From NCBI RefSeq assembly GCF_001422405.1, contig NZ_LMMV01000026.1:66166-130165 (forward strand): DNA of 64,000 bases, written 5' to 3'. Below the pieces are notes generated by a model, which worked only from the letters and a program-made list of their open reading frames with translations, was not told the origin of the DNA and did not search any database. Each line of letters starts with the position of its first letter. The first letter of the stretch is position 1. Below are positions 1 through 64,000 of the stretch, one piece after another. Position numbers and translations under genes: made by a program. Source of the stretch: Pseudorhodoferax sp. Leaf267. Its GTDB lineage: Bacteria; Pseudomonadota; Gammaproteobacteria; Burkholderiales; Burkholderiaceae_C.

Positions 1-607
1 GGGCGCGGCGGTGGACCATGTGGCCAACGGCACCGAGGCCGACGCCGCGCTGCGCACCAGCAGCCAGTTCGACCTGCTGATCCTGGACCTGGGCCTGCCC
101 AAGCTGCACGGCCTGGAGGTGCTCAAGGCCTTGCGTGGCCGCGGCTCTAGCCTGCCGGTGCTGATCCTCACGGCGGCCGACAGCATCGAGGAGCGCGTCA
201 AGGGCCTGGACTACGGCGCCGACGATTACATGGCCAAGCCGTTCTCGTTGCAGGAGCTCGAAGCCCGCGTGCGCGCGCTGACGCGGCGCGGCATGGGCGG
301 CACCAGCAGCGCCATCCGCCACGGCCCACTGGAATACGACCAGGCCGGCCGCGTGGCCACCATCGACGGCCGCATGGTCGAGCTGTCGGCGCGCGAACTG
401 GGCCTGCTGGAGGTGCTGCTGCAGCGCGCCGGCCGCCTGGTCAGCAAGGACCAGCTCGTCGAACGCCTGTGCGAATGGGGCGAAGAGGTGTCCACCAACG
501 CCATCGAGGTCTACATCCACCGGCTGCGCAAGAAAATCGAAAAGGGCCCGATCCGCATCGCCACCGTGCGTGGCCTGGGCTACTGCCTGGAAAAGATCAA
601 CGCGTGA
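1..607 (+). CDS. OmpR-family response regulator (5' end cut by window edge)
   Basis: This is the DNA-binding half of a two-component system. The open frame runs in from base 2, so roughly the first 20 residues, including the usual acidic pair, lie outside the window. The visible receiver part has the phospho-acceptor Asp in LILDLGLPKLHG and the conserved Lys in YMAKPF. A winged-helix Trans_reg_C domain follows and ends in RGLGYCLEKINA. The length fits the ~220 residues usual for QseB/TctD-type regulators. The stop codon overlaps the GTG start of the kinase that follows, so the pair is translationally coupled. TctD/TctE pairs control tricarboxylate uptake in some bacteria. The Bug receptor gene 4 kb away fits that idea, but the target here is an inference. 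Confidence 0.93.
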   Translation, partial: GAAVDHVANGTEADAALRTSSQFDLLILDLGLPKLHGLEVLKALRGRGSSLPVLILTAADSIEERVKGLDYGADDYMAKPFSLQELEARVRALTRRGMGGTSSAIRHGPLEYDQAGRVATIDGRMVELSARELGLLEVLLQRAGRLVSKDQLVERLCEWGEEVSTNAIEVYIHRLRKKIEKGPIRIATVRGLGYCLEKINA

Positions 608-2061
608 AGATTTTCCAGCGCGAGCAGCGGTCGCTGTTCGGCGAGATCCTGGACTGGATGCTCACGCCGCTGCTGCTGCTGTGGCCGGTGAGCCTGGCCC
701 TGACCTGGCTGGTCGCGCAAGGCATCGCCGGCAACCCGTTCGACCGCGCGCTCGAGTACAACGTGCGCGCGCTGGCCGAGCTGGTGGCCGCGCCGCAGCC
801 CGGGCTCGCGCAGTTCAGCCTGCCCCAGCCGGCGCGCGAGATCCTGCGCGCCGACGACGCCGATCAGGTCGTCTACCAGGTGCTGGATGGCCGCGGCGAA
901 CTGATCGGCGGCGACCGCGACCTGCCCCGGCCGCAGGACGACGCGCGGCCCCCGCCCGGCGAGGTGCGCCTGCGCGACGCCGAGCTGCGCGGGCTGGACG
1001 TGCGCGTGGCCTACGTGTGGGTGGCGCTGGACGCGGCCGGCACGCAGCAGGCGCTGGTGCAGGTCGCCGAGACACGCGAGAAGCGCTCGGTGCTGGCCGC
1101 CGAGATCATCAAGGGCGTGATGCTGCCGCAGTTCGTGATCCTGCCGCTGGCCGTGCTGCTGGTCTGGCTGGCGCTGGTGCGCGGCATCAAGCCGCTGTCG
1201 CAACTGGAGCAGCGCATCCGCGCGCGCAAGCCTGACGACCTGTCGCCGCTGGACGAGCGCGCCGTGCCGCTGGAAGTGGCGCCGCTGGTGTCCTCGGTCA
1301 ACGACCTGCTGACGCGGCTGAAGGACTCCATCGCCACGCAAAAGCGCTTCCTGGCCGACGCCGCGCACCAGCTCAAGACGCCACTGGCCGGGCTGCGCAT
1401 GCAGGCCGACCTGGCGCAGCGCGAGGGCGCGGGCACGGACGAGCTCAAGCAGTCGCTGCAGCAGATCCGCCGCTCCAGCATGCGCGCCACGCACACCGTG
1501 AACCAGCTGCTGGCCCTGGCGCGCGCCGAGAACGGCGGCGTGCCGATCACGCGACAGCCCTGCGACCTGCCACGCCTGGTGATGGACGTGGTGCAGGAGG
1601 CCCTGCCGCGCGCCATGGAGCGCCACCTGGACCTGGGCTACGACGGCGCCATGCCCGGCGCGCCCGGCGTGCTGCTGGACGGCAACCCCACCTTGCTCAA
1701 GGAGCTGGTGCGCAACCTGGTCGACAACGCCATCAACTACACACCGTCGCAGCCCGGCAGGCCCGGCGTGGTCACGGCGCGCGTGCTGGCCGACCCGTAT
1801 GGTCAGGTCCTGCTGCTGCAGGTGGAGGACTCGGGCCCGGGCATTGCAGCGACCGAGCGCGAACTGGTGTTCCAGCCCTTCTACCGCGCGCTCGGCACCG
1901 ATGCCGACGGCTCGGGCCTGGGCCTGCCCATCGTGCTGGAGATCGCGGGCCAGCACCAGGCCGCCGTCACGCTGGAGGACACGCACCCGGGGCGGCTGCC
2001 ACCGGGCACGCGCGTCAACGTGCGTTTCAGCGGGCTGGTCAAGGGCGCTCGCGCACCGTGA
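604..2061 (+). CDS. Sensor histidine kinase, TctE/QseC-like
   Basis: This 485-residue inner-membrane kinase is the partner of the preceding regulator. The GTG start at 604 overlaps that gene's stop (GTGA). Transmembrane segments lie near residues 19-39 and 172-193 and enclose a periplasmic sensor region of ~130 residues. The HisKA motif AAHQLKTPLAGL places the phosphorylated His at about 255. The ATPase part has the N box (VRNLVDNAINYT), G1 (EDSGPGI) and G2 (GSGLGLPIV). The sensor region resembles the 2CSK_N domain of TctE-type kinases, which often serve carboxylate transport, but the ligand is unknown. The last 23 bases overlap the 3' end of the convergent hydrolase gene. Confidence 0.92.
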   Translation: MKIFQREQRSLFGEILDWMLTPLLLLWPVSLALTWLVAQGIAGNPFDRALEYNVRALAELVAAPQPGLAQFSLPQPAREILRADDADQVVYQVLDGRGELIGGDRDLPRPQDDARPPPGEVRLRDAELRGLDVRVAYVWVALDAAGTQQALVQVAETREKRSVLAAEIIKGVMLPQFVILPLAVLLVWLALVRGIKPLSQLEQRIRARKPDDLSPLDERAVPLEVAPLVSSVNDLLTRLKDSIATQKRFLADAAHQLKTPLAGLRMQADLAQREGAGTDELKQSLQQIRRSSMRATHTVNQLLALARAENGGVPITRQPCDLPRLVMDVVQEALPRAMERHLDLGYDGAMPGAPGVLLDGNPTLLKELVRNLVDNAINYTPSQPGRPGVVTARVLADPYGQVLLLQVEDSGPGIAATERELVFQPFYRALGTDADGSGLGLPIVLEIAGQHQAAVTLEDTHPGRLPPGTRVNVRFSGLVKGARAP

Positions 2062-3394
2062 CGCGCGTGTCCAGCGACGCCGGCACGTAGTCGGGCGCGA
2101 AGCTGCAGCCGGCGCCGAACGCGGCCTCGTAGCTGGGGCATTGCTGGGCGATGCCGGCCGGCGTGGGCTTGACGCCCGCATCCACCCACTGCAGCAGCGC
2201 GGCCAGCAGCGTGGGGTAGGTCGGGTCGCTGATGTAGCTGTGTGTGCCCTGCGTGGTGAAGGTCTGCACGAAGCGGTCGCCGGCACCGCCGCGCACCATG
2301 ACCTCCTTGAAATACGCGTCCAGCTCGACGAAGGCCGTCGGGTCGCTGATCCACTTGGTGCTCAGCACGGGCACCGGGATGCGGCCGGTCGGGTCGGTGT
2401 CGGCGCCGAAGCGCTGCACGGCCTGCGGGTCGGCGCGCAAGCGCTGCACCCCGGCGTTCAGCGCCGCGTCGTCGGCCGAGCCGGTGTACTGCGCGCCGAT
2501 GTTGCCGAAGGGGCTGGCCCCGCCCGTGCGCCTGGCCACCACGTCCTGGAAGTGGAAGGTGCCCCAGTTCAGGTGCGCCTGGATCGAGCTGGCCGGGATG
2601 CGCACCACGCGCTCGATGGTCTGCACCTTGGCCTGCTGCTCGGGCGTGCGCTGGGCGGCCGTGCGGTTCAGGCCCAGGCACTCGGCCGTGCGCGCGCTCA
2701 GGTCGGCCTGCGTCATCGTGGAGTCGGCCGGCAGCCCGATGGCCAGCGGGTACTGCGGCTCGGTCGGCCGTGGGTGGTTGTTGCACAGGTACTGGTAGAC
2801 CGCGCGCAGATCGAGCCGGAAGTCGTAGGAGCGCGTGCCGCCCGCCAGCACGCCGCTGGTCAGCAGCACGGCGTCGTAGGGCTGCGTGCCCACGGTCTCG
2901 GCCGTGAACATCTCGGCTGCCTTGGCCGCCACGCCTGCGCCCCAGGACTGCCCGTGCAGGATGGTGCGGCGCGGCTTTTCCACATGCTTGCGGAAGATCC
3001 TGCGCAGCCGCTCCGTGTCTTCGGCCGCGGCGCGCACCTCCACGCCGCCCTGGCGGAAGGTGGAACCGGCCCAGGCATAGCCGGCCTTGACCGCGATGGC
3101 CCAGCGCGTGAGGTCTTCGACGGCGCGCTCCTGGGTCGGCGCCTCCAGACTGGGGCCGCCGTGCGCATGCAGCACCAGCGTGCCGTTCCAGCTCTGCGGC
3201 ATCGCGATCAGGTAGTGCGCGCCGGCCGAGTCCTGTCCCTGCAGGCAGCGCGCCGTGCTGGGCACGGCGGCCGGGCAGGCCGTGGCCGTGGGGGCGGCCT
3301 CTTTGATGTCGTCGTCGCCGCCACCGCCGCAGGCGGCCAGCGAAAGGAAGGCGGCCGCAGCGGCGGCCAGGGGGAAGAAACGCGGGGCCTGCAT
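2039..3394 (-). CDS. Putative lipoprotein alpha/beta hydrolase
   Basis: A 451-residue exported protein. The N-terminus is a lipoprotein signal with lipobox LAAC (Cys about 22), followed by a glycine/aspartate-rich linker, so it is probably membrane-anchored in the periplasm or outer membrane. The hydrolase core shows HAHGG (oxyanion-hole type) near residue 76 and the nucleophile elbow G-Q-S-W-G with Ser about 150. A His in QGTHSYISD late in the protein is a plausible third catalytic residue. The ATG at 3394 was chosen because it directly precedes the signal peptide. The gene is divergent from the LysR gene at 3491. The substrate is unknown; esterase or peptidase activity is possible. Confidence 0.82.
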   Translation of the reverse strand: MQAPRFFPLAAAAAAFLSLAACGGGGDDDIKEAAPTATACPAAVPSTARCLQGQDSAGAHYLIAMPQSWNGTLVLHAHGGPSLEAPTQERAVEDLTRWAIAVKAGYAWAGSTFRQGGVEVRAAAEDTERLRRIFRKHVEKPRRTILHGQSWGAGVAAKAAEMFTAETVGTQPYDAVLLTSGVLAGGTRSYDFRLDLRAVYQYLCNNHPRPTEPQYPLAIGLPADSTMTQADLSARTAECLGLNRTAAQRTPEQQAKVQTIERVVRIPASSIQAHLNWGTFHFQDVVARRTGGASPFGNIGAQYTGSADDAALNAGVQRLRADPQAVQRFGADTDPTGRIPVPVLSTKWISDPTAFVELDAYFKEVMVRGGAGDRFVQTFTTQGTHSYISDPTYPTLLAALLQWVDAGVKPTPAGIAQQCPSYEAAFGAGCSFAPDYVPASLDTRVTVRERP

Positions 3395-3490
3395 GGATGT
3401 CTCCGTGGTCGTTCGGTGGAGCGCGGATGCTAGGGATTGCACCAGCAGATAGCAAACACGCGGCGAATCTGCAGTCGATATGATTTGGAT

Positions 3491-4414
3491 ATGGACCTGC
3501 GCCAACTTCGCTACTTCCTCGCCGTGGCCGAGGCCGGGCACATCACGCGCGCGGCCGAGCAGCTGGGGATGCAGCAGCCGCCGCTCAGCCAGCAGATCAA
3601 GGCGCTGGAGACTGAGCTGGGCTGCGTGCTGTTCCAGCGCCACCCCAAGGGCGTGCGGCTGACCGACGCGGGCACGATGTTCCAGGCCGAGGCCCAGCGC
3701 CTGCTCGCAGACTTCGCGGCCATGCAGGAGCGCATGGCGGCGCTGGCCGAGGGCAAGCGCGGCCTGCTGGCCGTGGGCTTCACGAGCTCGGCCGCAGCCC
3801 ACGCCTTCACACCCGAGACCCTGCGCGCCTGCCGCAGCCGCTACCCGGGCATCCAGCTCGTCGTGAGCGAGAACAACGCGGCCGACATCACCGAGGCCGT
3901 GGCCGCCTCGCGGCTGCACTGCGGCTTCCTGCGCGTGCCGGTGTCGCGCCCGCACGGCGTGGTGCTGGAAACATTGCTGCAGGAGCCCGCCGTCGTCGCC
4001 CTGCCGCGCGACCATGCGCTGGCCCGCACGCGCGGCGGCGTGGCATTGGCCGACCTGCAGGGCCAGGCGCTGATCCTCGTGCGCCGCCCGGGCGCGCCGG
4101 GCCTGTACGCCAACCTGCTGGCGCTGTGCGCGCAGCAGCAGGTGCAGGTCAGCGTGGCGGCCGAGGTCGACCGCATGATGACCAACCTGAACCTCGTGGC
4201 GGCCGGCGTCGGCATCTCGGTCGTGCCCGCCTCCATGCGCGGCGCGCACCCGCACGCCATCGTCTACCGGCCGCTGGCGCCCGAGGTGGTGCTGGACGCG
4301 CCCCTGACGCTGGCGTGGCGCCAGGCCGACAGCACCGGGCCCACCGCCACCTTCGTCGCGCTGGTGCGCAAGCTGGCGGCCGCGCAGGGGCGGCGCCAGG
4401 CGGCGTGTGCATGA
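3491..4414 (+). CDS. LysR-family transcriptional regulator
   Basis: A 307-residue regulator with the N-terminal winged helix-turn-helix typical of the family (MDLRQLRYFLAVAEAGHITR, then PPLSQQIKALE) and a C-terminal periplasmic-binding-protein-like effector domain. The start at 3491 begins the canonical MDLRQLRYF sequence; an in-frame upstream start exists but adds non-family residues. The stop overlaps the ATG of the following Bug receptor gene (ATGA), so regulator and receptor are expressed together. By family precedent it would respond to a small organic acid; the ligand is not known. The 96-base gap to the divergent hydrolase gene is its likely control region. Confidence 0.93.
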   Translation: MDLRQLRYFLAVAEAGHITRAAEQLGMQQPPLSQQIKALETELGCVLFQRHPKGVRLTDAGTMFQAEAQRLLADFAAMQERMAALAEGKRGLLAVGFTSSAAAHAFTPETLRACRSRYPGIQLVVSENNAADITEAVAASRLHCGFLRVPVSRPHGVVLETLLQEPAVVALPRDHALARTRGGVALADLQGQALILVRRPGAPGLYANLLALCAQQQVQVSVAAEVDRMMTNLNLVAAGVGISVVPASMRGAHPHAIVYRPLAPEVVLDAPLTLAWRQADSTGPTATFVALVRKLAAAQGRRQAACA

Positions 4415-5346
4415 TGGACCGGCGCGCGCTGCTGGCGCTGATGGCCGCGCCGGCCTTCGCCGCAGATGCCAGGCCCTGGCCCGTGCGCCCCGTGCGCCTG
4501 CTCGTGGCCTACGCGACGGGCGGCGTCAGCGACGACATCTCGCGCGCGCTGGCGCAACGGCTGGCCGAGCGGCTGGGCCAGCCCGTCCTCGTCGAGAACC
4601 GCGCGGGCGCAGGCGGCAGCCTGGCCATGGACGTGCTGGCCCGCGCGCCGGCCGATGGCCACACGCTGTGCTTCTCGGCCATCACGCCGCTCACGTTGCA
4701 GCCCGTGCTGGGCCCCGTGCCCTACGACCCGTTGCAGGACATCGCGCCCGTGGCCGCCGTGATGGCCACGCCCGTGCTCGTGCTCGGCACGCCGGCGCTG
4801 GCGGCGCGCAGCATGGGCGAGCTGGTGCAGGAGGCCGGGCGCCGGCATGTGCGCTGGGCCAGCTCGGGCCACGGCACGACCGGCCACCTCGTGCTCGAGC
4901 GCGTGCGCAGCGCCAGCGGCATGCGCATCACGCACGTGCCTTACAAGGGCGGCGGCCAGCAGCTCAACGAAGCGCTCGGTGGGCAGTTCGAGGTGCTGTC
5001 GAGCAACGTCGCAGCGCTGCAGCTGCAGTACGTGCGCCAGGGCCTGCTGCACGCGCTGGCCGTCGGCGCGCCACAGCGGCTGGACGTGCTGCCCGAGGTG
5101 CCCACACTGGCCGAGGCCGGCTTCGCATCGGCGAATCTCACCTCGCTGTTCGGCCTGTTCGCGCCGGCCCACACGCCGGCCGACGTCATCGGGCGGCTCA
5201 ATGCCGAGGTCCACATCGTGCTGGCACAGCCGGCCCTGCGCGAGCGGCTGCTGGCCGTCAGCAACCTGCCCGGCAGCGGCAGCGCGCAGGACTTCGCGCA
5301 GCACATCGCGCGCGAGCTGGCGGCGAACCGCCAGGCCCTGCGCTGA
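4411..5346 (+). CDS. Bug/TctC-family tripartite tricarboxylate receptor (1 of 5 in window)
   Basis: A 311-residue periplasmic solute-binding protein. A short export signal (MMDRRALLALMAAPAFAADA) is followed by the family's first-lobe signature RPVRLLVAYATGGVSDDISR and by ENRAGAGGSLAMDVLA, which lines the ligand cleft. No TctA or TctB membrane subunits are nearby, so it is an orphan receptor. It may load a transporter encoded elsewhere or work purely in sensing. It overlaps the LysR gene by 4 bases and abuts the stop of the convergent glutathione transferase gene. The ligand is unknown; family members bind carboxylates, amino acids or aromatic acids. Confidence 0.93.
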   Translation: MMDRRALLALMAAPAFAADARPWPVRPVRLLVAYATGGVSDDISRALAQRLAERLGQPVLVENRAGAGGSLAMDVLARAPADGHTLCFSAITPLTLQPVLGPVPYDPLQDIAPVAAVMATPVLVLGTPALAARSMGELVQEAGRRHVRWASSGHGTTGHLVLERVRSASGMRITHVPYKGGGQQLNEALGGQFEVLSSNVAALQLQYVRQGLLHALAVGAPQRLDVLPEVPTLAEAGFASANLTSLFGLFAPAHTPADVIGRLNAEVHIVLAQPALRERLLAVSNLPGSGSAQDFAQHIARELAANRQALR

Positions 5347-6015
5347 TCAGGCCAGCGGCGGCGTGTACAGGTTGAGCTGCAGGCGCTCGCGCTGCATGGC
5401 GCGGGCCACGGCCGGCTCCTGCGCCACGCGCTGCACATAGGCCCACAGCAGGGGCAGGCCCTCCGGGTCGATGCCGGCGATCGTGCCCCAGCGCGTCAGC
5501 GTCAGCGCATAGGCGTCCAGCGGGCCGAAGGCCGCGCCGCCCAGCCAGCCACCCGTGGCGGCGCCGGCCTGGGCGACGGTGTCCTGCAGCTCCTGAAGCA
5601 GCTTGCGGTACTGGCCGGCGTTGAAGCTCTTGAGCTGGGCCTGCACGTCGGCGTCGTCGCTGTACTTGAACGGCATGAACACGTGCGTGAAGGTCGGGTG
5701 CACGGTGTTGTTCATCCACGCCAGCAGCTCCATGGCGCGGGCGCGCGCCAGCGGCTCGCCGGGCAGGAACCGGTGTTCGGGAAACAACGCGTCCAGGTAG
5801 CCGACGATGGCCAGGATCTGCGTGATCGTCTGCTCCCCATGCACCAGCACCGGCACCTGGCCGCGCGGGTTCACGGCGCGGAACGGCGCCTCGTCGTTCT
5901 CGCGCTTGTGCAGCTTGACCAGGCGCGGCTCGAACTCGGCGCCGCTGGCCTCCAGCAGACAGTGCGGCACGAAGGAGCAGGCGCCAGGGGCGAAGTACAA
6001 CTGCAGACGGGGCAT
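5347..6015 (-). CDS. Glutathione S-transferase family protein
   Basis: A 222-residue cytosolic enzyme. The N-terminal thioredoxin-fold half begins PRLQLYFAPGACSFVPH, matching the beta-class pattern with a catalytic-type Cys/Ser region. NPRGQVPVLVHGEQTITQI supplies the cis-Pro and glutathione-binding residues, and an all-helical C-terminal half follows. An AAAGGAC ribosome-binding site precedes the ATG. It is the last gene of a leftward run SET-birA-SPOR-GST, 11 bases after the SPOR gene. It probably conjugates or reduces with glutathione; the substrate is unknown. Confidence 0.92.
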   Translation of the reverse strand: MPRLQLYFAPGACSFVPHCLLEASGAEFEPRLVKLHKRENDEAPFRAVNPRGQVPVLVHGEQTITQILAIVGYLDALFPEHRFLPGEPLARARAMELLAWMNNTVHPTFTHVFMPFKYSDDADVQAQLKSFNAGQYRKLLQELQDTVAQAGAATGGWLGGAAFGPLDAYALTLTRWGTIAGIDPEGLPLLWAYVQRVAQEPAVARAMQRERLQLNLYTPPLA

Positions 6016-6026
6016 GGGAAGTCCTT

Positions 6027-6686
6027 TCAACAAGGGGTGAGCGGCTTGCCGGCCAGGGGCTGCACGCGCGCGCGCAAGGCTTCGTCGGCATGGGGCAGGC
6101 GCAGCTGGGTGACGGCCTGTTCTGGCGTCTCGGGCACCACGCGCGCGGTGCGCACGCCGCGCCGCGTCAGCTGGGCCAGGTGCTCCTGCGCGCCCGCGGC
6201 CGTGGTGAACACACCCAGCGACAGGCCGGGTGCCAGCGCGGCCGGCCGGACCGGGGCCGTTTCCACGCGCAGCGCGCGCAGCTCGGCGCGCTTCTTCTCC
6301 AGCGCATCGGCGTCCGCGTACTTGCCCATGTAGACGATCCAGCGCGTGGGCGTGGCCGTGGCGTCCAGCGCCCAGCTGCCCTCGGGCAGGTCGGCGCCGG
6401 CCAGGGCCTGGCGCAAGGTGTCGGCCTGGGCGGCATCGAACGGGCCGGCGCGCAGGCAGGCTGGTTCCGTGGTGGGGCCGGCGGCCGTGGACGCCGGCTC
6501 CGCAGGCGCGGCGGCCGAGGACGTCTGCGCCACGCGCAAGGCCTCGGGCCGGATCTGCTGGGCCAGGCGCTGCGGTTCGCTGCCGGTGTCGGGCCCCAGG
6601 CCCAGCGGCGCCAGCAAACCCTGTGACCACCCGAAGTACACGGCGTTGGCCGCCAGCAGGACGAGGGCTGCGGTGCGCACCAGCAT
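6027..6686 (-). CDS. SPOR-domain protein with N-terminal membrane anchor
   Basis: A 219-residue protein. It starts MLVRTAALVLLAANAVYFGW, a single membrane anchor, then has an Ala/Pro-rich linker and a C-terminal region (about residues 100-205) with the SPOR-like pattern WIVYMGKYADADALEKKRAEL and LGVFTTAAGAQEHLAQL. SPOR domains bind denuded septal peptidoglycan, so a cell-envelope role is likely. The start at 6686 lies one base after the birA stop. A longer in-frame start at 6731 would overlap birA and place charged residues before the anchor, so it is less likely. Confidence 0.82.
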   Translation of the reverse strand: MLVRTAALVLLAANAVYFGWSQGLLAPLGLGPDTGSEPQRLAQQIRPEALRVAQTSSAAAPAEPASTAAGPTTEPACLRAGPFDAAQADTLRQALAGADLPEGSWALDATATPTRWIVYMGKYADADALEKKRAELRALRVETAPVRPAALAPGLSLGVFTTAAGAQEHLAQLTRRGVRTARVVPETPEQAVTQLRLPHADEALRARVQPLAGKPLTPC

Positions 6687-6687
6687 G

Positions 6688-7452
6688 TCAGCCGCCGGAA
6701 GGCTCCACGGGTCGCACGCTGACCTCGGCACTGGTCACGCGCTGCAGGCCGGTAGCCGTCTGCACGCGCAGCGCGCCGTCATCGTCCACGCCATCGCCGG
6801 TGCCGGCCGTGCCGTCGGACAGGCGCAGCGGGCGATGCCGCAGCAGGTCCAGGTCGTCGAAGGCCAGGCGGAACGGCGCGAAGCCCGCGTGCTCGAAGCG
6901 TTGCACGGCGCGCACCAGCGGCGCGGCGATGTCGCGCAGCGCCTGCGGGGCGTCGCAGTCGGGCCGCAGCTCGGACAGCGAGGCCGGCGGCGTGGACAGG
7001 CCCTCGCCGCTGCGCGGCAGGATGTTCAAGCCGATGCCGATCACCACGTGGCGCTGGTCCTGCAGCGCTGCGGTCTCGATCAGGATGCCGCCCAGCTTGC
7101 GGTCGGCCAGCCACAGGTCGTTGGGCCACTTGAGCCGCAGGTCGGGGTGCAGGCTGCGCGCCACCGTCACGCCCACGGCCAGCGACAGGCCGGCCCACTC
7201 GGCGGGCGCCAGCGGCATGGCCAGCGAAAAGCTCAGCGAGGCGCCGCGCTCGCCCTGCCAGGGCTTGCCCATGCGGCCGCGCGCGGCCGTCTGGCGTTCG
7301 GCCACCAGCAGCGTCGGCTCGGCGCGCTGCGCACGGATGCGGCGCATGAGCTCGCTGTTGGTCGAATCGATCTCGGGTAGCACTTCGACTGTGAAGCCGG
7401 GCAGCAGCGGGGCGACCGCTTCCCAGATGTCCTCGGCCGGCCAGCGGATCAT
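6688..7452 (-). CDS. birA: Biotin--[acetyl-CoA-carboxylase] ligase, monofunctional
   Basis: A 254-residue enzyme that activates biotin with ATP and attaches it to the lysine of biotin carboxyl carrier proteins. Family motifs are present: EIDSTNSEL, the biotinyl-AMP loop (ARGRMGKPW, a variant of GRGRRGR), LKWPNDLWL, and KLGGILIE with the catalytic Lys. No N-terminal DNA-binding domain is present, so unlike the E. coli protein it cannot act as the biotin operon repressor. The start overlaps the stop of the SET-domain gene by 4 bases (ATGA), and the SPOR gene follows after one base. Confidence 0.95.
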   Translation of the reverse strand: MIRWPAEDIWEAVAPLLPGFTVEVLPEIDSTNSELMRRIRAQRAEPTLLVAERQTAARGRMGKPWQGERGASLSFSLAMPLAPAEWAGLSLAVGVTVARSLHPDLRLKWPNDLWLADRKLGGILIETAALQDQRHVVIGIGLNILPRSGEGLSTPPASLSELRPDCDAPQALRDIAAPLVRAVQRFEHAGFAPFRLAFDDLDLLRHRPLRLSDGTAGTGDGVDDDGALRVQTATGLQRVTSAEVSVRPVEPSGG

Positions 7453-7940
7453 TTCTTCCAGCCGCGCTTGGGCGCGAGCAAGGTGCCGCGGCAGCTCTTG
7501 GCGCCGCACCAGCAGGGGTACTCGGCCTTGAGCTTCTTCGTGTAGCGCTCTTCGATGATCAGGCCGTAGTCGTAGTTCAGCTCTTCGCCGGCCGCGATGT
7601 CGCGCAGCGCCTTGATGAACACGCGGCCGTCCTGCTCGTCGGCGACGCAGTTGGGCTCGCAGGCGTGGTTGATCCAGCGCGAGGAATTGCCGCCGTACTT
7701 CGCATCGATCACGCGGTCGGCGTCGATGTGGAAGTAGAAGGTGTGGTTCGGGTCGGCCGGGTCGTGCGGATGGCGGTCCTGCGCCTCCTGCCAGCTCACG
7801 ATCTCGCCCACGTATTCGATGATGGTCTCGCCCTCGGCGATGTCCTGCACGGCGAACACGCCCTTGCCATGCACGCCGGAGCGGCGGGTCTGGATGCGGC
7901 GTTCGGGGCGGCTGGGCGCGCGGGCGGTTTTTGAGGCCAC
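7449..7940 (-). CDS. SET-domain protein-lysine methyltransferase
   Basis: A compact 163-residue protein made almost entirely of a SET domain. Visible elements are RRSGVHGKGVFA (residues 19-30, SAM-binding side), RWINHACEPNC (88-98, pseudoknot), GEELNYDYG (118-126) and a post-SET zinc motif C143-x-C145-x4-C150. These are the full catalytic set of eukaryotic-type lysine methyltransferases. The basic N-terminal tail may aid substrate binding. It heads a leftward operon and is translationally coupled to birA. The protein target is unknown; ribosomal or nucleoid proteins are candidates by precedent in other bacteria. Confidence 0.9.
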   Translation of the reverse strand: MASKTARAPSRPERRIQTRRSGVHGKGVFAVQDIAEGETIIEYVGEIVSWQEAQDRHPHDPADPNHTFYFHIDADRVIDAKYGGNSSRWINHACEPNCVADEQDGRVFIKALRDIAAGEELNYDYGLIIEERYTKKLKAEYPCWCGAKSCRGTLLAPKRGWKK

Positions 7941-8020
7941 AACGAAACTCTGTTAGTTTAGAAAAAGCACCTGCGCGCGTACACGCACGCGGGAAAGCCG
8001 CGAATTGTAGGAGCCGTCCC

Positions 8021-8521
8021 ATGCCTGTGTCCCGCCGAAGCCTGATCTCCAGCGCCGCTGTGGCCGCGGCATGGCCGTTCGCGGCCACGGCCCGAGCGGC
8101 AGCCCTGCCTGCGGTCGGCGCGCGGCTGCCGCTGGCCGAGGTCGCGCTGCTGGACGGCAGCCGCTTCCTGCCCGCGAGCGCCGACGGCAAGCTGCTGGTG
8201 GTGTACTGGTGGGCCAGCTGGTGCCCGTTCTGCGCCGTGCAGAGCCCGCACATCGAGGCGCTGTGGCAGGCGCAGCGCGCGCACGGCCTGTCCGTGCTGG
8301 CCCTGTCCATCGACCGCGAGCCGCAGGCGGCGTTGAATTACATTCGGCAAAAAAAATACAGCTTCCCCGCTGGCATGCTCACGCCCGACGTGGCGCGGAC
8401 CATGCCCAAGCCCCAGGGCCTGCCGGTGACGGTGGTGCGCGGCCGCGACGGCCGCGTCGTACTGGCCGAGGCCGGGGAAATGTTCCCGGACGACATTGAA
8501 GGAATAGCGAAGTTTCTATGA
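8021..8521 (+). CDS. TlpA/ResA-like thiol-disulfide oxidoreductase
   Basis: A 166-residue exported thioredoxin-fold protein. A twin-arginine-like or Sec signal (MPVSRRSLISSAAVAAAW) is followed by an AhpC/TSA-Redoxin domain with the active site WASWCPFC (C68, C71) and the cis-Pro in GLPVTVV. Family members reduce periplasmic disulfides, for example in cytochrome c maturation; the partner here is unknown. The start at 8021 directly precedes the signal peptide. Its stop overlaps the topB start (ATGA), an unexpected coupling of an envelope redox protein with a DNA topoisomerase. Confidence 0.88.
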   Translation: MPVSRRSLISSAAVAAAWPFAATARAAALPAVGARLPLAEVALLDGSRFLPASADGKLLVVYWWASWCPFCAVQSPHIEALWQAQRAHGLSVLALSIDREPQAALNYIRQKKYSFPAGMLTPDVARTMPKPQGLPVTVVRGRDGRVVLAEAGEMFPDDIEGIAKFL

Positions 8522-11448
8522 CCAAGACCTTGGTGATTGCCGAGAAGCCGTCGGTTGCGCAGGACATCGTGCGCGCGCTGACGCCGGGGGCCGGCAAGTT
8601 CGAAAAGCACGAAGACCATTTCGAGAACGACCAGTACGTGGTGACTAGCGCGGTCGGCCACCTGGTGGAGATCCAGGCGCCCGAAGAGTTCGACGTCAAG
8701 CGCGGCAAGTGGAGCTTCGCGCACCTTCCCGTGATCCCGCCGTACTTCGACCTCAAGCCCGTGGACAAGACCAAGTCGCGGCTCAACGCCGTCGTCAAGC
8801 AGGCCAAGCGCAAGGACGTCACCGCCCTCGTGAACGCCTGCGACGCGGGGCGCGAAGGCGAGCTGATCTTCCGCCTGATCGAGCAGTACGCCGGCGGTGC
8901 CAAGCCGCTGAACAAGCCCGTCAAGCGCCTGTGGCTGCAGTCCATGACGCCGCAGGCCATCCGCGATGGCTTCGGCAAGCTGCGCAGCGAGGCGCAGATG
9001 CAGGGCCTGGCCGACGCCGCGCGTTCGCGCTCCGAGGCCGACTGGCTGGTCGGCATCAACGGCACGCGGGCCATGACGGCCTTCAACTCGCGCGACGGCG
9101 GCTTCTTCTTGACCACAGTGGGCCGCGTGCAGACGCCCACGCTGTCGGTGGTGGTCGAGCGCGAAGAGCAGATCCGCAAGTTCGTGAGCCGCGACTACTG
9201 GGAAATCCATGGCGTGTTCCAGGCCGAGGCCGGCGCCTACCCGGGCAAGTACTTCGACACCAGCTGGAAGAAGGCCAACGCACCCTTGCTGGCCAACGGC
9301 GAGCCCGACCCCGAGCAGCGCGCCGACCGCGTCTGGAACGCACGCGACGCCCAGGCCATCGCCGAGGCGGCGCGCGGCAAGCGCGCCACCGTCACCGAAG
9401 AGAGCAAGCCCACCACCCAGGCTAGCGGCCTGCTGTTCGATCTGACTTCGCTGCAGCGCGAGGCCAACAGCCGCTTCGGCTTCTCGGCCAAGACCACGCT
9501 GGCACTGGCGCAAAGCCTGTACGAGCGCCACAAGGCCCTGACCTACCCGCGGACCGACTCGCGCGCGCTGCCCGAGGACTACCTGCCGGTCGTCAAGGAC
9601 ACGATGAAGATGCTGGCCGCAAGCGGCATGAAGCATCTGGCCCCGTTCGCGCAGCAGGCCATCGACGGCAACTACGTCAAGCCCAGCAAGCGCGTGTTCG
9701 ACAACGCCAAGGTGTCAGACCACTTCGCCATCATCCCCACGCTGCAGGCGCCCAGCGGCCTGTCGGACGCCGAGCAGAAGCTCTATGACTTCGTGGTGCG
9801 CCGCTTCCTGTCGGTGTTCTTCCCGAGCGCCGAGTTCCAGGTCACGACGCGCATCAGCACCGTCGAGCATGAAGCCAAGAAATACAGCTTCCGCTCCGAC
9901 GGCAAGGTGCTGGTCAAGCCGGGCTGGATGGCCATCTATGGCAAGGAAGCCACGACCGAGGACGACGAGAAGGACGGCAAGAACCTGGTGCCCGTGAAGC
10001 CTGGCGAGCTCGTGCGCGTGGAATCCGCCGACGTCAAGGCCCTGAAGACCCGGCCCCCCGCGCGCTACAGCGAAGCCACGCTGCTGGGCGCCATGGAAGG
10101 GGCAGGCAAGACCATCGACGATGACGAGCTGCGCGAGGCCATGCAGGAAAAGGGCCTGGGCACGCCCGCGACGCGTGCGGCCATCATCGAAGGCCTGCTG
10201 AACGAGAAATACATGCTGCGCGAAGGCCGCGAGCTGATCCCCACGGCCAAGGCGTTCCAGCTCATGACGCTGCTGCGCGGCCTGGGCGTGGAAGAACTCT
10301 CCAAGGCCGAGCTCACGGGTGAGTGGGAATACAAGCTGGCCCAGATGGAGAAGGGCGCGCTGAGCCGCGACGCCTTCATGCGCGAGATCGCGCAGATGAC
10401 CGAGCACATCGTCAAGAAGGCCAAGGAATACGACCGCGACACCGTGCCCGGCGACTACGCGACCCTGGCCTCGCCCTGCCCCAACTGCGGCGGCGTGGTC
10501 AAGGAGAACTACCGGCGCTACACCTGCACCGGCAAGGCTGGCGCGGCGCCGTGCGGCTTTTCGTTCGGCAAGTCGCCGGCCGGCCGCACCTTCGAGGTGG
10601 CCGAGGCCGAGGCGCTGCTGCGCGACAAGCACATCGGCCCGATCGAGGGCTTCCGCTCCAAGGCCGGCTGGCCGTTCACGTCCGAGATCGTCCTGAAGTT
10701 CAACGAGGAAGAGAACAACTGGAAGCTGGAGTTCGACTTCGGCGACGACAAGGATGCGGGCGAGACCGGTGAGATCGTGGACTTCTCGGGCCAGGCATCG
10801 CTGGGCAAGTGCCCCAAGTGCGGTGCCCCGGTGTTCGAGCACGGCGCCAACTACGTCTGCGAGAAGTCCGTGCCCACGCTGGCCCAGGCCGTGCCCACGT
10901 GCGACTTCAAGACCGGCAAGATCATCCTGCAGCAGCCCGTGGAGCGCGCCCAGGTCGAGAAGCTGCTGGCCACGGGCAAGACCGACCTCCTGGACAAGTT
11001 CGTCAGCATGCGCACGCGGCGCGCGTTCAAGGCCTTCCTGGCCTGGAACAAGGACGAGGGCAAGGTGACCTTCGAGTTCGAGCCGCGCACCAGCAAGTTC
11101 CCGCCGCGCAAGACGGCGGCCAGTGCGCCGGCCGCCAAGGCGCCGGCCAAGAAGGCTGCCACCAAGGCCGCGGCCAAGCCAGCGGTCGCGAAGAAGGCGG
11201 CCCCGCGCAAGGCAGCGGCCGGCGGCGGCCTCAAGCCCAGCGCCGCCCTGGCCGCCGTGATCGGCACCGACAACGTGCTGCGCACCGAGGCCACCAAGAA
11301 GATCTGGGACTACATCAAGGCCCAGGGCCTGCAGGACCCGGCGGACAAGCGCAGCATCAAGGCCGACGCCAAGCTGCAGGCCGTGTTCGGCAAGCCCAGC
11401 GCGACCATGTTCGAACTGGCCGGCATCCTGGGCAAGCACCTGGCCTGA
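8518..11448 (+). CDS. topB: DNA topoisomerase III with C-terminal SWIB domain
   Basis: A 976-residue type IA topoisomerase that relaxes or decatenates DNA through a 5'-phosphotyrosine intermediate. It has an N-terminal Toprim domain (KTLVIAEKPSVAQDIVR; acidic motif DAGREGE), the active-site Tyr in LTYPRTDSR (about 343), and Cys-rich zinc-finger modules near residues 654-690 and 765-800. A Lys/Ala/Pro-rich flexible stretch (about 865-900) follows, then a SWIB/MDM2-like module (about 903-976: LKPSAALAAVIG, TKKIWDYIKAQGLQDP, MFELAGIL). The protein is longer than E. coli TopB because of this tail. Start and stop are clear, and a strong terminator lies just downstream. Confidence 0.96.
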   Translation: MTKTLVIAEKPSVAQDIVRALTPGAGKFEKHEDHFENDQYVVTSAVGHLVEIQAPEEFDVKRGKWSFAHLPVIPPYFDLKPVDKTKSRLNAVVKQAKRKDVTALVNACDAGREGELIFRLIEQYAGGAKPLNKPVKRLWLQSMTPQAIRDGFGKLRSEAQMQGLADAARSRSEADWLVGINGTRAMTAFNSRDGGFFLTTVGRVQTPTLSVVVEREEQIRKFVSRDYWEIHGVFQAEAGAYPGKYFDTSWKKANAPLLANGEPDPEQRADRVWNARDAQAIAEAARGKRATVTEESKPTTQASGLLFDLTSLQREANSRFGFSAKTTLALAQSLYERHKALTYPRTDSRALPEDYLPVVKDTMKMLAASGMKHLAPFAQQAIDGNYVKPSKRVFDNAKVSDHFAIIPTLQAPSGLSDAEQKLYDFVVRRFLSVFFPSAEFQVTTRISTVEHEAKKYSFRSDGKVLVKPGWMAIYGKEATTEDDEKDGKNLVPVKPGELVRVESADVKALKTRPPARYSEATLLGAMEGAGKTIDDDELREAMQEKGLGTPATRAAIIEGLLNEKYMLREGRELIPTAKAFQLMTLLRGLGVEELSKAELTGEWEYKLAQMEKGALSRDAFMREIAQMTEHIVKKAKEYDRDTVPGDYATLASPCPNCGGVVKENYRRYTCTGKAGAAPCGFSFGKSPAGRTFEVAEAEALLRDKHIGPIEGFRSKAGWPFTSEIVLKFNEEENNWKLEFDFGDDKDAGETGEIVDFSGQASLGKCPKCGAPVFEHGANYVCEKSVPTLAQAVPTCDFKTGKIILQQPVERAQVEKLLATGKTDLLDKFVSMRTRRAFKAFLAWNKDEGKVTFEFEPRTSKFPPRKTAASAPAAKAPAKKAATKAAAKPAVAKKAAPRKAAAGGGLKPSAALAAVIGTDNVLRTEATKKIWDYIKAQGLQDPADKRSIKADAKLQAVFGKPSATMFELAGILGKHLA

Positions 11449-11460
11449 CCGGGTCACCGA

Positions 11461-11499
11461 GGCGCAGGGGCTGCAAGGCTCCTGCGCCCTTCTTTTTTT
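11461..11499 (+). terminator. Rho-independent terminator after topB
   Basis: GGCGCAGG (11461-11468) and CCTGCGCC (11481-11488) form a perfect 8-bp stem with a 12-base loop, followed by a nearly unbroken T tract (11490-11499). It lies 12 bases after the topB stop and ends that transcript before the Bug receptor gene. Confidence 0.9.
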
Positions 11500-11526
11500 G
11501 CCAAGAACAACGACTGGAGACAAGCC

Positions 11527-12516
11527 ATGCGCTTCCCGTTCGCCCGCCGCCGGCTGCTGGCCGGCATCGCGCTCGCCAGCCTCGTCACGCTCGCGCCGCT
11601 GGCCCACGCCGCCTGGCCCGACAAGCCGATCCGCCTGGTCGTGCCGTTCCCGCCCGGCCAGGCCAGCGACATCTTCGCGCGCGCGCTGGCCGAGCAGCTG
11701 GCCAAGCGCCTGGGCCAGCCCGTGGTCGTGGACAACAAGGCCGGCGCCGGCAGCAACATCGGCACCGAGATGGTGGCGCGCGCCGCGCCGGACGGCAGCA
11801 CGCTGCTGATCGCCGGCAGCGCCATGGCCGTGAACCAGACGCTGTACAAGAAGCTCGGCTACGACCCGGCCAAGGACCTGGTCGGCATCTCGCTGGTGGC
11901 CAAGGTGCCGCTGGTGTTCCTGGCCCACCCGGCCTCCGGCATCAAGACCATGGGCGAGCTCGTGGCCCAGGCCAAGGCCGCGCCGGGCCGGCTCAACTAC
12001 GCCAGCGCCGGCATCGGCGGCTCGCAGCACCTGTCGGGCGAAATGTTCAAGGCCCAGGCCGGCGTATTCATCACGCACATCCCCTACCGCGGCAGCGGCC
12101 CGGCCCAGGCCGACTTCGTGGGCAACCAGGTGCCGCTGATGGTGGACTCGGTCACGGCCGCGCTCGGCAACATCCAGGCGGGCCGCGCGTTGCCGCTGGC
12201 CGTGACCTCGGCCACGCGCTCCAGCCAGCTGCCCGACGTGCCCACGGTGCGCGAGAGCGGCATCGCGGCCCTGAAGGACTTCGAGGCCGTGGGCTGGCTG
12301 GGCCTGATGGCGCCGACCGGCACGCCTGCCGAGATCGTCGCGCGGCTCAACCACGAGGTCGTGGACATCCTGCGCAGCGAGAGCATGGTGAAGTTCATCC
12401 GTGACCGCGGCTCGGAACCGGCGCCCACCACGGGGCCGGAGTTCGATCGCTTCATCGCCAGCGAGATCCGCAAATGGGGCGTGGCGGTGAAAGCGTCGGG
12501 CGCCACGGTGGAGTGA
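11527..12516 (+). CDS. Bug/TctC-family periplasmic receptor (2 of 5)
   Basis: A 329-residue solute receptor. The signal peptide contains an RRRLL motif and ends near [10 protein letters not shown]. The cleft segments [19 protein letters not shown] and [16 protein letters not shown], and the Asp-rich second-lobe region, are typical. A GACTGGAGA ribosome-binding site is present. It stands alone after the topB terminator, with a LysR gene 82 bases downstream on the same strand. No membrane subunits are linked, and the ligand is unknown. Confidence 0.94.
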
Positions 12517-12598
12517 TCTCGCTCGGCGCCGCCGCTGCGTTCGGCAGCGCCGCGGCGGCGGGCCGCAGCGAGGCCGGCGCTCCGCATAATCGCGCGGC

Positions 12599-13555
12599 AT
12601 GGACAGACTCACGCAGCTGGAATCCTTCGTGGCGGTGGCGGCGCGCGGCAGCCTCACCGCCGCCGCCAAGGCCGAGGGCGTGGCGCCGGCCGTCATGGGG
12701 CGCCGGCTCGACGCACTGGAGTCGCGGCTGGGCGTGCGCCTGCTGGCGCGCACGACGCGGCGCATCACGCTCACGCACGAGGGCAGCGCCTTCCTGGAGG
12801 ACTGCCAGCGCCTGCTCGCCGACCTGGCCCAATCGGAGGCCAGCGTCAGCGCCGGGGGCGTCAAGGCGACGGGCCACCTGCGCGTGACGGCGCCGGCCGG
12901 CTTCGGCCGGCGCCATGTCGCGCCACTGGTGCCCTGGTTCCGCGAATTGCACCAGGACGTGAGCATCTCGCTGAACCTGTCCGACCGCGTGGTCGACCTG
13001 GCAGCCGAGGGCTTCGACTGCGCCGTGCGCGTGGGCGACCTGCCGGACTCCTCGCTCGTCAGCGTGCGACTGGCCGACAACCGGCGGCTGTGCGTGGCCA
13101 CGCCGCAATTCCTCAAGCGCCACGGCACGCCGCAGCGGCCGGCCGACCTGGCGCGCTTCGACTGCCTGGTGCTGTCGTCGGACGCCTCGCAGACGCGGGG
13201 CTGGGCGTTCCAGGTGCCGGCGGCCGGTGGCGGCCGCGAGCTCATCCACCTGAAGCCCGGCGGCCCGCTGGACTGTTCGGACGGCCAGGTGCTGCACGAC
13301 TGGTGCCTGGCCGGCTACGGCATCGCCTGGCGCAGCACCTGGGAGGTTGAGGCCGAGCTGGCCAGCGGCCGGCTCGTGGCCGTGCTGGAGGACTTCGCCG
13401 CCGCGCCCAGCGGCATCTACGCCGTCTTCCCGCAACGCAAGCACATGCCCTTGCGCGTGCGCCTGTGGATCGACCATCTGAAACACCACTACGGCCGGCC
13501 CGTGTTCTGGAGCGGCCAGGCCGGCACCACCACGAAGGACAAACATGCTGCTTGA
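12599..13555 (+). CDS. LysR-family transcriptional regulator (CrgA-type)
   Basis: A 318-residue regulator with an N-terminal helix-turn-helix (MDRLTQLESFVAVAARGSLT; PAVMGRRLDALESRLG) and an effector domain beginning near residue 90 (GHLRVTAPAGFGRRHVAP), the pattern of the CrgA/AaeR-like subfamily. Its 3' end overlaps the DUF2214 gene by 11 bases, which suggests co-transcription. It could regulate the preceding Bug receptor gene, but same-strand order gives no clear operator. Target and inducer are unknown. Confidence 0.93.
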   Translation: MDRLTQLESFVAVAARGSLTAAAKAEGVAPAVMGRRLDALESRLGVRLLARTTRRITLTHEGSAFLEDCQRLLADLAQSEASVSAGGVKATGHLRVTAPAGFGRRHVAPLVPWFRELHQDVSISLNLSDRVVDLAAEGFDCAVRVGDLPDSSLVSVRLADNRRLCVATPQFLKRHGTPQRPADLARFDCLVLSSDASQTRGWAFQVPAAGGGRELIHLKPGGPLDCSDGQVLHDWCLAGYGIAWRSTWEVEAELASGRLVAVLEDFAAAPSGIYAVFPQRKHMPLRVRLWIDHLKHHYGRPVFWSGQAGTTTKDKHAA

Positions 13556-13997
13556 AACCCTGCTCGCCTACGTGCACTGGCTGGCCATCTTCACGATGGT
13601 GACCTTCCTGGCCAGCGAGGCCGCACTGTGCCGCGTGGAATGGATGAACGCGCGCATCGTCGAGCGGCTGGCGCGCGTGGACATGCTCTACGGCATCGCC
13701 TCCATCGTCGTGCTGGCCACCGGGCTGGCGCGCAGCTACTGGGGCGCCAAGGGCCTGGGCTGGTACTGGACCAACCCGCTGCTGCACGGCAAGGTCACGC
13801 TGTTCGTGGTGATCGGGCTGATGTCGATCAAGCCCACGCTGACCTTCCTGCGCTGGCGCAAGGCCTTGCGGGCGAGCGGCGCGCTGCCGGCCGAGGACGA
13901 GGTGCGCCGCACGCGCAAGACCGTGATGGTGCAGGCGCACCTTGTCCCGATCGTGGCGCTGTTGGCCGTGTTCCTGGCGCGCGGCTTCGGCAAGTAG
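13545..13997 (+). CDS. DUF2214-family inner-membrane protein
   Basis: A 150-residue hydrophobic protein with about four predicted membrane helices (near residues 3-25, 45-63, 78-96 and 128-146). The opening LLETLLAYVHWLAIFTMVTF and the GLGWYWTNPLLHGKV loop match the DUF2214 family. Function is not established for the family. It overlaps the preceding LysR gene by 11 bases and ends just before a hairpin that separates it from the convergent PsiF-repeat gene. Confidence 0.82.
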   Translation: MLLETLLAYVHWLAIFTMVTFLASEAALCRVEWMNARIVERLARVDMLYGIASIVVLATGLARSYWGAKGLGWYWTNPLLHGKVTLFVVIGLMSIKPTLTFLRWRKALRASGALPAEDEVRRTRKTVMVQAHLVPIVALLAVFLARGFGK

Positions 13998-14004
13998 CAA
14001 CGCA

Positions 14005-14030
14005 AACGGCCCCTTGCGGGGCCGTTGTGT
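14005..14030. terminator. Hairpin between convergent genes, likely bidirectional terminator
   Basis: AACGGCCCC (14005-14013) and GGGGCCGTT (14018-14026) form a perfect 9-bp stem with a TTGC loop. The T tract is weak (TTGTGT) on the plus side, but As precede the stem for the minus strand. It sits between the DUF2214 gene and the PsiF-repeat gene. Confidence 0.7.
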
Positions 14031-14050
14031 CGGGGTGGGTGGCGTGCGGT

Positions 14051-14482
14051 TCAGGCCTTGTTGCAGTCCGACAGGTACTTGTTGCGCTCCTCGCCCTTCA
14101 GGCCCTTGGCTGCGGCTTCCTTGCTGCAGGCGCCCAGCTTGGAGCCCGGTTTGTCGGCCGCGGCGGCCATGCCCTTGTTGCAGTCCGACAGGTACTTGTT
14201 GCGCTCGTCGCCCTTCAGGCCCTTGGCGGCGGCCTCCTTGCTGCAGGCGCCGAGCTTGGAGCCCGACTTGGCCGGTGCGTCGGCTGCTGCGGCGGCGGGC
14301 GTGATGCCCTTGTTGCAGTCCGACAGGTACTGCTTGCGCTCATCGCCCTTGAGGCCCTTGGCGGCGGCTTCCTTGCTGCAGGCGCCCAGCTTGGAGCCGG
14401 GCTTGGCGTCGTCGGCCGCATGGGCGGTGCCCATGGACAGGGCGAAGGCGGCGGCGAGGATCAGGGAGGCGGTTTTCAACAT
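14051..14482 (-). CDS. Secreted protein with three PsiF repeats
   Basis: A 143-residue exported protein. The signal peptide (MLKTASLILAAAFALSMGTAHA) is followed by three near-identical modules of the form SKLGACSKEAAAKGLKGDER-x-x-YLSDCNK, each with two Cys residues, joined by Ala-rich linkers. The repeat is that of the phosphate-starvation-inducible PsiF family, whose molecular function is unknown. Most family members I know carry two repeats. A longer in-frame start would run into the LysR gene upstream, so the start before the signal peptide is preferred. Confidence 0.85.
   Translation of the reverse strand: MLKTASLILAAAFALSMGTAHAADDAKPGSKLGACSKEAAAKGLKGDERKQYLSDCNKGITPAAAAADAPAKSGSKLGACSKEAAAKGLKGDERNKYLSDCNKGMAAAADKPGSKLGACSKEAAAKGLKGEERNKYLSDCNKA
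14054..14146 (-). repeat. PsiF-encoding tandem DNA repeat, copy 3 (C-terminal)
   Basis: A 93-base unit, one of three direct copies inside the PsiF-repeat gene, nearly identical to those at 14171-14263 and 14306-14398. It begins GGCCTTGTTGCAGTCCGACA on the plus strand and ends in TTGGAGCC. Confidence 0.85.
14171..14263 (-). repeat. PsiF-encoding tandem DNA repeat, copy 2
   Basis: Central 93-base copy. It differs from its neighbours mainly at third codon positions, which implies recent duplication or gene conversion under protein-level constraint. Confidence 0.85.
14306..14398 (-). repeat. PsiF-encoding tandem DNA repeat, copy 1 (N-terminal)
   Basis: 93-base copy nearest the signal peptide. 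It encodes KQYLSDCNK where the other copies encode NKYLSDCNK, the main amino-acid difference among the three modules. Confidence 0.85.
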
Positions 14483-14573
14483 AGGTGTCCTTGGAATGTG
14501 TTGAACGGGGAGCATGTCGGGCGACAGCCGATGCACTCTAAACGCCGCAGCCCATGTGTGGATGACGAGTCGG

Positions 14574-15476
14574 TCACAGTTCGTTCGCGATGCGCTGCGT
14601 GAGCCGCGCCAGGATCGTGGCCATGGCCTGGTCCAGCAGCAGCGGCAGCGGCCGTGCATCGCCCTTGCGACGCAGCAGCGCGAGCGCTTGGTCCTGCGCC
14701 GGCCGGCGGATGCGACGGAACGTCACGCCGGGCCGCGCCAGCAGCACGGTGGACTGCGGCACCAGCGCATGGCCCAGGCCCGCGGCCACGAGGTCGAGCA
14801 CGCCGTGCACGGTGCTCGCCTCGTAGCGGATGCGCGGGCTGAAGCCGGCCTGCGCGCACAGGTGAATGGACTGGTCGAAGTAGGCGGGCCCGCGGTGGCG
14901 CGTGAAGCCCACGAAGTCCTGCTCGGCCAGCTTGCGCAGGTCGATGGGCGTGCGCGCCGCATCGGGCTGTGCGGGCGCGGCCAGGCAGAACGGGTCGGCC
15001 ATCTGCGCCGGCGCCACCAGCCGCGGATGGCGCGCCAGCGTGCGCGCGATGCCCGCGTCCAGGTGGCCCATCACCAGCGCCTCGGCCTGCTCGCTGCTGA
15101 TCATCTCGCGCAGCTCGATGCGCAGGCCCGGGTGCGTGGCGCGCAGCAGCCGCACCAGGTCGGGCAGCACTGTGCTGCTGGCCGAGGGCACGTAGCCCAG
15201 CGACAGCAGGCCGGCCGTGCCGTCGCCATGCAGCGTCTCCTTCAAATGGCCGGCGCGGTCCAGCAGCGCGCGGGCCTGGGGCATCAGCGCCTCGCCGGCC
15301 GCCGTGAGCCGCACGCCCTTGGGGTGGCGCACGAACAGTGGTGTGCCCATCTCGTCTTCGAGCTGGCGGATCTGCACCGACAGCGGCGGCTGCGCGATGA
15401 ACAGCTTTTCGGCCGCGCGGCTCAGGTTGCCGGTCTCGGCCACGGCGATGAAATAACGCAGGTGCCTCAGTTCCAT
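14574..15476 (-). CDS. LysR-family regulator, CatR/BenM-like
   Basis: A 300-residue regulator. The opening MELRHLRYFIAVAETGNLSR and AEKLFIAQPPLSVQIRQLE closely follow the CatM/BenM/CatR group that controls aromatic-acid catabolism. A C-terminal effector domain follows. It is divergent from the Bug receptor gene at 15589, and the 112-base gap holds a perfect ATAC-N7-GTAT site, the recognition sequence of this group. It therefore probably controls the Bug/alcohol dehydrogenase operon and itself. The start at 15476 begins the family-typical sequence; an upstream in-frame start would run through the operator. Confidence 0.93.
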   Translation of the reverse strand: MELRHLRYFIAVAETGNLSRAAEKLFIAQPPLSVQIRQLEDEMGTPLFVRHPKGVRLTAAGEALMPQARALLDRAGHLKETLHGDGTAGLLSLGYVPSASSTVLPDLVRLLRATHPGLRIELREMISSEQAEALVMGHLDAGIARTLARHPRLVAPAQMADPFCLAAPAQPDAARTPIDLRKLAEQDFVGFTRHRGPAYFDQSIHLCAQAGFSPRIRYEASTVHGVLDLVAAGLGHALVPQSTVLLARPGVTFRRIRRPAQDQALALLRRKGDARPLPLLLDQAMATILARLTQRIANEL

Positions 15477-15489
15477 GGATGCGTCTCCC

Positions 15490-15528
15490 CCATACCTCGT
15501 GAGTATGGCGACCATACGCGATCGGTGT
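15490..15528. promoter_or_regulatory. Paired LysR (CatR/BenM-type) operator, ATAC-N7-GTAT
   Basis: CCATAC (15490-15495) and GTATGG (15503-15508) form a perfect dyad containing ATAC-N7-GTAT. A second, imperfect site ATAC (15514-15517)-N7-GTGT (15525-15528) follows exactly 22 bases on. One strong site plus one weaker site two helical turns away is the classic arrangement for tetrameric CatR/BenM-type activators. It lies between the divergent LysR and Bug receptor genes. Confidence 0.75.
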
Positions 15529-15588
15529 TTGGCCTATCGCGGTGCCACCGCCAGAATCCGTGCCATCCCAACCCGGAGACATTCCCCC

Positions 15589-16548
15589 ATGAAACGACTC
15601 GTCACCTTTTTGCTCGGCTGCGGCCTGGCGCTGGCCGCCTCCGCGCAAAGCTGGCCGTCCAAGCCCGTCAAGATCGTCGTGCCCGCGCCGGCCGGCAGCT
15701 CGCTGGACTTCATCGCCCGCACGCTGGGCGACAAGCTGCGCGAGCGCTGGAAGCAGCCCATCGTGGTGGACAACAAGCCCGGTGCCGGCGGCATGCTGGG
15801 CATGGGCGTGGTGGCCAAGGCGCCTGCCGACGGCCTGACGCTGGGCATCGGCTTCAACGGCCCTATCGCGTTCGGGCCGTACATGTACAAGAAGATGAGC
15901 TATGACCCGGCGCGCGAGCTGCTGCCCATCGTGCTCACGTCCTCGCAGCCCAACGTGCTGGCCGTGCCGGCCGACAACCCGGCCAGGACGCTGCCCGAGT
16001 ACGTGGCCTGGGCCAAGCAGCAGGCAGGCAAGGTCAGCTACGCGTCGGTGGGTGCCGGCAGCTCCTCGCACCTCACGATGGAGCTGTTCCGCAACACGGC
16101 GGGGTTCGACGCGGTGCACGTGCCGTTCGCCGGCTCGCCGCCGGCCGGGCTGTCGCTGGCCTCGGGCGAGACGCATGGCTTGTTCACCGTGGCGCCCGCG
16201 CTGCTGCCGCTGATGCAGAGTGGCCGCATCCGGTTGCTGGCCGCCACCAGCCTCAAGCGCATGGAGGGCATGGCCGATGTGCCGACCGTCGCCGAGCAGG
16301 GCTACCCGGGCTTCGAGGCGCTGGCGTGGAACGGTTTGTTCACGGCCAGCGGCACGCCGCCTGAGGTCGTGGCGCGCATCAACGCTGATGTGAACGCCGT
16401 GATGCAGGATGCCGGCGTGCGCGAGGCCTTCGCCAAGCAGGGCCTCATCATCGGCGGCGGTACAGCCGACAGCTTCAAGACCTTCATCGGAGCCGAGGGC
16501 AAGAAGTGGGGCGCGATCATCCAGAAGGTCGGCATCACCGTCGACTGA
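15589..16548 (+). CDS. Bug/TctC-family periplasmic receptor (3 of 5)
   Basis: A 319-residue receptor with a clear Sec signal (MKRLVTFLLGCGLALAASAQ). The first-lobe segment is KIVVPAPAGSSLDFIARTL, where a PAGSS loop replaces the more common PGG. DNKPGAGGMLGMGVVA follows. It is the first gene of an operon with a zinc alcohol dehydrogenase (8-base gap) and a small dimeric-barrel protein, under the divergent CatR-like LysR. The linked dehydrogenase suggests its ligand is an organic compound that is oxidised after uptake; this is inference. Confidence 0.94.
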   Translation: MKRLVTFLLGCGLALAASAQSWPSKPVKIVVPAPAGSSLDFIARTLGDKLRERWKQPIVVDNKPGAGGMLGMGVVAKAPADGLTLGIGFNGPIAFGPYMYKKMSYDPARELLPIVLTSSQPNVLAVPADNPARTLPEYVAWAKQQAGKVSYASVGAGSSSHLTMELFRNTAGFDAVHVPFAGSPPAGLSLASGETHGLFTVAPALLPLMQSGRIRLLAATSLKRMEGMADVPTVAEQGYPGFEALAWNGLFTASGTPPEVVARINADVNAVMQDAGVREAFAKQGLIIGGGTADSFKTFIGAEGKKWGAIIQKVGITVD

Positions 16549-16555
16549 AACGACC

Positions 16556-17572
16556 ATGCAAGCCCTGCAAAAAACCCGCGCCGCCGCCGGACTCGAACTG
16601 GTGGACGTGCCAACCCCCGTGCCGGCCGACGGCGAGGTACTGGTGCAAGTGCGCGCCACCGGCATCTGCGGCAGCGACCTGCACGTGGACGACTGGACGC
16701 CCAGCTACGCCTTCATCGCGCCCAGCATCCCGGTCACCATCGGCCATGAATTCGTCGGCGTCACGCAGGCCGGCCAGCGCGTGGTGGTGCGGCCCTCGGT
16801 CACCTGCGGCGTCTGCACCGCCTGCAGCGAGAACCGGCACGACGCCTGCGAGCGCCGCCGTGGCATCGGCATGACGCGCGACGGCGCCTTCGCGGCATGG
16901 GTGCGCGTGCCGCGGCGCAACTGCGTGCCCGTGCCGGACGGCCTCAGCGACGAATTGGCTGCGCTGACCGAGCCGCTCACGATCTCCATGCAGGCCCTGC
17001 GCATCGCGGGCGATGTCACCGGCCTGCGCGTGCTGGTCATGGGGCCAGGCACCATCGGCCAGGGCATTGCGGCGCTGGCGCGGCGCGCGGGCGCTGCCCA
17101 GGTGGTCGTCAGCGGCTTCGACGACGCGGTGCGCTTCGATGCGCTGCGCGCCATGGGCTTCGACGCGCTGGTCGATGTGCAAGGCCAGACCCTGGCCGAG
17201 GGCACGCGCCCGCACACCGATGGCGCGCCGTTCGACGTCGTGTTCGAGGCCACGGGCGTGCCCGAGACCATCACCGAGGCGCTGGCCCTGCTGCGCCGCA
17301 ACGGCATCGTGGTCGTGACCGGCATCCACGCCCGGCCGCTGGCGCTGGACCTCACGCCACTGGTGCGCAACCAGCAGCAGCTGCGCGGCTCATTCCGCCC
17401 GCCCGAGTCCGACTGGCCGCTGGCGCTCGCGCTGCTGGCCGAGATGGACGCAGTGCTGCGCCCCATGGTCAGCCATGTGCTGCCGCTGTCGCAGGCGAAA
17501 GAAGGCTTTGCGCTCGCGCATGGCAAGCAGGCCAGCAAGGTGCTGCTGTACCCGGAGGTGGGCGATGCCTGA
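16556..17572 (+). CDS. Zinc-dependent alcohol dehydrogenase (MDR family)
   Basis: A 338-residue cytosolic oxidoreductase of the threonine/sorbitol dehydrogenase-like MDR group. Catalytic zinc ligands are visible as C38 in GICGSDLH and H64-E65 in IGHEF. The structural zinc lobe has C84, C87, C90 and C98. The Rossmann fold has GPGTIGQGIAAL near residue 164. It follows the Bug receptor gene by 7 bases and overlaps the next gene by 8, so the three form one operon. The substrate is unknown. Confidence 0.92.
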   Translation: MQALQKTRAAAGLELVDVPTPVPADGEVLVQVRATGICGSDLHVDDWTPSYAFIAPSIPVTIGHEFVGVTQAGQRVVVRPSVTCGVCTACSENRHDACERRRGIGMTRDGAFAAWVRVPRRNCVPVPDGLSDELAALTEPLTISMQALRIAGDVTGLRVLVMGPGTIGQGIAALARRAGAAQVVVSGFDDAVRFDALRAMGFDALVDVQGQTLAEGTRPHTDGAPFDVVFEATGVPETITEALALLRRNGIVVVTGIHARPLALDLTPLVRNQQQLRGSFRPPESDWPLALALLAEMDAVLRPMVSHVLPLSQAKEGFALAHGKQASKVLLYPEVGDA

Positions 17573-18119
17573 AGCGACAGCCCTGCTGGCGCTGTGGAAC
17601 GGCGTCACGCCCGAGCTCGACGCTGAGTACAACGCCTGGCATGCCGAGGAGCACGTGCCCGAGCGGCTCACCGTGCCCGGCATGCTGTGGGCACGGCGCT
17701 ATGGCGCGCATTGGCCGCAGACGGGCCCGCGCTATCTCACGCTGTACGGCCTGCGCGACGCCTGGGTACTCGAAGAAGACGCCTACCAGCGCCTGCTGCG
17801 CGAGCCCACGCCCATGAGCGCGCGCATGCGCCCGCATCTTTGCCATCTGTCGCGCTGGGTCTGCGCGCTGCGCGAGGCTGAGGGCGCGCCGGTGGGCGAG
17901 GGTCTGCGTGTGCAGACGTTCGAGGAGCGTCCCGTGGCGCTGCCCGACGCGCTGCTGGCCGAGCGCCTGCACGATGCCGCGCCGCTGCCCTGGCTGCAGG
18001 GCGGGCAGGAACATGCCGTGCGTGGCCACTGGCTGCTGGCCATCGCCCAATCAGAGCGCCCGACCGCTCCCGAGCCAGGCGCCATGCTCTACGCCGCCCT
18101 GCCCATCGGACCACGCTGA
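17565..18119 (+). CDS. EthD-like/dimeric alpha-beta barrel protein, function unknown
   Basis: A 184-residue soluble protein. The stretch EYNAWHAEEHVPERLTVPGM followed by WARRYGAH matches small dimeric alpha-beta barrel proteins of the EthD/DUF4286 type, in which the WH-x-x-EH segment lines a cavity. It overlaps the preceding dehydrogenase gene by 8 bases, so it likely acts in the same pathway, perhaps on the dehydrogenase product. There is no signal peptide. The family assignment is moderate and no activity is proposed. Confidence 0.72.
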   Translation: MPEATALLALWNGVTPELDAEYNAWHAEEHVPERLTVPGMLWARRYGAHWPQTGPRYLTLYGLRDAWVLEEDAYQRLLREPTPMSARMRPHLCHLSRWVCALREAEGAPVGEGLRVQTFEERPVALPDALLAERLHDAAPLPWLQGGQEHAVRGHWLLAIAQSERPTAPEPGAMLYAALPIGPR

Positions 18120-18152
18120 GCCCCCACCCGGGGCCCCACCTAAAATCCCTGG

Positions 18153-19838
18153 ATGTTCTCCGTCAAACAAGAATTGCTCTCTGCATTGGGCGCAGCGCTC
18201 GAACAGGTGTCGCCCGGCGCCGGTTCCCGCGCGGCCTTCGAGACGCCCAAGGTCGCCGCCCATGGCGACTTCGCCTGCACCGCGGCCATGCAACTGGCCA
18301 AGCCCCTCAAGCTCAACCCGCGCCAGCTCGGTGAGCAGCTGCGCACGGCCTTGCTGGCCCAGCCCGCCGCCGCGCAATGGGTCGAGTCCATCGACATCGC
18401 CGGCCCGGGCTTCCTGAACCTCAAGCTGAAAGCCGCTGCCAAGCAGCAGGTCGTGCGCGAAGTGCTGCAGCTTGGCGCGCAGTTCGGCGTGCAGAGCGCC
18501 AACGGCCGCAAGCTGCTGGTCGAATTCGTCTCGGCCAACCCCACCGGCCCGCTGCACGTGGGCCACGGCCGCCAGGCGGCGCTGGGCGATGCCATCTGCA
18601 ACCTGTTCCAGTCCCAGGGCTGGGACGTGTACCGCGAGTTCTATTACAACGATGCCGGCGTGCAGATCGCCACGCTGGCCAGCTCCACGCAGTTGCGCGC
18701 GCTCGGCTTCAAGCCGGGTGATGCCGAATGGCCCAGCGGCGAGAAGGCCGCGGCCTACAACGGCGAGTACATCGCCGACATCGCCGCCGACTTCCTCGCC
18801 AAGAAATCTGTCAAGGCCGACGACCGCGAAGTCACGGCCAACGGCGATGTGAACGACCTGGACGCGATCCGCGAGTTCGCCGTGGCCTATCTGCGCCGCG
18901 AGCAGGACCTGGACCTGAAGGCCTTCCAGGTGCACTTCGACAACTTCTACCTGGAGTCCAGCCTCTACACCAGCGGCAAGGTCGACGATGCCGTGGCCCG
19001 CATGCAGGCCTCCGGCAAGACCTATGAGCAGGACGGCGCGCTGTGGCTCAAGTCCACCGACTACGGCGACGACAAGGACCGCGTGATGCGCAAGTCCGAG
19101 GGCGGCTTCACCTACTTCGTGCCCGACGTGGCCTACCACATCGCCAAGTGGCAGCGCGGCTTCACCAAGGTCGTGAACATCCAGGGCACGGACCACCACG
19201 GCACCATCGCGCGCGTGCGCGCCGGACTGCAGGCGGCCGATGTCGGCATCCCGCCGGGCTACCCCGACTACGTGCTGCACACCATGGTGCGCGTGATGCG
19301 CGCCGGTGTGGAGGTCAAGATCTCCAAGCGCGCCGGCAGCTACGTGACGCTGCGCGACCTGATCGAGTGGACCAGCAAGGACGCCGTGCGCTTCTTCCTG
19401 CTCTCGCGCAAACCCGACACCGAATACACCTTCGATGTCGACCTGGCGATCGAGAAGAGCAACGACAACCCGGTCTACTACGTGCAGTACGCCCATGCGC
19501 GCATCTGCTCGGTGCTCACGGCCTGGGGCGGCGACCGTGCCAGCTTGAAGGACGTGGACCTGTCGCCGCTGGACAGCCCGCAGGCCCAGGCCCTGATGCT
19601 GCTGCTGGCGCGCTACCCGGACATGCTGGCCAGCGCCGCCACCGAGTTCGCACCGCACGATGTCACCTTTTACCTGCGCGAACTCGCGGCCAGCTACCAC
19701 AGCTATTACGATGCCGAGCGCATCCTGGTCGACGACGAGGCCGTCAAGGCCGCCCGCCTGGCCCTGGTCGCTGCGACCGCGCAGGTGCTCTGCAACGGAC
19801 TGGCCATGCTGGGGGTGAGTGCCCCCGAGAAAATGTAG
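18153..19838 (+). CDS. argS: Arginyl-tRNA synthetase
   Basis: A 561-residue class I synthetase that charges tRNA-Arg. The N-terminal additional domain (about 1-110) is followed by the HIGH motif as HVGH (135-138, in [13 protein letters not shown]) and the KMSKS motif in the variant form KISK (389-392). A C-terminal DALR anticodon-binding domain ends the protein. The length is normal for the family. An FtsN-like SPOR gene follows after 4 bases, so the two are probably co-transcribed. Confidence 0.97.
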
Positions 19839-19842
19839 ACAG

Positions 19843-20577
19843 ATGAAGCAAACGGAACAACGCAAGCGGCCCTCGGCCGGCGGCAAGAGCAAGGCGGGCA
19901 GCCCGCGCAGCCAACTGGGCGGCACGATCATCGGCTTCATCGTCGGCGTGGTCGTGGGCCTGGTCGCGGCTCTGGCCGTGGCGGTCTACGTGACCAAGGT
20001 GCCGATCCCGTTCATGAGCGGCAAGACGCAGGGCCGCACGGCCGACCATGACGCGGCCGAGAACAAGAAGAACCAGAACTGGGACCCGAACGCGCCGCTG
20101 CATGGCCGCAACCCGGCACGCCCCATGGCACCCGCGGCGCCAGCCGGCCCGTCCATCGTGGCGCCGCCCGAGGCCCAGGCGCCTGCCGCCACGGCCGCCG
20201 TGCCGGCCCCGGCCGCCCGCCCCGCGCCATCGGCCGATCCGCTGGGCGACCTGGCCCGGGCACGCGCTGCCGGCAAGCCCGGCCCGGTGGCGGCTCCCAC
20301 CGTGGCCGCGGCACCCGCGACCGCTACGGCGGCAGCCGATCCCTTCGACTATTTCGTGCAGGCCGGGGCCTTCCGCACGCCCGAGGACGCCGAAACCCAG
20401 CGTGCCCGCCTGGCCATGATGGGCATGGAAGCCCGCGTGACCGAGCGCGAACAGGCCGGCCGCACCGTCTACCGCGTGCGCATGGGCCCCTACCGGGACC
20501 GCGAAGAGGCCGAGCGCACCAAGGACCGGCTGAGCAGCACGGGCGCCGACACGGCCCTGGTGCGCGTCCAGCGCTGA
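19843..20577 (+). CDS. FtsN-like SPOR-domain membrane protein
   Basis: A 244-residue bitopic inner-membrane protein with a basic cytoplasmic tail, a membrane helix at about 29-50 and the juxtamembrane KVPIPFM motif often seen in betaproteobacterial FtsN-like proteins. A long Ala/Pro-rich periplasmic linker leads to a C-terminal SPOR domain (about 168-244: FDYFVQAGAFRTPEDAE; YRVRMGPYRDREEAER). It probably binds septal peptidoglycan during division. It sits directly after argS and 48 bases before the DsbA-like gene, an order I recall from related Burkholderiales. Confidence 0.88.
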   Translation: MKQTEQRKRPSAGGKSKAGSPRSQLGGTIIGFIVGVVVGLVAALAVAVYVTKVPIPFMSGKTQGRTADHDAAENKKNQNWDPNAPLHGRNPARPMAPAAPAGPSIVAPPEAQAPAATAAVPAPAARPAPSADPLGDLARARAAGKPGPVAAPTVAAAPATATAAADPFDYFVQAGAFRTPEDAETQRARLAMMGMEARVTEREQAGRTVYRVRMGPYRDREEAERTKDRLSSTGADTALVRVQR

Positions 20578-20625
20578 AACTTTTGTCAGGCCGCGCAGGT
20601 CTGACCCCGCCAAGGAGTGAAACCA

Positions 20626-21300
20626 ATGAAACGTCGTGAGTTCTCGAAAGCCTGGACCAGCGGTCTGGCGGTATCGGCACTGGGCCTGACCCAGGCCCCC
20701 CTGGCGCTGGCGCAGGCCGGTGGCGGGTCGGCCAAGGCCGGGACCGATTACCTGGTGCTGGACAAGCCCGCCGCCGTCGAATCGGCGCCCGGCAAGATCG
20801 AGGTGGTCGAGTTCTTCTGGTATGCCTGCCCGCACTGCAATGCCTTCGAGCCGCGGCTGGAGGACTGGGTCAAGAAGCTGCCCAAGGACGTGGCCTTCCG
20901 CCGATCGCCGGTCGCCTTCCGCAACGACTTCGTGCCGCTGCAGAAGCTCTACTACACGCTGGAGGCCCTGAACCTGGTGGAAAGCCTGCACCGCAAGGCC
21001 TTCTACGCGATCCACGTCGAGAAGCAGCAGTTGAACCGCGACGAGACCGTGCTCGCCTGGGCCGCCAAGCAGCCCGGCGTCGACCAGGCCAAGTTCACGG
21101 ACACCTACAACTCGTTCGGCGTCAGCACCAAGGTGCGCAAGGCGACCCAGCTGCAGGACGCCTACAAGCTGGCCGGCGTGCCGGCCCTGGGGATCAACGG
21201 CCGCTACTACACCGACGGCACGCTGGCCCAGTCCATGGACCGGGCCCTGGTGGTGACCGACCAACTGGTGGCCGAACAGCGCGGCAAGAACAAGTCCTGA
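20626..21300 (+). CDS. dsbA: Periplasmic thiol:disulfide interchange protein, DsbA-like
   Basis: A 224-residue exported oxidoreductase. An RR-containing signal (MKRREFSKAWTSGLAVSALG) precedes a thioredoxin fold with the DsbA active site CPHC (C68, C71) in FFWYACPHC and the cis-Pro in LAGVPALGING. It would introduce disulfides into secreted proteins. The ATG at 20626 is preferred over a GTG 9 bases upstream because AAGGAG lies at a proper 8-base distance. A strong terminator follows. Confidence 0.92.
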   Translation: MKRREFSKAWTSGLAVSALGLTQAPLALAQAGGGSAKAGTDYLVLDKPAAVESAPGKIEVVEFFWYACPHCNAFEPRLEDWVKKLPKDVAFRRSPVAFRNDFVPLQKLYYTLEALNLVESLHRKAFYAIHVEKQQLNRDETVLAWAAKQPGVDQAKFTDTYNSFGVSTKVRKATQLQDAYKLAGVPALGINGRYYTDGTLAQSMDRALVVTDQLVAEQRGKNKS

Positions 21301-21319
21301 TCGGCGCTTGCGCAAAACA

Positions 21320-21350
21320 AAGGCCCGCGTGTGCGGGCCTTGTCATTTTT
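21320..21350 (+). terminator. Rho-independent terminator after dsbA
   Basis: AAGGCCCGC (21320-21328) and GCGGGCCTT (21333-21341) form a perfect 9-bp stem with a GTGT loop, followed by GTCATTTTT. It separates the argS-SPOR-dsbA unit from the lptA operon. Confidence 0.9.
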
Positions 21351-21398
21351 GCGGCCCAATCGCGCCGCTACAATGGCCGAGCAAGATTCGTGCCTTTT

Positions 21399-22013
21399 AT
21401 GAATAACCCTTACGCCAAACTCCTCGTCTGTGCCGCCCTCAGCCTTGCCGCCAGCCTGGCCCAGGCCGAGCGGGCGGACCGCGACAAGCCCATGAACATC
21501 GAAGCCGATGCCATGCGCTATGACGACCTGAAGCAGATCAACGTCTTCACGGGCCAGGTCGTCATGACCAAGGGCACCATCGTGATGCGTGGCGCCCGCG
21601 TGGAAATCCGCAAGGACGCCCAGGGCTACCAGTTCGGCGTCGCCACGGCGGCGCCGGGCGAGCGGGCCTTCTTCCGCCAGAAGCGCGAAGGCGTGGACGA
21701 GTTCATGGAAGGCGAGGGCGAAGTCGTCGAATACGACGGCCGGGCCGACAAAGTCACCTTCATCCGCCGCGCCGTGCTGCGCCGCTACCTGGGCACGAAG
21801 CTCAACGACGAAGTCACCGGCGGCGTCATCGTCTACGACAACGTGACCGAGGTGTTCACGGTCGATGCCGCCAAGCCCGGCACCAGCCCGGGCAGCTCCG
21901 GACGCGTGCGCGCCGTGCTCACGCCGCAGCCGTCAGCCAGCGCGCCGGCTGCGCCGTCGGCACCGACCCAGCCCCTGCGTTCCAGCCCGCAGCTGGACGG
22001 GGGGAAGAAGTAG
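21399..22013 (+). CDS. lptA: LPS transport periplasmic protein LptA
   Basis: A 204-residue periplasmic bridge protein of the Lpt machine that carries lipopolysaccharide to the outer membrane. The signal peptide cleaves after AQA (about residue 23). The OstA/LptA beta-jellyroll domain starts at KPMNIEADAMRYDDLKQINV. A Pro/Ala/Ser-rich tail follows. The ATG at 21399 is preferred over an upstream GTG. lptB follows after one base. The usual upstream partners kdsC and lptC are missing here; a terminator and dsbA lie there instead. Confidence 0.94.
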   Translation: MNNPYAKLLVCAALSLAASLAQAERADRDKPMNIEADAMRYDDLKQINVFTGQVVMTKGTIVMRGARVEIRKDAQGYQFGVATAAPGERAFFRQKREGVDEFMEGEGEVVEYDGRADKVTFIRRAVLRRYLGTKLNDEVTGGVIVYDNVTEVFTVDAAKPGTSPGSSGRVRAVLTPQPSASAPAAPSAPTQPLRSSPQLDGGKK

Positions 22014-22014
22014 C

Positions 22015-22788
22015 GTGGCGGCGCCCGACAGCACGCTGGACGCGAGCGGCAGCAGCCTGGTCGCCCGCCATCTGCAGAAGTCCTATGGCAGCCGCAAGGT
22101 CGTCAAGGACGTCTCGCTGACCGTCAACAAGGGCGAGGTCGTGGGCCTGCTCGGCCCCAACGGCGCGGGCAAGACCACCTCGTTCTACATGATGGTCGGC
22201 CTGGTGCGGGCCGATGCCGGCGCCATTGCGATCGACGGCCAGCCGGTCGAGCACATGCCGATCCACCGCCGTTCGCGGCTGGGCCTGTCCTATCTGCCGC
22301 AGGAAGCGTCCATCTTCCGCAAGCTCACGGTCGAGGAGAACGTGCGCGCGGTGCTCGAGCTGCAGCGCTCGCCCGAAGGCAAGGCCTACAGCGGCGCCGA
22401 GATCGAGGAGCGCCTCACCGGCCTCTTGACCGACCTGCGCGTGGAGCACCTGCGCGCCTCGTCGGCGCTGGCGCTGTCCGGCGGCGAGCGCAGGCGCGTG
22501 GAGATCGCGCGCGCGCTGGCCACGCAGCCGCGCTTCATCCTGCTGGACGAGCCCTTCGCCGGCATCGACCCGATCGCCGTGATCGAGATCCAGCGCATCG
22601 TGAGCTTCCTGAAGGAGCGTGGCATCGGTGTGCTGATCACCGACCACAACGTGCGCGAGACGCTGGGCATCTGCGACCACGCCTACATCCTGTCCGACGG
22701 CACCGTGCTCGCCAAGGGCACGCCGTCCGAGATCGTCAACAACGCCGAAGTGCGCCGGGTCTACCTGGGCGAGCACTTCCGCATGTAA
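22015..22788 (+). CDS. lptB: LPS export ABC transporter ATPase LptB
   Basis: A 257-residue ATPase that powers LPS extraction from the inner membrane with LptF/LptG. It shows Walker A GPNGAGKT (47-54), the ABC signature LSGGERRR, Walker B FILLDEPFAG and the switch His in TDHNVRET. The GTG start at 22015 has a GGGGGAAG ribosome-binding site overlapping the lptA end. The GTG start and short spacing suggest translation coupled to lptA. Confidence 0.96.
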   Translation: MAAPDSTLDASGSSLVARHLQKSYGSRKVVKDVSLTVNKGEVVGLLGPNGAGKTTSFYMMVGLVRADAGAIAIDGQPVEHMPIHRRSRLGLSYLPQEASIFRKLTVEENVRAVLELQRSPEGKAYSGAEIEERLTGLLTDLRVEHLRASSALALSGGERRRVEIARALATQPRFILLDEPFAGIDPIAVIEIQRIVSFLKERGIGVLITDHNVRETLGICDHAYILSDGTVLAKGTPSEIVNNAEVRRVYLGEHFRM

Positions 22789-22800
22789 GCCAGAAGGACA

Positions 22801-24381
22801 ATGAAGCAAGGCCTGTCCCTCCGCGTCTCCCAGCACCTGGCGCTGACGCCCCAGCTGCAGCAGTCGATCCGTCTGCTGCAGCTGTCCACGCTGGAGCTGG
22901 CCCAGGAAGTCGAGCAGATGCTGGACGAGAACCCCTTCCTCGAAAACTCGATGGAAGAGGCGCCGCGTGAGGATTTCGGCCTGGCCCAGTCCGACGCGCC
23001 AGTGCGCGACGAGGACCGCGACGCCGAATCCATGGGCCCGGCCGGGCAGGACTACGCCGCCGAGACCGGTGCCGACAACCGCAACGACACCGAATCGCCG
23101 CTGACCGGGCAGGACGACGCCCATGACTGGGAAGGCGACGGCACGCACGATGTCGCGCCCGACGACGGCGAATGGGGCGGCGACGCGCCCGCGCGCAAGA
23201 ACAACCTGGGCGACGAGGGCGATGCCGACGCCACCGAGCTCGCGCGCAGCCAGGAGTCGCTGGCCAGCTTCCTGCACCGCCAGGCCCTGGCGCTGCGCCT
23301 GTCCGAGGAGGACACGGCCGCGCTGCGCTTCCTGATCGAATCGCTGAACGACGACGGCTACCTGGAAGACCCGCTGCAGGAGCTGGCGCAGGGCTTCGCC
23401 GGCGACGACCCCGAACTGCTCGAAGAGCTGGTGCACCGCTTCACGGTGGCGCTGCGTCTGCTGCAAAGCCTGGAGCCGGTCGGCGTGGGCGCGCGCGACC
23501 TGGGCGAATGCCTGGCGCTGCAGGTCCAGGCCCTGCCCGAGGCGGCCGTCACGCCGCAGCTGCGCCGCACGGCGCTGCGCATGTGCCGCCAGCCCATGGA
23601 CCTGCTGGCCCGGCGCGACCTCAAGCGCCTGATGCACCTGTGCGGCGACAACGAGGCCGGCGTCAAGGCCGCGCTGGCGCTGATCACGCGGCTGGAGCCC
23701 AAGCCGGGCCGCAAGTTCGTGGACGTGGAGCGCAATGTCGTCATCCCGGACGTCATCGTGGTCAAGGTGGGCCGCGGCAACCAGGCGCGGTTCAAGGTCA
23801 CGCTGAACACCGACGTGATGCCGCGGCTGCGCGTGCACGACATCTATGCCAACGCGCTCAAGCAGCACAAGGGCGGCGGGCGCGAGGCGTCCAACACCGC
23901 CGCGCTGCAGCAGCGCCTGCAGGAGGCGCGCTGGTTCATCAAGAACATCCAGCAGCGCTTCGACACCATCCTGCGCGTGTCCAACGCCATCGTGGAGCGG
24001 CAGAAGAACTTCTTCACGCACGGCGCGCTGGCCATGCGCCCGCTGGTGCTGCGCGAGATCGCCGACGAACTGGGCCTGCACGAGTCCACCATCAGCCGCG
24101 TGACCACGGCCAAGTACATGGCCACGCCGTTCGGCACCTTCGAGCTCAAGTATTTTTTCGGCTCCTCGCTGGGCACCGAGACCGGCGGCAACGCCTCCAG
24201 CACGGCCGTGCGCGCGCTGATCAAGCAGTTCGTCAGCGCCGAGGATGCCAAGAAGCCGCTGTCGGACAGCCAGCTGTCCGAGATGCTCAAGGAGCAGGGC
24301 ATCGAATGCGCACGGCGCACCGTCGCCAAGTACCGCGAAGCCCTGCGCATCGCTCCCACGAATCTGCGCAAAGCCCTGTAG
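22801..24381 (+). CDS. rpoN: RNA polymerase sigma-54 factor
   Basis: A 526-residue sigma factor for -24/-12 promoters, activated by bacterial enhancer-binding proteins. The N-terminal Gln/Leu-rich activator-contact region (SLRVSQHLALTPQLQQSIRL) is followed by an acidic region II (about 50-150), the core-binding and DNA-crosslink domains, and the C-terminal RpoN box ARRTVAKYRE. Length is normal. It lies 12 bases after lptB, the classic lptB-rpoN linkage. The commonly linked downstream hpf/ptsN genes are absent; an rRNA methyltransferase gene follows. Confidence 0.97.
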   Translation: MKQGLSLRVSQHLALTPQLQQSIRLLQLSTLELAQEVEQMLDENPFLENSMEEAPREDFGLAQSDAPVRDEDRDAESMGPAGQDYAAETGADNRNDTESPLTGQDDAHDWEGDGTHDVAPDDGEWGGDAPARKNNLGDEGDADATELARSQESLASFLHRQALALRLSEEDTAALRFLIESLNDDGYLEDPLQELAQGFAGDDPELLEELVHRFTVALRLLQSLEPVGVGARDLGECLALQVQALPEAAVTPQLRRTALRMCRQPMDLLARRDLKRLMHLCGDNEAGVKAALALITRLEPKPGRKFVDVERNVVIPDVIVVKVGRGNQARFKVTLNTDVMPRLRVHDIYANALKQHKGGGREASNTAALQQRLQEARWFIKNIQQRFDTILRVSNAIVERQKNFFTHGALAMRPLVLREIADELGLHESTISRVTTAKYMATPFGTFELKYFFGSSLGTETGGNASSTAVRALIKQFVSAEDAKKPLSDSQLSEMLKEQGIECARRTVAKYREALRIAPTNLRKAL

Positions 24382-24408
24382 CCGCCCCGCCGGGGCCGGA
24401 GACCACCC

Positions 24409-25617
24409 ATGCAACAGCTCCGACTGTTTTTGCCCTGCGCCGCCGGCGTGGAGGATTTCCTGGCCGAAGAGGCCCACGCGCTGACCGGCCTGCAAGGCGA
24501 AGACTTGCGCGTGCTGCGTGGCGGCGTACTGATGCGCGCCTCCTGGCGCGACGCGCAGCTGCTCAACCTGCACAGCCGCCTGGCGCAGCGCGTGCTGATC
24601 GAGCTGTCGCACACCCAATACCGCAACGAGCAGAACCTGTACGACGCGGCCAGCAACGTGGCCTGGGAAATCTGGTTCACGCCGAAACAAAGCTTCAAGG
24701 TCGAGGTCACGGCGCAGCACAGCCCGCTCACCTCGCTGAACTTCGCTGCGCTCAAGGTCAAGGACGCGATCGCCGACCGCTTCCGCGCCAAGCGCGGCGA
24801 ACGGCCCGACGTGGACACGCGCTGGCCCGACGTGCGCATCTACGTGCACCTGACCACCGAGCACGCCACGCTGTACATCGACACCTCGGGCGAGCCGCTC
24901 TTCAAGCGCGGCTGGCGCGAGGACAAGGGCGACGCCCCCCTCAAGGAGACGCTGGCCGCCGCCATGCTCGCGGCCAGCGGCTGGGACGCGAGCACGCCCC
25001 TGTACGACCCCTGCTGCGGCAGCGGCACCATTGCCATCGAGGCCGCGCAGATCGCCTGCGGCATCGCGGCCGGCAGCCGGCGCCGCTTCGCTTTCGAGAA
25101 GATGCTGCCGTTCCAGCCCCATGTCTGGGCCGGCCTCAAGGAGCAGGCCCAGGCTGCCGAACACGCGCCGACCACCGAGGTCTTCGGCAGCGACGTGGCC
25201 CACCGCATGGTCGACTTCGCCGAGCGCAATGCCGAACGTGCCGGCGTCGCGGCCGTCACCCAGTTCCGCGGTGGCGACGCGCTGCAGCGCATGCCGCCTG
25301 TGGCCAGCGGCGTGATGCTGCTGAACCCGCCTTACGGCGAGCGCATCGAGGTCGCCGGTGTCGCCGGCCGCCGCGAGGCCGCGCAGACCGACGACGGCGC
25401 GGCCGATTTCTTCCCGCGCCTGGCCACGCACTGGAAGAAGCACTACGCCGGCTGGACGGCCTGGATGCTCACGCCCGACCTCAAGCTGCCCGGCAAGATG
25501 CGGCTGAAGGAATCGCGCCGCGTGCCGATGTGGAACGGCCCGATCGAGTGCCGGCTGTTCCGCTTCGACATGGTGGCCGGCTCGGCGCGCAACCCGCCCG
25601 CAGCGCCGGCCCGCTGA
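24409..25617 (+). CDS. THUMP-domain 23S rRNA guanine-N2 methyltransferase, RlmL-type
   Basis: A 402-residue RNA methyltransferase corresponding to the N-terminal (RlmL, m2G2445) half of the fused E. coli RlmKL. It has an N-terminal ferredoxin-like plus THUMP RNA-binding region (about 1-160), the SAM-binding motif DPCCGSGTIAIEA (about 201) and the catalytic NPPYGER motif (about 306). No RlmK half is present. It follows rpoN by 27 bases, and the PIN-domain gene starts 4 bases downstream. Confidence 0.9.
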   Translation: MQQLRLFLPCAAGVEDFLAEEAHALTGLQGEDLRVLRGGVLMRASWRDAQLLNLHSRLAQRVLIELSHTQYRNEQNLYDAASNVAWEIWFTPKQSFKVEVTAQHSPLTSLNFAALKVKDAIADRFRAKRGERPDVDTRWPDVRIYVHLTTEHATLYIDTSGEPLFKRGWREDKGDAPLKETLAAAMLAASGWDASTPLYDPCCGSGTIAIEAAQIACGIAAGSRRRFAFEKMLPFQPHVWAGLKEQAQAAEHAPTTEVFGSDVAHRMVDFAERNAERAGVAAVTQFRGGDALQRMPPVASGVMLLNPPYGERIEVAGVAGRREAAQTDDGAADFFPRLATHWKKHYAGWTAWMLTPDLKLPGKMRLKESRRVPMWNGPIECRLFRFDMVAGSARNPPAAPAR

Positions 25618-25621
25618 CGCC

Positions 25622-26089
25622 ATGCACGCGGCCAGCCCACGCGCCGTGGTGATCGACACCAACGTGGTGCTGGACCTGCTGGTCTTCGACGATCCCTCCG
25701 TGCAGCCGCTGCGCGCGGCGCTGGCCGACGGCCGGCTGTGCTGGCGCGTGCTGCCCGGCATGCGCGAGGAGCTGGCACGCGTGCTGGCCTATCCGCGGGT
25801 CGCCTCGTCCCTGTGCGCGCGGGCGCTGGCGCCGGATGCGGTGCTGGCCGCGTTCGACGCGGCGAGCCGGATGGCCGCGCCTGTGCCGGCCGCGCCCGTG
25901 CGCTGCACCGACCCGGACGACCAGCCCTTTCTCGACCTGGCCCTGGCCCATGGCGCGCTGCTGGCGACCAAGGACAAGGCAGTGCTGGCCACGCGCAAGC
26001 GAATGGCGGCCCATGGCGTTGACATTTGGCAACCTTTTGTTACCAAAGCTTCGGCGGCTCTGGACTTAATGCCGGTGATTGGCGCTTGA
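25622..26089 (+). CDS. PIN-domain putative ribonuclease (COG1569 type)
   Basis: A 155-residue PIN-fold protein. The N-terminal VVIDTNVVLDLL supplies the first metal-binding Asp (D12). DPDDQPFLDLALAHGA and LLATKDKAVL supply the other acidic residues. It belongs to the family annotated as putative toxin components of toxin-antitoxin systems. No small antitoxin-like gene lies beside it: the upstream neighbour is a methyltransferase (4-base gap), and 127 non-coding bases follow. A housekeeping RNA-processing role is at least as likely as a toxin role. Confidence 0.85.
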   Translation: MHAASPRAVVIDTNVVLDLLVFDDPSVQPLRAALADGRLCWRVLPGMREELARVLAYPRVASSLCARALAPDAVLAAFDAASRMAAPVPAAPVRCTDPDDQPFLDLALAHGALLATKDKAVLATRKRMAAHGVDIWQPFVTKASAALDLMPVIGA

Positions 26090-26169
26090 GCGCTGGCAAA
26101 CTTGATGCTTGATTCGTTCACCTGTCGCAATTCGTTGCGCGGTATTCAAATTTGAGCGTGTTTGCACTT

Positions 26170-26195
26170 TGCATACTTGAAATTTTCTGTATGCA
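26170..26195. promoter_or_regulatory. Inverted repeat upstream of the SEC-C gene
   Basis: TGCATAC (26170-26176) and GTATGCA (26189-26195) are perfect inverted arms separated by 12 AT-rich bases. They sit 22 bases before the ATG at 26217 in an unusually AT-rich 127-base gap that probably holds the promoter. It could be an operator or a short 5'-UTR stem. Confidence 0.4.
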
Positions 26196-26216
26196 CGCTT
26201 TTCCATTGGTTTCCAG

Positions 26217-27083
26217 ATGTCTTCCAACTCCCCCCCGACCACCCGTGCAGCCGCCGCTCCGATGCCAGTGGCGTCGCCGCTGCAGCCTGCAGATTTCGAC
26301 GAGCTCGACGCGCTGCTGGACGGCTTGCGCGAGCGCAGCCCCCAGGTGCCGCAGTGGGAGTTCTGCGAGGGCTTCATGGCCGCGCTGGTGTGCTGCCGCA
26401 GCCCCATCCTGCCAGCCGAATACTGGCCCGTGCTGCTGGACTCCGAAGACAGCCTGAGCACGCTGTTCGCCGACGCGGCCCGGCAGCAGCGCTTCGAGCG
26501 GCTGTGGGGGCAGCGCTGGCAGGAGATCGCGGCCGGCCTGGACGCCGAGGTCGACAGCCTGGACGACGAGCGCGCCTATTGCCCGCAGGTGCTGGACGTG
26601 CGCGGCGCCATCGCCGCCATGCCGGCCGACGAGCGGGCCCAGGCCCTGGGCCAGGCCGGCGTGGACGAAGCGGACGCCGACCCCGAGCTGCCGGCCTTTG
26701 CCCAGGTCTGGGCGCTGGGCTTCATGCTCGCCGTCGAAACCTGGCCCGACGAATGGACCGCCCCGGCGCGCGACAAGGAAGCCGCCCGCTGGCTGGAGGA
26801 AGCCATGGCGGCGCTGGCCGACCTGTGCGAGGACGACGAGGGCCCGGCCGAGGTGTCGGCCTTCGAGACCGAAGACGGCCAAGACGGTCCGCCCAGCATG
26901 TCCTCCGCCCGGCTCGAAGCCTTCGGCGAAGCCGTCTGGGCCGTCTACGACCTGCGCCAGATGGGCCGCACCCTGGGCCCGCGCGTGGTGCAGGTGCGCC
27001 GCGACGCCGCCGCGCCGGGCCGCAATGACCTGTGCCCCTGCGGCAGCGGGAAGAAATTCAAGAAGTGCCATGGTGCGGGGTGA
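26217..27083 (+). CDS. UPF0149/YecA-like protein with SEC-C zinc motif
   Basis: A 288-residue cytosolic protein. The UPF0149-like all-helical region begins near residue 20 (PADFDELDALLDGLRER; PQWEFCEGFMAALVC). The last 25 residues form a SEC-C motif, GRNDLCPCGSGKKFKKC, the zinc module found at the SecA C-terminus that can contact SecB and ribosomes. YecA-like proteins have been linked to SecA-type interactions, but the function here is not known. The 3' end lies 47 bases before the GTG chosen for the phcB homologue. Confidence 0.85.
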   Translation: MSSNSPPTTRAAAAPMPVASPLQPADFDELDALLDGLRERSPQVPQWEFCEGFMAALVCCRSPILPAEYWPVLLDSEDSLSTLFADAARQQRFERLWGQRWQEIAAGLDAEVDSLDDERAYCPQVLDVRGAIAAMPADERAQALGQAGVDEADADPELPAFAQVWALGFMLAVETWPDEWTAPARDKEAARWLEEAMAALADLCEDDEGPAEVSAFETEDGQDGPPSMSSARLEAFGEAVWAVYDLRQMGRTLGPRVVQVRRDAAAPGRNDLCPCGSGKKFKKCHGAG

Positions 27084-27130
27084 GGACGCACGCCGCATCC
27101 GTGCGCGCTGAGCGCTCCGAGGTTCGCACC

Positions 27131-28534
27131 GTGCTGTCCCCCCGCTCGATCGACGCCGTTGTCACCTTCCGCAACAGCCAGGGCGAGATCGTGCGCGGCG
27201 TGCTGACCAACTACCAGCGCCGCTCGCTCGTCATGGAGGTCTACAACCCCTATTCGATCGTCCAGGTCAGCGAGGTGCTCAGCGAGCTCACCGTGCGTTC
27301 GGGCGAGCGCGCCGTCTACCGCGGCAAGGCGGTGGTGGTGAGCCTGCTGAACACGGGCCTGATGGCCGTGGTGTCGGTGACGCTGACCGACGAGTGGGAC
27401 GAGCTTTCCGTCATGGGCCACGGGCCGGCCTCGTATGCGCTGCAGGCCCAGGCCTTCGTGGAGGACTGGGACGCGCGCTTCAACATCGGCCAGGACTACC
27501 AGGTGGCGGTGAGCCAGATGCGCACCTTCCTGTCCGACGTGTCGCGCTGGGTGGACCAGGCCGACATGGCCGCGGCCCTGCCCAAGAACGCCGAGGGCCG
27601 GCTGCGCGACGATGTCTTCTTCGAAATCGCCTCGCCGCTGATCCAGCGCGTGCGCGGCTGCATCGACCGGCTCGAGGACGTGGCGCGCGGCGTGCCCGAG
27701 GAACTGCAGCCGGGCCACCGCGCCTTTGCCCAGACCGCCATCCATCCGTTGATCCTGCGCGCGCCCTTCGTCTACCGCGCCTTCGCCAAGCCCTTGGGCT
27801 ATGCCGGCGACTACGAGATGGTCAACCAGATGCTGGGCGACCCGCGCGAAGGCGCGAGCACCTACTTCCAGATCATCAACGCCTTCTTCCTGGAGGCCGC
27901 GGTGGCGCGCGCGCACCGCAACCGCATCGACATCCTGGTGGACACGCTGTCCGCGCTGACCGATGCGCCCGGCCATGACGGGCCGGTGCGCGTGCTCAAC
28001 GTCGGCTGCGGTCCGGCCATCGAAATCCAGCGCCTGATCGCCAGCCACCCCACGCCCGAGCGCTTCGTCTTCACGCTGATGGACTTCAGCGAGGAGACGC
28101 TGGCCTACACGCGCAGCATGATCGACCAGGCCTGCGCCAGGCGCGGCACGCAGGTGCAGGTGGAGCTGGTCCACGAGTCGGTGCACAATCTGCTCAAGCG
28201 CGGCTCCGGCGCGCGCCGCCTGCTGGACGCGCAGTTCGACTTCGTCTACTGCGCCGGGCTGTTCGACTACCTGTCCGACAAGGTCTGCAACCGGCTGCTC
28301 GAATACTTCGTCGGGCGCACGCGTCCTGGCGGCGGCGTGCTGGTCACCAACGTGCACGGCCGCAACCCGGACCGGCACGTGATGGAGCACCTGCTGGAGT
28401 GGCACCTGATCTACCGCGACGAGGCCGGCATGCGCGCCATCGCGCCACTGGGTGCCAGCATCCAGCGGCTGTGGACCGACGCCACCGGCGTGAACGTGTT
28501 CATGCAACTGCTGACCGCGCCGGCCGGAGGCTGA
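27131..28534 (+). CDS. phcB: PhcB-like SAM-dependent methyltransferase (quorum-signal synthase)
   Basis: A 467-residue protein whose C-terminal half is a class I SAM methyltransferase (motif I VLNVGCGPAIEIQRL near residue 287; FDFVYCAGLFDYL later). The first ~95 residues (SPRSIDAVVTFRNSQGEIVR) look like a PilZ-type beta barrel but lack the RxxxR and DxSxxG motifs for c-di-GMP. In Ralstonia and Cupriavidus, PhcB methylates 3-hydroxy fatty acids to make the signal sensed by PhcS. The identification rests mainly on the following kinase/hybrid/receiver genes. GTG 27131 is chosen for its GAGG site 8 bases upstream; GTG 27080, which overlaps the previous stop, is an alternative. Confidence 0.75.
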   Translation: MLSPRSIDAVVTFRNSQGEIVRGVLTNYQRRSLVMEVYNPYSIVQVSEVLSELTVRSGERAVYRGKAVVVSLLNTGLMAVVSVTLTDEWDELSVMGHGPASYALQAQAFVEDWDARFNIGQDYQVAVSQMRTFLSDVSRWVDQADMAAALPKNAEGRLRDDVFFEIASPLIQRVRGCIDRLEDVARGVPEELQPGHRAFAQTAIHPLILRAPFVYRAFAKPLGYAGDYEMVNQMLGDPREGASTYFQIINAFFLEAAVARAHRNRIDILVDTLSALTDAPGHDGPVRVLNVGCGPAIEIQRLIASHPTPERFVFTLMDFSEETLAYTRSMIDQACARRGTQVQVELVHESVHNLLKRGSGARRLLDAQFDFVYCAGLFDYLSDKVCNRLLEYFVGRTRPGGGVLVTNVHGRNPDRHVMEHLLEWHLIYRDEAGMRAIAPLGASIQRLWTDATGVNVFMQLLTAPAGG

Positions 28535-28537
28535 GCC

Positions 28538-28603
28538 ATGCGCGCGACCCGACTGCCCGACGGGGCGCTGCGCCACAGCCCGCAGGGCCGGGGTGGGCGA
28601 TGA
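28538..28603 (+). CDS. Possible 21-residue leader ORF coupled to phcS
   Basis: A 22-codon frame begins MRATRLPDGALRH and ends in a TGA overlapping the phcS ATG (ATGA). GGAGG lies 7 bases before its ATG, the best ribosome-binding site in this interval, while the phcS ATG itself has only a weak one. It may exist to deliver ribosomes to phcS rather than to make a functional peptide. No similarity is recognised. Confidence 0.35.
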   Translation: MRATRLPDGALRHSPQGRGGR

Positions 28604-29976
28604 GCGCGCTGCGCGCCGACTACGACGCCGAGCTGGCGAATTTCCGCCTGGCCTACAGCCGCGCCGGCTGCATCGTCGCGTGCGTGCTGGTGCCCGGCGG
28701 CGTGGGGCTGGACCTGGCCTTCTACCCGCAGTACGCGCTGCCGCTGGGCATCGCGCGCGGGCTCACGACGGTGCTGCTCTGCGTGCTGCTGGCGCTGCTG
28801 TACACGCGGCCGGCGCGCGACTACGCGCGCGGCCTCACGCTGACCTGGCTGGTGCTGCCGCAGATCATGATCGTGGGCATGATCTATTTCACCGAGGGTG
28901 CGCGCTCGCCCTACGTGTTCGGCCTGAGCCTGGCGCTGTACGCGGCCGGCATCGTGCTGCCGATCGGGCTGGTGCAGTCCCTGGGGCTGGGCACCTTCAC
29001 CTGCCTGGGCTATTTCGTCGCCGGGCTGCTGCATGACCACAGCCCCGTGCCGCATGGCGCGCTGATCGGCAACACCATCTTCCTGCTGTTCTCGGCGATC
29101 GCGTCCGCCGTGTGCACGGTCTTCAACGAGCGCGCGCGGCTCAAGCTGTTCGCGCTGCAGCGCGAGGTGGCCGAGAAGAACGCCTCGCTGCAGAGCACCA
29201 ACCAGGCGCTGGCCCAGATCAAGGGCCACATGATGCAGCAGGAAAAGATGGCGGCGCTGGGCACGCTGTCGGCCGGGCTGCTGCACGAGGTCAACAACCC
29301 GGTGAACTACAGCATGATGGCGCTCAACATGGCGCTGATGGACAAGGCCGTGGCCGTCAGCGCGGACCTCAAGGAAAGCCTCACCGATGCCAAGGAAGGC
29401 ATGCAGCGCGTGCAGAGCATCGTCACGGACCTGAAGACCTTCGCCTACCAGAAGCCCGGTGGCGACGGCAACCGCATCTTCCTGTTCGAGAAGGCTATGC
29501 AGTCCGCGCTGCGGCTGACCGGCTTCGAGCTCAAGGGCGTGGAGATCACGACCGAGCTGCCGATGGACACGCATGTGCTGGGCGACGAGCCGGCCATCAT
29601 CGGCGTGCTCGTGAACCTGCTCGGCAACGCGGGCCTGGCGCTGCACAAGGCCGCGCAGGCCGAGCCCGGACGCGCGCGGCAGATCCGCATCCACGTCGCC
29701 CATGTGGACGGCCGGTTGCAGGTGCGCGTGCGCGACAACGGCACCGGCATCCCGCCGGCCAACCTGAGCCGCGTGTTCGAGCCCTTCTTCACCACGCGCG
29801 AAGTCGGCCAGGGCCTGGGCCTGGGCCTGGCCGTGTGCTATGCCATCGTGCAGCGCCATGGCGGCCTGCTGGCGGTGGAGAGCGAGGAGGGGGCCTGGAC
29901 CGAGTTCAGCTTCGACCTGGCGCTGGCCACGGCCACCACACAAGCCCGGCCACAACCACAAGGAGACCTGGCCTAA
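28600..29976 (+). CDS. phcS: PhcS-like membrane sensor histidine kinase
   Basis: A 458-residue kinase. About six membrane helices (residues 20-172) form the sensor module. A coiled-coil linker (LFALQREVAEKNASLQSTN) precedes the H box AGLLHEVNNPVNY with His about 229, followed by N (VNLLGNAGLAL), G1 (DNGTGIPPAN) and G2 (GLGLGLAVC) ATPase motifs. The HEVNNP box and the multi-helix sensor are shared with the PhcS/LqsS/CqsS group, which detects fatty-acid-derived signals. The stop codon is directly followed by the ATG of the phcR homologue. The exact ligand is an inference. Confidence 0.82.
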   Translation: MSALRADYDAELANFRLAYSRAGCIVACVLVPGGVGLDLAFYPQYALPLGIARGLTTVLLCVLLALLYTRPARDYARGLTLTWLVLPQIMIVGMIYFTEGARSPYVFGLSLALYAAGIVLPIGLVQSLGLGTFTCLGYFVAGLLHDHSPVPHGALIGNTIFLLFSAIASAVCTVFNERARLKLFALQREVAEKNASLQSTNQALAQIKGHMMQQEKMAALGTLSAGLLHEVNNPVNYSMMALNMALMDKAVAVSADLKESLTDAKEGMQRVQSIVTDLKTFAYQKPGGDGNRIFLFEKAMQSALRLTGFELKGVEITTELPMDTHVLGDEPAIIGVLVNLLGNAGLALHKAAQAEPGRARQIRIHVAHVDGRLQVRVRDNGTGIPPANLSRVFEPFFTTREVGQGLGLGLAVCYAIVQRHGGLLAVESEEGAWTEFSFDLALATATTQARPQPQGDLA

Positions 29977-31143
29977 ATGTTCACCCCGACCCTGGATTCC
30001 GAAGCTTGCACCGTGCTGCTGGTGGACGACGAGGCGCTGTCGCGCAAATGGTTCTGCCGCACCTTCGAGAGCGAGTTCCGCATCGAGGCCGTCGCCGGTG
30101 TCGACGAGGCGCTGGCGCTGCTGCGTGCGCGCGGCCACGAGATCGCCGTGCTCGTGACCGACTACCGCATGCCGCGGCGCAACGGCCTGGACCTGCTGCG
30201 CGCCGTGCAGCGCGAGCACCGCCATGTCGTGCCGCTGCTGTCCACCGCCTACGCCGACAAGGACATGGCGGTCGCCGCCGTGAACGAAGGCCAGGTGTTT
30301 CGCATCCTCGAGAAGCCGCTGGACGAGCCGGCGGCGCGCCAGGCCCTGCGCGACGCGCTGACGCTGTACCGCTTTCGCGAGCGCGAGCGCGCGCTGCACG
30401 AGAGCCGGGCCATGGCCATGCGCGAGACGCTGGGCTTCCTCGCGCACGAGCTCAACACCCCGCTGGGCACCGTGCGCGGCTACATGGGCGCGCTGCGCGA
30501 CCGCTACCAGGCGCTGGAGTCGGGCAACGGCCGGGCCGTCTTCCGCGAACACCGTCCGGGCGAGGTCATGGCCGCCATCGATTCGGCCGAACGCCGCGCG
30601 CTGTACTGCCAGTCGCTGGTCAGCACGTTCGTGCAGTCGGCGCGCAATGCCTACCCCGGCGGCAAGGACCGCACGGTGCAAGCGGGTGCACTGCTCAAGT
30701 CGCTGCTGGCCGAGTACCCCTTCGACGGCGAGGAGCACGACTGGGTCGTGCTGCGCCAGCACGAGGACTTCAGCCTGCCGGGCCGGCGCGACCTGCTGTA
30801 CCTCGTCCTGTGCTCGCTGACCAAGAACGCCTTGCAGGCCCTGCACGGCCAGAGCGCGCCGCAGCTGCGCCTGGAGTACGGCCGCGGCGCGCTGCCGGGG
30901 CTGCCCACGCAGCCCTGGATCCGCTTCACCGACAACGGCCCGGGCATCCCGCCCGACATCCTTTCGCGGCTGACGGTGGAGCCCGTCACCACGCGGGCCA
31001 GTGCCGGCGGGCACGGCATGGGCCTGCTGTTCTGCAGCCGCGTCATGCAATCCATCGGCGGCAGCATCGAGATCAGTTCCGAGCCCGGACAGGGCACCAG
31101 CGTTTCGCTGAACTTCCAAAGCATCGAGGACGCCAAGGCATGA
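29977..31143 (+). CDS. phcR: PhcR-like receiver-histidine kinase hybrid
   Basis: A 388-residue protein with inverted hybrid architecture: an N-terminal receiver (LLVDDEA; phospho-acceptor D62 in VTDYRMPRRNG; Lys in ILEKPLD) and a C-terminal histidine-kinase module with H157 in LAHELNTPLGTVRGY and an ATPase domain (TDNGPGIPPD; GGHGMGLLFC). This receiver-plus-kinase layout without a DNA-binding domain is that of Ralstonia PhcR. AAGGAG lies inside the phcS end, and the gene starts immediately after the phcS stop. It overlaps the next gene by 4 bases. Confidence 0.83.
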   Translation: MFTPTLDSEACTVLLVDDEALSRKWFCRTFESEFRIEAVAGVDEALALLRARGHEIAVLVTDYRMPRRNGLDLLRAVQREHRHVVPLLSTAYADKDMAVAAVNEGQVFRILEKPLDEPAARQALRDALTLYRFRERERALHESRAMAMRETLGFLAHELNTPLGTVRGYMGALRDRYQALESGNGRAVFREHRPGEVMAAIDSAERRALYCQSLVSTFVQSARNAYPGGKDRTVQAGALLKSLLAEYPFDGEEHDWVVLRQHEDFSLPGRRDLLYLVLCSLTKNALQALHGQSAPQLRLEYGRGALPGLPTQPWIRFTDNGPGIPPDILSRLTVEPVTTRASAGGHGMGLLFCSRVMQSIGGSIEISSEPGQGTSVSLNFQSIEDAKA

Positions 31144-32120
31144 ACAAACGACCCGAGAAGATCCTGTACGTGGACGACGAGGCCATGGCGCTGAAGTACT
31201 TCGAGCGCCTGGTCAGTCCACTCGCGCCGGTGCTCACCGCTTCCTCCGTCGAAGCCGGCAAGGCCGTGCTGCAGGCCCATGGCGACGAGATCGCCGTGCT
31301 CGTGTCCGACCAGCGCATGCCCGGCGCCCACGGCAACGAGCTGCTGCGCCATGCGCGCGACCACCACCCCAGCATCGTGCGCATGCTGACCACGGCCTAT
31401 TCGGAACTCGGCGAGGCCATCGAGGCCATCAACTCCGGCGAGATCTACCGCTACATCACCAAGCCCTGGGACCTTGAAAGCCTGCGCGCCGACCTCAAGA
31501 ACGCGTTGGAGCTGGCCGGCCTGCGCGGCGAGCGCGACATCCTGCTGCGCGAAAAGCTCATGGTCCAGCAGGACCAGCTGCTGGCCGGGCGCGTGACGCA
31601 GATCGGCATCGCCTGCGCCGGCTTCGTGCGGCCCGACTACGCTGTGCGCTACGACGGCTTCCTGCGCGCCGCGGGCGTGGCCGGCTGCCGCCCGCCGCCG
31701 ATCGACTGGCGCAGCATGGACCACGCCGACCTGATGCAGGCCGAGACCGCGCGCACCATCGCCATCGGCACCGAGCTGGCCGCCTGGGGCCGCTGGTTCG
31801 CCGACCAGGGCAAGGGCCGCCCGCCGCTTGCGGTGCTGGACGAAGCCCTGGCCGGCGCGGCCGAGATCCACGAAGGCCGGCTGCTCGTGCGCGACCGCCA
31901 GGCCCTGGTCTGGCCGCTGGAGGCCCCCACGGCCGAGGCCGTCACGCCGGCCACCACCGCCTGGCTGGCCTGGCTGCTGTGGGCCGACACCGGCGCGGCC
32001 CTGCAGCGCCAGGACGACGGCCGCTGGCTCGTCGCGCCCGGCCCGCTGCCCGCGCCCGAGAGCCTGCGCAAGGACTGGATGGCCGCCGCCATCGAGGACA
32101 TCGAGCAGGCCGCGGTTTAG
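31140..32120 (+). CDS. phcQ: PhcQ-like response regulator without DNA-binding domain
   Basis: A 326-residue protein. Receiver domain residues 1-125 contain ILYVDDEAMAL, acceptor D57 in VSDQRMPGAHG, TAYSE and the Lys in YITKPWD. A helical linker and a ~180-residue C-terminal region of no recognised fold follow. The position as fourth gene after phcB, phcS and phcR matches phcQ, which in Ralstonia relays the signal to the regulator PhcA. No PhcA gene is in this window. It overlaps phcR by 4 bases (ATGA). No clear terminator follows. Confidence 0.78.
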   Translation: MNKRPEKILYVDDEAMALKYFERLVSPLAPVLTASSVEAGKAVLQAHGDEIAVLVSDQRMPGAHGNELLRHARDHHPSIVRMLTTAYSELGEAIEAINSGEIYRYITKPWDLESLRADLKNALELAGLRGERDILLREKLMVQQDQLLAGRVTQIGIACAGFVRPDYAVRYDGFLRAAGVAGCRPPPIDWRSMDHADLMQAETARTIAIGTELAAWGRWFADQGKGRPPLAVLDEALAGAAEIHEGRLLVRDRQALVWPLEAPTAEAVTPATTAWLAWLLWADTGAALQRQDDGRWLVAPGPLPAPESLRKDWMAAAIEDIEQAAV

Positions 32121-32184
32121 CGTTTTGCCCGAGGGGCGGCACCGGCGCGGTCTGGCACGATCGCCGGCGAGGAGAAACCACCAC

Positions 32185-33210
32185 ATGACCCCCGTGCCCC
32201 CATCGGCCGCGCTGCGCGCCCCCATCCCCCCGCTGCGCCGCCGCGCGCTGTCGCGCATGGGCGCGGCGCTCGCCGTGCTGGCCCTGGCCACCGGCACCGC
32301 ACCGGCCCAGGCCCAGACCGACTACCCGAACAAGCCGATCCGGCTCGTGATCCCGTTCCCGGCCGGCGGCAGCTCCGACGGCATCGGCCGGCAGATCGCC
32401 GACAAGCTGGGGCCGCTGCTGCGGCAGAGCGTGGTCGTGGAGAACAAGGGCGGGGCCGGCGGCGTCATCGGCGCCGACGCGGTCGCCAAGGCCGCGCCCG
32501 ACGGCTACACCCTGGTGCTGGTCGACGTGTTCCACACCAGCATTCCGATCTACACGAAGAAGATGCCCTACGACGCGGTAAAGGACTTCACCCCCGTCTC
32601 GCTGGTCGGCCGCTCGCCGGCCTTCTGGCTGGCCACCCCCGGCTTTGCGCCCAGGACCGCGCGCGAGGCGCTGGCCCATGCCAGAGCGCAGCCCGGCAAG
32701 ATGACCATGGCGATCGCCGGCACGGGCAGCGTGGTGGTCGACCTGTTCCGCGCGCGCACCGGCCTGCAGTTCGTGAGCGTGCCCTACCGCGGCTCGTCGC
32801 CCGCGCTGGTCGACCTCATGAGCGGCCAGGTCGAGACCATGATCACCACGCTGGCCAGCGCCGGCCCGCACCTGAAGTCGGGCAAGCTGCGCGCGCTGGC
32901 CGTCACCGGCGCGCAGCGCAACGCCGACTTCCCGGACGTGCCCACCTTCGCCGAGCTTGGCGTGCCCGGCATGGACTACGAGCAGTGGTTCGGCGTCATG
33001 GGCCCGGCGAAGCTGCCGCAGCCCATCGTCGACAAGCTGGCCGGCGCCATGGCCCAGGTGCTGCAGATGCCCGACGTGCGCGAGCGCCTGGTCGGCATGG
33101 CCATGGAGGTCGCCCCGCCCGGGCCGCAGGCCATGCAGCGCCAGGTCGAGGACGACGAGGCGCGCTGGGTGCGGCTGGCGAAAGAGCTGGACATCAAGCC
33201 GCTGGACTGA
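32185..33210 (+). CDS. Bug/TctC-family periplasmic receptor (4 of 5)
   Basis: A 341-residue receptor with an unusually long Pro/Arg-rich N-region before the hydrophobic signal (RRRALSRMGAALAVLALA, ending near APAQAQ). The core has RLVIPFPAGGSSDGIGRQI and ENKGGAGGVIGADAVA. GGCGAGGAG upstream of the ATG is a strong ribosome-binding site. It lies 64 bases after the phcQ homologue and is convergent with the GntR gene. Whether it belongs to the phc transcript cannot be told. Confidence 0.93.
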   Translation: MTPVPPSAALRAPIPPLRRRALSRMGAALAVLALATGTAPAQAQTDYPNKPIRLVIPFPAGGSSDGIGRQIADKLGPLLRQSVVVENKGGAGGVIGADAVAKAAPDGYTLVLVDVFHTSIPIYTKKMPYDAVKDFTPVSLVGRSPAFWLATPGFAPRTAREALAHARAQPGKMTMAIAGTGSVVVDLFRARTGLQFVSVPYRGSSPALVDLMSGQVETMITTLASAGPHLKSGKLRALAVTGAQRNADFPDVPTFAELGVPGMDYEQWFGVMGPAKLPQPIVDKLAGAMAQVLQMPDVRERLVGMAMEVAPPGPQAMQRQVEDDEARWVRLAKELDIKPLD

Positions 33211-33225
33211 GCGGCCGGGCGGCCC

Positions 33226-33984
33226 TCAGGCGGGCGAGCGGCGCAGCCGCATCGACACCGAGAACCGGTCCGCCGGGTGCACCGAGACGGACGCCTCGAA
33301 CATCTCGCCTTGCGCGTCGAAATACTGTCGCACGATCCTGAGCGCGGACGCGCCGGCCGGCAGCTTGAGCGCCTGGGCCATGGCTGCGTCATCGATGGTG
33401 GACGCGCGCACGTCCTGCGCGATCTCGGCGATCTGCCGCTGGTAGCGTTCCTCGATCAAGCTGCTGATCAGCGCATCGGGGTTGGCGCGCGCCATCTCGC
33501 CGATGTCGGCATAGGCCGGGTCGATGTAGACGTCCGTCCATCCGATCGGCACACCGGCGCCATCGGCCACCAGCCGCAGGCTGGAGATGCGCAGCCACAC
33601 CGCGCCATCCGCGCAACCCAGCTCCCTGGCCAGCGCCCCCTCGACCTTCGCCTGCGCGATGGTCTGCACCACGCGCAGGTGTTCGGCACCGAACTGCACG
33701 AGATCGTCCACCGAGGCCAGTGATGGGCGAAAGCCCGCGCGCGGCCTGGCCGACACCACGCGCGTGCCCACGTTCTTGCGCCGCGACACCAGGCCCAGCG
33801 CCTGCAGCTCGGCCAGTGCGGCGCGCACCGTGTGGCGGCTGGTGCCGTAGTGCTTGCACAGCTCCAGCTCGGTGGGCAGCAGCGCGCCCACGGTGAAGTG
33901 GCCGGTGGCGATGGCCTCCTGCAGATGGCGGGCGATGTTGGTGAAGTTGGCCTTGGGCGCAGCGGTGTCGGTGGGCGTCGTCAT
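33226..33984 (-). CDS. GntR/HutC-family transcriptional regulator
   Basis: A 252-residue regulator. The winged helix-turn-helix (about 15-80: IARHLQEAIATGHFTVGALLPTE; GTSRHTVRAALAELQALGLV) is followed by a UTRA ligand-binding domain ending in DRFSVSMRLRR. It is divergent from the lyase gene at 34083. The 98-base gap carries two closely spaced GT-N4-AC palindromes that are very likely its operators, so it should repress the lyase/Bug receptor unit and itself. The effector is unknown. Confidence 0.92.
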   Translation of the reverse strand: MTTPTDTAAPKANFTNIARHLQEAIATGHFTVGALLPTELELCKHYGTSRHTVRAALAELQALGLVSRRKNVGTRVVSARPRAGFRPSLASVDDLVQFGAEHLRVVQTIAQAKVEGALARELGCADGAVWLRISSLRLVADGAGVPIGWTDVYIDPAYADIGEMARANPDALISSLIEERYQRQIAEIAQDVRASTIDDAAMAQALKLPAGASALRIVRQYFDAQGEMFEASVSVHPADRFSVSMRLRRSPA

Positions 33985-34011
33985 ATGTCAGGGTAAACCC
34001 CATGGCGTGGT

Positions 34012-34025
34012 TATGTTCGAACATA
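34012..34025. promoter_or_regulatory. GntR operator site 1 (perfect 14-bp palindrome)
   Basis: TATGTTCGAACATA is a perfect palindrome with the GT-N4-AC core expected for GntR-family dimers. It is followed by TAAATT, which is repeated after site 2, in the AT-rich divergent gap between the GntR and lyase genes. Confidence 0.72.
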
Positions 34026-34034
34026 TAAATTCAA

Positions 34035-34048
34035 TATGTCCGAACATA
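34035..34048. promoter_or_regulatory. GntR operator site 2 (near-perfect palindrome)
   Basis: TATGTCCGAACATA differs from site 1 by one base and starts 23 bases downstream of it, also followed by TAAATT. Two copies this close suggest cooperative binding of two dimers. It lies 35 bases before the lyase ATG, overlapping the likely promoter. Confidence 0.72.
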
Positions 34049-34082
34049 TAAATTTTCGTCCTCTTCCACACGAAAGGTCCGC

Positions 34083-35453
34083 ATGCCGATCCCCTCGCTT
34101 CCGATGGCCAGCACAGTTGTCGATTCCATCCTGTTTCGCGACGCCTTCGGCACGCAGAAGATGCGCGCGATTTTCGCCGACACGGCCTTGATCCAGCGCT
34201 ACATCGATGCCGAGGTCGCGCTGGCCCGCGCCGAGGCGCGCTGCGGCGTGATCCCGCGCGAGGCGGCCGACGTCATCGCGCGCGAATCGAAGCTCGAGCG
34301 CATCGACTTCGACCACATGCGCGAGGAGACCGACATCGTGGGCTACCCCATCTTGCCGCTGGTGCACCAGCTCGTCGCCATGTGCGGCGAGTCCGGCCGC
34401 TACGTGCACTGGGGCGCGACCACACAGGACATCATGGACACGGCTGTCGCGCTGCAGGTGCGCGATGCGCTGGACAGCATCGACGCCGATATCCGCGAGC
34501 TGCGCGCCATCCTGGCCGCACTGGCCAAGAAGCACCGCGACACGCCCATGGCCGGCCGCACGCACCTGCAGCAGGCGCTGCCCGTCACCTTCGGCTACAA
34601 GGTCGCGATCTGGCTGGCCATGTTCGACCGGCACCAGCAGCGCATCGCCGAGCTGCGGCCGCGCGTGGCGCTGGTCGAGTTCGCGGGTGCCGCCGGCACG
34701 CTGGCCTCGCTGGGGGACAAGGGCTTCGAGGTGCAGCAGGCCATGGCCGAGGAGCTGGGCCTGGGCGTGCCGGCCACCACCTGGCATGTGGCGCGCGACG
34801 GCTTCGCCGAGGCTGTGAACCTGCTGGCGCTGGTGACGGGCTCGCTGGGCAAGATCGCGCTCGACATCATGATCATGGCGTCCACCGAGTTCGCCGAGGT
34901 CTACGAGCCCTTCGTCAAGGGCCGCGGTGCCAGCAGCACCATGCCGCAAAAGCGCAACCCGATCTCCAGCGAGCTCATGCTGGCCGCCAGCAAGGCCGTG
35001 CGCCAGCACGCGGGGCTGATGGTGGACGCGATGGTGCAGGACTTCGAGCGCGCCACCGGCCCCTGGCATGCGGAGTGGATCGCGATTCCGGAGAGCTTCA
35101 TCCTGAGCTCGGGCGCGCTGCACCAGGCCAAGTTTGCGCTGGGCGGGCTGATCGTGGACGAGGCGCGCATGGCGCACAACCTCGGCATCACCAAGGGCCT
35201 GATCGTGGCCGAGGCCGTGATGATGGGCATGGCTCCACACATCGGCCGCCAGCAGGCGCACGACGTGGTCTACGACGCCTGCCGCACCGTCAACGAGCAG
35301 GGCGGCACGCTGGCCGAGGCCCTGGCCGCACTGCCCGAGGTCACGAAGCACTTCGACCGCGCCACGATCGACCGCCTGACGGACCCGGCCAACTACCTGG
35401 GCCTGGCTCCACAGATGGTCGACCGCGCCATCGCCCTGTCCGCTGCTTGCTGA
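34083..35453 (+). CDS. Fumarase/aspartase-superfamily lyase (PurB/PcaB-like)
   Basis: A 456-residue cytosolic lyase. The superfamily signature SSTMPQKRNPISSEL, with the mobile catalytic Ser loop, is present. WGATTQDIMDT and GRTHLQQALPVTFGYK supply the other conserved regions. The sequence resembles adenylosuccinate lyase and 3-carboxymuconate cycloisomerase. Its catabolic neighbourhood (GntR operators upstream, Bug receptor 37 bases downstream) argues against a purine role and for cleavage or cyclisation of an imported carboxylic acid. The exact reaction is open. Confidence 0.87.
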   Translation: MPIPSLPMASTVVDSILFRDAFGTQKMRAIFADTALIQRYIDAEVALARAEARCGVIPREAADVIARESKLERIDFDHMREETDIVGYPILPLVHQLVAMCGESGRYVHWGATTQDIMDTAVALQVRDALDSIDADIRELRAILAALAKKHRDTPMAGRTHLQQALPVTFGYKVAIWLAMFDRHQQRIAELRPRVALVEFAGAAGTLASLGDKGFEVQQAMAEELGLGVPATTWHVARDGFAEAVNLLALVTGSLGKIALDIMIMASTEFAEVYEPFVKGRGASSTMPQKRNPISSELMLAASKAVRQHAGLMVDAMVQDFERATGPWHAEWIAIPESFILSSGALHQAKFALGGLIVDEARMAHNLGITKGLIVAEAVMMGMAPHIGRQQAHDVVYDACRTVNEQGGTLAEALAALPEVTKHFDRATIDRLTDPANYLGLAPQMVDRAIALSAAC

Positions 35454-35490
35454 GCGCGCGCCGCCCCTGTCCACACTTCAAGGATTTCCC

Positions 35491-36465
35491 ATGACCAAGA
35501 CCTGGAAACTCGGCGCGCTGGCGCTCGCATTCGCCGCCGGCAGCGCCTTCGCGCAAACCTACCCGGCCCGGCCCGTCACCTGGATCGTGCCGTTCGCAGC
35601 CGGCGGCCCCACGGACGCCATGGCGCGCCACATCGCCGACCGCGTGGCGCGCGAGATCGGCGGCCCCATCATCATCGAGAACGCGCCCGGCGCCGGCGGC
35701 ACCGTGGGCACGGCCAAGGCGGCGCGCGCCACGCCCGACGGCTACACCATGCTGGTCGGCCACATGGGCTACATGGGCGCGGCGCCCGCGCTGTACAAGA
35801 AGCTCGGCTACGACCCGGTGAAGGACTTCGCGCCCGTGTTCCGCTTCCCCGACACGCCGCTGGTGCTCATGGTGCGCAAGGAGCACCCGGCCAAGGACAT
35901 CAAGGCCCTGGTGGAATACGGCAAGGCCAACGCCGACAAGATGTTCATCAGCAACGCCGGCATCGGCTCCAGCTCGCACCTCATCGCCGCGCTGTTCGCG
36001 GCCTCGGCCGGCATCAAGGTATCGCAGGTGCCGTACAAGGGCGCCGGCCCGGCGCTCATCGACGTGATCGGCGGCCAGGTCGACGCCATGTTCGACCAGA
36101 CCAACACCGCGCTGCCGCAGATCCGCGACGCCAAGGTGCGCCCGCTGGCCGTCACGTCCAAGGTGCGACTGCCCCAGTTGAAGGACGTGCCCACGCTGGC
36201 CGAGACCGTGCTGCCCGGCTTCGAGGCCTCGACCTGGTACGGCATCTACGCGCCCAAGGGCACGCCGCAGCCGGTGCTGGACAAGGTGCAGGCCGCCTAC
36301 CTGAAGGTGATGACCGACAAGGCCTTCACCGACAAGATGGCCGAGCAGGCGATCCAGATGCTGCCGCCCGAGCAGTACACCGGCGCGGCGCTGGCCAAGC
36401 ACACCGAGGCCGAGGTGGCGCGCTGGAAGGCCGTGGCGGCGAAGACCGGTATCTCGATGGATTAA
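35491..36465 (+). CDS. Bug/TctC-family periplasmic receptor (5 of 5)
   Basis: A 324-residue receptor. The signal peptide (KLGALALAFAAGSAFA) cleaves before QTYPARPV. The cleft segments are TWIVPFAAGGPTDAMARHI and ENAPGAGGTVGTAKAA. It follows the lyase gene by 37 bases and is probably co-regulated with it by the GntR protein, making a receptor-plus-enzyme unit for one carboxylate. No membrane subunits are present nearby. Confidence 0.94.
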   Translation: MTKTWKLGALALAFAAGSAFAQTYPARPVTWIVPFAAGGPTDAMARHIADRVAREIGGPIIIENAPGAGGTVGTAKAARATPDGYTMLVGHMGYMGAAPALYKKLGYDPVKDFAPVFRFPDTPLVLMVRKEHPAKDIKALVEYGKANADKMFISNAGIGSSSHLIAALFAASAGIKVSQVPYKGAGPALIDVIGGQVDAMFDQTNTALPQIRDAKVRPLAVTSKVRLPQLKDVPTLAETVLPGFEASTWYGIYAPKGTPQPVLDKVQAAYLKVMTDKAFTDKMAEQAIQMLPPEQYTGAALAKHTEAEVARWKAVAAKTGISMD

Positions 36466-36481
36466 CTTAACGGGTGGGACC

Positions 36482-37021
36482 ATGGGCGACGCACGGCCGT
36501 CCGACCCCACAATGCCCACCATGCGCCGCCTTGCCGAACCTCGCGACATCGAAGCCGTCTACGCCATCTATTCGCATGCGGAGGTGGTGCCGTTCCTGAC
36601 CTATGAGCCCATGCCGCTCACGTCGTTCGCCGACGTCTATGCGGAGTTGCTGGCCAGTGGAAATTTCCATGTGTGGCAGGTCGATGGCGCCATCGCAGGC
36701 TTCTACCGCGCGACGCGCTACCCGGGCCGCGTGCGGCATGTGGTGCTGCTGGGCACCCTGGCGGTCGACCAGGCGCGCCATGGGCAGGGCGTGGGGCGCG
36801 CGATGCTGCTGGACGCGTTCGCGCGGCTGCAGTCTGAGGGCGTGCGCCGTGTCGAGCTGTTCGCCGAAAGCGACAACACGCTGGCGCTGCGCTTCTACGA
36901 GCGCCTGGGCTTCGTGCACGAGGGCACGCTGCGCGCGTTCTACAAGCGGGCCCACGAGGACCACTACGTCGATGAGGTCGTGATGGGCCTGCTGTTCGAA
37001 GACCCCGTCCGAGCCGCCTGA
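36482..37021 (+). CDS. GNAT-family N-acetyltransferase
   Basis: Up to 179 residues. The GNAT acetyl-CoA-binding motif A appears as VLLGTLAVDQARHGQGVGRAM, and the C-terminal motif B as NTLALRFYERLGFVHEGTL. The acceptor could be a protein N-terminus, amine or antibiotic. In-frame ATGs at 36512 and 36521 are plausible alternative starts, since the first ~13 residues lie outside the fold and no strong ribosome-binding site favours 36482. It lies 16 bases after the Bug receptor gene and is convergent with the next gene. Confidence 0.87.
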   Translation: MGDARPSDPTMPTMRRLAEPRDIEAVYAIYSHAEVVPFLTYEPMPLTSFADVYAELLASGNFHVWQVDGAIAGFYRATRYPGRVRHVVLLGTLAVDQARHGQGVGRAMLLDAFARLQSEGVRRVELFAESDNTLALRFYERLGFVHEGTLRAFYKRAHEDHYVDEVVMGLLFEDPVRAA

Positions 37022-37047
37022 CCCGCGCGCGCCGAACCCGGCAGCGC

Positions 37048-37869
37048 TCAGGCCTTGAACAGCGCGTTGAGTTCACCGCCCGTCGCCGCGCCCTCGAAGC
37101 CATCGAAGCGCCCGTCCTGCGCCAGCGTGCGCGCCGCGCGCATGAAGCCGCCCCAGGCCGCGCGCGCCATGCCGCCGCCCACGCTGACGCGGCGCACGCC
37201 CAGCGCCGCGATGTCGGCCATCGTCAGGTCGCTGACGCCGCCCACCAGCAGGTTCACGGGCTTGGGCGCCACGGCCGCGACCACGGCGGCGATCTGCTCG
37301 CGCGTGCGGATGCCCGGGGCGTACAGGCAGTCGGCGCCGGCCTGGGCGTAGGCCTGCAGGCGCGCAATGGCGTCGTCCAGGTCGGGCCGGCCGACGATGA
37401 AGTTCTCGGCGCGGCCGACCAGCAGCGTGTCACCACCCTCGGCGTCGATGGCGGCACGCGCCGCGGCCAGGCGTGCCACGGCCACCTCCAGCGGGTACTG
37501 CGGGTCGGCGGGGTCGCCCGTGCCATCTTCGATGGACAGGCCGGCCACGCCGGTGGCGACGGCAAGGCGCACGCTGGCCGCCACGTCCTCGGGCCGGTTG
37601 CCGTAGCCATCCTCGAAGTCGGCGTTCACGGGCAGGTCGGTCGCGGCCACGATGGCGCGCAGGTGCGCCAGCACGGCGTCGCGGTCCATGGCGCCGTCGG
37701 GGTGCGCGTGCGACCAGGCATGGCCCGAGCTCGTGCTGGCCAGGGCCTGGAAGCCCAGGCTCTGCAGGTAGCGCGCGCTGCCGGCGTCCCAGGGGTTGGG
37801 CAGCACGAAGCAGCCTTGCTGGTGCAGGGCGCGGAAGGCGGCGCGTTTCTGTGCGGTGGTGCTGGGCAT
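37048..37869 (-). CDS. Isocitrate lyase/PEP mutase-family enzyme
   Basis: A 273-residue TIM-barrel protein. The metal-binding segment NADFEDGYGN (about 99-108) and LVGRAENFIVGRPDLDDAI are characteristic of the PEP mutase/2-methylisocitrate lyase superfamily. It may cleave or decarboxylate a 2-oxo or hydroxy acid such as oxaloacetate; no specific reaction can be assigned. An AAGGAG-like site precedes the ATG at 37869. It is divergent from the phosphatase gene at 38010 across a 140-base gap where I see no clear operator. Confidence 0.88.
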   Translation of the reverse strand: MPSTTAQKRAAFRALHQQGCFVLPNPWDAGSARYLQSLGFQALASTSSGHAWSHAHPDGAMDRDAVLAHLRAIVAATDLPVNADFEDGYGNRPEDVAASVRLAVATGVAGLSIEDGTGDPADPQYPLEVAVARLAAARAAIDAEGGDTLLVGRAENFIVGRPDLDDAIARLQAYAQAGADCLYAPGIRTREQIAAVVAAVAPKPVNLLVGGVSDLTMADIAALGVRRVSVGGGMARAAWGGFMRAARTLAQDGRFDGFEGAATGGELNALFKA

Positions 37870-38009
37870 GGTGTCTCCTTTTGTGGGCTGCTGTCCTCAG
37901 CGCGATCGGCCGAGCGTAGCAGCGCCATGCCAGCACGCGCGCAGGGTCGACGCCGCTGCGTTATGGTCGTTGGTGCAGTCCCGAGGTGGCTGTCTCGCGA
38001 AAGGATCAC

Positions 38010-38573
38010 ATGGACAGACGCAATCTTCTGGCTGCCGCATTGCTGGCGGTCTCGGCGCAGCTGCCAGCGGCAGCGCAGACGGTGGAATCGGCATGGTCGG
38101 GCCTGGGCACTGCCGGCATCGTGCTGTTCCGGCATGCCGAGGCGCCGGGCGTGGGCGACCCCGCGAACTTCAAGCTCGACGACTGCTCGACGCAGCGCAA
38201 TCTCAGTGAGCAAGGCCGTGCGCAGGCGCGCCGCATGGGCGAGCAGTTCCGGGCGCGCGGCGTGCCGGTGGCCGCCGTGCTGACCAGCCAGTGGTGCCGC
38301 ACGCGCGACACGGCGGCGCTGGCCTTTCCCGGCCTGGTGCGCGACGAGCCGGCCTTCAATTCCTTCTTCGGCGAACCGGCCAGCAACGCGCCGCAAACCG
38401 CTGCAGCGCGTGCCCGGCTGGCGGCCTGGCGTGGCCCCGGGGTGCTGGTGGTGGTCACGCACCAGGTCAACATCACGGCGCTGACGGGCGTGTACCCGGC
38501 GTCGGGCGAGGGCGTGGTGGTCAGGCCGCGGGCCGACGGCGGCCTGGATGTCGTGGGGCGCTTGCAGCCCTGA
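38010..38573 (+). CDS. Exported histidine phosphatase-family protein
   Basis: A 187-residue protein with a signal peptide (MDRRNLLAAALLAVSAQLPAAA). The phosphohistidine motif appears as LFRHAEAPG near residue 36, the second-half His in VVVTHQVNIT, and a conserved Arg in SQWCRTRDTA. It should act as a periplasmic phosphomonoesterase or phosphoglycan-type enzyme. The start at 38010 has an AAAGGA site; an upstream in-frame start would spoil the signal. It is convergent with the enoyl-CoA hydratase gene, 4 bases apart. Confidence 0.86.
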   Translation: MDRRNLLAAALLAVSAQLPAAAQTVESAWSGLGTAGIVLFRHAEAPGVGDPANFKLDDCSTQRNLSEQGRAQARRMGEQFRARGVPVAAVLTSQWCRTRDTAALAFPGLVRDEPAFNSFFGEPASNAPQTAAARARLAAWRGPGVLVVVTHQVNITALTGVYPASGEGVVVRPRADGGLDVVGRLQP

Positions 38574-38577
38574 AGCG

Positions 38578-39387
38578 TCAGCGCCCGCTGAACCGCGCCG
38601 CGCGCCGTTCCACGAACGAGCGCACGCCCTCGGCCGCATCCTCGCTATTGGCCAGTTGCCGCTGCACGTCGATGAAGTCGCCCACCGCTGCCGCCACGCC
38701 TTCCTCCACCGTCTTGCGCACGTTCAGCCGCGTGGCGACCACGGCCAGCGGGGCCTGCGCCGCGATGGCCCCGGCGATGCGCAGCGCCTCGTCCAGCTGG
38801 CTGCCGGCCGGCACCACCTTCTGCACGAAGTTCAGCCGCAGCGCCTCGGCGGCATCGAACACGTCGGCCGTCAGCAGGTGCAGCAGCGCGTTGCCGCTGC
38901 CGGCGCGCTCGGCCATGCGCAGCGTGGCGCCGCCCGTGGCCATGATGCCGCGCTGCACTTCGAGCTGCGAGAAGCGGCAGTCGTCGGCCGCCACCACGAT
39001 GTCGGCCGCCAGCATCAGCTCGATGCCCAGCGTGTACGTGATGCCCTGCACCGCCACCACCATGGGCTTGGCGCGGCGGCGGTATTGCGGCATGCCCAGG
39101 TCGACCGGGTCGACCAGGCCGACCGGGATGGCTTTTTCGCCGCGCTGCATCAGCGGCGCGAAGCTCGGCAGGTCCAGCCCCGCCGTGAAGTGCGCGCCGA
39201 TGGCGTGCAGCACGCCCACGCGCAGCTCGGGCCGGTCGTCCAGCCAGGTGTAGGCCTCGGCCAGCTGGCGCTGCATGGTGGGCGTGAAGCCGTTGCGCTT
39301 GGCCGGGCGGTCGATGCCGATCAGGAAGACGTGGCCGCGCTGCTCGCAGACGATGCGGCCTTCGGGGGGTGTCGTGGTCTCCGTCAT
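38578..39387 (-). CDS. Enoyl-CoA hydratase/isomerase (crotonase) family protein
   Basis: A 269-residue crotonase-fold enzyme. Oxyanion-hole segments are HFTAGLDL and GITYTLGIELMLAADIVVA, and the catalytic-Glu region is LEVQRGIMATGGATLRM, which keeps the first Glu. It would hydrate a 2-enoyl-CoA to the 3-hydroxy form. It lies 23 bases downstream of the 3-hydroxyacyl-CoA dehydrogenase gene on the same strand, which catalyses the next step, so they form a beta-oxidation pair. Chain-length preference is unknown. Confidence 0.9.
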   Translation of the reverse strand: MTETTTPPEGRIVCEQRGHVFLIGIDRPAKRNGFTPTMQRQLAEAYTWLDDRPELRVGVLHAIGAHFTAGLDLPSFAPLMQRGEKAIPVGLVDPVDLGMPQYRRRAKPMVVAVQGITYTLGIELMLAADIVVAADDCRFSQLEVQRGIMATGGATLRMAERAGSGNALLHLLTADVFDAAEALRLNFVQKVVPAGSQLDEALRIAGAIAAQAPLAVVATRLNVRKTVEEGVAAAVGDFIDVQRQLANSEDAAEGVRSFVERRAARFSGR

Positions 39388-39410
39388 TCCGGTGGTCCTG
39401 GGTGCGTGGC

Positions 39411-40265
39411 TCAGTAGGTGTAGACGCCGCGGCCGGTCTTGCGGCCCAGGCGGCCGGCGGCCACCATTTCCTTGAGCAGCGGGCAGGGGCGGTACTTGCT
39501 GTCGCCGTACTCTTCCAGGTAGACGTTCATGACGGCCAGGCACACGTCCAGGCCGATCATGTCGGCCAGCGCCAGCGGGCCGATGGGCTGGTTGCAGCCC
39601 AGCTTCATGCCGGCGTCGATGTCCTCGGCCGTGGCGATGCCCTCGGCCAGCACGAACAGGGCCTCGTTGATCATGGGCACCAGGATGCGGTTGACCACGA
39701 AGCCCGGCGCGTTCTTCACCGTGATGGGCGACTTGCCCAGCGCGGTGGCCAGCGCGTGCACGGTGGCGTGGGTCTCATCGCTGGTCTGCAGGCCGCGGAT
39801 GATCTCCACCAGCGCCATCATGGGCACGGGGTTGAAGAAGTGCATGCCGATGAACTTGTCGGGCCTGCTCGTGGCGGCGGCCATCTTGGTGATGCTGATC
39901 GACGAGGTGTTGGATGCGAGCAGCACCTCGGGCGGCAGCACGGCCTCGGCCTGCTTGAGAATCTTGAGCTTGAGCTCGTAGTTCTCGGTCGCCGCCTCGA
40001 TCACGAGTTGCGCACTGGCCAGGTCGGCATAGTCGGTGCTGGTCTTGATGCGCGCCAGCGCGGCGTCCTTGTCGGCCGCGGTGATCTTGTCCTTCTTGAT
40101 CAGCCGGTCCAGGCTGCCGGCCACGGTGGCCACGCCCTTGGCGACGGCCGCCTCCGAGATGTCGACCATGACGACATCGATGCCGCTGGTGGCGCAGGCC
40201 TGCGCAATGCCGTTGCCCATGGTGCCGGCGCCGATGATGCCGACGGTGGTGATGCTGTTGCTCAT
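39411..40265 (-). CDS. 3-Hydroxybutyryl-CoA dehydrogenase-type enzyme
   Basis: A 284-residue NAD-dependent dehydrogenase. The Rossmann motif VGIIGAGTMGNGIAQA is at the N-terminus. GMHFFNPVPMMALVEII holds the catalytic His, with the Glu nearby, and APGFVVNRILVPMINEA begins the C-terminal dimerisation domain. It is a stand-alone HbdA/PaaH-type protein rather than a FadB fusion. It oxidises 3-hydroxyacyl-CoA to 3-ketoacyl-CoA. The ATG at 40265 starts the canonical fold and is followed downstream by the crotonase gene. Confidence 0.93.
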   Translation of the reverse strand: MSNSITTVGIIGAGTMGNGIAQACATSGIDVVMVDISEAAVAKGVATVAGSLDRLIKKDKITAADKDAALARIKTSTDYADLASAQLVIEAATENYELKLKILKQAEAVLPPEVLLASNTSSISITKMAAATSRPDKFIGMHFFNPVPMMALVEIIRGLQTSDETHATVHALATALGKSPITVKNAPGFVVNRILVPMINEALFVLAEGIATAEDIDAGMKLGCNQPIGPLALADMIGLDVCLAVMNVYLEEYGDSKYRPCPLLKEMVAAGRLGRKTGRGVYTY

Positions 40266-40351
40266 GCTGGGAAAGCTCCTGTGACGATCGAAACGCGGTG
40301 CCGGGCGCTGCAGCGTGGCAGCGGGCGCTCGGCGCATCATAAAGTCCGGTC

Positions 40352-41947
40352 GTGAGCACATTCGACTACCTCATCATCGGCGCCGGCTCGGCGGGCTGCG
40401 TGCTGGCCGGGCGGCTCAGCGAGGACCCGGCCGTGCAGGTGGCGCTGCTGGAGGCCGGGCCGCCGGCCCGCAGCGCGCTCATCGCTTGCCCGGCCGGCGT
40501 GGCCCTGCTGGCCCGCACGGGCGCGGCCAACTGGAAGTTCGCCACCGTGCCCCAGCCCGGGCTGAACGGGCGCTGCGGCTACCAGCCGCGCGGCCGGGTG
40601 CTGGGCGGCAGCAGCGCGATCAACGCCATGGTCTACGCGCGCGGCCACCGCGGCGACTACGACGACTGGGCGGCCCAGGGCAACCCGGGTTGGTCGTTCG
40701 ACGAGGTGCTGCCGTACTTCCGACGCGCCGAGGGCAATGCACGCGGCGCCGATGCGCTGCATGGGGGCGACGGGCCGCTGCGCGTCATGGACCTGGCCGA
40801 GCCCAGCCCCTGCAGCCAGGCCTTCGTGCAGGCCGCGATGCAGGCCGGCTACCCGGCCAACGCCGACTTCAACGGCCCCGAGCAGGAGGGCGTGGGCCTG
40901 TACCAGGTCACGCAGCAAGGCGGCGAGCGCTGCAGCGCGGCGCGCGCTTACCTCACGCCGCACCTGGGCCGGCCCAACCTGTTCGTGGTGACGGGAGCGA
41001 CGGTGGTGCGCATCCTGCTCGCGGGCCGGCGCGCCGTGGGCATCGAGTACTACCAGGACGGCCTGGTCAAGCAGCTCAAGGCGCGCCGCGAGGTGCTGCT
41101 CAGCGCGGGCGCGCTGCAGTCGCCGCAGCTGCTGATGCTGTCCGGCATCGGGCCGCAGGCGCATCTGGTGGGCGAGGGCGTGGCGCCGCGGCACGACCTG
41201 CCGGGCGTGGGCCTGCACTTGCACGACCATGTGGATGCGGTGCTGGTGCAGCATGCGCCGCGTGCGCGCGACACGCTGGGCGTCTCGCCCGGAGGGCTGT
41301 GGCGCGCAGCGCGTGGCGTGCTCGACTGGCAGCGCCGGCGCCGCGGCCTGCTGACCAGCAACCTGGCCGAAGCCGGCGGCTTCATCCGCAGCCAGGCCGG
41401 CGAGCCGCGGCCCGACCTGCAGCTGTTCTTCGTGATCGGCAAGCTCGTGGACCACGGCCGGCGCACCGTGCTGGGCCATGGCTATTCGGTGCATGTCAGC
41501 GTGCTGCGGCCGCACAGCCGCGGCCGCGTGCGGCTGGACGGCAAGGATCCGCAGGCGCCGCCGCGGGTCGACCCCAACTTCCTGGGCGAGCGCGAGGACA
41601 TGGAGCGGCTGCAGCGCGGCTTTCGCATCGCGCGCCAGATCGTGGCCCAGCCCGCACTGGCCGTGCTGGGCGGGCGCGAGGACGGCCGCTCGGCCCGCGC
41701 CTTCGGCGACCTGCCGCTGGAGACCTTCCTGCGTGACCACGCCGACACCGCCTACCACCCCGTGGGCAGCTGCCGCATGGGCCCGGGCCCGCTGGACGTG
41801 GTGGACCACCGCCTGCGCGTGCACGGCCTGCAGGGCCTGCGCGTGGTCGATGCCTCGGTGATGCCCACCATCGTGGCCGGCGGCCTGAACGCGACCGTGG
41901 TCATGATCGCGGAGAAGGCGGCCGACATGGTGCGCGCGGACGGCTGA
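40352..41947 (+). CDS. GMC-family FAD-dependent oxidoreductase
   Basis: A 531-residue flavoenzyme related to choline dehydrogenase. The FAD-binding motif FDYLIIGAGSAGCVLAGRL is at the N-terminus. GRVLGGSSAINAMVYARGH is the GMC signature 1, and the C-terminal domain has the catalytic His in YHPVGSCRMG. The start is GTG. It oxidises an alcohol, passing electrons to oxygen or a quinone; the substrate is unknown. It is divergent from the dehydrogenase gene (86-base gap) and followed by an acyltransferase gene after 92 bases. Confidence 0.93.
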   Translation: MSTFDYLIIGAGSAGCVLAGRLSEDPAVQVALLEAGPPARSALIACPAGVALLARTGAANWKFATVPQPGLNGRCGYQPRGRVLGGSSAINAMVYARGHRGDYDDWAAQGNPGWSFDEVLPYFRRAEGNARGADALHGGDGPLRVMDLAEPSPCSQAFVQAAMQAGYPANADFNGPEQEGVGLYQVTQQGGERCSAARAYLTPHLGRPNLFVVTGATVVRILLAGRRAVGIEYYQDGLVKQLKARREVLLSAGALQSPQLLMLSGIGPQAHLVGEGVAPRHDLPGVGLHLHDHVDAVLVQHAPRARDTLGVSPGGLWRAARGVLDWQRRRRGLLTSNLAEAGGFIRSQAGEPRPDLQLFFVIGKLVDHGRRTVLGHGYSVHVSVLRPHSRGRVRLDGKDPQAPPRVDPNFLGEREDMERLQRGFRIARQIVAQPALAVLGGREDGRSARAFGDLPLETFLRDHADTAYHPVGSCRMGPGPLDVVDHRLRVHGLQGLRVVDASVMPTIVAGGLNATVVMIAEKAADMVRADG

Positions 41948-42039
41948 GCCACAATCGCGCGCTCCAGGCGGTTCGCGCACCTGTGCCGCGACACCGCAGC
42001 GCCCGGCCGCCACTGGGGCCGGCTTTGTAAAGGACTGGC

Positions 42040-43191
42040 ATGCGTGTCGATGCGGTGGACGGTTTGCGTGCCGTGCTGGCCTGGTGGGTCGTGCTCGCCC
42101 ATCTGGCGATGTCCACCGGCCTGCGGCTCGTGGCCGTCGCCAACCCCTCGGTCGCGGTCGACCTGTTCATGGTGCTCTCGGGCTTCCTGATCGCGTCCAC
42201 CTACGAGCGGCTCACGCAGACACAGGGGCCGCGCCAGGGCATGGTGTCGTTCTGGATCCGCCGCGTGATGCGCATCTGGCCGCTGTACGCCTTCCTGCTG
42301 ACCCTGGTGTGGCTGTTCCGGGGCAGCCTGGCGGACTGGACGGCGCTGATCGCGCAGGCCTTGCAGGGCCGTGCTGCCGTGGGCGACGCCATGGCGCATG
42401 GCGCGGCCGACGCAGCCTACGGCTGGGCCGGTGCCGCCTGGCACTACAGCATGCTGTTCGGCCTGAACGCCGCCCAGGCCACCACCACCGAGCTGCCGGA
42501 CTGGAGCCTGTCGCTCGAGTTTCAGTTCTACCTGCTGTTCCCGCTGGTGGCCGTCCTGTACCGGCGCTGGCCGCTGTGGGTCTGCTGCGTGAGCGCGGGC
42601 CTGGCCTATGTCAGCCCGGGCCTGCTGGGCGACTACCAGCAGGCCGGCCGCTGGGCGCATTTCCACCAGCCCGCCCTCCTGACCTACCGGCTGCACTTCT
42701 TCCTGGTGGGCTGCATCGCCTACCGCATCTTCGCGCTGCATGCGCGGCCGGGGGCGCGGCCGCAGGACCTGCACAGGGACCTCGTGGCGCTGCTGCTGTG
42801 CCTGTCGGTGGCCGGCGTGCGCTCGGCGCTCGGCATCATCGTGGTCATGTTCGTGCTGTCGCACCCGGCCAGCGCGCTGTGCCGCTGGTTCAGCACGCGC
42901 GCCATGGCCTGGATGGGGCGCATCTCCTTCAGCATCTACCTGGTCCACATGCCTCTGCTCAAACTCGTGCTGGGCACGCTGGTGCTGCAGCCGTGGTTCA
43001 TGGGCCTGACACCGGCGCTGCGCTTCGGGGTTGCCGCGCTGTGCCTGGTGCCGCTCGTGCTGCTGGCCTCGCATGCGCTGTACCGGTGCATCGAAAACCC
43101 CGGCAACCGGCTGGCGCACCGGTGGACCAGCCGGGCCGGGCCGCCCCGCGCCGATGGTGGTGTGCAGAGCGAAAGGCCTGCGCCTGTATAG
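42040..43191 (+). CDS. Acyltransferase family 3 membrane protein (OafA/NodX-like)
   Basis: A 383-residue polytopic inner-membrane protein with about ten helices. The N-terminal VDAVDGLRAVLAWWVVLAHL and FMVLSGFLIAS are typical of acyltransferase 3, and the invariant-type His and Arg are in place. Such enzymes acetylate or succinylate surface polysaccharides or lipids; the acceptor here is unknown. The stop lies 6 bases from the stop of the convergent rbgA-like gene. Confidence 0.9.
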   Translation: MRVDAVDGLRAVLAWWVVLAHLAMSTGLRLVAVANPSVAVDLFMVLSGFLIASTYERLTQTQGPRQGMVSFWIRRVMRIWPLYAFLLTLVWLFRGSLADWTALIAQALQGRAAVGDAMAHGAADAAYGWAGAAWHYSMLFGLNAAQATTTELPDWSLSLEFQFYLLFPLVAVLYRRWPLWVCCVSAGLAYVSPGLLGDYQQAGRWAHFHQPALLTYRLHFFLVGCIAYRIFALHARPGARPQDLHRDLVALLLCLSVAGVRSALGIIVVMFVLSHPASALCRWFSTRAMAWMGRISFSIYLVHMPLLKLVLGTLVLQPWFMGLTPALRFGVAALCLVPLVLLASHALYRCIENPGNRLAHRWTSRAGPPRADGGVQSERPAPV

Positions 43192-43197
43192 CGTGCG

Positions 43198-44136
43198 CTA
43201 GGGGTGGTCGCCGCCGCGCTGCGGCACCTTCTTCTGCTTGCGCGCGAGCTGCTTGGCCGCCCGCTCGGCGTCCAGCGCCTGGGCCGCCGCGGCCCACTGC
43301 GCGAACTCTTCGGGTGACTCCAGCGTGACCGCGCCCCAGGCGGCACTGCGGAAATCGTGCATCGCGATCTCGGCCGCCTTGTGCAGGTTGGGCCGCCCGC
43401 CGGCCAGCAGAGGCGCGCGCTTGCGGCCGATCTCGGCCAGCACGGCTTCGTCGTTCAGGCCCGACAGGTCGCCCAGCTTGTAGCGCGATTGCAGGCGGTC
43501 CGGGTGCCGCGCGAGCATGCGGTCCAGCAGGGCCAGCGCCACCTCCTCGTCGTCGTAGGCATTGCGGCCCACGGCGCCACTGGCGGCCAGGTGGTAGCCG
43601 CTGTGCTCGATGGCGATGCGCGGCCACAGCATGCCGGGCGTGTCGTACAGGTAGAAGTCGTCCTCCAGCACGATGCGCTGCTCGGCCTTGGTGATGCCGG
43701 CCTCGTCGCCGGTCTTGGCCGCGCGCTTGCCGCGCAAGGTGTTGACCAGCGTGGACTTGCCCACGTTCGGGATGCCGCAGATCAGCACGCGCATCGGCTT
43801 GACCATGCCGCCCCGCAGCGGCGCCAGGTCGCGGCAGGCCTGGATCAGGCGGCGCGCGGGCGCCGTGGCGCTGGCGTCCAGTGCCAAGGCGTGGGTGCCC
43901 GGCTGGGCCTGGTAGTGCGCCAGCCACAGCGCCGTGGCGGCCGGGTCGGCCAGGTCCTGCTTGTTCAGCACCTTGAGCGCGGGCTTGCCGCGCGTGAGCT
44001 CGGCCAGCATGGGGTTGGCGCTGGAGCCGGGCAGCCGCGCGTCCAGCAATTCGATCACCACGTCGATCTCGGGCATGCGCTCGGCGATGGCCTTGCGCGT
44101 GCTGTGCATGTGGCCCGGGAACCATTGGATGGGCAT
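43198..44136 (-). CDS. rbgA: Ribosome biogenesis GTPase, RbgA/YlqF-like
   Basis: A 312-residue circularly permuted GTPase that assists late 50S subunit maturation. Motif order is G4 NKQD (58-61), then G1 GIPNVGKS (121-128), then G3 DTPG (165-168). The opening IQWFPGHMHSTRKAI is diagnostic for the family. The ATG at 44136 was chosen because it begins that motif; an in-frame upstream extension would cover the whole divergent promoter region and has no family match. Confidence 0.94.
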   Translation of the reverse strand: MPIQWFPGHMHSTRKAIAERMPEIDVVIELLDARLPGSSANPMLAELTRGKPALKVLNKQDLADPAATALWLAHYQAQPGTHALALDASATAPARRLIQACRDLAPLRGGMVKPMRVLICGIPNVGKSTLVNTLRGKRAAKTGDEAGITKAEQRIVLEDDFYLYDTPGMLWPRIAIEHSGYHLAASGAVGRNAYDDEEVALALLDRMLARHPDRLQSRYKLGDLSGLNDEAVLAEIGRKRAPLLAGGRPNLHKAAEIAMHDFRSAAWGAVTLESPEEFAQWAAAAQALDAERAAKQLARKQKKVPQRGGDHP

Positions 44137-44347
44137 CGGTCGTGACTTTCTGGGCTGGCTGGGCGCCAAACGCGGCGCGTGCGGGATTGTCGGTGCAGTC
44201 CGCATGGCCCCGCGCGCGGGCCGGATGCACGCCATCTGGGCGGTTTTGCACTTGATTGGTGCGCCAAACAGCCAATTCCAGCCGAATTTTGGTTCAGCAG
44301 GGGGTTTTTGCCGATGTCGACGCTGGCACGCTATCTGCAAGATGCAT

Positions 44348-44359
44348 TCTGTCGACAGA
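44348..44359. promoter_or_regulatory. Perfect 12-bp palindrome in front of the amine-catabolic operon
   Basis: TCTGTCGACAGA is a perfect palindrome with a TGTC-GACA core, which fits the y-GT-M/K-AC-r pattern of FadR-type GntR operators. It lies 52 bases before the GTG of the first operon gene in the 275-base gap shared with rbgA. The operon encodes a GntR/FCD protein at 54872, a candidate ligand for this site. Confidence 0.45.
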
Positions 44360-44411
44360 TGACAGAAACCAATTTCGAGGCCTGAGCGGCCCGGCCCAGG
44401 AGCAGAACCCC

Positions 44412-45227
44412 GTGACATCCACCCAACGAAGCACCCCCTTGCATGCGCTCGCCTCCACCGGCCCGGCCATGTCGGCCGCCGAGCGCCAGGTCCGTGAAGA
44501 CCTGGCCGCCGCCTACCGGCTGGTAGCGCTGTATGGCATGGACGACAGCATCTACACGCACATCTCGGCGCGCGTGCCCGGCACGGACGACCAGTTCCTG
44601 ATCAACCCCTTCGGCATGCTGTTTCGCGACATCACGGCCTCCTCGCTGGTCAAGATCGACCTGCAGGGCCGCCTCGTGGAGCCCAGCGCATGGGACGTGA
44701 ACCCCGCCGGCTTCACGATCCACAGCGCCGTGCACGCGGCCCGGCACGACGCCGTCTGCGTGCTGCACACCCACACCGTGGCCGGCGTGGCCGTGTCGTC
44801 GCTGGCCGGCGGCCTGGCGCCGTGCAACCAGTGGGCGCTGCAGTTCCACCAGCGCGTGGCCTACCACGACTACGAAGGCATCGCGCTGAACCGTGCCGAG
44901 CGCGAGCGCCTGGTGGCCGACCTGGGGCCCGAGCACCGCGCCATGATCCTGCGCAACCACGGCCTGGTGACGCTGGGCCGCAGCGTGGCCGAGGCCTTCA
45001 TCCTCATGCACAACCTGGAGCGCGCCTGCCGCGTGCAGGTCGCCGTGCAGAGCACGGGCCAGCCCACCTACCCCGTGCCCGAGGAGGTCTGCGAGCTCAC
45101 CGCGCAGCAATACGCCAGCGGCGACACCAACCGCCTCGCGTCCCAGCCGACCGACCCCTATGCCCGCGAATGGCGGGCGCTGCTGCAGCGGCTGGCACCT
45201 CCCACTACCGCCGCCTACCGCGACTGA
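44412..45227 (+). CDS. Class II aldolase/adducin-family protein
   Basis: A 271-residue protein with the class II aldolase fold. Zinc-ligand candidates are the two His in VLHTHTVAG and the later His in LRNHGLVTLG. ALYGMDDSIYTHISARVPG is the typical N-terminal region. Family members cleave sugar phosphates, or decarboxylate or deformylate related compounds. The start is GTG with AGGAG 9 bases before it. It is the first gene of the 14-gene co-directional cluster, 29 bases before the ABC substrate-binding gene. Confidence 0.88.
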   Translation: MTSTQRSTPLHALASTGPAMSAAERQVREDLAAAYRLVALYGMDDSIYTHISARVPGTDDQFLINPFGMLFRDITASSLVKIDLQGRLVEPSAWDVNPAGFTIHSAVHAARHDAVCVLHTHTVAGVAVSSLAGGLAPCNQWALQFHQRVAYHDYEGIALNRAERERLVADLGPEHRAMILRNHGLVTLGRSVAEAFILMHNLERACRVQVAVQSTGQPTYPVPEEVCELTAQQYASGDTNRLASQPTDPYAREWRALLQRLAPPTTAAYRD

Positions 45228-45256
45228 CCCCACCTCCCCCTGAAAGGACCGCCACG

Positions 45257-46819
45257 ATGCAACGCCGCCAACTGCTCCAAGCCAGCTCCGCCGCCCTCGG
45301 CCTGTCGATCGCCGGGGTGCCCCTGCACGCCCTGTCCCAGGCCAGGAAGGGCGTGGTCAACGTGCTGGTCCAGCCCGAGCCGCCCGGCCTGATGATGGGC
45401 ATCGTGCAGAACGGCCCCACGCAGCTGATCGCCGGCAACATCTACGAAGGCCTGCTGCGCTACAACGACAAGCTCGAGCCCCAGCCGCAGCTGGCCACGT
45501 CCTGGACCGTCAGCCCCGACGCCAGGACCTACGTCTTCAAGCTCAAGCCCAACGTGAAGTGGCACGACGGCAAGCCCTTCACCGCGGCCGACGTGGTATT
45601 CTCGTGCGACGTGTTCCTGCGCAAGACGCATGCGCGCTTTCGCGCCAGCCTGGAGCAGGTCGAGTCCATCAAGGCGCTGGACCCGCTCACCGTCGAGTTC
45701 AAGCTCAAGCAGCCCTTCGGCCCCTTCATGGGCATCTTCGAGAACGGCACCATGCCCATGGTGCCCAAGCACCTCTACGAAGGCACGGACTTCCTGACCA
45801 ACCCGGCCAACGCCACCCCCGTCGGCACCGGCCCGCTCAAGTTCAAGGAATGGGTCAAGGGCTCGTACATCCAGCTCGTGGCCAACGAGCAGTACCACGT
45901 GGCCGGCGCCGTCAGCGTGGAGAGCGTGTACTTCCACGTGATCCCCGACGCTGCCGCGCGTGCCGCGGCCTTCGAGTCGGGCAAGGTCGACATCGCGCCG
46001 GGCGGCACGGTCGAATACTTCGACGTCGGCCGCCTGGCCAAGCTGCCGGGCGCAGCCGTCACCACCAAGGGCTGGGAGTTCTTCGCGCCGCACAGCTGGC
46101 TGTGGCTCAACAACCGCACCAAGCCCATGGACAACGTGAAGTTCCGCCAGGCCGTGTGGACCGCCATCGACCGCGAGGCCATGGCCAAGATCGCCTGGTA
46201 CGGCTTCGCCAAGCCGGCCACCGGCCCCTTCAACAGCCACATCGCCTTCGCCAGCGATGCCGTCACCAAGTACCCGCGCGACCTGGCCAAGGCCAAGGCG
46301 CTGCTGGCCGAGTCCGGCTACAAGGGCGAGACGCTGCGCCTGTTGCCGCTGCCCTACGGCGAGTCCTGGCAGCGCCAGGCCGAGATCGTGCGCCAGAACC
46401 TCACGCAGGCCGGCATCAAGATCGAGATGGTGGCCACCGACGTGGCCGGCTGGAACCAGCGCTGCAACGAGTGGGACTTCGACCTGGCCTTCACCTACGT
46501 CTACCAGTACGGCGACCCGGCACTGGGCGTGGGCCGCAACTACACCAGCAGCAACATCGCCAAGGGCTCGCCGTTCAACAACGTGGCCGGCTACACCAAC
46601 CCCAAGATCGACGAGTTGTTCGCCGCCGGTGCCAAGGAGGGCGACCCGGCCAAGCGCAAGGCCATCTACCTGGAGGCGCAGAAGATCCTGGTCGACGAAG
46701 TGCCCGTGGCTTGGCTGCACGAGATCAACTTCCCCACGCTGTACCGCAACAAGATCCAGAACATCGTGAGCTCGGGCATCGGGCTGAACGACAGCCTGGG
46801 CCGCATCACGCTCGCCTGA
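45257..46819 (+). CDS. Peptide/opine-type ABC transporter substrate-binding protein
   Basis: A 520-residue periplasmic receptor of SBP family 5 (DppA/OppA). A twin-arginine-like signal (MQRRQLLQASSAALGLSIAG) is followed by DKLEPQPQLATSWTVSPDA and the family segment YVFKLKPNVKWHDGKPFTAADVVFS (quoted in parts: WHDGKPFTAADVV). It captures di- or oligopeptides, opines or peptide-like amines. Permease genes follow at 13 bases and beyond. The catabolic genes downstream suggest an N-acylated amine as cargo; this is inference. Confidence 0.93.
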   Translation: MQRRQLLQASSAALGLSIAGVPLHALSQARKGVVNVLVQPEPPGLMMGIVQNGPTQLIAGNIYEGLLRYNDKLEPQPQLATSWTVSPDARTYVFKLKPNVKWHDGKPFTAADVVFSCDVFLRKTHARFRASLEQVESIKALDPLTVEFKLKQPFGPFMGIFENGTMPMVPKHLYEGTDFLTNPANATPVGTGPLKFKEWVKGSYIQLVANEQYHVAGAVSVESVYFHVIPDAAARAAAFESGKVDIAPGGTVEYFDVGRLAKLPGAAVTTKGWEFFAPHSWLWLNNRTKPMDNVKFRQAVWTAIDREAMAKIAWYGFAKPATGPFNSHIAFASDAVTKYPRDLAKAKALLAESGYKGETLRLLPLPYGESWQRQAEIVRQNLTQAGIKIEMVATDVAGWNQRCNEWDFDLAFTYVYQYGDPALGVGRNYTSSNIAKGSPFNNVAGYTNPKIDELFAAGAKEGDPAKRKAIYLEAQKILVDEVPVAWLHEINFPTLYRNKIQNIVSSGIGLNDSLGRITLA

Positions 46820-46832
46820 GCGCAGAGCCGCC

Positions 46833-47807
46833 ATGAAACGTCTGCAGTTCATGTCCGTGCGCATCGTGCAAGGCCTGCTGGCCCTGCTGGTGATCGCCAC
46901 CGTCAACTTCATGCTGGTGCGCGCGGCGCCGGGCGACCCGGTGTCCATCATGGCGGGCGAGGCCGGCGCGTCCGACCCGCAGTTCGTGGCCCAGCTGCGC
47001 CAGCAATTCGGGCTGGACCAGCCGCTGCCCACGCAGCTGGCCAGCTACCTGCGCCATGTGGTCCAGCTCGACCTGGGCTTCTCGTACCGCCAGCAGCAGC
47101 CCGTGGTCGACCTGATCCTGGACCGCCTGCCCGCCACGCTGCTGCTGACCGGCACGGCCTTCGTGCTGTCGCTGGCCATGGGCATCGGCCTGGGCGCGCT
47201 GGCCAGCCGCCACGCCGGCAAATGGGTCGACAGCGCCATCACCGTGGTGGCGCTGGTGTTCTACGCCACGCCGCTGTATTGGCTGGCCATGATGGCCGTG
47301 CTGGTGTTCACGGTGCAGATGGACCTGCTGCCCGCCTTCGGCTTCTTCACCGTGGGCGCCGACCTGCAGGGCCTGGACCGCGTGCTCGACATCGCCAGGC
47401 ACCTGATCCTGCCGGCCGGCACGCTGGGCCTGTTCTACATGGCCGTCTACGCCCGCATGACGCGCGCCTCCATGCTCGAGGTCGCGCAGATGGACTTCGT
47501 GAAGACCGCGCGCGCCAAGGGCGTGCCGCCCGGCCGCATCCAGCGCAAGCACATCCTGCGCAACGCCCTGCTGCCCGTGGTCACGCTGGCCGGCATCCAG
47601 GCCGGCGGCATGATCGGCGGCGCCGTGCTGACCGAGACCGTGTTCGCCTGGCCCGGCATCGGCCGCCTGATGTTCGACGCGCTGCTGCAGCGCGACTACA
47701 ACCTGCTGCTCGGCTGCTTCCTGTTCACCGCGGCCATGGCCGTGCTGTTCAACCTGATCACCGATTTCGTCTACACGCTCGTCGATCCCCGCATCGAACT
47801 GACATGA
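46833..47807 (+). CDS. ABC transporter permease, DppB-like
   Basis: A 324-residue inner-membrane subunit with about six helices. The N-terminal ARAAPGDPVSIMAGE region and the cytoplasmic EAA loop (ARAKGVPPGRIQRKHILRNAL) that docks to the ATPase are visible. It pairs with the second permease 196 bases downstream. That gap contains a hairpin and repeat-like sequence but no complete gene. Confidence 0.95.
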   Translation: MKRLQFMSVRIVQGLLALLVIATVNFMLVRAAPGDPVSIMAGEAGASDPQFVAQLRQQFGLDQPLPTQLASYLRHVVQLDLGFSYRQQQPVVDLILDRLPATLLLTGTAFVLSLAMGIGLGALASRHAGKWVDSAITVVALVFYATPLYWLAMMAVLVFTVQMDLLPAFGFFTVGADLQGLDRVLDIARHLILPAGTLGLFYMAVYARMTRASMLEVAQMDFVKTARAKGVPPGRIQRKHILRNALLPVVTLAGIQAGGMIGGAVLTETVFAWPGIGRLMFDALLQRDYNLLLGCFLFTAAMAVLFNLITDFVYTLVDPRIELT

Positions 47808-47820
47808 GACCACCCCGTTT

Positions 47821-47846
47821 GGATGTCTCACTGCGTGTAGACATCC
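47821..47846 (+). repeat. Intercistronic hairpin between the two permease genes
   Basis: GGATGTCT (47821-47828) and AGACATCC (47839-47846) form a perfect 8-bp stem with a 10-base loop, 14 bases after the first permease stop. There is no T tract, so it is more likely an mRNA-stability element or part of a dispersed repeat than a terminator. The rest of the 196-base gap is GC-rich and resembles dispersed intergenic repeat sequence seen in this bacterial family. Confidence 0.55.
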
Positions 47847-48003
47847 CATCCCCCTCCAGGGGCGCCGCCAGCGGCCGGGCAGAGCCCGTTCCGCGGCGTC
47901 TGCTGACATGGCCTGCTCCGCGGCCTTCGGACTCTTTGGATGCGACCCGCTGTCGTGGGCTGCGGGTCGTGCGTCGCGCGATCAACGACTGATAGGAAGA
48001 TTC

Positions 48004-48842
48004 ATGAAAAGCAACTTCTGGCGGCGCTTTCGCCGCAACAAGGGTGCCGTGTTCGGCCTCATCGTGCTGCTGCTGGTGGCCCTGGTCACCGCGCTCGGCC
48101 CCTTCGTCGCGCAGCACAACCCCTGGGACATGGTCGGCATGCCGTTCGCGGCGCCGCTGGCCGAGCAGGGCATGCCGCTGGGCACCGACACCATGGGCCG
48201 CGACATCCTGTCGGGCATCGTGGCCGGAGCCCGCGTCTCGCTGCTGATCGGCGTGGTCTCCACTGTCGTGTCGCTGCTGATCGGCGTGGGCGTGGGCGCC
48301 ATCGCGGGCTACTTCGGCGGCTGGGTCGACGCCACGCTGATGCGCTTCACCGAGCTGTTCCAGGCCATCCCCAGCTTCGCGCTGGCCATCGTGCTCGTGG
48401 CCATCTTCCAGCCCTCGGTCGGCTCCATCGTCGTGGCCATCGCCATCGTCTCCTGGCCCCCCGTGGCGCGGCTGGTGCGCAGCGAGTTCCTCACGCTGCG
48501 CCAGCGCGACTTCGTGGCCGCCGCCGAGCTGGCCGGCCAGTCCACGCCGCGCATCATCCTCACGCAGATCCTGCCCAACGCGGCCTCGCCCATCGTGGTC
48601 ATGGCCTCGCTGATGATCGCCACCGCCATCCTGCTCGAATCCAGCCTGAGCTTCCTGGGCCTGGGCGACCCGAACCAGATGAGCTGGGGCTACATGGTCG
48701 GCTCGGCACGCTCGGTGCTGCGCCAGGCCTGGTGGATGGCCGTGTTCCCCGGCGTCGCCATCTTGCTGACCGTGCTGGCGCTGAACCTGGTGGGCGAAGG
48801 CCTGAACGACGGATTGAACGCACGCGCCGACGGGAGGGGCAA

Positions 48843-48846
<4 letters not shown>
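48004..48846 (+). CDS. ABC transporter permease, DppC-like
   Basis: A 280-residue membrane subunit. The N-terminal basic segment KSNFWRRFRRNKGAVFGL precedes the first helix. GTDTMGRDILSGIVAGARVS and the EAA loop (LRQRDFVAAAELAGQSTPRI) are typical of DppC/OppC. AGGAAG lies before the ATG at 48004; longer in-frame starts would run into the intergenic repeat region. It overlaps the ATPase gene by 4 bases. Confidence 0.95.
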
Positions 48847-50480
<1,634 letters not shown>

Positions 50481-50495
50481 GGCAGCTTCTTCGCT

Positions 50496-50587
50496 CCCTC
50501 TCCCTCTGGGAGAGGGCTGGGGTGAGGGCCAGCGGCGCTGAACGCATCGCCCTCTTTCCAATCACACCCTCACCCCCACCCTCTCCC
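50496..50587. repeat. REP-like palindromic intergenic element
   Basis: Nested inverted repeats fill the 130-base gap. CCCTCTCCC (50496-50504) pairs with GGGAGAGGG (50508-50516). A longer arm, 50508-50528, pairs with 50567-50587 at 19 of 21 positions around a 38-base loop. This GGGAGAGGG...GGGGTGAGGG composition is typical of dispersed extragenic palindromes in proteobacteria. Other copies would be needed to prove dispersal. Confidence 0.7.
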
Positions 50588-50610
50588 GCGCGCGGCAAAG
50601 GGGGCCAGGC

Positions 50611-51537
50611 ATGCCGCTGAACCACCACATCGCATTGGTCTCCGACCAGATCGCCATGGATTACCTGCTGCCGGCGTTTCGCGCGCGCTTCCCGCAGGCC
50701 AGGCTGCACCGCATCGACACCCAGGTGCAGGAGCTGGACGCCCTGGCCGACATCGACACCGTCGTCTGCTGGTCGCCCCCCACCGGCCTGCTGGCGCGCA
50801 TGCCGCGGCTGCGCCTGATCCAGTCCGTCGGCGCGGGCACCGACCACATCACGCGCGACCCGTCCTTGCCCGACGTGCCCATCCGCCGCATCGTCGACCC
50901 CGAGATGGCGGCGGGCATGAACGCCTACGTGGCCTGGGCCGTGGTGCACGGCCAGCGCCACATGGCCGGCTACATCGAGAGCCAGCGCCGCGCCGCGTGG
51001 GAGGAATCGCCTGTCGTGCCACCGGGCCGGCACCGCGTGGGCATCGCCGGGCTGGGCGTGCTGGGCCAGTCCGCCGCGCGCGCGCTCGCGGCCATCGGCT
51101 ACCAGGTGCGCGGCTGGAGCCGCAGCCCCAAGAGCGGCCTGCCCGAGGGCGTGGAGGCCTTCCATGGCGAGGCCGGGCGCGCCGCGTTCCTGGCCGGCTG
51201 CGACACGCTGGTGTGCCTGCTGCCGCTGACCGAGGACACCCACGGCATCCTCAACGCCGAGCTCTTCGCGCAGCTGCCGCGCGGCGCCCGGCTGGTGAAC
51301 GCCGGCCGCGGCGCCCAGCTGGTGCAAGATGACCTGCTGGCGGCGCTGGACAGCGGCCAGCTCGCCTCGGCCGTGCTGGACGCCTTCATCGAGGAGCCGC
51401 TGCCGCGCGATCATGCGTTCTGGCACCACCCGCGCATCACCGTCACGCCACACATCGCCACGCGCACCGGCCCCGAGGCCATCGCGCGGCAGACCGAAGA
51501 CCACCTGAAGCGCTTGTCCACACCGACACACGCCTGA
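50611..51537 (+). CDS. NAD(P)-dependent 2-hydroxyacid dehydrogenase (GhrA-like)
   Basis: A 308-residue D-2-hydroxyacid dehydrogenase. The nucleotide motif GIAGLGVLGQSAARAL lies near residue 144. The catalytic trio is visible as Arg in VNAGRGAQLV, Glu in DAFIEEPLP and His in TVTPHIATRT. It would interconvert a 2-oxo acid and its 2-hydroxy acid, as in glyoxylate/hydroxypyruvate reductases. It follows the REP-like hairpin and lies 16 bases before the aminotransferase gene. Confidence 0.92.
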   Translation: MPLNHHIALVSDQIAMDYLLPAFRARFPQARLHRIDTQVQELDALADIDTVVCWSPPTGLLARMPRLRLIQSVGAGTDHITRDPSLPDVPIRRIVDPEMAAGMNAYVAWAVVHGQRHMAGYIESQRRAAWEESPVVPPGRHRVGIAGLGVLGQSAARALAAIGYQVRGWSRSPKSGLPEGVEAFHGEAGRAAFLAGCDTLVCLLPLTEDTHGILNAELFAQLPRGARLVNAGRGAQLVQDDLLAALDSGQLASAVLDAFIEEPLPRDHAFWHHPRITVTPHIATRTGPEAIARQTEDHLKRLSTPTHA

Positions 51538-51553
51538 CACCAAGAGGAGCCCC

Positions 51554-52924
51554 ATGGCCAAAGACCTGAGCACCGGCGAGAAGGATGTCGCCACCCACCT
51601 GCATTCCTACACCAACCTGGCCACGCTGCCGCAGACGCCGCCGCTCGTGATCGTGGGGGGCGACGGCATCCACGTCGTCGACGAGCAGGGCAAGCGCTAC
51701 GTCGAGGCCATGTCCGGCCTGTGGTGCGCCTCGCTGGGCTTCTCGAACCAGCGCCTGGCCGCTGCCGGGGCCAAGGCCCTGCAGACGCTGCCCTACTACC
51801 ACACGTTCAACCAGCGCACCAACGTGGCCGTGGCCGACCTGGCCGAGAAGCTGCTCGCGCTGGCGCCCGTGCCCATGGCCCGCGTGTTCTTCGCCAACTC
51901 CGGTTCCGAGGCCAACGACAGCGCGGTGAAGATGGTCTGGTACTACCACAACGCCATTGGCAAGCCGGCCAAGAAGAAGATCATCGCGCGGCGCAACGCC
52001 TACCACGGCGTGACGGTGGCCGCCGCCAGCCTGGGCGGGCTGGACGGCAACCACCGCGACTTCGACCTGCCGATCGATCGCTTCCTGCACGTCGATTGCC
52101 CGCACCACTACCGCTACGCCGAGCCCGGCGAGAGCGAGCAGGACTTCTCCACGCGCCTGGCCCGGCAGCTGGAAGAGCGCATCCTGGCCGAGGGCCCCGA
52201 CACCGTGGCAGCCTTCATCGCCGAGCCCGTGATGGGCGCGGGCGGCGTGCTGGTGCCACCCGCCGGCTACTTTGAGAAGGTGCAGGCCGTGCTGCGCAAG
52301 TACGAGGTGCTGCTGATCGCCGACGAGGTGATCTGCGGCTTCGGCCGCACGGGCAACATGTTCGGCAGCACCACCTTCGGCCTGGCGCCCGACATCCTGT
52401 GCTGCGCCAAGGCGCTGTCATCGGGCTACGTGCCGATCTCGGCCGTGATGGTCAACGACAAGGTGCACCGCGCCATCGCCGCCAACAGCGGCAAGATCGG
52501 CAGCTTCGGCCATGGCTACACCTACTCGGGCCACCCCGTGGCCTGCGCCGTGGCGCTGGAGACGCTGCAGGTCTACGAGGACGAGCAGATCGTCGCGCAC
52601 GTGCGCGCCCTGGCGCCTGCGTTCCAGGCCGGCCTGCAGTCCTTCGCCGACCGCAAATGGGTCGGCAACGTGCGCGGCGTGGGCCTGATAGGCGCCATCG
52701 AGCTCATGGCCGACAAGGCCCGGCGCGCGCCCTTCGCGGCCAGCCACAAGGCCGGCTACAGCTTCGCCGCGCTGGCGCTGCAGGAGGGCCTGATCGTGCG
52801 TGCCATGGGCGACACCATCGGCCTGTGCCCGCCGCTGATCATCACCGCCGCCGAGCTCGACGACCTGTTCGCGCGCCTCACACGCGCCATGGACCGCTTC
52901 GAAGCCGAGCTGAGCCAGAACTAA
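51554..52924 (+). CDS. Class III (omega) aminotransferase
   Basis: A 456-residue PLP enzyme. The cofactor-binding Asp is D257 in LLIADEVICGFGRTG and the Schiff-base Lys is K286 in DILCCAKALSSGYVP. FFANSGSEANDSAVKMVWYY is the phosphate-binding region. It is most like amine:pyruvate or putrescine-type omega-aminotransferases, giving an aldehyde from a primary amine. The gene sits 11 bases before the first HDAC-like amidohydrolase gene, so it could act on the deacylated amine. Confidence 0.93.
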   Translation: MAKDLSTGEKDVATHLHSYTNLATLPQTPPLVIVGGDGIHVVDEQGKRYVEAMSGLWCASLGFSNQRLAAAGAKALQTLPYYHTFNQRTNVAVADLAEKLLALAPVPMARVFFANSGSEANDSAVKMVWYYHNAIGKPAKKKIIARRNAYHGVTVAAASLGGLDGNHRDFDLPIDRFLHVDCPHHYRYAEPGESEQDFSTRLARQLEERILAEGPDTVAAFIAEPVMGAGGVLVPPAGYFEKVQAVLRKYEVLLIADEVICGFGRTGNMFGSTTFGLAPDILCCAKALSSGYVPISAVMVNDKVHRAIAANSGKIGSFGHGYTYSGHPVACAVALETLQVYEDEQIVAHVRALAPAFQAGLQSFADRKWVGNVRGVGLIGAIELMADKARRAPFAASHKAGYSFAALALQEGLIVRAMGDTIGLCPPLIITAAELDDLFARLTRAMDRFEAELSQN

Positions 52925-52935
52925 GGGGACACGCC

Positions 52936-53973
52936 ATGCAAGCCTTCTTCTCCGACGACCAGCTGCTGCACGACCCACAGCAGTACATGCGCGTGGGCCG
53001 CATCTGCAAGCCCGCCGACCTGCCCACGCGGGCCGAGGCCTTGCAGGCCACGCTGGCCCAGCGCGGCATCAGCGTCAGCGTGCCGCGCGAGGCAGGCCGC
53101 CAGGCGCTGGAGCTGGTGCACAGCACCGACTACCTGGACTACCTGGAGACGGCGTACGCGCGCTGGCAGAAGATCGAGTCGTTCGGGCTGGAGCCCGGCA
53201 TCGAGGTGCTGCCCAACATGTCGCCGCACGGCGTGCGCCAGGGGCCCTGCCCCTCGCCCGCGGTGCTGGCGCAGACGGGCTGGTACGTCGGCGACCTGTC
53301 CTGCCCGATCGGGCCGAACACCTGGCGCTCGGTGTTGCGCTCGGCGCATGCCGCGCTGGCCGCGGCCGAGACCGTGCGCGATGCCGGCGGCGTGGCCTAC
53401 GCGCTGTGCCGGCCCTCGGGCCACCATGCGCAGCGCGCACGCGCCGCGGGCTTTTGCTACGTGAACAACAGCGCGATCGCCGCCGCCACGCTGCGCCAGG
53501 CGCATGGGCGCGTGGCGGTGCTCGACATCGACGCCCACCACGGCGACGGCACGCAGCAGATCTTCTACGAGCGCGCCGACGTGCTCACCATCTCCACGCA
53601 CGCCGACCCGGCCAACTACTACCCCTGGTACACGGGCTACGCGCACGAGCGCGGCGCGGGCGAGGGCGAAGGCTGCAACCTGAACCTGCCACTGGCCCAC
53701 GGCAGCGGCACGGCCGCGTTCGCGCTGGCGCTGGACCAGGCCATGGCCGCCATCGAGCGCTTCGGGCCGCAGGCCCTGGTGCTGCCGCTGGGCTTCGACA
53801 CCTACAAGGACGACCCGATCAGCGTGCTGCAGTTCGACATGGACAGCTTCCGCCTGGCCGGCGCGCGCGTGCGCGCGCTGGGCGTGCCCACCGTGGTGGT
53901 GCAGGAGGGCGGCTACATGGTCGGGGCCATCGGCGCCGCGCTGGATGCGTTCCTGGAGGGCCTGCAGGCGTGA
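52936..53973 (+). CDS. HDAC-like/acetylpolyamine amidohydrolase (copy 1)
   Basis: A 345-residue arginase-fold zinc hydrolase. The His dyad is H163-H164 in RPSGHHAQRA. Zinc ligands are D199 and H201 in LDIDAHHGDGT and D288 in LGFDTYKDDP. The transition-state Tyr is Y327 in QEGGYMVG. These match, with near-constant offsets, the known catalytic residues of Mycoplana acetylpolyamine amidohydrolase. It would remove an acyl group from an N-acylated amine. Start 52936 has an AAGGGG site; the stop overlaps the EamA gene. Confidence 0.92.
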   Translation: MQAFFSDDQLLHDPQQYMRVGRICKPADLPTRAEALQATLAQRGISVSVPREAGRQALELVHSTDYLDYLETAYARWQKIESFGLEPGIEVLPNMSPHGVRQGPCPSPAVLAQTGWYVGDLSCPIGPNTWRSVLRSAHAALAAAETVRDAGGVAYALCRPSGHHAQRARAAGFCYVNNSAIAAATLRQAHGRVAVLDIDAHHGDGTQQIFYERADVLTISTHADPANYYPWYTGYAHERGAGEGEGCNLNLPLAHGSGTAAFALALDQAMAAIERFGPQALVLPLGFDTYKDDPISVLQFDMDSFRLAGARVRALGVPTVVVQEGGYMVGAIGAALDAFLEGLQA

Positions 53974-54875
53974 CCCTGGCGCGTGCGCTGCCCGGCCCTG
54001 CCGTGCGCGACGGGGCGGCCACCGGCATCGCGTTGTTCCTGTGCGCGCTGGTGTTGTTCGCGGCCTACGACGCCTTCGCCAAGCAGATGGTGGCCCGCCA
54101 TGCGCCGGCCGTGGTCAACCTGGGCCGCTACACCGCCATCGGCGTGCTGGCCTTCGTGCTGCTGCTGCGCCACGGCGACCTGCGCCTGTGGCGCCAGCCG
54201 CACCAGAAGCTGCTCACCGCGCGCAGCGTGGCGCTGGCTGTCGTGGCCACCTGCTTCATGACGGCGCTGGTCACCATGCCGCTGGCCGAGGCCACGGCCA
54301 TCTACTTCACGGCGCCGCTGATCATGGTGGCGCTGTCGCCCTGGCTGCTGGGCGAGCGCGTGGGCCGCGCGCAATGGACGGCCGTGCTGCTGGGCTTCGC
54401 CGGCATGCTGTGCATCGTGCGGCCCGGCGGCAGCCTGCCGCTGGCGGGCACGCTGCTGATGGCGGTCTCGGCCGTCTGCTATGCGCTGTTCCAGGTGCTC
54501 ACGCGCCGGCTGTCCGGCCTGGTGCCGGCGCCCGTGCAGTTCGCCCACATGGCGCTGGCCTGCCTGATCGTCACCAACATCCCCGTGCTGTTCATGCCGC
54601 ACATCACCTTGCCGCCCTGGCCCGAGATGGCACTGCTGATCGCCGGCGGCGCCGTGAGCGGCAGCGCCCAGCTGCTGTTGCTGGCCGCGTTCCGCCGTGT
54701 CGGCGCGGCCACGCTGGCGCCGCTCAACTACGTGCAGCTGCTGCTGGCGGTGCTGATCAGCACGCTATGGTTCCAGCGCCCGCCCGATGCGATGGCATTG
54801 GCCGGCATGGCGCTGATCGCCGTGGCCGGCGTGTACCTGGCGCGTGCCCCGAGAGACAAAGGAAAGACACCATGA
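53970..54875 (+). CDS. EamA/DMT-superfamily transporter
   Basis: A 301-residue membrane protein with ten predicted helices in two EamA repeats (about 15-145 and 155-290). The motif AEATAIYFTAPLIMVALSPWLLGE (seen in parts, for example AEATAIYFTAPL) ends the first repeat, and LAPLNYVQLLLAVL the second. GTG start overlapping the previous stop (GTGA). It may export a pathway by-product or import substrate; direction is not predictable. It is tightly coupled to the GntR gene by ATGA. Confidence 0.9.
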   Translation: MTLARALPGPAVRDGAATGIALFLCALVLFAAYDAFAKQMVARHAPAVVNLGRYTAIGVLAFVLLLRHGDLRLWRQPHQKLLTARSVALAVVATCFMTALVTMPLAEATAIYFTAPLIMVALSPWLLGERVGRAQWTAVLLGFAGMLCIVRPGGSLPLAGTLLMAVSAVCYALFQVLTRRLSGLVPAPVQFAHMALACLIVTNIPVLFMPHITLPPWPEMALLIAGGAVSGSAQLLLLAAFRRVGAATLAPLNYVQLLLAVLISTLWFQRPPDAMALAGMALIAVAGVYLARAPRDKGKTP

Positions 54876-55561
54876 TCACCAGCCGCGCGGAAGCCGCGCC
54901 CGCCCCCGCCTTCTCCTCGATCCAGGTGCCCGACCTGGTCGGCGTGGTCGAGGCGCAGTTGCAGCAGGCCATCCTGGCGGGCCGCATCGCGCCGGGCGAG
55001 CGCATCGTCGAGGCCGAACTCGCGCGCCAGATGGGTGTGAGCCGCGCCCCCGTGCGCGAGGCCGCGCGCCGGCTCGAAAGCCTGGGCCTGCTGGTGTCGC
55101 GCCCGCGCCATGGCTTTGCCGTGCGCACGGTCTCGGCCAAGCAGGTGAACGACCTGTACGAGGTGCGCATCCAGCTCGAACTGCTGGGCGCCGCGCTGGC
55201 CTGCCAGCACGCCAGCGACGCCGAGCTGGCCGCGCTCGATGCGCGCGTGGACGATATGGTGGCGCGCGCCGAGACGCTGGCCACGGCCGAGCGCGTGGCG
55301 CTGGACCTGGACTTCCACCTGGCCATCAGCGCGCTGTCGGGCAACGACTACCTGCACCGCCTGTTCGACAACATGCAGACCGAGGTGCGCATGTTCCTCG
55401 CGCTCAGCGAGGACAGCTATGGCGACCTCAAGCTGCTGGCCGAGACCCACCGGCCGATCGCCCATGCCCTGGCGCGGCGCGACGTGGCCGCGGTGCAGCA
55501 CGCGCTGCGCTTTCATCTCGAAGACGCCAAGGCCCACGCCTGCGGCCTGTTCAAACCATGA
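54872..55561 (+). CDS. GntR-family regulator with FCD domain
   Basis: A 229-residue regulator. The winged helix-turn-helix is about 20-90 (VVEAQLQQAILAGRIAPGER; MGVSRAPVREAARRLESLG). The all-helical FCD domain has metal/ligand residues such as the Asp in DLDFHLAISALSGN and His in ETHRPIAHAL. It lies inside the catabolic cluster, overlapping genes on both sides by 4 bases, and is the likely local repressor. The palindrome at 44348-44359 is a candidate target. Confidence 0.92.
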   Translation: MITSRAEAAPAPAFSSIQVPDLVGVVEAQLQQAILAGRIAPGERIVEAELARQMGVSRAPVREAARRLESLGLLVSRPRHGFAVRTVSAKQVNDLYEVRIQLELLGAALACQHASDAELAALDARVDDMVARAETLATAERVALDLDFHLAISALSGNDYLHRLFDNMQTEVRMFLALSEDSYGDLKLLAETHRPIAHALARRDVAAVQHALRFHLEDAKAHACGLFKP

Positions 55562-56253
55562 CCCCTGTCGCCAAGGTCGCCATGGTCAGCGGCGGTAACC
55601 GCGGCATCGGCCTGGCAATAGCTCGCGAACTGCTGGCGCACGGCTGGCGCGTGAGCCTGGGCGCGCGCAGCGGCGCGGTGGACATCGCCGACGGGCGGCT
55701 GCGCGTCTACCGCTTCGACGCCGAAGACAAACAGAGCGAGACCGACTGGGTGGCCGGCACCGTGCGCGACTTCGGCGGCATCGACGCGCTGGTGCACAAC
55801 GCCGGCACGCTCAGCACGCGCTCGGTCATCGAGGCGGACGACGACGAGGTCGACCGCCTGCTGGAAGTCAACGTGAAGTCGCCGCTGCGCCTCACGCGCA
55901 AGGCCTGGCCGCATCTGCTGGCGGCGCGCGAAGGCAAGGTGCTGGTCATGGCCTCGCTCGCAGCCAAGCGCGTGCGCACGGCCGACGCCTCGCTCTATGC
56001 GCTGAGCAAGGCCGCCGTGCTGTCGCTGGCGCACGGCATCCGCCACTGCGGGGCCGAGGCGCGCGTGCGCTGCACGGCGCTGTGCCCCGGCTTCGTGGCC
56101 ACCGACATGGCGGCCTGGCTGCCCGAGGAGCAGCGCCGGCAGGCCACCCGGCCCGAGGACATCGCCCGCATCGCCCGCACCGTGCTCGAACTCCCCGCGT
56201 CGGCCAGCGTGGCCGAGATCCCCATCAGCTGGACCGTCGAACCTCAGTATTGA
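55558..56253 (+). CDS. Short-chain dehydrogenase/reductase
   Basis: A 231-residue SDR. The cofactor motif is VSGGNRGIGLAIA (classical TGxxxGxG type with Ser-Gly), NAG appears in LVHNAGTLST, and the active-site Y-x3-K is in SLYALSKAAV. The Ser is in VMASLAAKRV. It would oxidise or reduce an alcohol/aldehyde or keto intermediate of the pathway. It overlaps the GntR gene by 4 bases; the second HDAC-like gene follows after 10. Confidence 0.9.
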   Translation: MTPVAKVAMVSGGNRGIGLAIARELLAHGWRVSLGARSGAVDIADGRLRVYRFDAEDKQSETDWVAGTVRDFGGIDALVHNAGTLSTRSVIEADDDEVDRLLEVNVKSPLRLTRKAWPHLLAAREGKVLVMASLAAKRVRTADASLYALSKAAVLSLAHGIRHCGAEARVRCTALCPGFVATDMAAWLPEEQRRQATRPEDIARIARTVLELPASASVAEIPISWTVEPQY

Positions 56254-56263
56254 AAGCGCCCCC

Positions 56264-57292
56264 ATGAAAGTCATCTACAGCGACCAGCACGTCGGCCACG
56301 ACCCGCAGCAGTTCATCGTGCGCGGCCGCATGAAGCGCAGCAACGAGCAGCCCGAGCGCGGCACGCTGCTGCTGAACGCGGCGCGCGCCCAGGGCCACGA
56401 GATCGTCTCGCCCGAGGACCACGGCCCCGGCCCGCGCGCGGCCATCCACACGCCGCAGTACCTGCGCTTCCTGGAGACGGTGTGGGAGCGCTGGCAGCAG
56501 CTGGACGGCGCGTCCGAGGAGGTGATGCCCAACGTCCATCCCTTCCCCGGCCAGCCCTTCACCTACCCCGACAGCCTGGTCGGGCAGGCCGGCTACCACA
56601 TGGGCGACATGGCCTGCGCCATCGGCCGCCACACCTGGCATGCCGCGACCTGGTCGGCCCATGTCGCAACGCACGCGGCCCAGCTGGTGCTGGACGGCGA
56701 GCGCGCGGCCTACGCGCTGTGCCGCCCGCCCGGCCACCACGCCTATGCCGACCGCGCCAACGGCTTCACCTACCTGAACAACGCCGCCATCGCCGCCCAG
56801 CACCTGCGCCAGCGGCACGCGCGCGTGGCCATCCTGGACATCGACGTGCACCATGGCAATGGCACGCAGGGCATCTTCTGGCGCCGCAAGGACGTGCTGA
56901 CCATCTCGCTGCACGGCGACCCGCATTTCTGCACGCCCTTCTTCACGGGCCATGCGCACGAGATGGGCGAGGGCGAAGGCCTGGGCTACAACCTGAACCT
57001 GCCGCTGGCGCGCGGCACCGAGGACGAGGGCTTCCTCACCGCGTTGGCGACGGCGAACGCCACCATCCGCGCCTTCGCCCCCGGCGCGCTGGTCGTGGCC
57101 CTGGGCCTGGACGCACACGAGAACGACCCCTACCAGGCGCTGGCCGTCAGCACGCCGGGCTTTGCGCGCATCCTGGGCGAGATCGCGCGGCTGGGCCTGC
57201 CGACCGTGCTGGTGCAGGAGGGCGGCTACCTGTCGCAAGACCTGGGGCCGAACCTGGCCAGCGCGCTGGGCGGCTTCGAGAAGGCGGCCTGA
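56264..57292 (+). CDS. HDAC-like/acetylpolyamine amidohydrolase (copy 2)
   Basis: A 342-residue paralogue of the gene at 52936, clearly diverged from it. The catalytic set is complete: H158-H159 in RPPGHHAYAD, zinc ligands D194 and H196 in LDIDVHHGNGT, D283 in GLDAHENDP, and Y322 in QEGGYLSQ. These positions are almost the same as in Mycoplana acetylpolyamine amidohydrolase as I recall them. The first 60 residues and the loops differ from copy 1, suggesting a different acyl-amine preference. The kinase gene starts 2 bases later. Confidence 0.93.
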   Translation: MKVIYSDQHVGHDPQQFIVRGRMKRSNEQPERGTLLLNAARAQGHEIVSPEDHGPGPRAAIHTPQYLRFLETVWERWQQLDGASEEVMPNVHPFPGQPFTYPDSLVGQAGYHMGDMACAIGRHTWHAATWSAHVATHAAQLVLDGERAAYALCRPPGHHAYADRANGFTYLNNAAIAAQHLRQRHARVAILDIDVHHGNGTQGIFWRRKDVLTISLHGDPHFCTPFFTGHAHEMGEGEGLGYNLNLPLARGTEDEGFLTALATANATIRAFAPGALVVALGLDAHENDPYQALAVSTPGFARILGEIARLGLPTVLVQEGGYLSQDLGPNLASALGGFEKAA

Positions 57293-57294
57293 GC

Positions 57295-58386
57295 ATGGAC
57301 GACCTGGACGCCGCCATCCGCGCAGCCCTGCCCGAGGCGGCCGTGCTGACCGCGCCGCCCGCGCCCGTGGCCATCGACTGGGCAGCCGCAGCGCTGCAGC
57401 GCCTGTATGGCCTGACGGGCCGGCTCGAGCCGCTCACGGGCGAGCGCGACGCCAACTTCCTGCTGCAGCCTGCCGGTGGCGGCGCGCGCTGCATGCTCAA
57501 GCTCTCGCACCCCGACGAAGACCCGCTGGTCGCGGACTTCCAGACCCAGGCGCTGCTGCATGTCGCGCGCAGCGACGCCACGCTGCCCGTGCAGCGCCTG
57601 CTGCCCGACCGGCACGGCGCGCCCTCGGTGCAGATCGAGGATGCCGAGGGCCGCACGCGCGTGGCCCGCGTGTTCAGCTACCTCGAAGGCCTGCCCATGC
57701 CGCAGGCGCCGCGCTCGACCGCGCAGCGCCGCAGCGTGGCCCGCATGCTGGCGCGGCTCGACGGCGCGCTGGCCGGCCTGGAGCACCCGGCCGCCGCGCG
57801 CGAGCTGCCCTGGGACATCCAGCGCGCCGACCGCGTGCGCCCGCTGCTCGTGCACGTGGCCGACCCGGCGCGCCGCGCGCTGGCCGAGGCCGCGCTCGAC
57901 GGCTTCGCGCGGCGCACCAGGCCCATGCTCGCGGGGCTGCGCCGCCAGGCCATCCACAACGACTTCAACCTCTACAACCTGCTGGTCGACCCCGCCGAGC
58001 CGGCGTGCGTGGCCGGCATCCTGGACTTCGGCGACATGGTGCACGCACCGCTCGTGGACGACCTGGCCGTCGCCGCCTCCTACCACCTCGACGCGCAGGG
58101 CGACGCACTGGCCACCATCGCCCGCTTCGCAGCCGACTACCACGCGGTGGCGCCCTTGACGCAGGCCGAGACCTTCGCCCTGCTCGACCTGGTGCGCGCC
58201 CGCCTGGCGATGGTGGTCGCCATCAGCGGCTGGCGCGCCGCGCGCCAACCGGGCAATGCCGACTACCTGATGCGCAACAACGCCGTCTCCTGGGCGCGGC
58301 TGCAGGCCTGCGCCGCCCTCACGCCCGAGCAGGTGCAGGACGCCATCCACGCCGCCTGCCGCACACCGGAGCCCCTCGATGCCTGA
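57295..58386 (+). CDS. Phosphotransferase, hydroxylysine-kinase/APH-like
   Basis: A 363-residue kinase of the aminoglycoside phosphotransferase superfamily. The catalytic loop is H221-N-D223-F-N in AIHNDFNLYNLLVD and the metal Asp is D244 in GILDFGDMVHAP. The N-lobe Lys is in CMLKLSHPDE. The DFGDMVHAPLVDDLAVA stretch is typical of hydroxylysine-kinase-like proteins that pair with AGXT2L phospholyases. It overlaps such a phospholyase-like gene by 8 bases, so it likely phosphorylates an amino alcohol rather than an antibiotic. Confidence 0.87.
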   Translation: MDDLDAAIRAALPEAAVLTAPPAPVAIDWAAAALQRLYGLTGRLEPLTGERDANFLLQPAGGGARCMLKLSHPDEDPLVADFQTQALLHVARSDATLPVQRLLPDRHGAPSVQIEDAEGRTRVARVFSYLEGLPMPQAPRSTAQRRSVARMLARLDGALAGLEHPAAARELPWDIQRADRVRPLLVHVADPARRALAEAALDGFARRTRPMLAGLRRQAIHNDFNLYNLLVDPAEPACVAGILDFGDMVHAPLVDDLAVAASYHLDAQGDALATIARFAADYHAVAPLTQAETFALLDLVRARLAMVVAISGWRAARQPGNADYLMRNNAVSWARLQACAALTPEQVQDAIHAACRTPEPLDA

Positions 58387-59647
58387 CACCGCCGACCTCC
58401 TGGCCCGCCGCGCCCGCCTGCTGGGCCCGGCCTACCGGCTGTTCTACGACGAGCCCTTCCACCCCGTGCGCGGCGAGGGCGTGTGGCTCTTCGACGCAGC
58501 CGGCACGCCCTGGCTGGACGCCTACAACAACGTGGTGCCGCTGGGCCATGCCCGGCCCGAGGTGGTCCAGGCCATTGCGCGCCAGGCGGCCGTGCTCAAC
58601 ACGCACACGCGCTATCTGCACGACGGCATCCTCGACTACGCCGAGCGGCTGCTGGCCACCATGCCGGCCGCGCTCGGCCATGCCACCTTCACCTGCACGG
58701 GCAGCGAGGCCAACGACCTGGCCATGCGCATCGCCACCGCGCACACGGGCGGCACCGGCCTCATCGTCACGCGCTTCGCCTACCACGGCGTGACCGCGGC
58801 CATCGCCTGCGCCTCGCCCTCGCTCGGGCAGTTCGTGCGCATCGGCGAGCACGTGCGCCTGGTGGACGCGCCCGCGGGCGGCGATGCCGAGGCCGGCCGC
58901 CGCTTCGCCGACGGCGTGCGCGCAGCCATCGCCGACCTGCAGGCCCATGGCCTGCAGCCCGCCGCGCTGCTGGTCGATACCGTGTTCTCCAGCGACGGCA
59001 TCTTCACCGGCCCGGCCGGCTTGCTGGGCGAGGCTGTGGACGCCATCCGCGCGGCCGGGGGCGTGTTCATCGCCGACGAGGTGCAGCCCGGCTTCGGCCG
59101 CACGGGCGAGGCCTTCTGGGGCTTTGCGCGCCATGGCGTGGTGCCCGACATCGTGACCCTGGGCAAGCCCATGGGCAACGGCCACCCGGTCGCCGGCCTG
59201 GCCGTGCGGCCCGAGGTGATGCAGGCCTTCGGCAAGGCGTGCCGCTACTTCAACACCTTCGGCGGCAACCCGGTCTCGATGGCGGCGGCCGCGGCCGTGC
59301 TCGACGTGATCCAGCAACACGACCTGCAGCGCAACGCCCTGCACGTGGGCGCCTACCTGCGCGAACGCCTGGCCGCGCTGGGCCAGCGCCACGCGCTGGT
59401 CGGCGAGGTGCGCGGGGCCGGCCTGTTCATCGGCGTGGAACTCGTCACCGACCGCGCGACGCGCGCGCCGGCCACGGCCCAGGCTGCCCAGGTGGTCAAC
59501 GGCCTGCGCCAGCGCCAGGTGCTGCTGAGCGCCACCGGCCCGCAGGCCCATGTGCTGAAGATCCGCCCGCCGCTGGTGTTCACGCGGGAACACGCCGACC
59601 TGCTGGTCGAGCGGCTGGACTCGGTGCTGGCCGGCCTGGCGGCGTGA
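58379..59647 (+). CDS. AGXT2L-like PLP enzyme (amino-alcohol phosphate phospholyase candidate)
   Basis: A 422-residue class III fold enzyme. The PLP Lys is K263 in LGKPMGNGHPVAG and the cofactor Asp D234 in IADEVQPGFGRTG. YNNVVPLGHARPEVV, LNTHTRYLHDGI and KPMGNGHP are features of the AGXT2L group, which degrades phosphoethanolamine or phosphohydroxylysine to an aldehyde, ammonia and phosphate. It is coupled to the kinase gene by an 8-base overlap, supporting a phosphorylate-then-eliminate route. It is the last gene of the cluster and convergent with dbpA. Confidence 0.88.
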   Translation: MPDTADLLARRARLLGPAYRLFYDEPFHPVRGEGVWLFDAAGTPWLDAYNNVVPLGHARPEVVQAIARQAAVLNTHTRYLHDGILDYAERLLATMPAALGHATFTCTGSEANDLAMRIATAHTGGTGLIVTRFAYHGVTAAIACASPSLGQFVRIGEHVRLVDAPAGGDAEAGRRFADGVRAAIADLQAHGLQPAALLVDTVFSSDGIFTGPAGLLGEAVDAIRAAGGVFIADEVQPGFGRTGEAFWGFARHGVVPDIVTLGKPMGNGHPVAGLAVRPEVMQAFGKACRYFNTFGGNPVSMAAAAAVLDVIQQHDLQRNALHVGAYLRERLAALGQRHALVGEVRGAGLFIGVELVTDRATRAPATAQAAQVVNGLRQRQVLLSATGPQAHVLKIRPPLVFTREHADLLVERLDSVLAGLAA

Positions 59648-59650
59648 GCT

Positions 59651-61051
59651 TCAGTCTTCGAGCAGCCGCACCTTCACGCTCTTGCCCTTGATGCGCCCGG
59701 CGTTGAGCCGGCGCACGGCGTCGTGGGCCAGCTGGCGCTGCACCGCCACGTAGGTGGAGAACTCGTTCACATCGATCTTGCCGATCTGCTCGCGCGTGAA
59801 GCCGGCCTCGCCGGTCAGCGCGCCCAGCACGTCGCCGGCGCGGATCTTCTCCTTGCGGCCACCCAGGATCTGCAGCGTGGCCATCGGGGGCAGGGCGGGC
59901 GGCTGGCCGTCGTCCGTCAAGGCATCGAGCTTGTCCCATTTCGTCGGCTGGCCTTGCAGCAGCTCGATGCGGCCCACGCGGCCCATCTCGTCCATGCTGG
60001 CCAGGTTCAGGGCCAGGCCCTTCTCGCCGGCGCGGCCGGTGCGGCCGATGCGGTGCACGTGGACCTCGGGGTCGGGCGTCACCTCGACTGTGACCACGGC
60101 CGCCAGGCGCGCGATGTCCAGCCCGCGTGCGGCCACGTCTGTTGCCACCAGCACGGTGGCGCTGCGGTTGGCAAAGCGCACCAGCACCTGGTCGCGCTCG
60201 ACCTGCTCGAGCTCGCCGTACAGCGCCAGTGCGGCGAAGCCGTGGCCCCGCAGCACGGCCAGGAGGTCGCGGCACTGCTGCTTGGTGTTGCAAAAGGCCA
60301 GCGCGCTGTCGGGCTTGTGGTGGCGCAAGAGGCGCACCACGGCGTCCAGCCGGTCGTCCTCCTTCACCTCGTACCACTGCTGTGTGATGTGGCGCAGGTC
60401 CTGTTTGGCCTCGATCTTGATGGTCAGCGGGTTGCGCAGGAACTGCTTGGACAACTGCGCGATGCCCTCGGGATACGTGGCCGAGAACAGCAGTGTCTGG
60501 CGGTCGGCCGGGCATTGCCTGGCCACCTTCACGATGTCGTCGTTGAAGCCCATGTCCAGCATGCGGTCGGCCTCGTCGAGCACCAGCGTGCGCAGGCCTT
60601 CGAGCTGCAAATGGCCGCGGTCCAGGTGGTCCATGATGCGGCCCGGCGTGCCGACCACGATGTGGGCGCCGTGTTCCAGGCTGGCGGTCTGGTTGCGCAG
60701 CGGCACGCCGCCGCACAGGGTCACGGTCTTGATGTTGTCCTGCGCACGGGCCAGGCGGCGCAGCTCGGTCGTGACCTGGTCGGCCAGCTCGCGCGTGGGG
60801 CACAGCACCATGGCCTGCACGCCGAAGAAGCGCGGGTTGAGCCGGGCCAGCAGCGCCAGGCCGAAGGCGGCGGTCTTGCCGCTGCCGGTTTCGGCCTGGG
60901 CGATCAGGTCGCGGCCCTCCAGCGCGGGGGGCAGGCTGGCCGCCTGGATGGGCGTCATGCGCTCGTAGCCCAGCTGGGCCAGGTTGTGCAGGTCGGCGGG
61001 GGACAGGGGCAACCGCGCGAAGTCGGTGTCCGAAGGATTGGATGCAGGCAT
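59651..61051 (-). CDS. dbpA: ATP-dependent RNA helicase DbpA
   Basis: A 466-residue DEAD-box helicase. Motifs: AETGSGKT (Walker A), PTRELA, VLDEADRMLD (DEAD), SAT, and the helicase C motif HRIGRTGRAG. The C-terminal RNA-binding domain (about 395-466) is of the DbpA type, which binds hairpin 92 of 23S rRNA to aid 50S assembly. The ATG at 61051 gives the family-typical short N-terminus (LPLSPADLHNLAQLGYERMT). The stop is 4 bases from that of the phospholyase-like gene. Confidence 0.93.
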   Translation of the reverse strand: MPASNPSDTDFARLPLSPADLHNLAQLGYERMTPIQAASLPPALEGRDLIAQAETGSGKTAAFGLALLARLNPRFFGVQAMVLCPTRELADQVTTELRRLARAQDNIKTVTLCGGVPLRNQTASLEHGAHIVVGTPGRIMDHLDRGHLQLEGLRTLVLDEADRMLDMGFNDDIVKVARQCPADRQTLLFSATYPEGIAQLSKQFLRNPLTIKIEAKQDLRHITQQWYEVKEDDRLDAVVRLLRHHKPDSALAFCNTKQQCRDLLAVLRGHGFAALALYGELEQVERDQVLVRFANRSATVLVATDVAARGLDIARLAAVVTVEVTPDPEVHVHRIGRTGRAGEKGLALNLASMDEMGRVGRIELLQGQPTKWDKLDALTDDGQPPALPPMATLQILGGRKEKIRAGDVLGALTGEAGFTREQIGKIDVNEFSTYVAVQRQLAHDAVRRLNAGRIKGKSVKVRLLED

Positions 61052-61188
61052 GTGGCGATTGTCGGGGTCTGCCCCGCTGAACAGCGCGCACATTGCGGCG
61101 CAGAATCGCGAACTGGACGCGATGGCCGCCGTTGCGCGGCTTTTGCAGGCAGCAAGCCCTTGCAAGATGCTCCCCGAAAGGACACCGC

Positions 61189-61560
61189 ATGGATCTCCAG
61201 TACCAGTTGAAGGCCGGCAGCTACTACCTGTACGACATGGGCACGCCAGCCAGCCAGCTCACCGGTGAACACCAGCTCAAGCTGAAGACCGACACCGTGG
61301 CGCTGGCCTTCGACGCCAGCACCGGCCACCTGCACCAGCACGGCAACCCGGCGCGCATCCACTCCTGGGCCATGGGTGCGCGGCGCCGGCTGCGGGCCGC
61401 CGGCGCGCAGGAGAGCGCCAACGACATCGTGGTCGTCTCCGGCCCGCTGCCGGTGGACGAGATCAACAAGTGCCTGTCCGTGCGCGGCTACTGCCGGCGC
61501 ATGTTCGCGCGACTGGACAGCCTGCCGCACGGCAAGTTCGGCGCCCCGGCGCGCGGCTGA
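61189..61560 (+). CDS. Hypothetical protein, 123 residues
   Basis: An unrecognised small soluble protein with no signal peptide or membrane helix. It begins MDLQYQLKAGSYYLYDMGTP and has a basic C-terminal third with Cys in EINKCLSVRGYCRRMFARL. A GAAAGGA site lies before the ATG. It is divergent from dbpA with a 137-base gap. Codon use matches its neighbours and the frame is well kept, so it is probably real. No function is proposed. Confidence 0.7.
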   Translation: MDLQYQLKAGSYYLYDMGTPASQLTGEHQLKLKTDTVALAFDASTGHLHQHGNPARIHSWAMGARRRLRAAGAQESANDIVVVSGPLPVDEINKCLSVRGYCRRMFARLDSLPHGKFGAPARG

Positions 61561-61621
61561 CAGGGCCGCGCAAGGCCCGCCGGCACAGGGGTTTGCGGCC
61601 CGCACCTAGAATCGCGCCCTT

Positions 61622-61972
61622 ATGCGTTCCCGGGCCCTTGCCTTCTTCCTTGCCATCGTGATGGCCTGGATGGGCTTCGCGGCACAGACCGAGGCCGCCT
61701 CCCTCACCTCGGAAAGCCTGGCCGAACACGTGCTCGCCGCACAGGCCGGCACTGCGCTGGCAGACGCACGCGCCAGCGCCGGCGGCTCGCTGGACGACCA
61801 CCACCTCGACGACCTCCCGATCCAGCTGCTGGCCGACCTGGTCGGCCTGTTGTGCCAGCCCGGCGCCACCGGCGCGGCCGGCCTGCCGATCCGGCCCGAC
61901 GTGCCGCTGGCCCAGGCCGGGCCGCCGCCCTATCTGGACGGGCTGCGCCGCCCTCCCATCCTGGGCGCCTGA
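61622..61972 (+). CDS. Hypothetical secreted protein, 116 residues
   Basis: An N-terminal signal peptide (MRSRALAFFLAIVMAWMGFA, cleaving near TEAAS) is followed by an Ala/Asp-rich region with a DDHHLDDLP segment and a Pro-rich C-terminus (RPPILGA). No family is recognised. It lies 112 bases before the CBS-domain protein gene. A short stem (CCGCGC/GCGCGG, 61984-62000) follows it, too weak to call a terminator. Confidence 0.6.
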   Translation: MRSRALAFFLAIVMAWMGFAAQTEAASLTSESLAEHVLAAQAGTALADARASAGGSLDDHHLDDLPIQLLADLVGLLCQPGATGAAGLPIRPDVPLAQAGPPPYLDGLRRPPILGA

Positions 61973-62084
61973 GCCGCCCCCTGCCGCGCGCCCTGCGCGG
62001 GCCTTTGCGCCTTCCTTTCCCCTGCCATGGCGGCCGGGGCCGCTGCATGCAGCGCGACCTTCTTTTCTTTCCTTCGGGTGTTCT

Positions 62085-63419
62085 GTGGAAATTCTTGTTC
62101 TCCTGGCCTTGGTCCTGATCAATGGCATGTTCGCGATGTCGGAGATCGCACTGGTCACTGCGCGCCGCGCGCGATTGCAAAAGCTCGTGGACGAAGGCGA
62201 TGCGGCGGCCGCGGCCGCCATCAAGCTCGGCGAAGACCCGACGCGCTTTTTGTCCACGATCCAGATCGGCATCACCTCCATCGGCGTGCTGAACGGCATC
62301 GTCGGCGAGGCCGCACTGGCCCAGCCGCTGGCCGCCTGGCTGACCGAGCTGGGCGTGCCCGCGCCCTACAGCGGCTATGGCGCGACCGGCCTGGTGGTCG
62401 TGCTGATCACCTACGTCTCCATCGTCGCGGGCGAGCTCGTGCCCAAGCGCCTGGGCCAGACGCACCCGGAAACCCTGGCGCGCCTGATCGCCCGGCCGAT
62501 CGATTTGCTGGCCACGGCCACCAAGCCCTTCGTGCGGCTGCTGACCATCTCCACCCAGGGCCTGCTGCGCATGCTGGGCGTGAAGGACGGCAACCCCAAC
62601 CCCGTGACGGCCGAGGAGATCCACGCCATGCTGGCCGAGGGCACGACGGCCGGCGTCATCGAGTCGCACGAGCACGACATGGTGCGCAACGTGTTCCGGC
62701 TCGACGACCGGCAGATCGTGTCGCTGATGGTGCCGCGCAGCGACGTCGTCACGCTGGACGTGAACCTGCCGTTCGAGGAGAACCTGGCGCGCATCGAGGC
62801 CAGCGACCATGCGCGCTTCCCGGTGGTGCGCGGCGGGCTGGACGACGTCGTGGGCATCCTCAACGCGCGCCAGTGGCTGTCGCGCGCGCTGCGCGACGGC
62901 AACCGCGACCTGGGCCTGCAGGCCATGCAGGAGCCGCTGTACGTGCCCGAGACGCTGACCGGCATGGAGCTGCTGGACAACTTCCGCTCCACCGACATGC
63001 ACATGGCCTTCGTGATCGACGAGTACGGCGAGGTGCAGGGCATCGTCACGCTGCAGGACCTGATCGAGGCCATCACCGGCGAGTTCCAGCCGCGCGACCC
63101 GCAAACGTCCTGGGCCGTGCAGCGCGAGGACGGCAGCTGGCTGCTGGACGGCCACATTCCCGTGCCGGAGCTGAAGGACCGGCTGAACCTGGCCGCCGTG
63201 CCCGAGGAGGAGCGCGGCCGCTACCACACGCTGTCGGGCATGCTGATGCTGCTGTCGGGCCGGCTGCCCAAGGTGGCCGACACCGCCGAGTGGGAAGGCT
63301 GGCGCCTGGAGATCGTCGACATGGACGGCAAGACCATCGACAAGGTGCTGGCCATGCGGCTGGAGGTGGGCACCGGCCCGGCCGTCGAGGCCGCGGCCGA
63401 GCCCGAGGCGCGCGCCTGA
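62085..63419 (+). CDS. CNNM/CBS-domain hemolysin-family membrane protein
   Basis: A 444-residue inner-membrane protein. The N-terminal CNNM (DUF21) transmembrane domain (about 1-180) opens EILVLLALVLINGMFAMSEIALV. A CBS-domain pair (about 215-335: MVPRSDVVTLDVN; MAFVIDEYGEVQGIVTLQD) and a C-terminal CorC/HlyC domain (about 345-435) follow. Such proteins are linked to magnesium or cobalt efflux; hemolysin is a legacy name. The GTG start is the only one that keeps the first helix. Its stop overlaps the next ATG by one base. Confidence 0.92.
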   Translation: MEILVLLALVLINGMFAMSEIALVTARRARLQKLVDEGDAAAAAAIKLGEDPTRFLSTIQIGITSIGVLNGIVGEAALAQPLAAWLTELGVPAPYSGYGATGLVVVLITYVSIVAGELVPKRLGQTHPETLARLIARPIDLLATATKPFVRLLTISTQGLLRMLGVKDGNPNPVTAEEIHAMLAEGTTAGVIESHEHDMVRNVFRLDDRQIVSLMVPRSDVVTLDVNLPFEENLARIEASDHARFPVVRGGLDDVVGILNARQWLSRALRDGNRDLGLQAMQEPLYVPETLTGMELLDNFRSTDMHMAFVIDEYGEVQGIVTLQDLIEAITGEFQPRDPQTSWAVQREDGSWLLDGHIPVPELKDRLNLAAVPEEERGRYHTLSGMLMLLSGRLPKVADTAEWEGWRLEIVDMDGKTIDKVLAMRLEVGTGPAVEAAAEPEARA

Positions 63420-63889
63420 TGCTCCATGCCTTCGTGCTGGCCGGCGCGCTGGCGCTGACCGCCTGCGTGGACGGCTACCCGACCGAGGACGCGCCGTTGC
63501 TGGACGAGTCGGCCATGAGCGTGGCCCAGCTGCTGGCCACGCTGAACGGCGTGGGCGGCCGGCCGCATCTTGCGGCGCACTATCGCTACGCGATGGCCGG
63601 CGACTGCGTGCTGCAGGTCACGGCCGGCCGGCGCGGCGCCGAGGCGACGGCGCAGCTGCCGCTGGCCGGGGCCGAGGTGCAGATCCGCACGGCCGACGGC
63701 GAGGAGGACTGGCAGGTGCTGCTGCGCCCGGCCGGCGCGGCGGATGCGGCGCCCGTGCCGATGCTGCAGGGCGGCAAATGGGCCGAGGCGGTGCAGGCGC
63801 GCTCGCTGGTGCAGCAGTTGCAGCGGCGCTGCGCGGCTGCCCAGGCGCTCGCCGGCCTCAGAAGTCCATCAGGCTCAGGCCCACACTGA
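63419..63889 (+). CDS. Putative lipoprotein, 156 residues
   Basis: A lipoprotein signal (MLHAFVLAGALALTAC, lipobox LTAC with Cys 16) precedes a ~140-residue domain of no recognised family, with two further Cys (GDCVLQV; RRCAAAQ) that could pair. It starts in a TGATG overlap with the CBS protein gene, so the two are coupled. The last 32 bases overlap the 3' end of the convergent phospholipase gene. Confidence 0.72.
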   Translation: MLHAFVLAGALALTACVDGYPTEDAPLLDESAMSVAQLLATLNGVGGRPHLAAHYRYAMAGDCVLQVTAGRRGAEATAQLPLAGAEVQIRTADGEEDWQVLLRPAGAADAAPVPMLQGGKWAEAVQARSLVQQLQRRCAAAQALAGLRSPSGSGPH

Positions 63890-64000
63890 AGACGGTCTTG
63901 CGCACGTTGTAGTCGATCAGGCTGTCGCCGTAGCCGTGGAAGATCTGCGTGTGCAGGCGCAGCCCGCTGCGCAGCCAGCCCTCGCCCTGCGGCCCCAGGG
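63858..64000 (-). CDS. pldA: Phospholipase A1 (OMPLA-like), 3' end only
   Basis: Only the last 47 codons lie in the window. The translated tail reads LRLHTQIFHGYGDSLIDYN, then VRKTVFSVGLSLMDF and stop. The GYG-x-SLIDYN segment and the aromatic C-terminal residue match the final beta strands of outer-membrane phospholipase A, where the terminal Phe is the assembly signal. The catalytic Ser/His region is outside the window. The gene runs off the right edge. Confidence 0.8.
   Translation of the reverse strand, partial: LGPQGEGWLRSGLRLHTQIFHGYGDSLIDYNVRKTVFSVGLSLMDF

What the first reader, a model, noticed from the sequence alone, without database searches (positions are those of the whole stretch)
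44412..59647. Fourteen-gene candidate pathway for an N-acylated amine or amino alcohol
One strand carries a peptide-type ABC importer, two acetylpolyamine-amidohydrolase-like enzymes, an omega-aminotransferase, an APH/hydroxylysine-kinase-like kinase, an AGXT2L-like phospholyase, an SDR, a 2-hydroxyacid dehydrogenase, a class II aldolase, a transporter and a GntR regulator. Most gaps are under 30 bases or overlapping. I know of no described pathway combining deacylation, transamination and phosphorylation/phospho-elimination in this way. A hydroxylated polyamine, acetyl-hydroxylysine/hypusine-like compound or peptidic amine are candidate substrates.
Basis: inference. Interest (0 to 1): 0.82.

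Follow-up and report, generated by a model that had tools for sequence, protein, structure and literature searches.

The report
Conserved acyl-amine breakdown gene cluster
A block of fourteen neighbouring genes, kept together in dozens of related soil and plant bacteria, looks like one co-regulated route that imports an unidentified acylated amino compound, strips off its acyl group and breaks it down by adding and then eliminating a phosphate; the single enzymes are familiar kinds, but I found no description of this combination or of its food molecule.

Summary
In detail: fourteen + strand genes at 44412-59647, 11 of 13 junctions under 30 bp or overlapping. The cluster is conserved: importer, deacylase 2 and kinase orthologues fall in the same 8 of 200 family genomes, and 46 of 80 kinase loci carry deacylase 2. 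New evidence for one regulon: the palindrome CTGTCGACAG (44349-44358) precedes gene 1 in 14 of 14 distinct loci tested and occurs twice in the 6.5-Mb genome. Genes 13/14 form a kinase/phospho-lyase pair for a vicinal amino alcohol, adjacent in 80 of 80 loci. In that sample the importer comes with a deacylase in 49 of 49 loci; one importer relative elsewhere (G070) has none nearby. The polyamine label is weak: Glu106, the ammonium-binding residue of the M. ramosa enzyme, is missing in 85 of 85 orthologues, and relatives of deacylase 2 neighbour acyl-amino-acid enzymes. I favour an N-acylated hydroxy-amino acid (hydroxylysine-like or 4-amino-3-hydroxybutyrate-like); hypusine is chemically unlikely. 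The substrate is unproven. Transaminase, deacylase 1 and SDR are accessory. Nearest precedent: the aminopropanol (Aut/RMM) locus, which has shell proteins; none were found in this genome.

The parts
44349..44358 (.). Palindrome CTGTCGACAG, candidate operator of the cluster's GntR regulator
   Evidence: 1 copy in window (expected 0.02); upstream of gene 1 in all 15 rows tested, 14 distinct loci (7 of them Achromobacter/Schauerella); 2 copies in the 6.53-Mb genome (reversed-pattern control: 1); ten invariant columns in 13 rows.
44412..45227 (+). Gene 1: class II aldolase/adducin family protein (PRK07044 subfamily)
   Evidence: 350 bits, cut-off 207; PF00596
45257..46819 (+). Gene 2: family 5 (peptide-type) solute-binding protein
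   Evidence: (PF00496)
46833..47807 (+). Gene 3: ABC permease
   Evidence: 93% to an annotated ABC permease
48004..48846 (+). Gene 4: ABC permease
   Evidence: 93% to an annotated ABC permease
48843..50480 (+). Gene 5: fused double ABC ATPase with oligo_HPY
50611..51537 (+). Gene 6: 2-hydroxyacid dehydrogenase, GhrA-like (below the GhrA cut-off)
51554..52924 (+). Gene 7: omega-aminotransferase, PRK06105 subfamily; accessory
   Evidence: (715 bits, cut-off 517); no match at E<=1e-90 in 3 of 3 Achromobacter genomes tested
52936..53973 (+). Gene 8: deacylase 1 (H1), histone-deacetylase fold; accessory
   Evidence: (PF00850)
53970..54875 (+). Gene 9: EamA/DMT transporter
   Evidence: PF00892
54872..55561 (+). 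Gene 10: GntR/FCD regulator
55558..56253 (+). Gene 11: SDR oxidoreductase; accessory
   Evidence: in 10 of 46 loci with H2
56264..57292 (+). Gene 12: deacylase 2 (H2), histone-deacetylase fold; core
57295..58386 (+). Gene 13: APH-fold small-molecule kinase; core
   Evidence: (PF01636)
58379..59647 (+). Gene 14: class III PLP phospho-lyase; core
   Evidence: beside the kinase in 80 of 80 loci

Best explanation
One GntR-controlled catabolic locus. The family 5 ABC importer brings in an N-acylated compound (inferred). Deacylase 2, helped in some species by deacylase 1 and by an ArgE/DapE or M20 deacylase, removes the acyl group and frees a primary amine next to a hydroxyl-bearing carbon (inferred from families and neighbours). 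The APH-fold kinase phosphorylates that hydroxyl; the class III phospho-lyase forms a PLP aldimine with the amine and eliminates phosphate and ammonia, leaving an aldehyde (mechanism inferred from the closest solved relatives; the gene pairing itself is shown). The aldehyde, or a keto acid, is then handled by the aldolase and the GhrA-like reductase in a way I cannot specify, and outside the cluster by general enzymes. The substrate class I think most likely is an N-acylated hydroxy-amino acid: one with -CH(OH)-CH2-NH-acyl and a carboxylate, such as N-acyl-5-hydroxylysine or N-acyl-4-amino-3-hydroxybutyrate. The aminotransferase, deacylase 1, SDR and the M20/ArgE deacylases of relatives are accessory: deacylase 1 belongs to a second module (M20, TPP keto-acid enzyme, aldehyde dehydrogenase, transaminase) that stands alone in other genomes and is partly merged into this locus in Comamonadaceae.
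For: Locus unity: palindrome in 14 of 14 distinct loci tested; binding protein (>=77% identity), H2 (>=81%) and kinase (>=60%) in the same 8 of 200 family genomes; order kept. Pairing: lyase directly downstream of the kinase in 80 of 80 loci; kinase catalytic residues invariant in 20 rows; lyase scores 385 and 362 bits to two solved phospho-lyases and 156 to the next chain. Import-deacylase link: importer orthologues in 49 of 80 loci, all 49 with a deacylase; 26 loci with neither. Acid rather than polyamine: H2 relatives beside transaminase + BKACE + GNAT, or beside a family 5 importer with ArgE/DapE or M20; position 106 is V, L or I in 85 of 85 orthologues, and 43 of 49 H2 rows have a basic RG[RK]xKR stretch in the N-terminal loop. 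Core versus accessory. Second module.
Against: No substrate was tested. PsApaH has His at position 106 and still deacetylates polyamines (PMC11532494, passages), so loss of Glu106 does not exclude them; deacylase 1 keeps the PIS motif of polyamine enzymes in 25 of 36 rows. Of 14 more distant deacylases left out of the 85, two do have Glu at 106 (L137, L126). An H2 relative (54%) lies in a Pot-type transporter cluster with a second deacylase and a related aminotransferase (G078), and a Pseudomonas locus puts an H2 relative (60%) and a PotD-like protein beside the kinase/lyase (L112); both favour an amine. Importer relatives (56-70%) in G070 have no deacylase in the 20-kb piece fetched (L125). 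Two metagenome contigs (L057, L065) have a close kinase and lyase but no cluster upstream. Genes 1 and 6, both core, are not explained. The carboxylate is inferred from neighbours only.
Confidence: 0.48

Rival explanations
1. Route for an acetylated hydroxy-diamine such as N-acetyl-2-hydroxyputrescine: deacetylation by either deacylase, transamination of one amine by gene 7, then kinase and phospho-lyase on the amino-alcohol end, towards succinate semialdehyde.
For: Both deacylases have acetylpolyamine amidohydrolases as best PDB matches; gene 7 is an omega-aminotransferase; kinase/lyase pairs without deacylase can stand beside Pot-type transporters (PotD-like in 9 of 26 loci with neither importer nor deacylase); 2-hydroxyputrescine is typical of betaproteobacteria (recalled).
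Against: Glu106 missing in 85 of 85 orthologues; importer is family 5, not Pot type; aminotransferase not core; no aldehyde dehydrogenase in the window cluster.
Confidence: 0.2
2. Route for a simple N-acyl amino alcohol, N-acyl-1-amino-2-propanol or N-acylethanolamine: deacylation, phosphorylation, elimination to propanal or acetaldehyde; the SDR interconverts aminoketone and amino alcohol.
For: The microcompartment aminopropanol kinase 6ef6 is the fourth Foldseek row for the kinase model and its only phmmer PDB match, E 0.004; the lyase is closest to a phospho-lyase and an ethanolamine-phosphate phospho-lyase; the Aut locus combines GntR, 1-amino-2-propanol dehydrogenase, aminotransferase and APH phosphotransferase (PMC6620236 passages).
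Against: Identity to 6ef6 is 20%, and homoserine and amicoumacin kinases rank higher; such small products need neither a transaminase nor ArgE/M20 deacylases; SDR is in only 10 of 46 loci.
Confidence: 0.15
3. Two independent pathways share one operon: an acyl-diamino-acid module (around genes 7 and 8) and an amino-alcohol module (genes 12-14).
For: In three genomes that also carry the H2 cluster, H1 lies in a separate family 5 importer/M20 cluster (TPP enzyme and aldehyde dehydrogenase in two of the three) with no kinase or lyase in 20 kb; gene 7 and H1 are present in only 34 and 25 of 46 H2 loci, three or four of which are cut by contig ends.
Against: Shared upstream palindrome and near-continuous overlap of genes 7-14; alphaproteobacterial loci join an H1-type deacylase to kinase and lyase.
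Confidence: 0.1
4. The kinase is a drug-modifying phosphotransferase and the locus serves detoxification.
For: PF01636 fold shared with aminoglycoside kinases.
Against: Paired with a phospho-lyase in 80 of 80 loci, inside an import operon.
Confidence: 0.02

Closest known systems
Aut/RMM (Aaum) 1-amino-2-propanol/aminoacetone microcompartment locus of Rhodococcus and Mycolicibacterium
   Same: [quoted passage not shown] kinase fold match 6ef6. That the dehydrogenase is an SDR and the aminotransferase a phospho-lyase is recalled; PMC6620236 proposes a transaminase
   Different: No shell proteins here (no PF00936 match in the genome, control rang in 2 of 14 genomes); family 5 importer and deacylases added; no aldehyde dehydrogenase in the cluster
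Class III phospho-lyases 5g4i and 6tor (sources, Arthrobacter and human, recalled); animal hydroxylysine pair HYKK/AGXT2L2 (recalled)
   Same: Gene 14 is closest to 5g4i and 6tor and has a kinase next door
   Different: Substrate unknown; no HYKK or AGXT2L2 sequence was on hand to compare
NCBIfam PRK06148 (1015-position fusion, 'hypothetical protein')
   Same: Genes 13 and 14 match its N- and C-terminal parts, positions 11-341 and 584-1010
   Different: Here two separate genes without the part between
Acetylpolyamine amidohydrolases (M. ramosa, P. aeruginosa)
   Same: Same fold and catalytic residues
   Different: Specificity residue Glu106 and, in H2, the PIS motif are not kept
Acetyl-protected beta-lysine / lysine degradation routes (recalled)
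   Same: Rhizobial relatives of H2 sit with transaminase, BKACE and GNAT
   Different: No BKACE or GNAT in the window cluster; kinase/lyase added

Membership tests
Acetylpolyamine amidohydrolase | PF00850 fold, Zn ligands D/H/D, HH pair, EGGY tyrosine | tested here: met
   present in both genes
Acetylpolyamine amidohydrolase | Glu106 (M. ramosa numbering) binding the substrate ammonium | tested here: not met
   V in 49 of 49 H2 rows; V, L or I in 36 of 36 H1 rows; PsApaH also lacks it, so not decisive
Acetylpolyamine amidohydrolase | RPPGHH and PIS motifs together | tested here: not met
   H2 has RPP but PY[QKR]; H1 has RPS, with PIS in 25 of 36
Acetylpolyamine amidohydrolase | Activity on acetylputrescine/acetylcadaverine | not testable with these tools
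   Needs enzyme assay
Class III phospho-lyase | Closer to solved phospho-lyases than to transaminases | tested here: met
   385 and 362 bits against 156 for the next chain
Class III phospho-lyase | PLP lysine and GSEAND stretch kept | tested here: met
   K263 and G108-D113 invariant in 16 rows (roles of the residues recalled)
Class III phospho-lyase | Phosphate release from an amino-alcohol phosphate | not testable with these tools
   Needs enzyme assay
APH-fold small-molecule kinase | PF01636 domain and catalytic residues | tested here: met
   H221, N222, D223, N228, D244-D247 invariant (roles recalled)
Hydroxylysine kinase (HYKK) | Orthology to HYKK | not tested
   No HYKK sequence was on hand
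Aut/RMM aminopropanol microcompartment | BMC shell proteins | tested here: not met
   no PF00936 match in the genome; control rang in 2 of 14 genomes
Aut/RMM aminopropanol microcompartment | Kinase of the aminopropanol kinase fold | tested here: inconclusive
   6ef6 rank 4, 20% identity; homoserine and amicoumacin kinases rank above

The most novel reading that the evidence does not exclude
An undescribed bacterial pathway in which a histone-deacetylase-fold enzyme specific for N-acyl hydroxy-amino acids feeds a kinase/phospho-lyase pair, giving proteobacteria, several of them leaf or root isolates by name, a shell-free counterpart of the aminopropanol pathway and of the animal hydroxylysine route for an acylated natural product not yet recognised as a nutrient.
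Probability: 0.4. Interest if true: 0.65.

Novelty: new variant of a known kind. Interest (0 to 1): 0.52.

Why it matters
It would give a function to two poorly understood groups at once: bacterial histone-deacetylase-fold enzymes now labelled as polyamine or histone deacetylases by default, and the widespread APH kinase/class III phospho-lyase pairs that annotation calls phosphotransferase and aminotransferase. The conserved candidate operator and the clean presence/absence pattern make the substrate directly testable by growth, induction and enzyme assay.

Tried and rejected
Hypusine: rejected on chemistry, its primary amine is not next to the hydroxyl carbon. Aminoglycoside resistance: disfavoured because the kinase is paired with a lyase in 80 of 80 loci. 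A transaminase-centred pathway: rejected as core because gene 7 has no match at E<=1e-90 in 3 of 3 Achromobacter genomes with the cluster. Paper searches for a described cluster listed none with this gene set; two searches returned mostly noise. ArgE/DapE was sought in the window's genome without a match, but that empty answer has no positive control. The window's genome has a 49% relative of the TPP enzyme and two BKACE genes, neither in the window; not followed. A promoter/terminator scan was uninformative. The second copy of the palindrome in the genome (L151) lies near genes that show no link to the cluster. SDR searches against PDB gave only general SDR matches for gene 11 and none of known amino-alcohol function for the type C SDR (its best match, 4x54, is unnamed beyond SDR).
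Full report
What is there. Fourteen + strand genes run from 44412 to 59647: class II aldolase, family 5 binding protein, two permeases, fused double ATPase, GhrA-like 2-hydroxyacid dehydrogenase, omega-aminotransferase, deacylase 1 (H1), EamA/DMT transporter, GntR/FCD regulator, SDR, deacylase 2 (H2), APH-fold kinase and class III phospho-lyase (families). Eleven of thirteen junctions are under 30 bp or overlap; the exceptions are 196 bp (genes 3/4) and 130 bp (genes 5/6). The window is G000:C26:66166-130165 of a 6.53-Mb genome.

Conservation. In 200 genomes of the family, the window's own among them, the kinase matched at E<=1e-40 in 11. Taking orthologues by identity, kinase >=60%, binding protein >=77% and H2 >=81% fall in the same 8 of 200. 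H1 >=61% is in these 8 plus G068, whose 4.6-kb contig carries aminotransferase-H1-M20-DMT-GntR and ends there; its only kinase matches are about 40% and elsewhere. Gene order is kept in those genomes where contigs allow and on a plasmid of a leaf isolate, with an extra M20 hydrolase. One metagenome copy (G150) looks decayed: no aminotransferase, and stop codons in the binding protein, H1 and kinase.

Wider survey. The lyase lies within 400 bp downstream on the same strand in 80 of 80. H2 orthologues (>=70%) are in 46 of 80, as a rule about 1 kb upstream of the kinase. Among those 46: GntR 44, GhrA-like 43, aminotransferase 34, H1 25, SDR 10, ArgE/DapE-like 9, M20 2, aldolase 7. Several of these loci are cut by contig ends, and they reach only 10 kb upstream, so the aldolase count is a coverage effect; the aldolase was found in each of six longer loci that reach it (L021, L030, L031, L033, L036, L130). 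With the thresholds, importer orthologues are in 49 of 80 loci and all 49 have a deacylase; 5 have a deacylase without the importer in view (3 at contig ends); 26 have neither. Against a strict link: G070 has importer relatives (56-70%) without a deacylase in the 20 kb fetched (L125), and L110 has a more distant family 5 importer (37-52%) and no deacylase. Two of the 26 (L057, L065, metagenome contigs) have a kinase at 61-63% with 6-10 kb upstream and no cluster. Alphaproteobacterial loci (Chelatococcus, Bosea, Microvirga, Pararhodobacter) join an H1-type deacylase, and in all but one the importer, to the kinase and lyase, with TPP enzyme, aldehyde dehydrogenase and/or M20. Pseudomonas, Aquitalea, Vogesella, Rahnella and rhizobial loci put the pair with an SDR, GntR or Pot-type proteins.

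Regulation. The palindrome CTGTCGACAG stands at 44349-44358. It is upstream of the aldolase in all 15 rows tested, 14 distinct loci, 7 of them Achromobacter or Schauerella; rows with too little upstream sequence (such as L054) were left out. In Achromobacter it lies in the divergent aldolase/GntR gap. Ten columns are invariant in 13 aligned rows. The window has one copy (0.02 expected) and the genome two, against one for the reversed pattern. Of 18 copies listed in all fetched DNA, 16 are these sites or repeats of them, with 2.7 expected by composition. That the GntR protein binds it is inference.

Enzymes. The lyase matches two solved phospho-lyases at 385 and 362 bits and the next chain at 156; the lysine of the LGKPMGNG stretch and GSEAND are invariant in 16 rows. 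The kinase keeps its conserved residues; its model (mean pLDDT 91.9) matches homoserine kinase 2ppq, amicoumacin kinases and the microcompartment aminopropanol kinase 6ef6. The deacylases keep Zn ligands and catalytic residues but not M. ramosa Glu106 in 85 of 85 orthologues (49 H2, 36 H1, after removal of identical rows); 14 more distant deacylases were set apart, and two of those have Glu. PMC11532494 (passages) names Glu106, PIS and RPP as features of polyamine enzymes and also says that PsApaH has His106 and is active, so this is evidence and not proof. PMC4784309 (passages) gives the activities of the P. aeruginosa enzymes. The tree puts H1 and H2 in separate well supported groups, with long-branch warnings for some outside rows.

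What deacylase 2 may do. Its relatives at 51-61% lie, in rhizobia, with a transaminase, a BKACE enzyme and a GNAT, and in Azospirillum, Qingshengfaniella and Haematobacter with a family 5 importer and ArgE/DapE or M20 deacylases, in Azospirillum also a TPP enzyme and BKACE. This reads like removal of an acetyl group from an acetamido acid (the acetyl-beta-lysine route is recalled, not looked up). Against it, G078 has an H2 relative (54%) in a Pot-type cluster, and Pseudomonas L112 joins an H2 relative, SDR, PotD-like protein and the kinase/lyase.

A second module. In two Achromobacter genomes and Cupriavidus basilensis KF708, all with the H2 cluster, H1 orthologues sit in a separate importer/M20/cupin cluster, with TPP enzyme and aldehyde dehydrogenase in two of the three, and no kinase or lyase in 20 kb. 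A Bosea genome has a second H1-type copy beside an acetolactate-synthase-like gene. Gene 7 has no match at E<=1e-90 in 3 of 3 Achromobacter genomes, and H1 (>=55%) is missing in 4 of 5 Cupriavidus, Ralstonia and Variovorax genomes tested.

Conclusion. The core is importer, aldolase, GhrA-like reductase, GntR, H2, kinase and lyase. The most likely chemistry is deacylation, phosphorylation and phospho-elimination of a vicinal amino alcohol; a carboxylate on the substrate is likely but unproven. Genes 1 and 6 are conserved and unexplained. The nearest precedent is the Aut/RMM locus (PMC6620236, PMC6787980, PMC8007038, passages), from which this differs by lacking shell proteins and by its import and deacylation part; PMC6620236 reads the Aut aminotransferase as a transaminase, and the phospho-lyase reading is mine from recall.

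Noticed in passing
window 50481-50610: The gap between genes 5 and 6 holds REP-like repeats (CCCTCTCCC and GGGAGAGGG stretches), seen by eye.
   Followed up: no
window about 43198-44418 and 59651-61165: The cluster is bracketed by minus-strand genes that read like a GTPase and a DEAD-box helicase (by motif only), so it may be an insertion between housekeeping genes.
   Followed up: no
L131, L132, L133, L134: Rhizobial transaminase-BKACE-GNAT-deacylase cluster that reads like an acetyl-beta-lysine type route.
   Followed up: partly
L146, L147, L148: Separate cluster of family 5 importer, M20, cupin and H1 deacylase (TPP enzyme and aldehyde dehydrogenase in L147 and L148) without kinase or lyase, in genomes that also carry the H2 cluster.
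   Followed up: partly
L112 512-12372: Pseudomonas locus with two glutamate-semialdehyde-aminomutase-like genes, PotD-like protein, SDR and an H2 relative beside the kinase/lyase pair.
   Followed up: partly
L141 7875-9230: Klebsiella plasmid carries a phospho-lyase-like gene beside an ABC importer with no annotated kinase next to it.
   Followed up: no
L035 (G150): Metagenome-assembled copy of the cluster lacks the aminotransferase and has stop codons in three genes.
   Followed up: partly
L125 10091-15153: G070 has an importer related to genes 2-5 (56-70%) with no deacylase in the 20 kb fetched; its neighbours were not identified.
   Followed up: no
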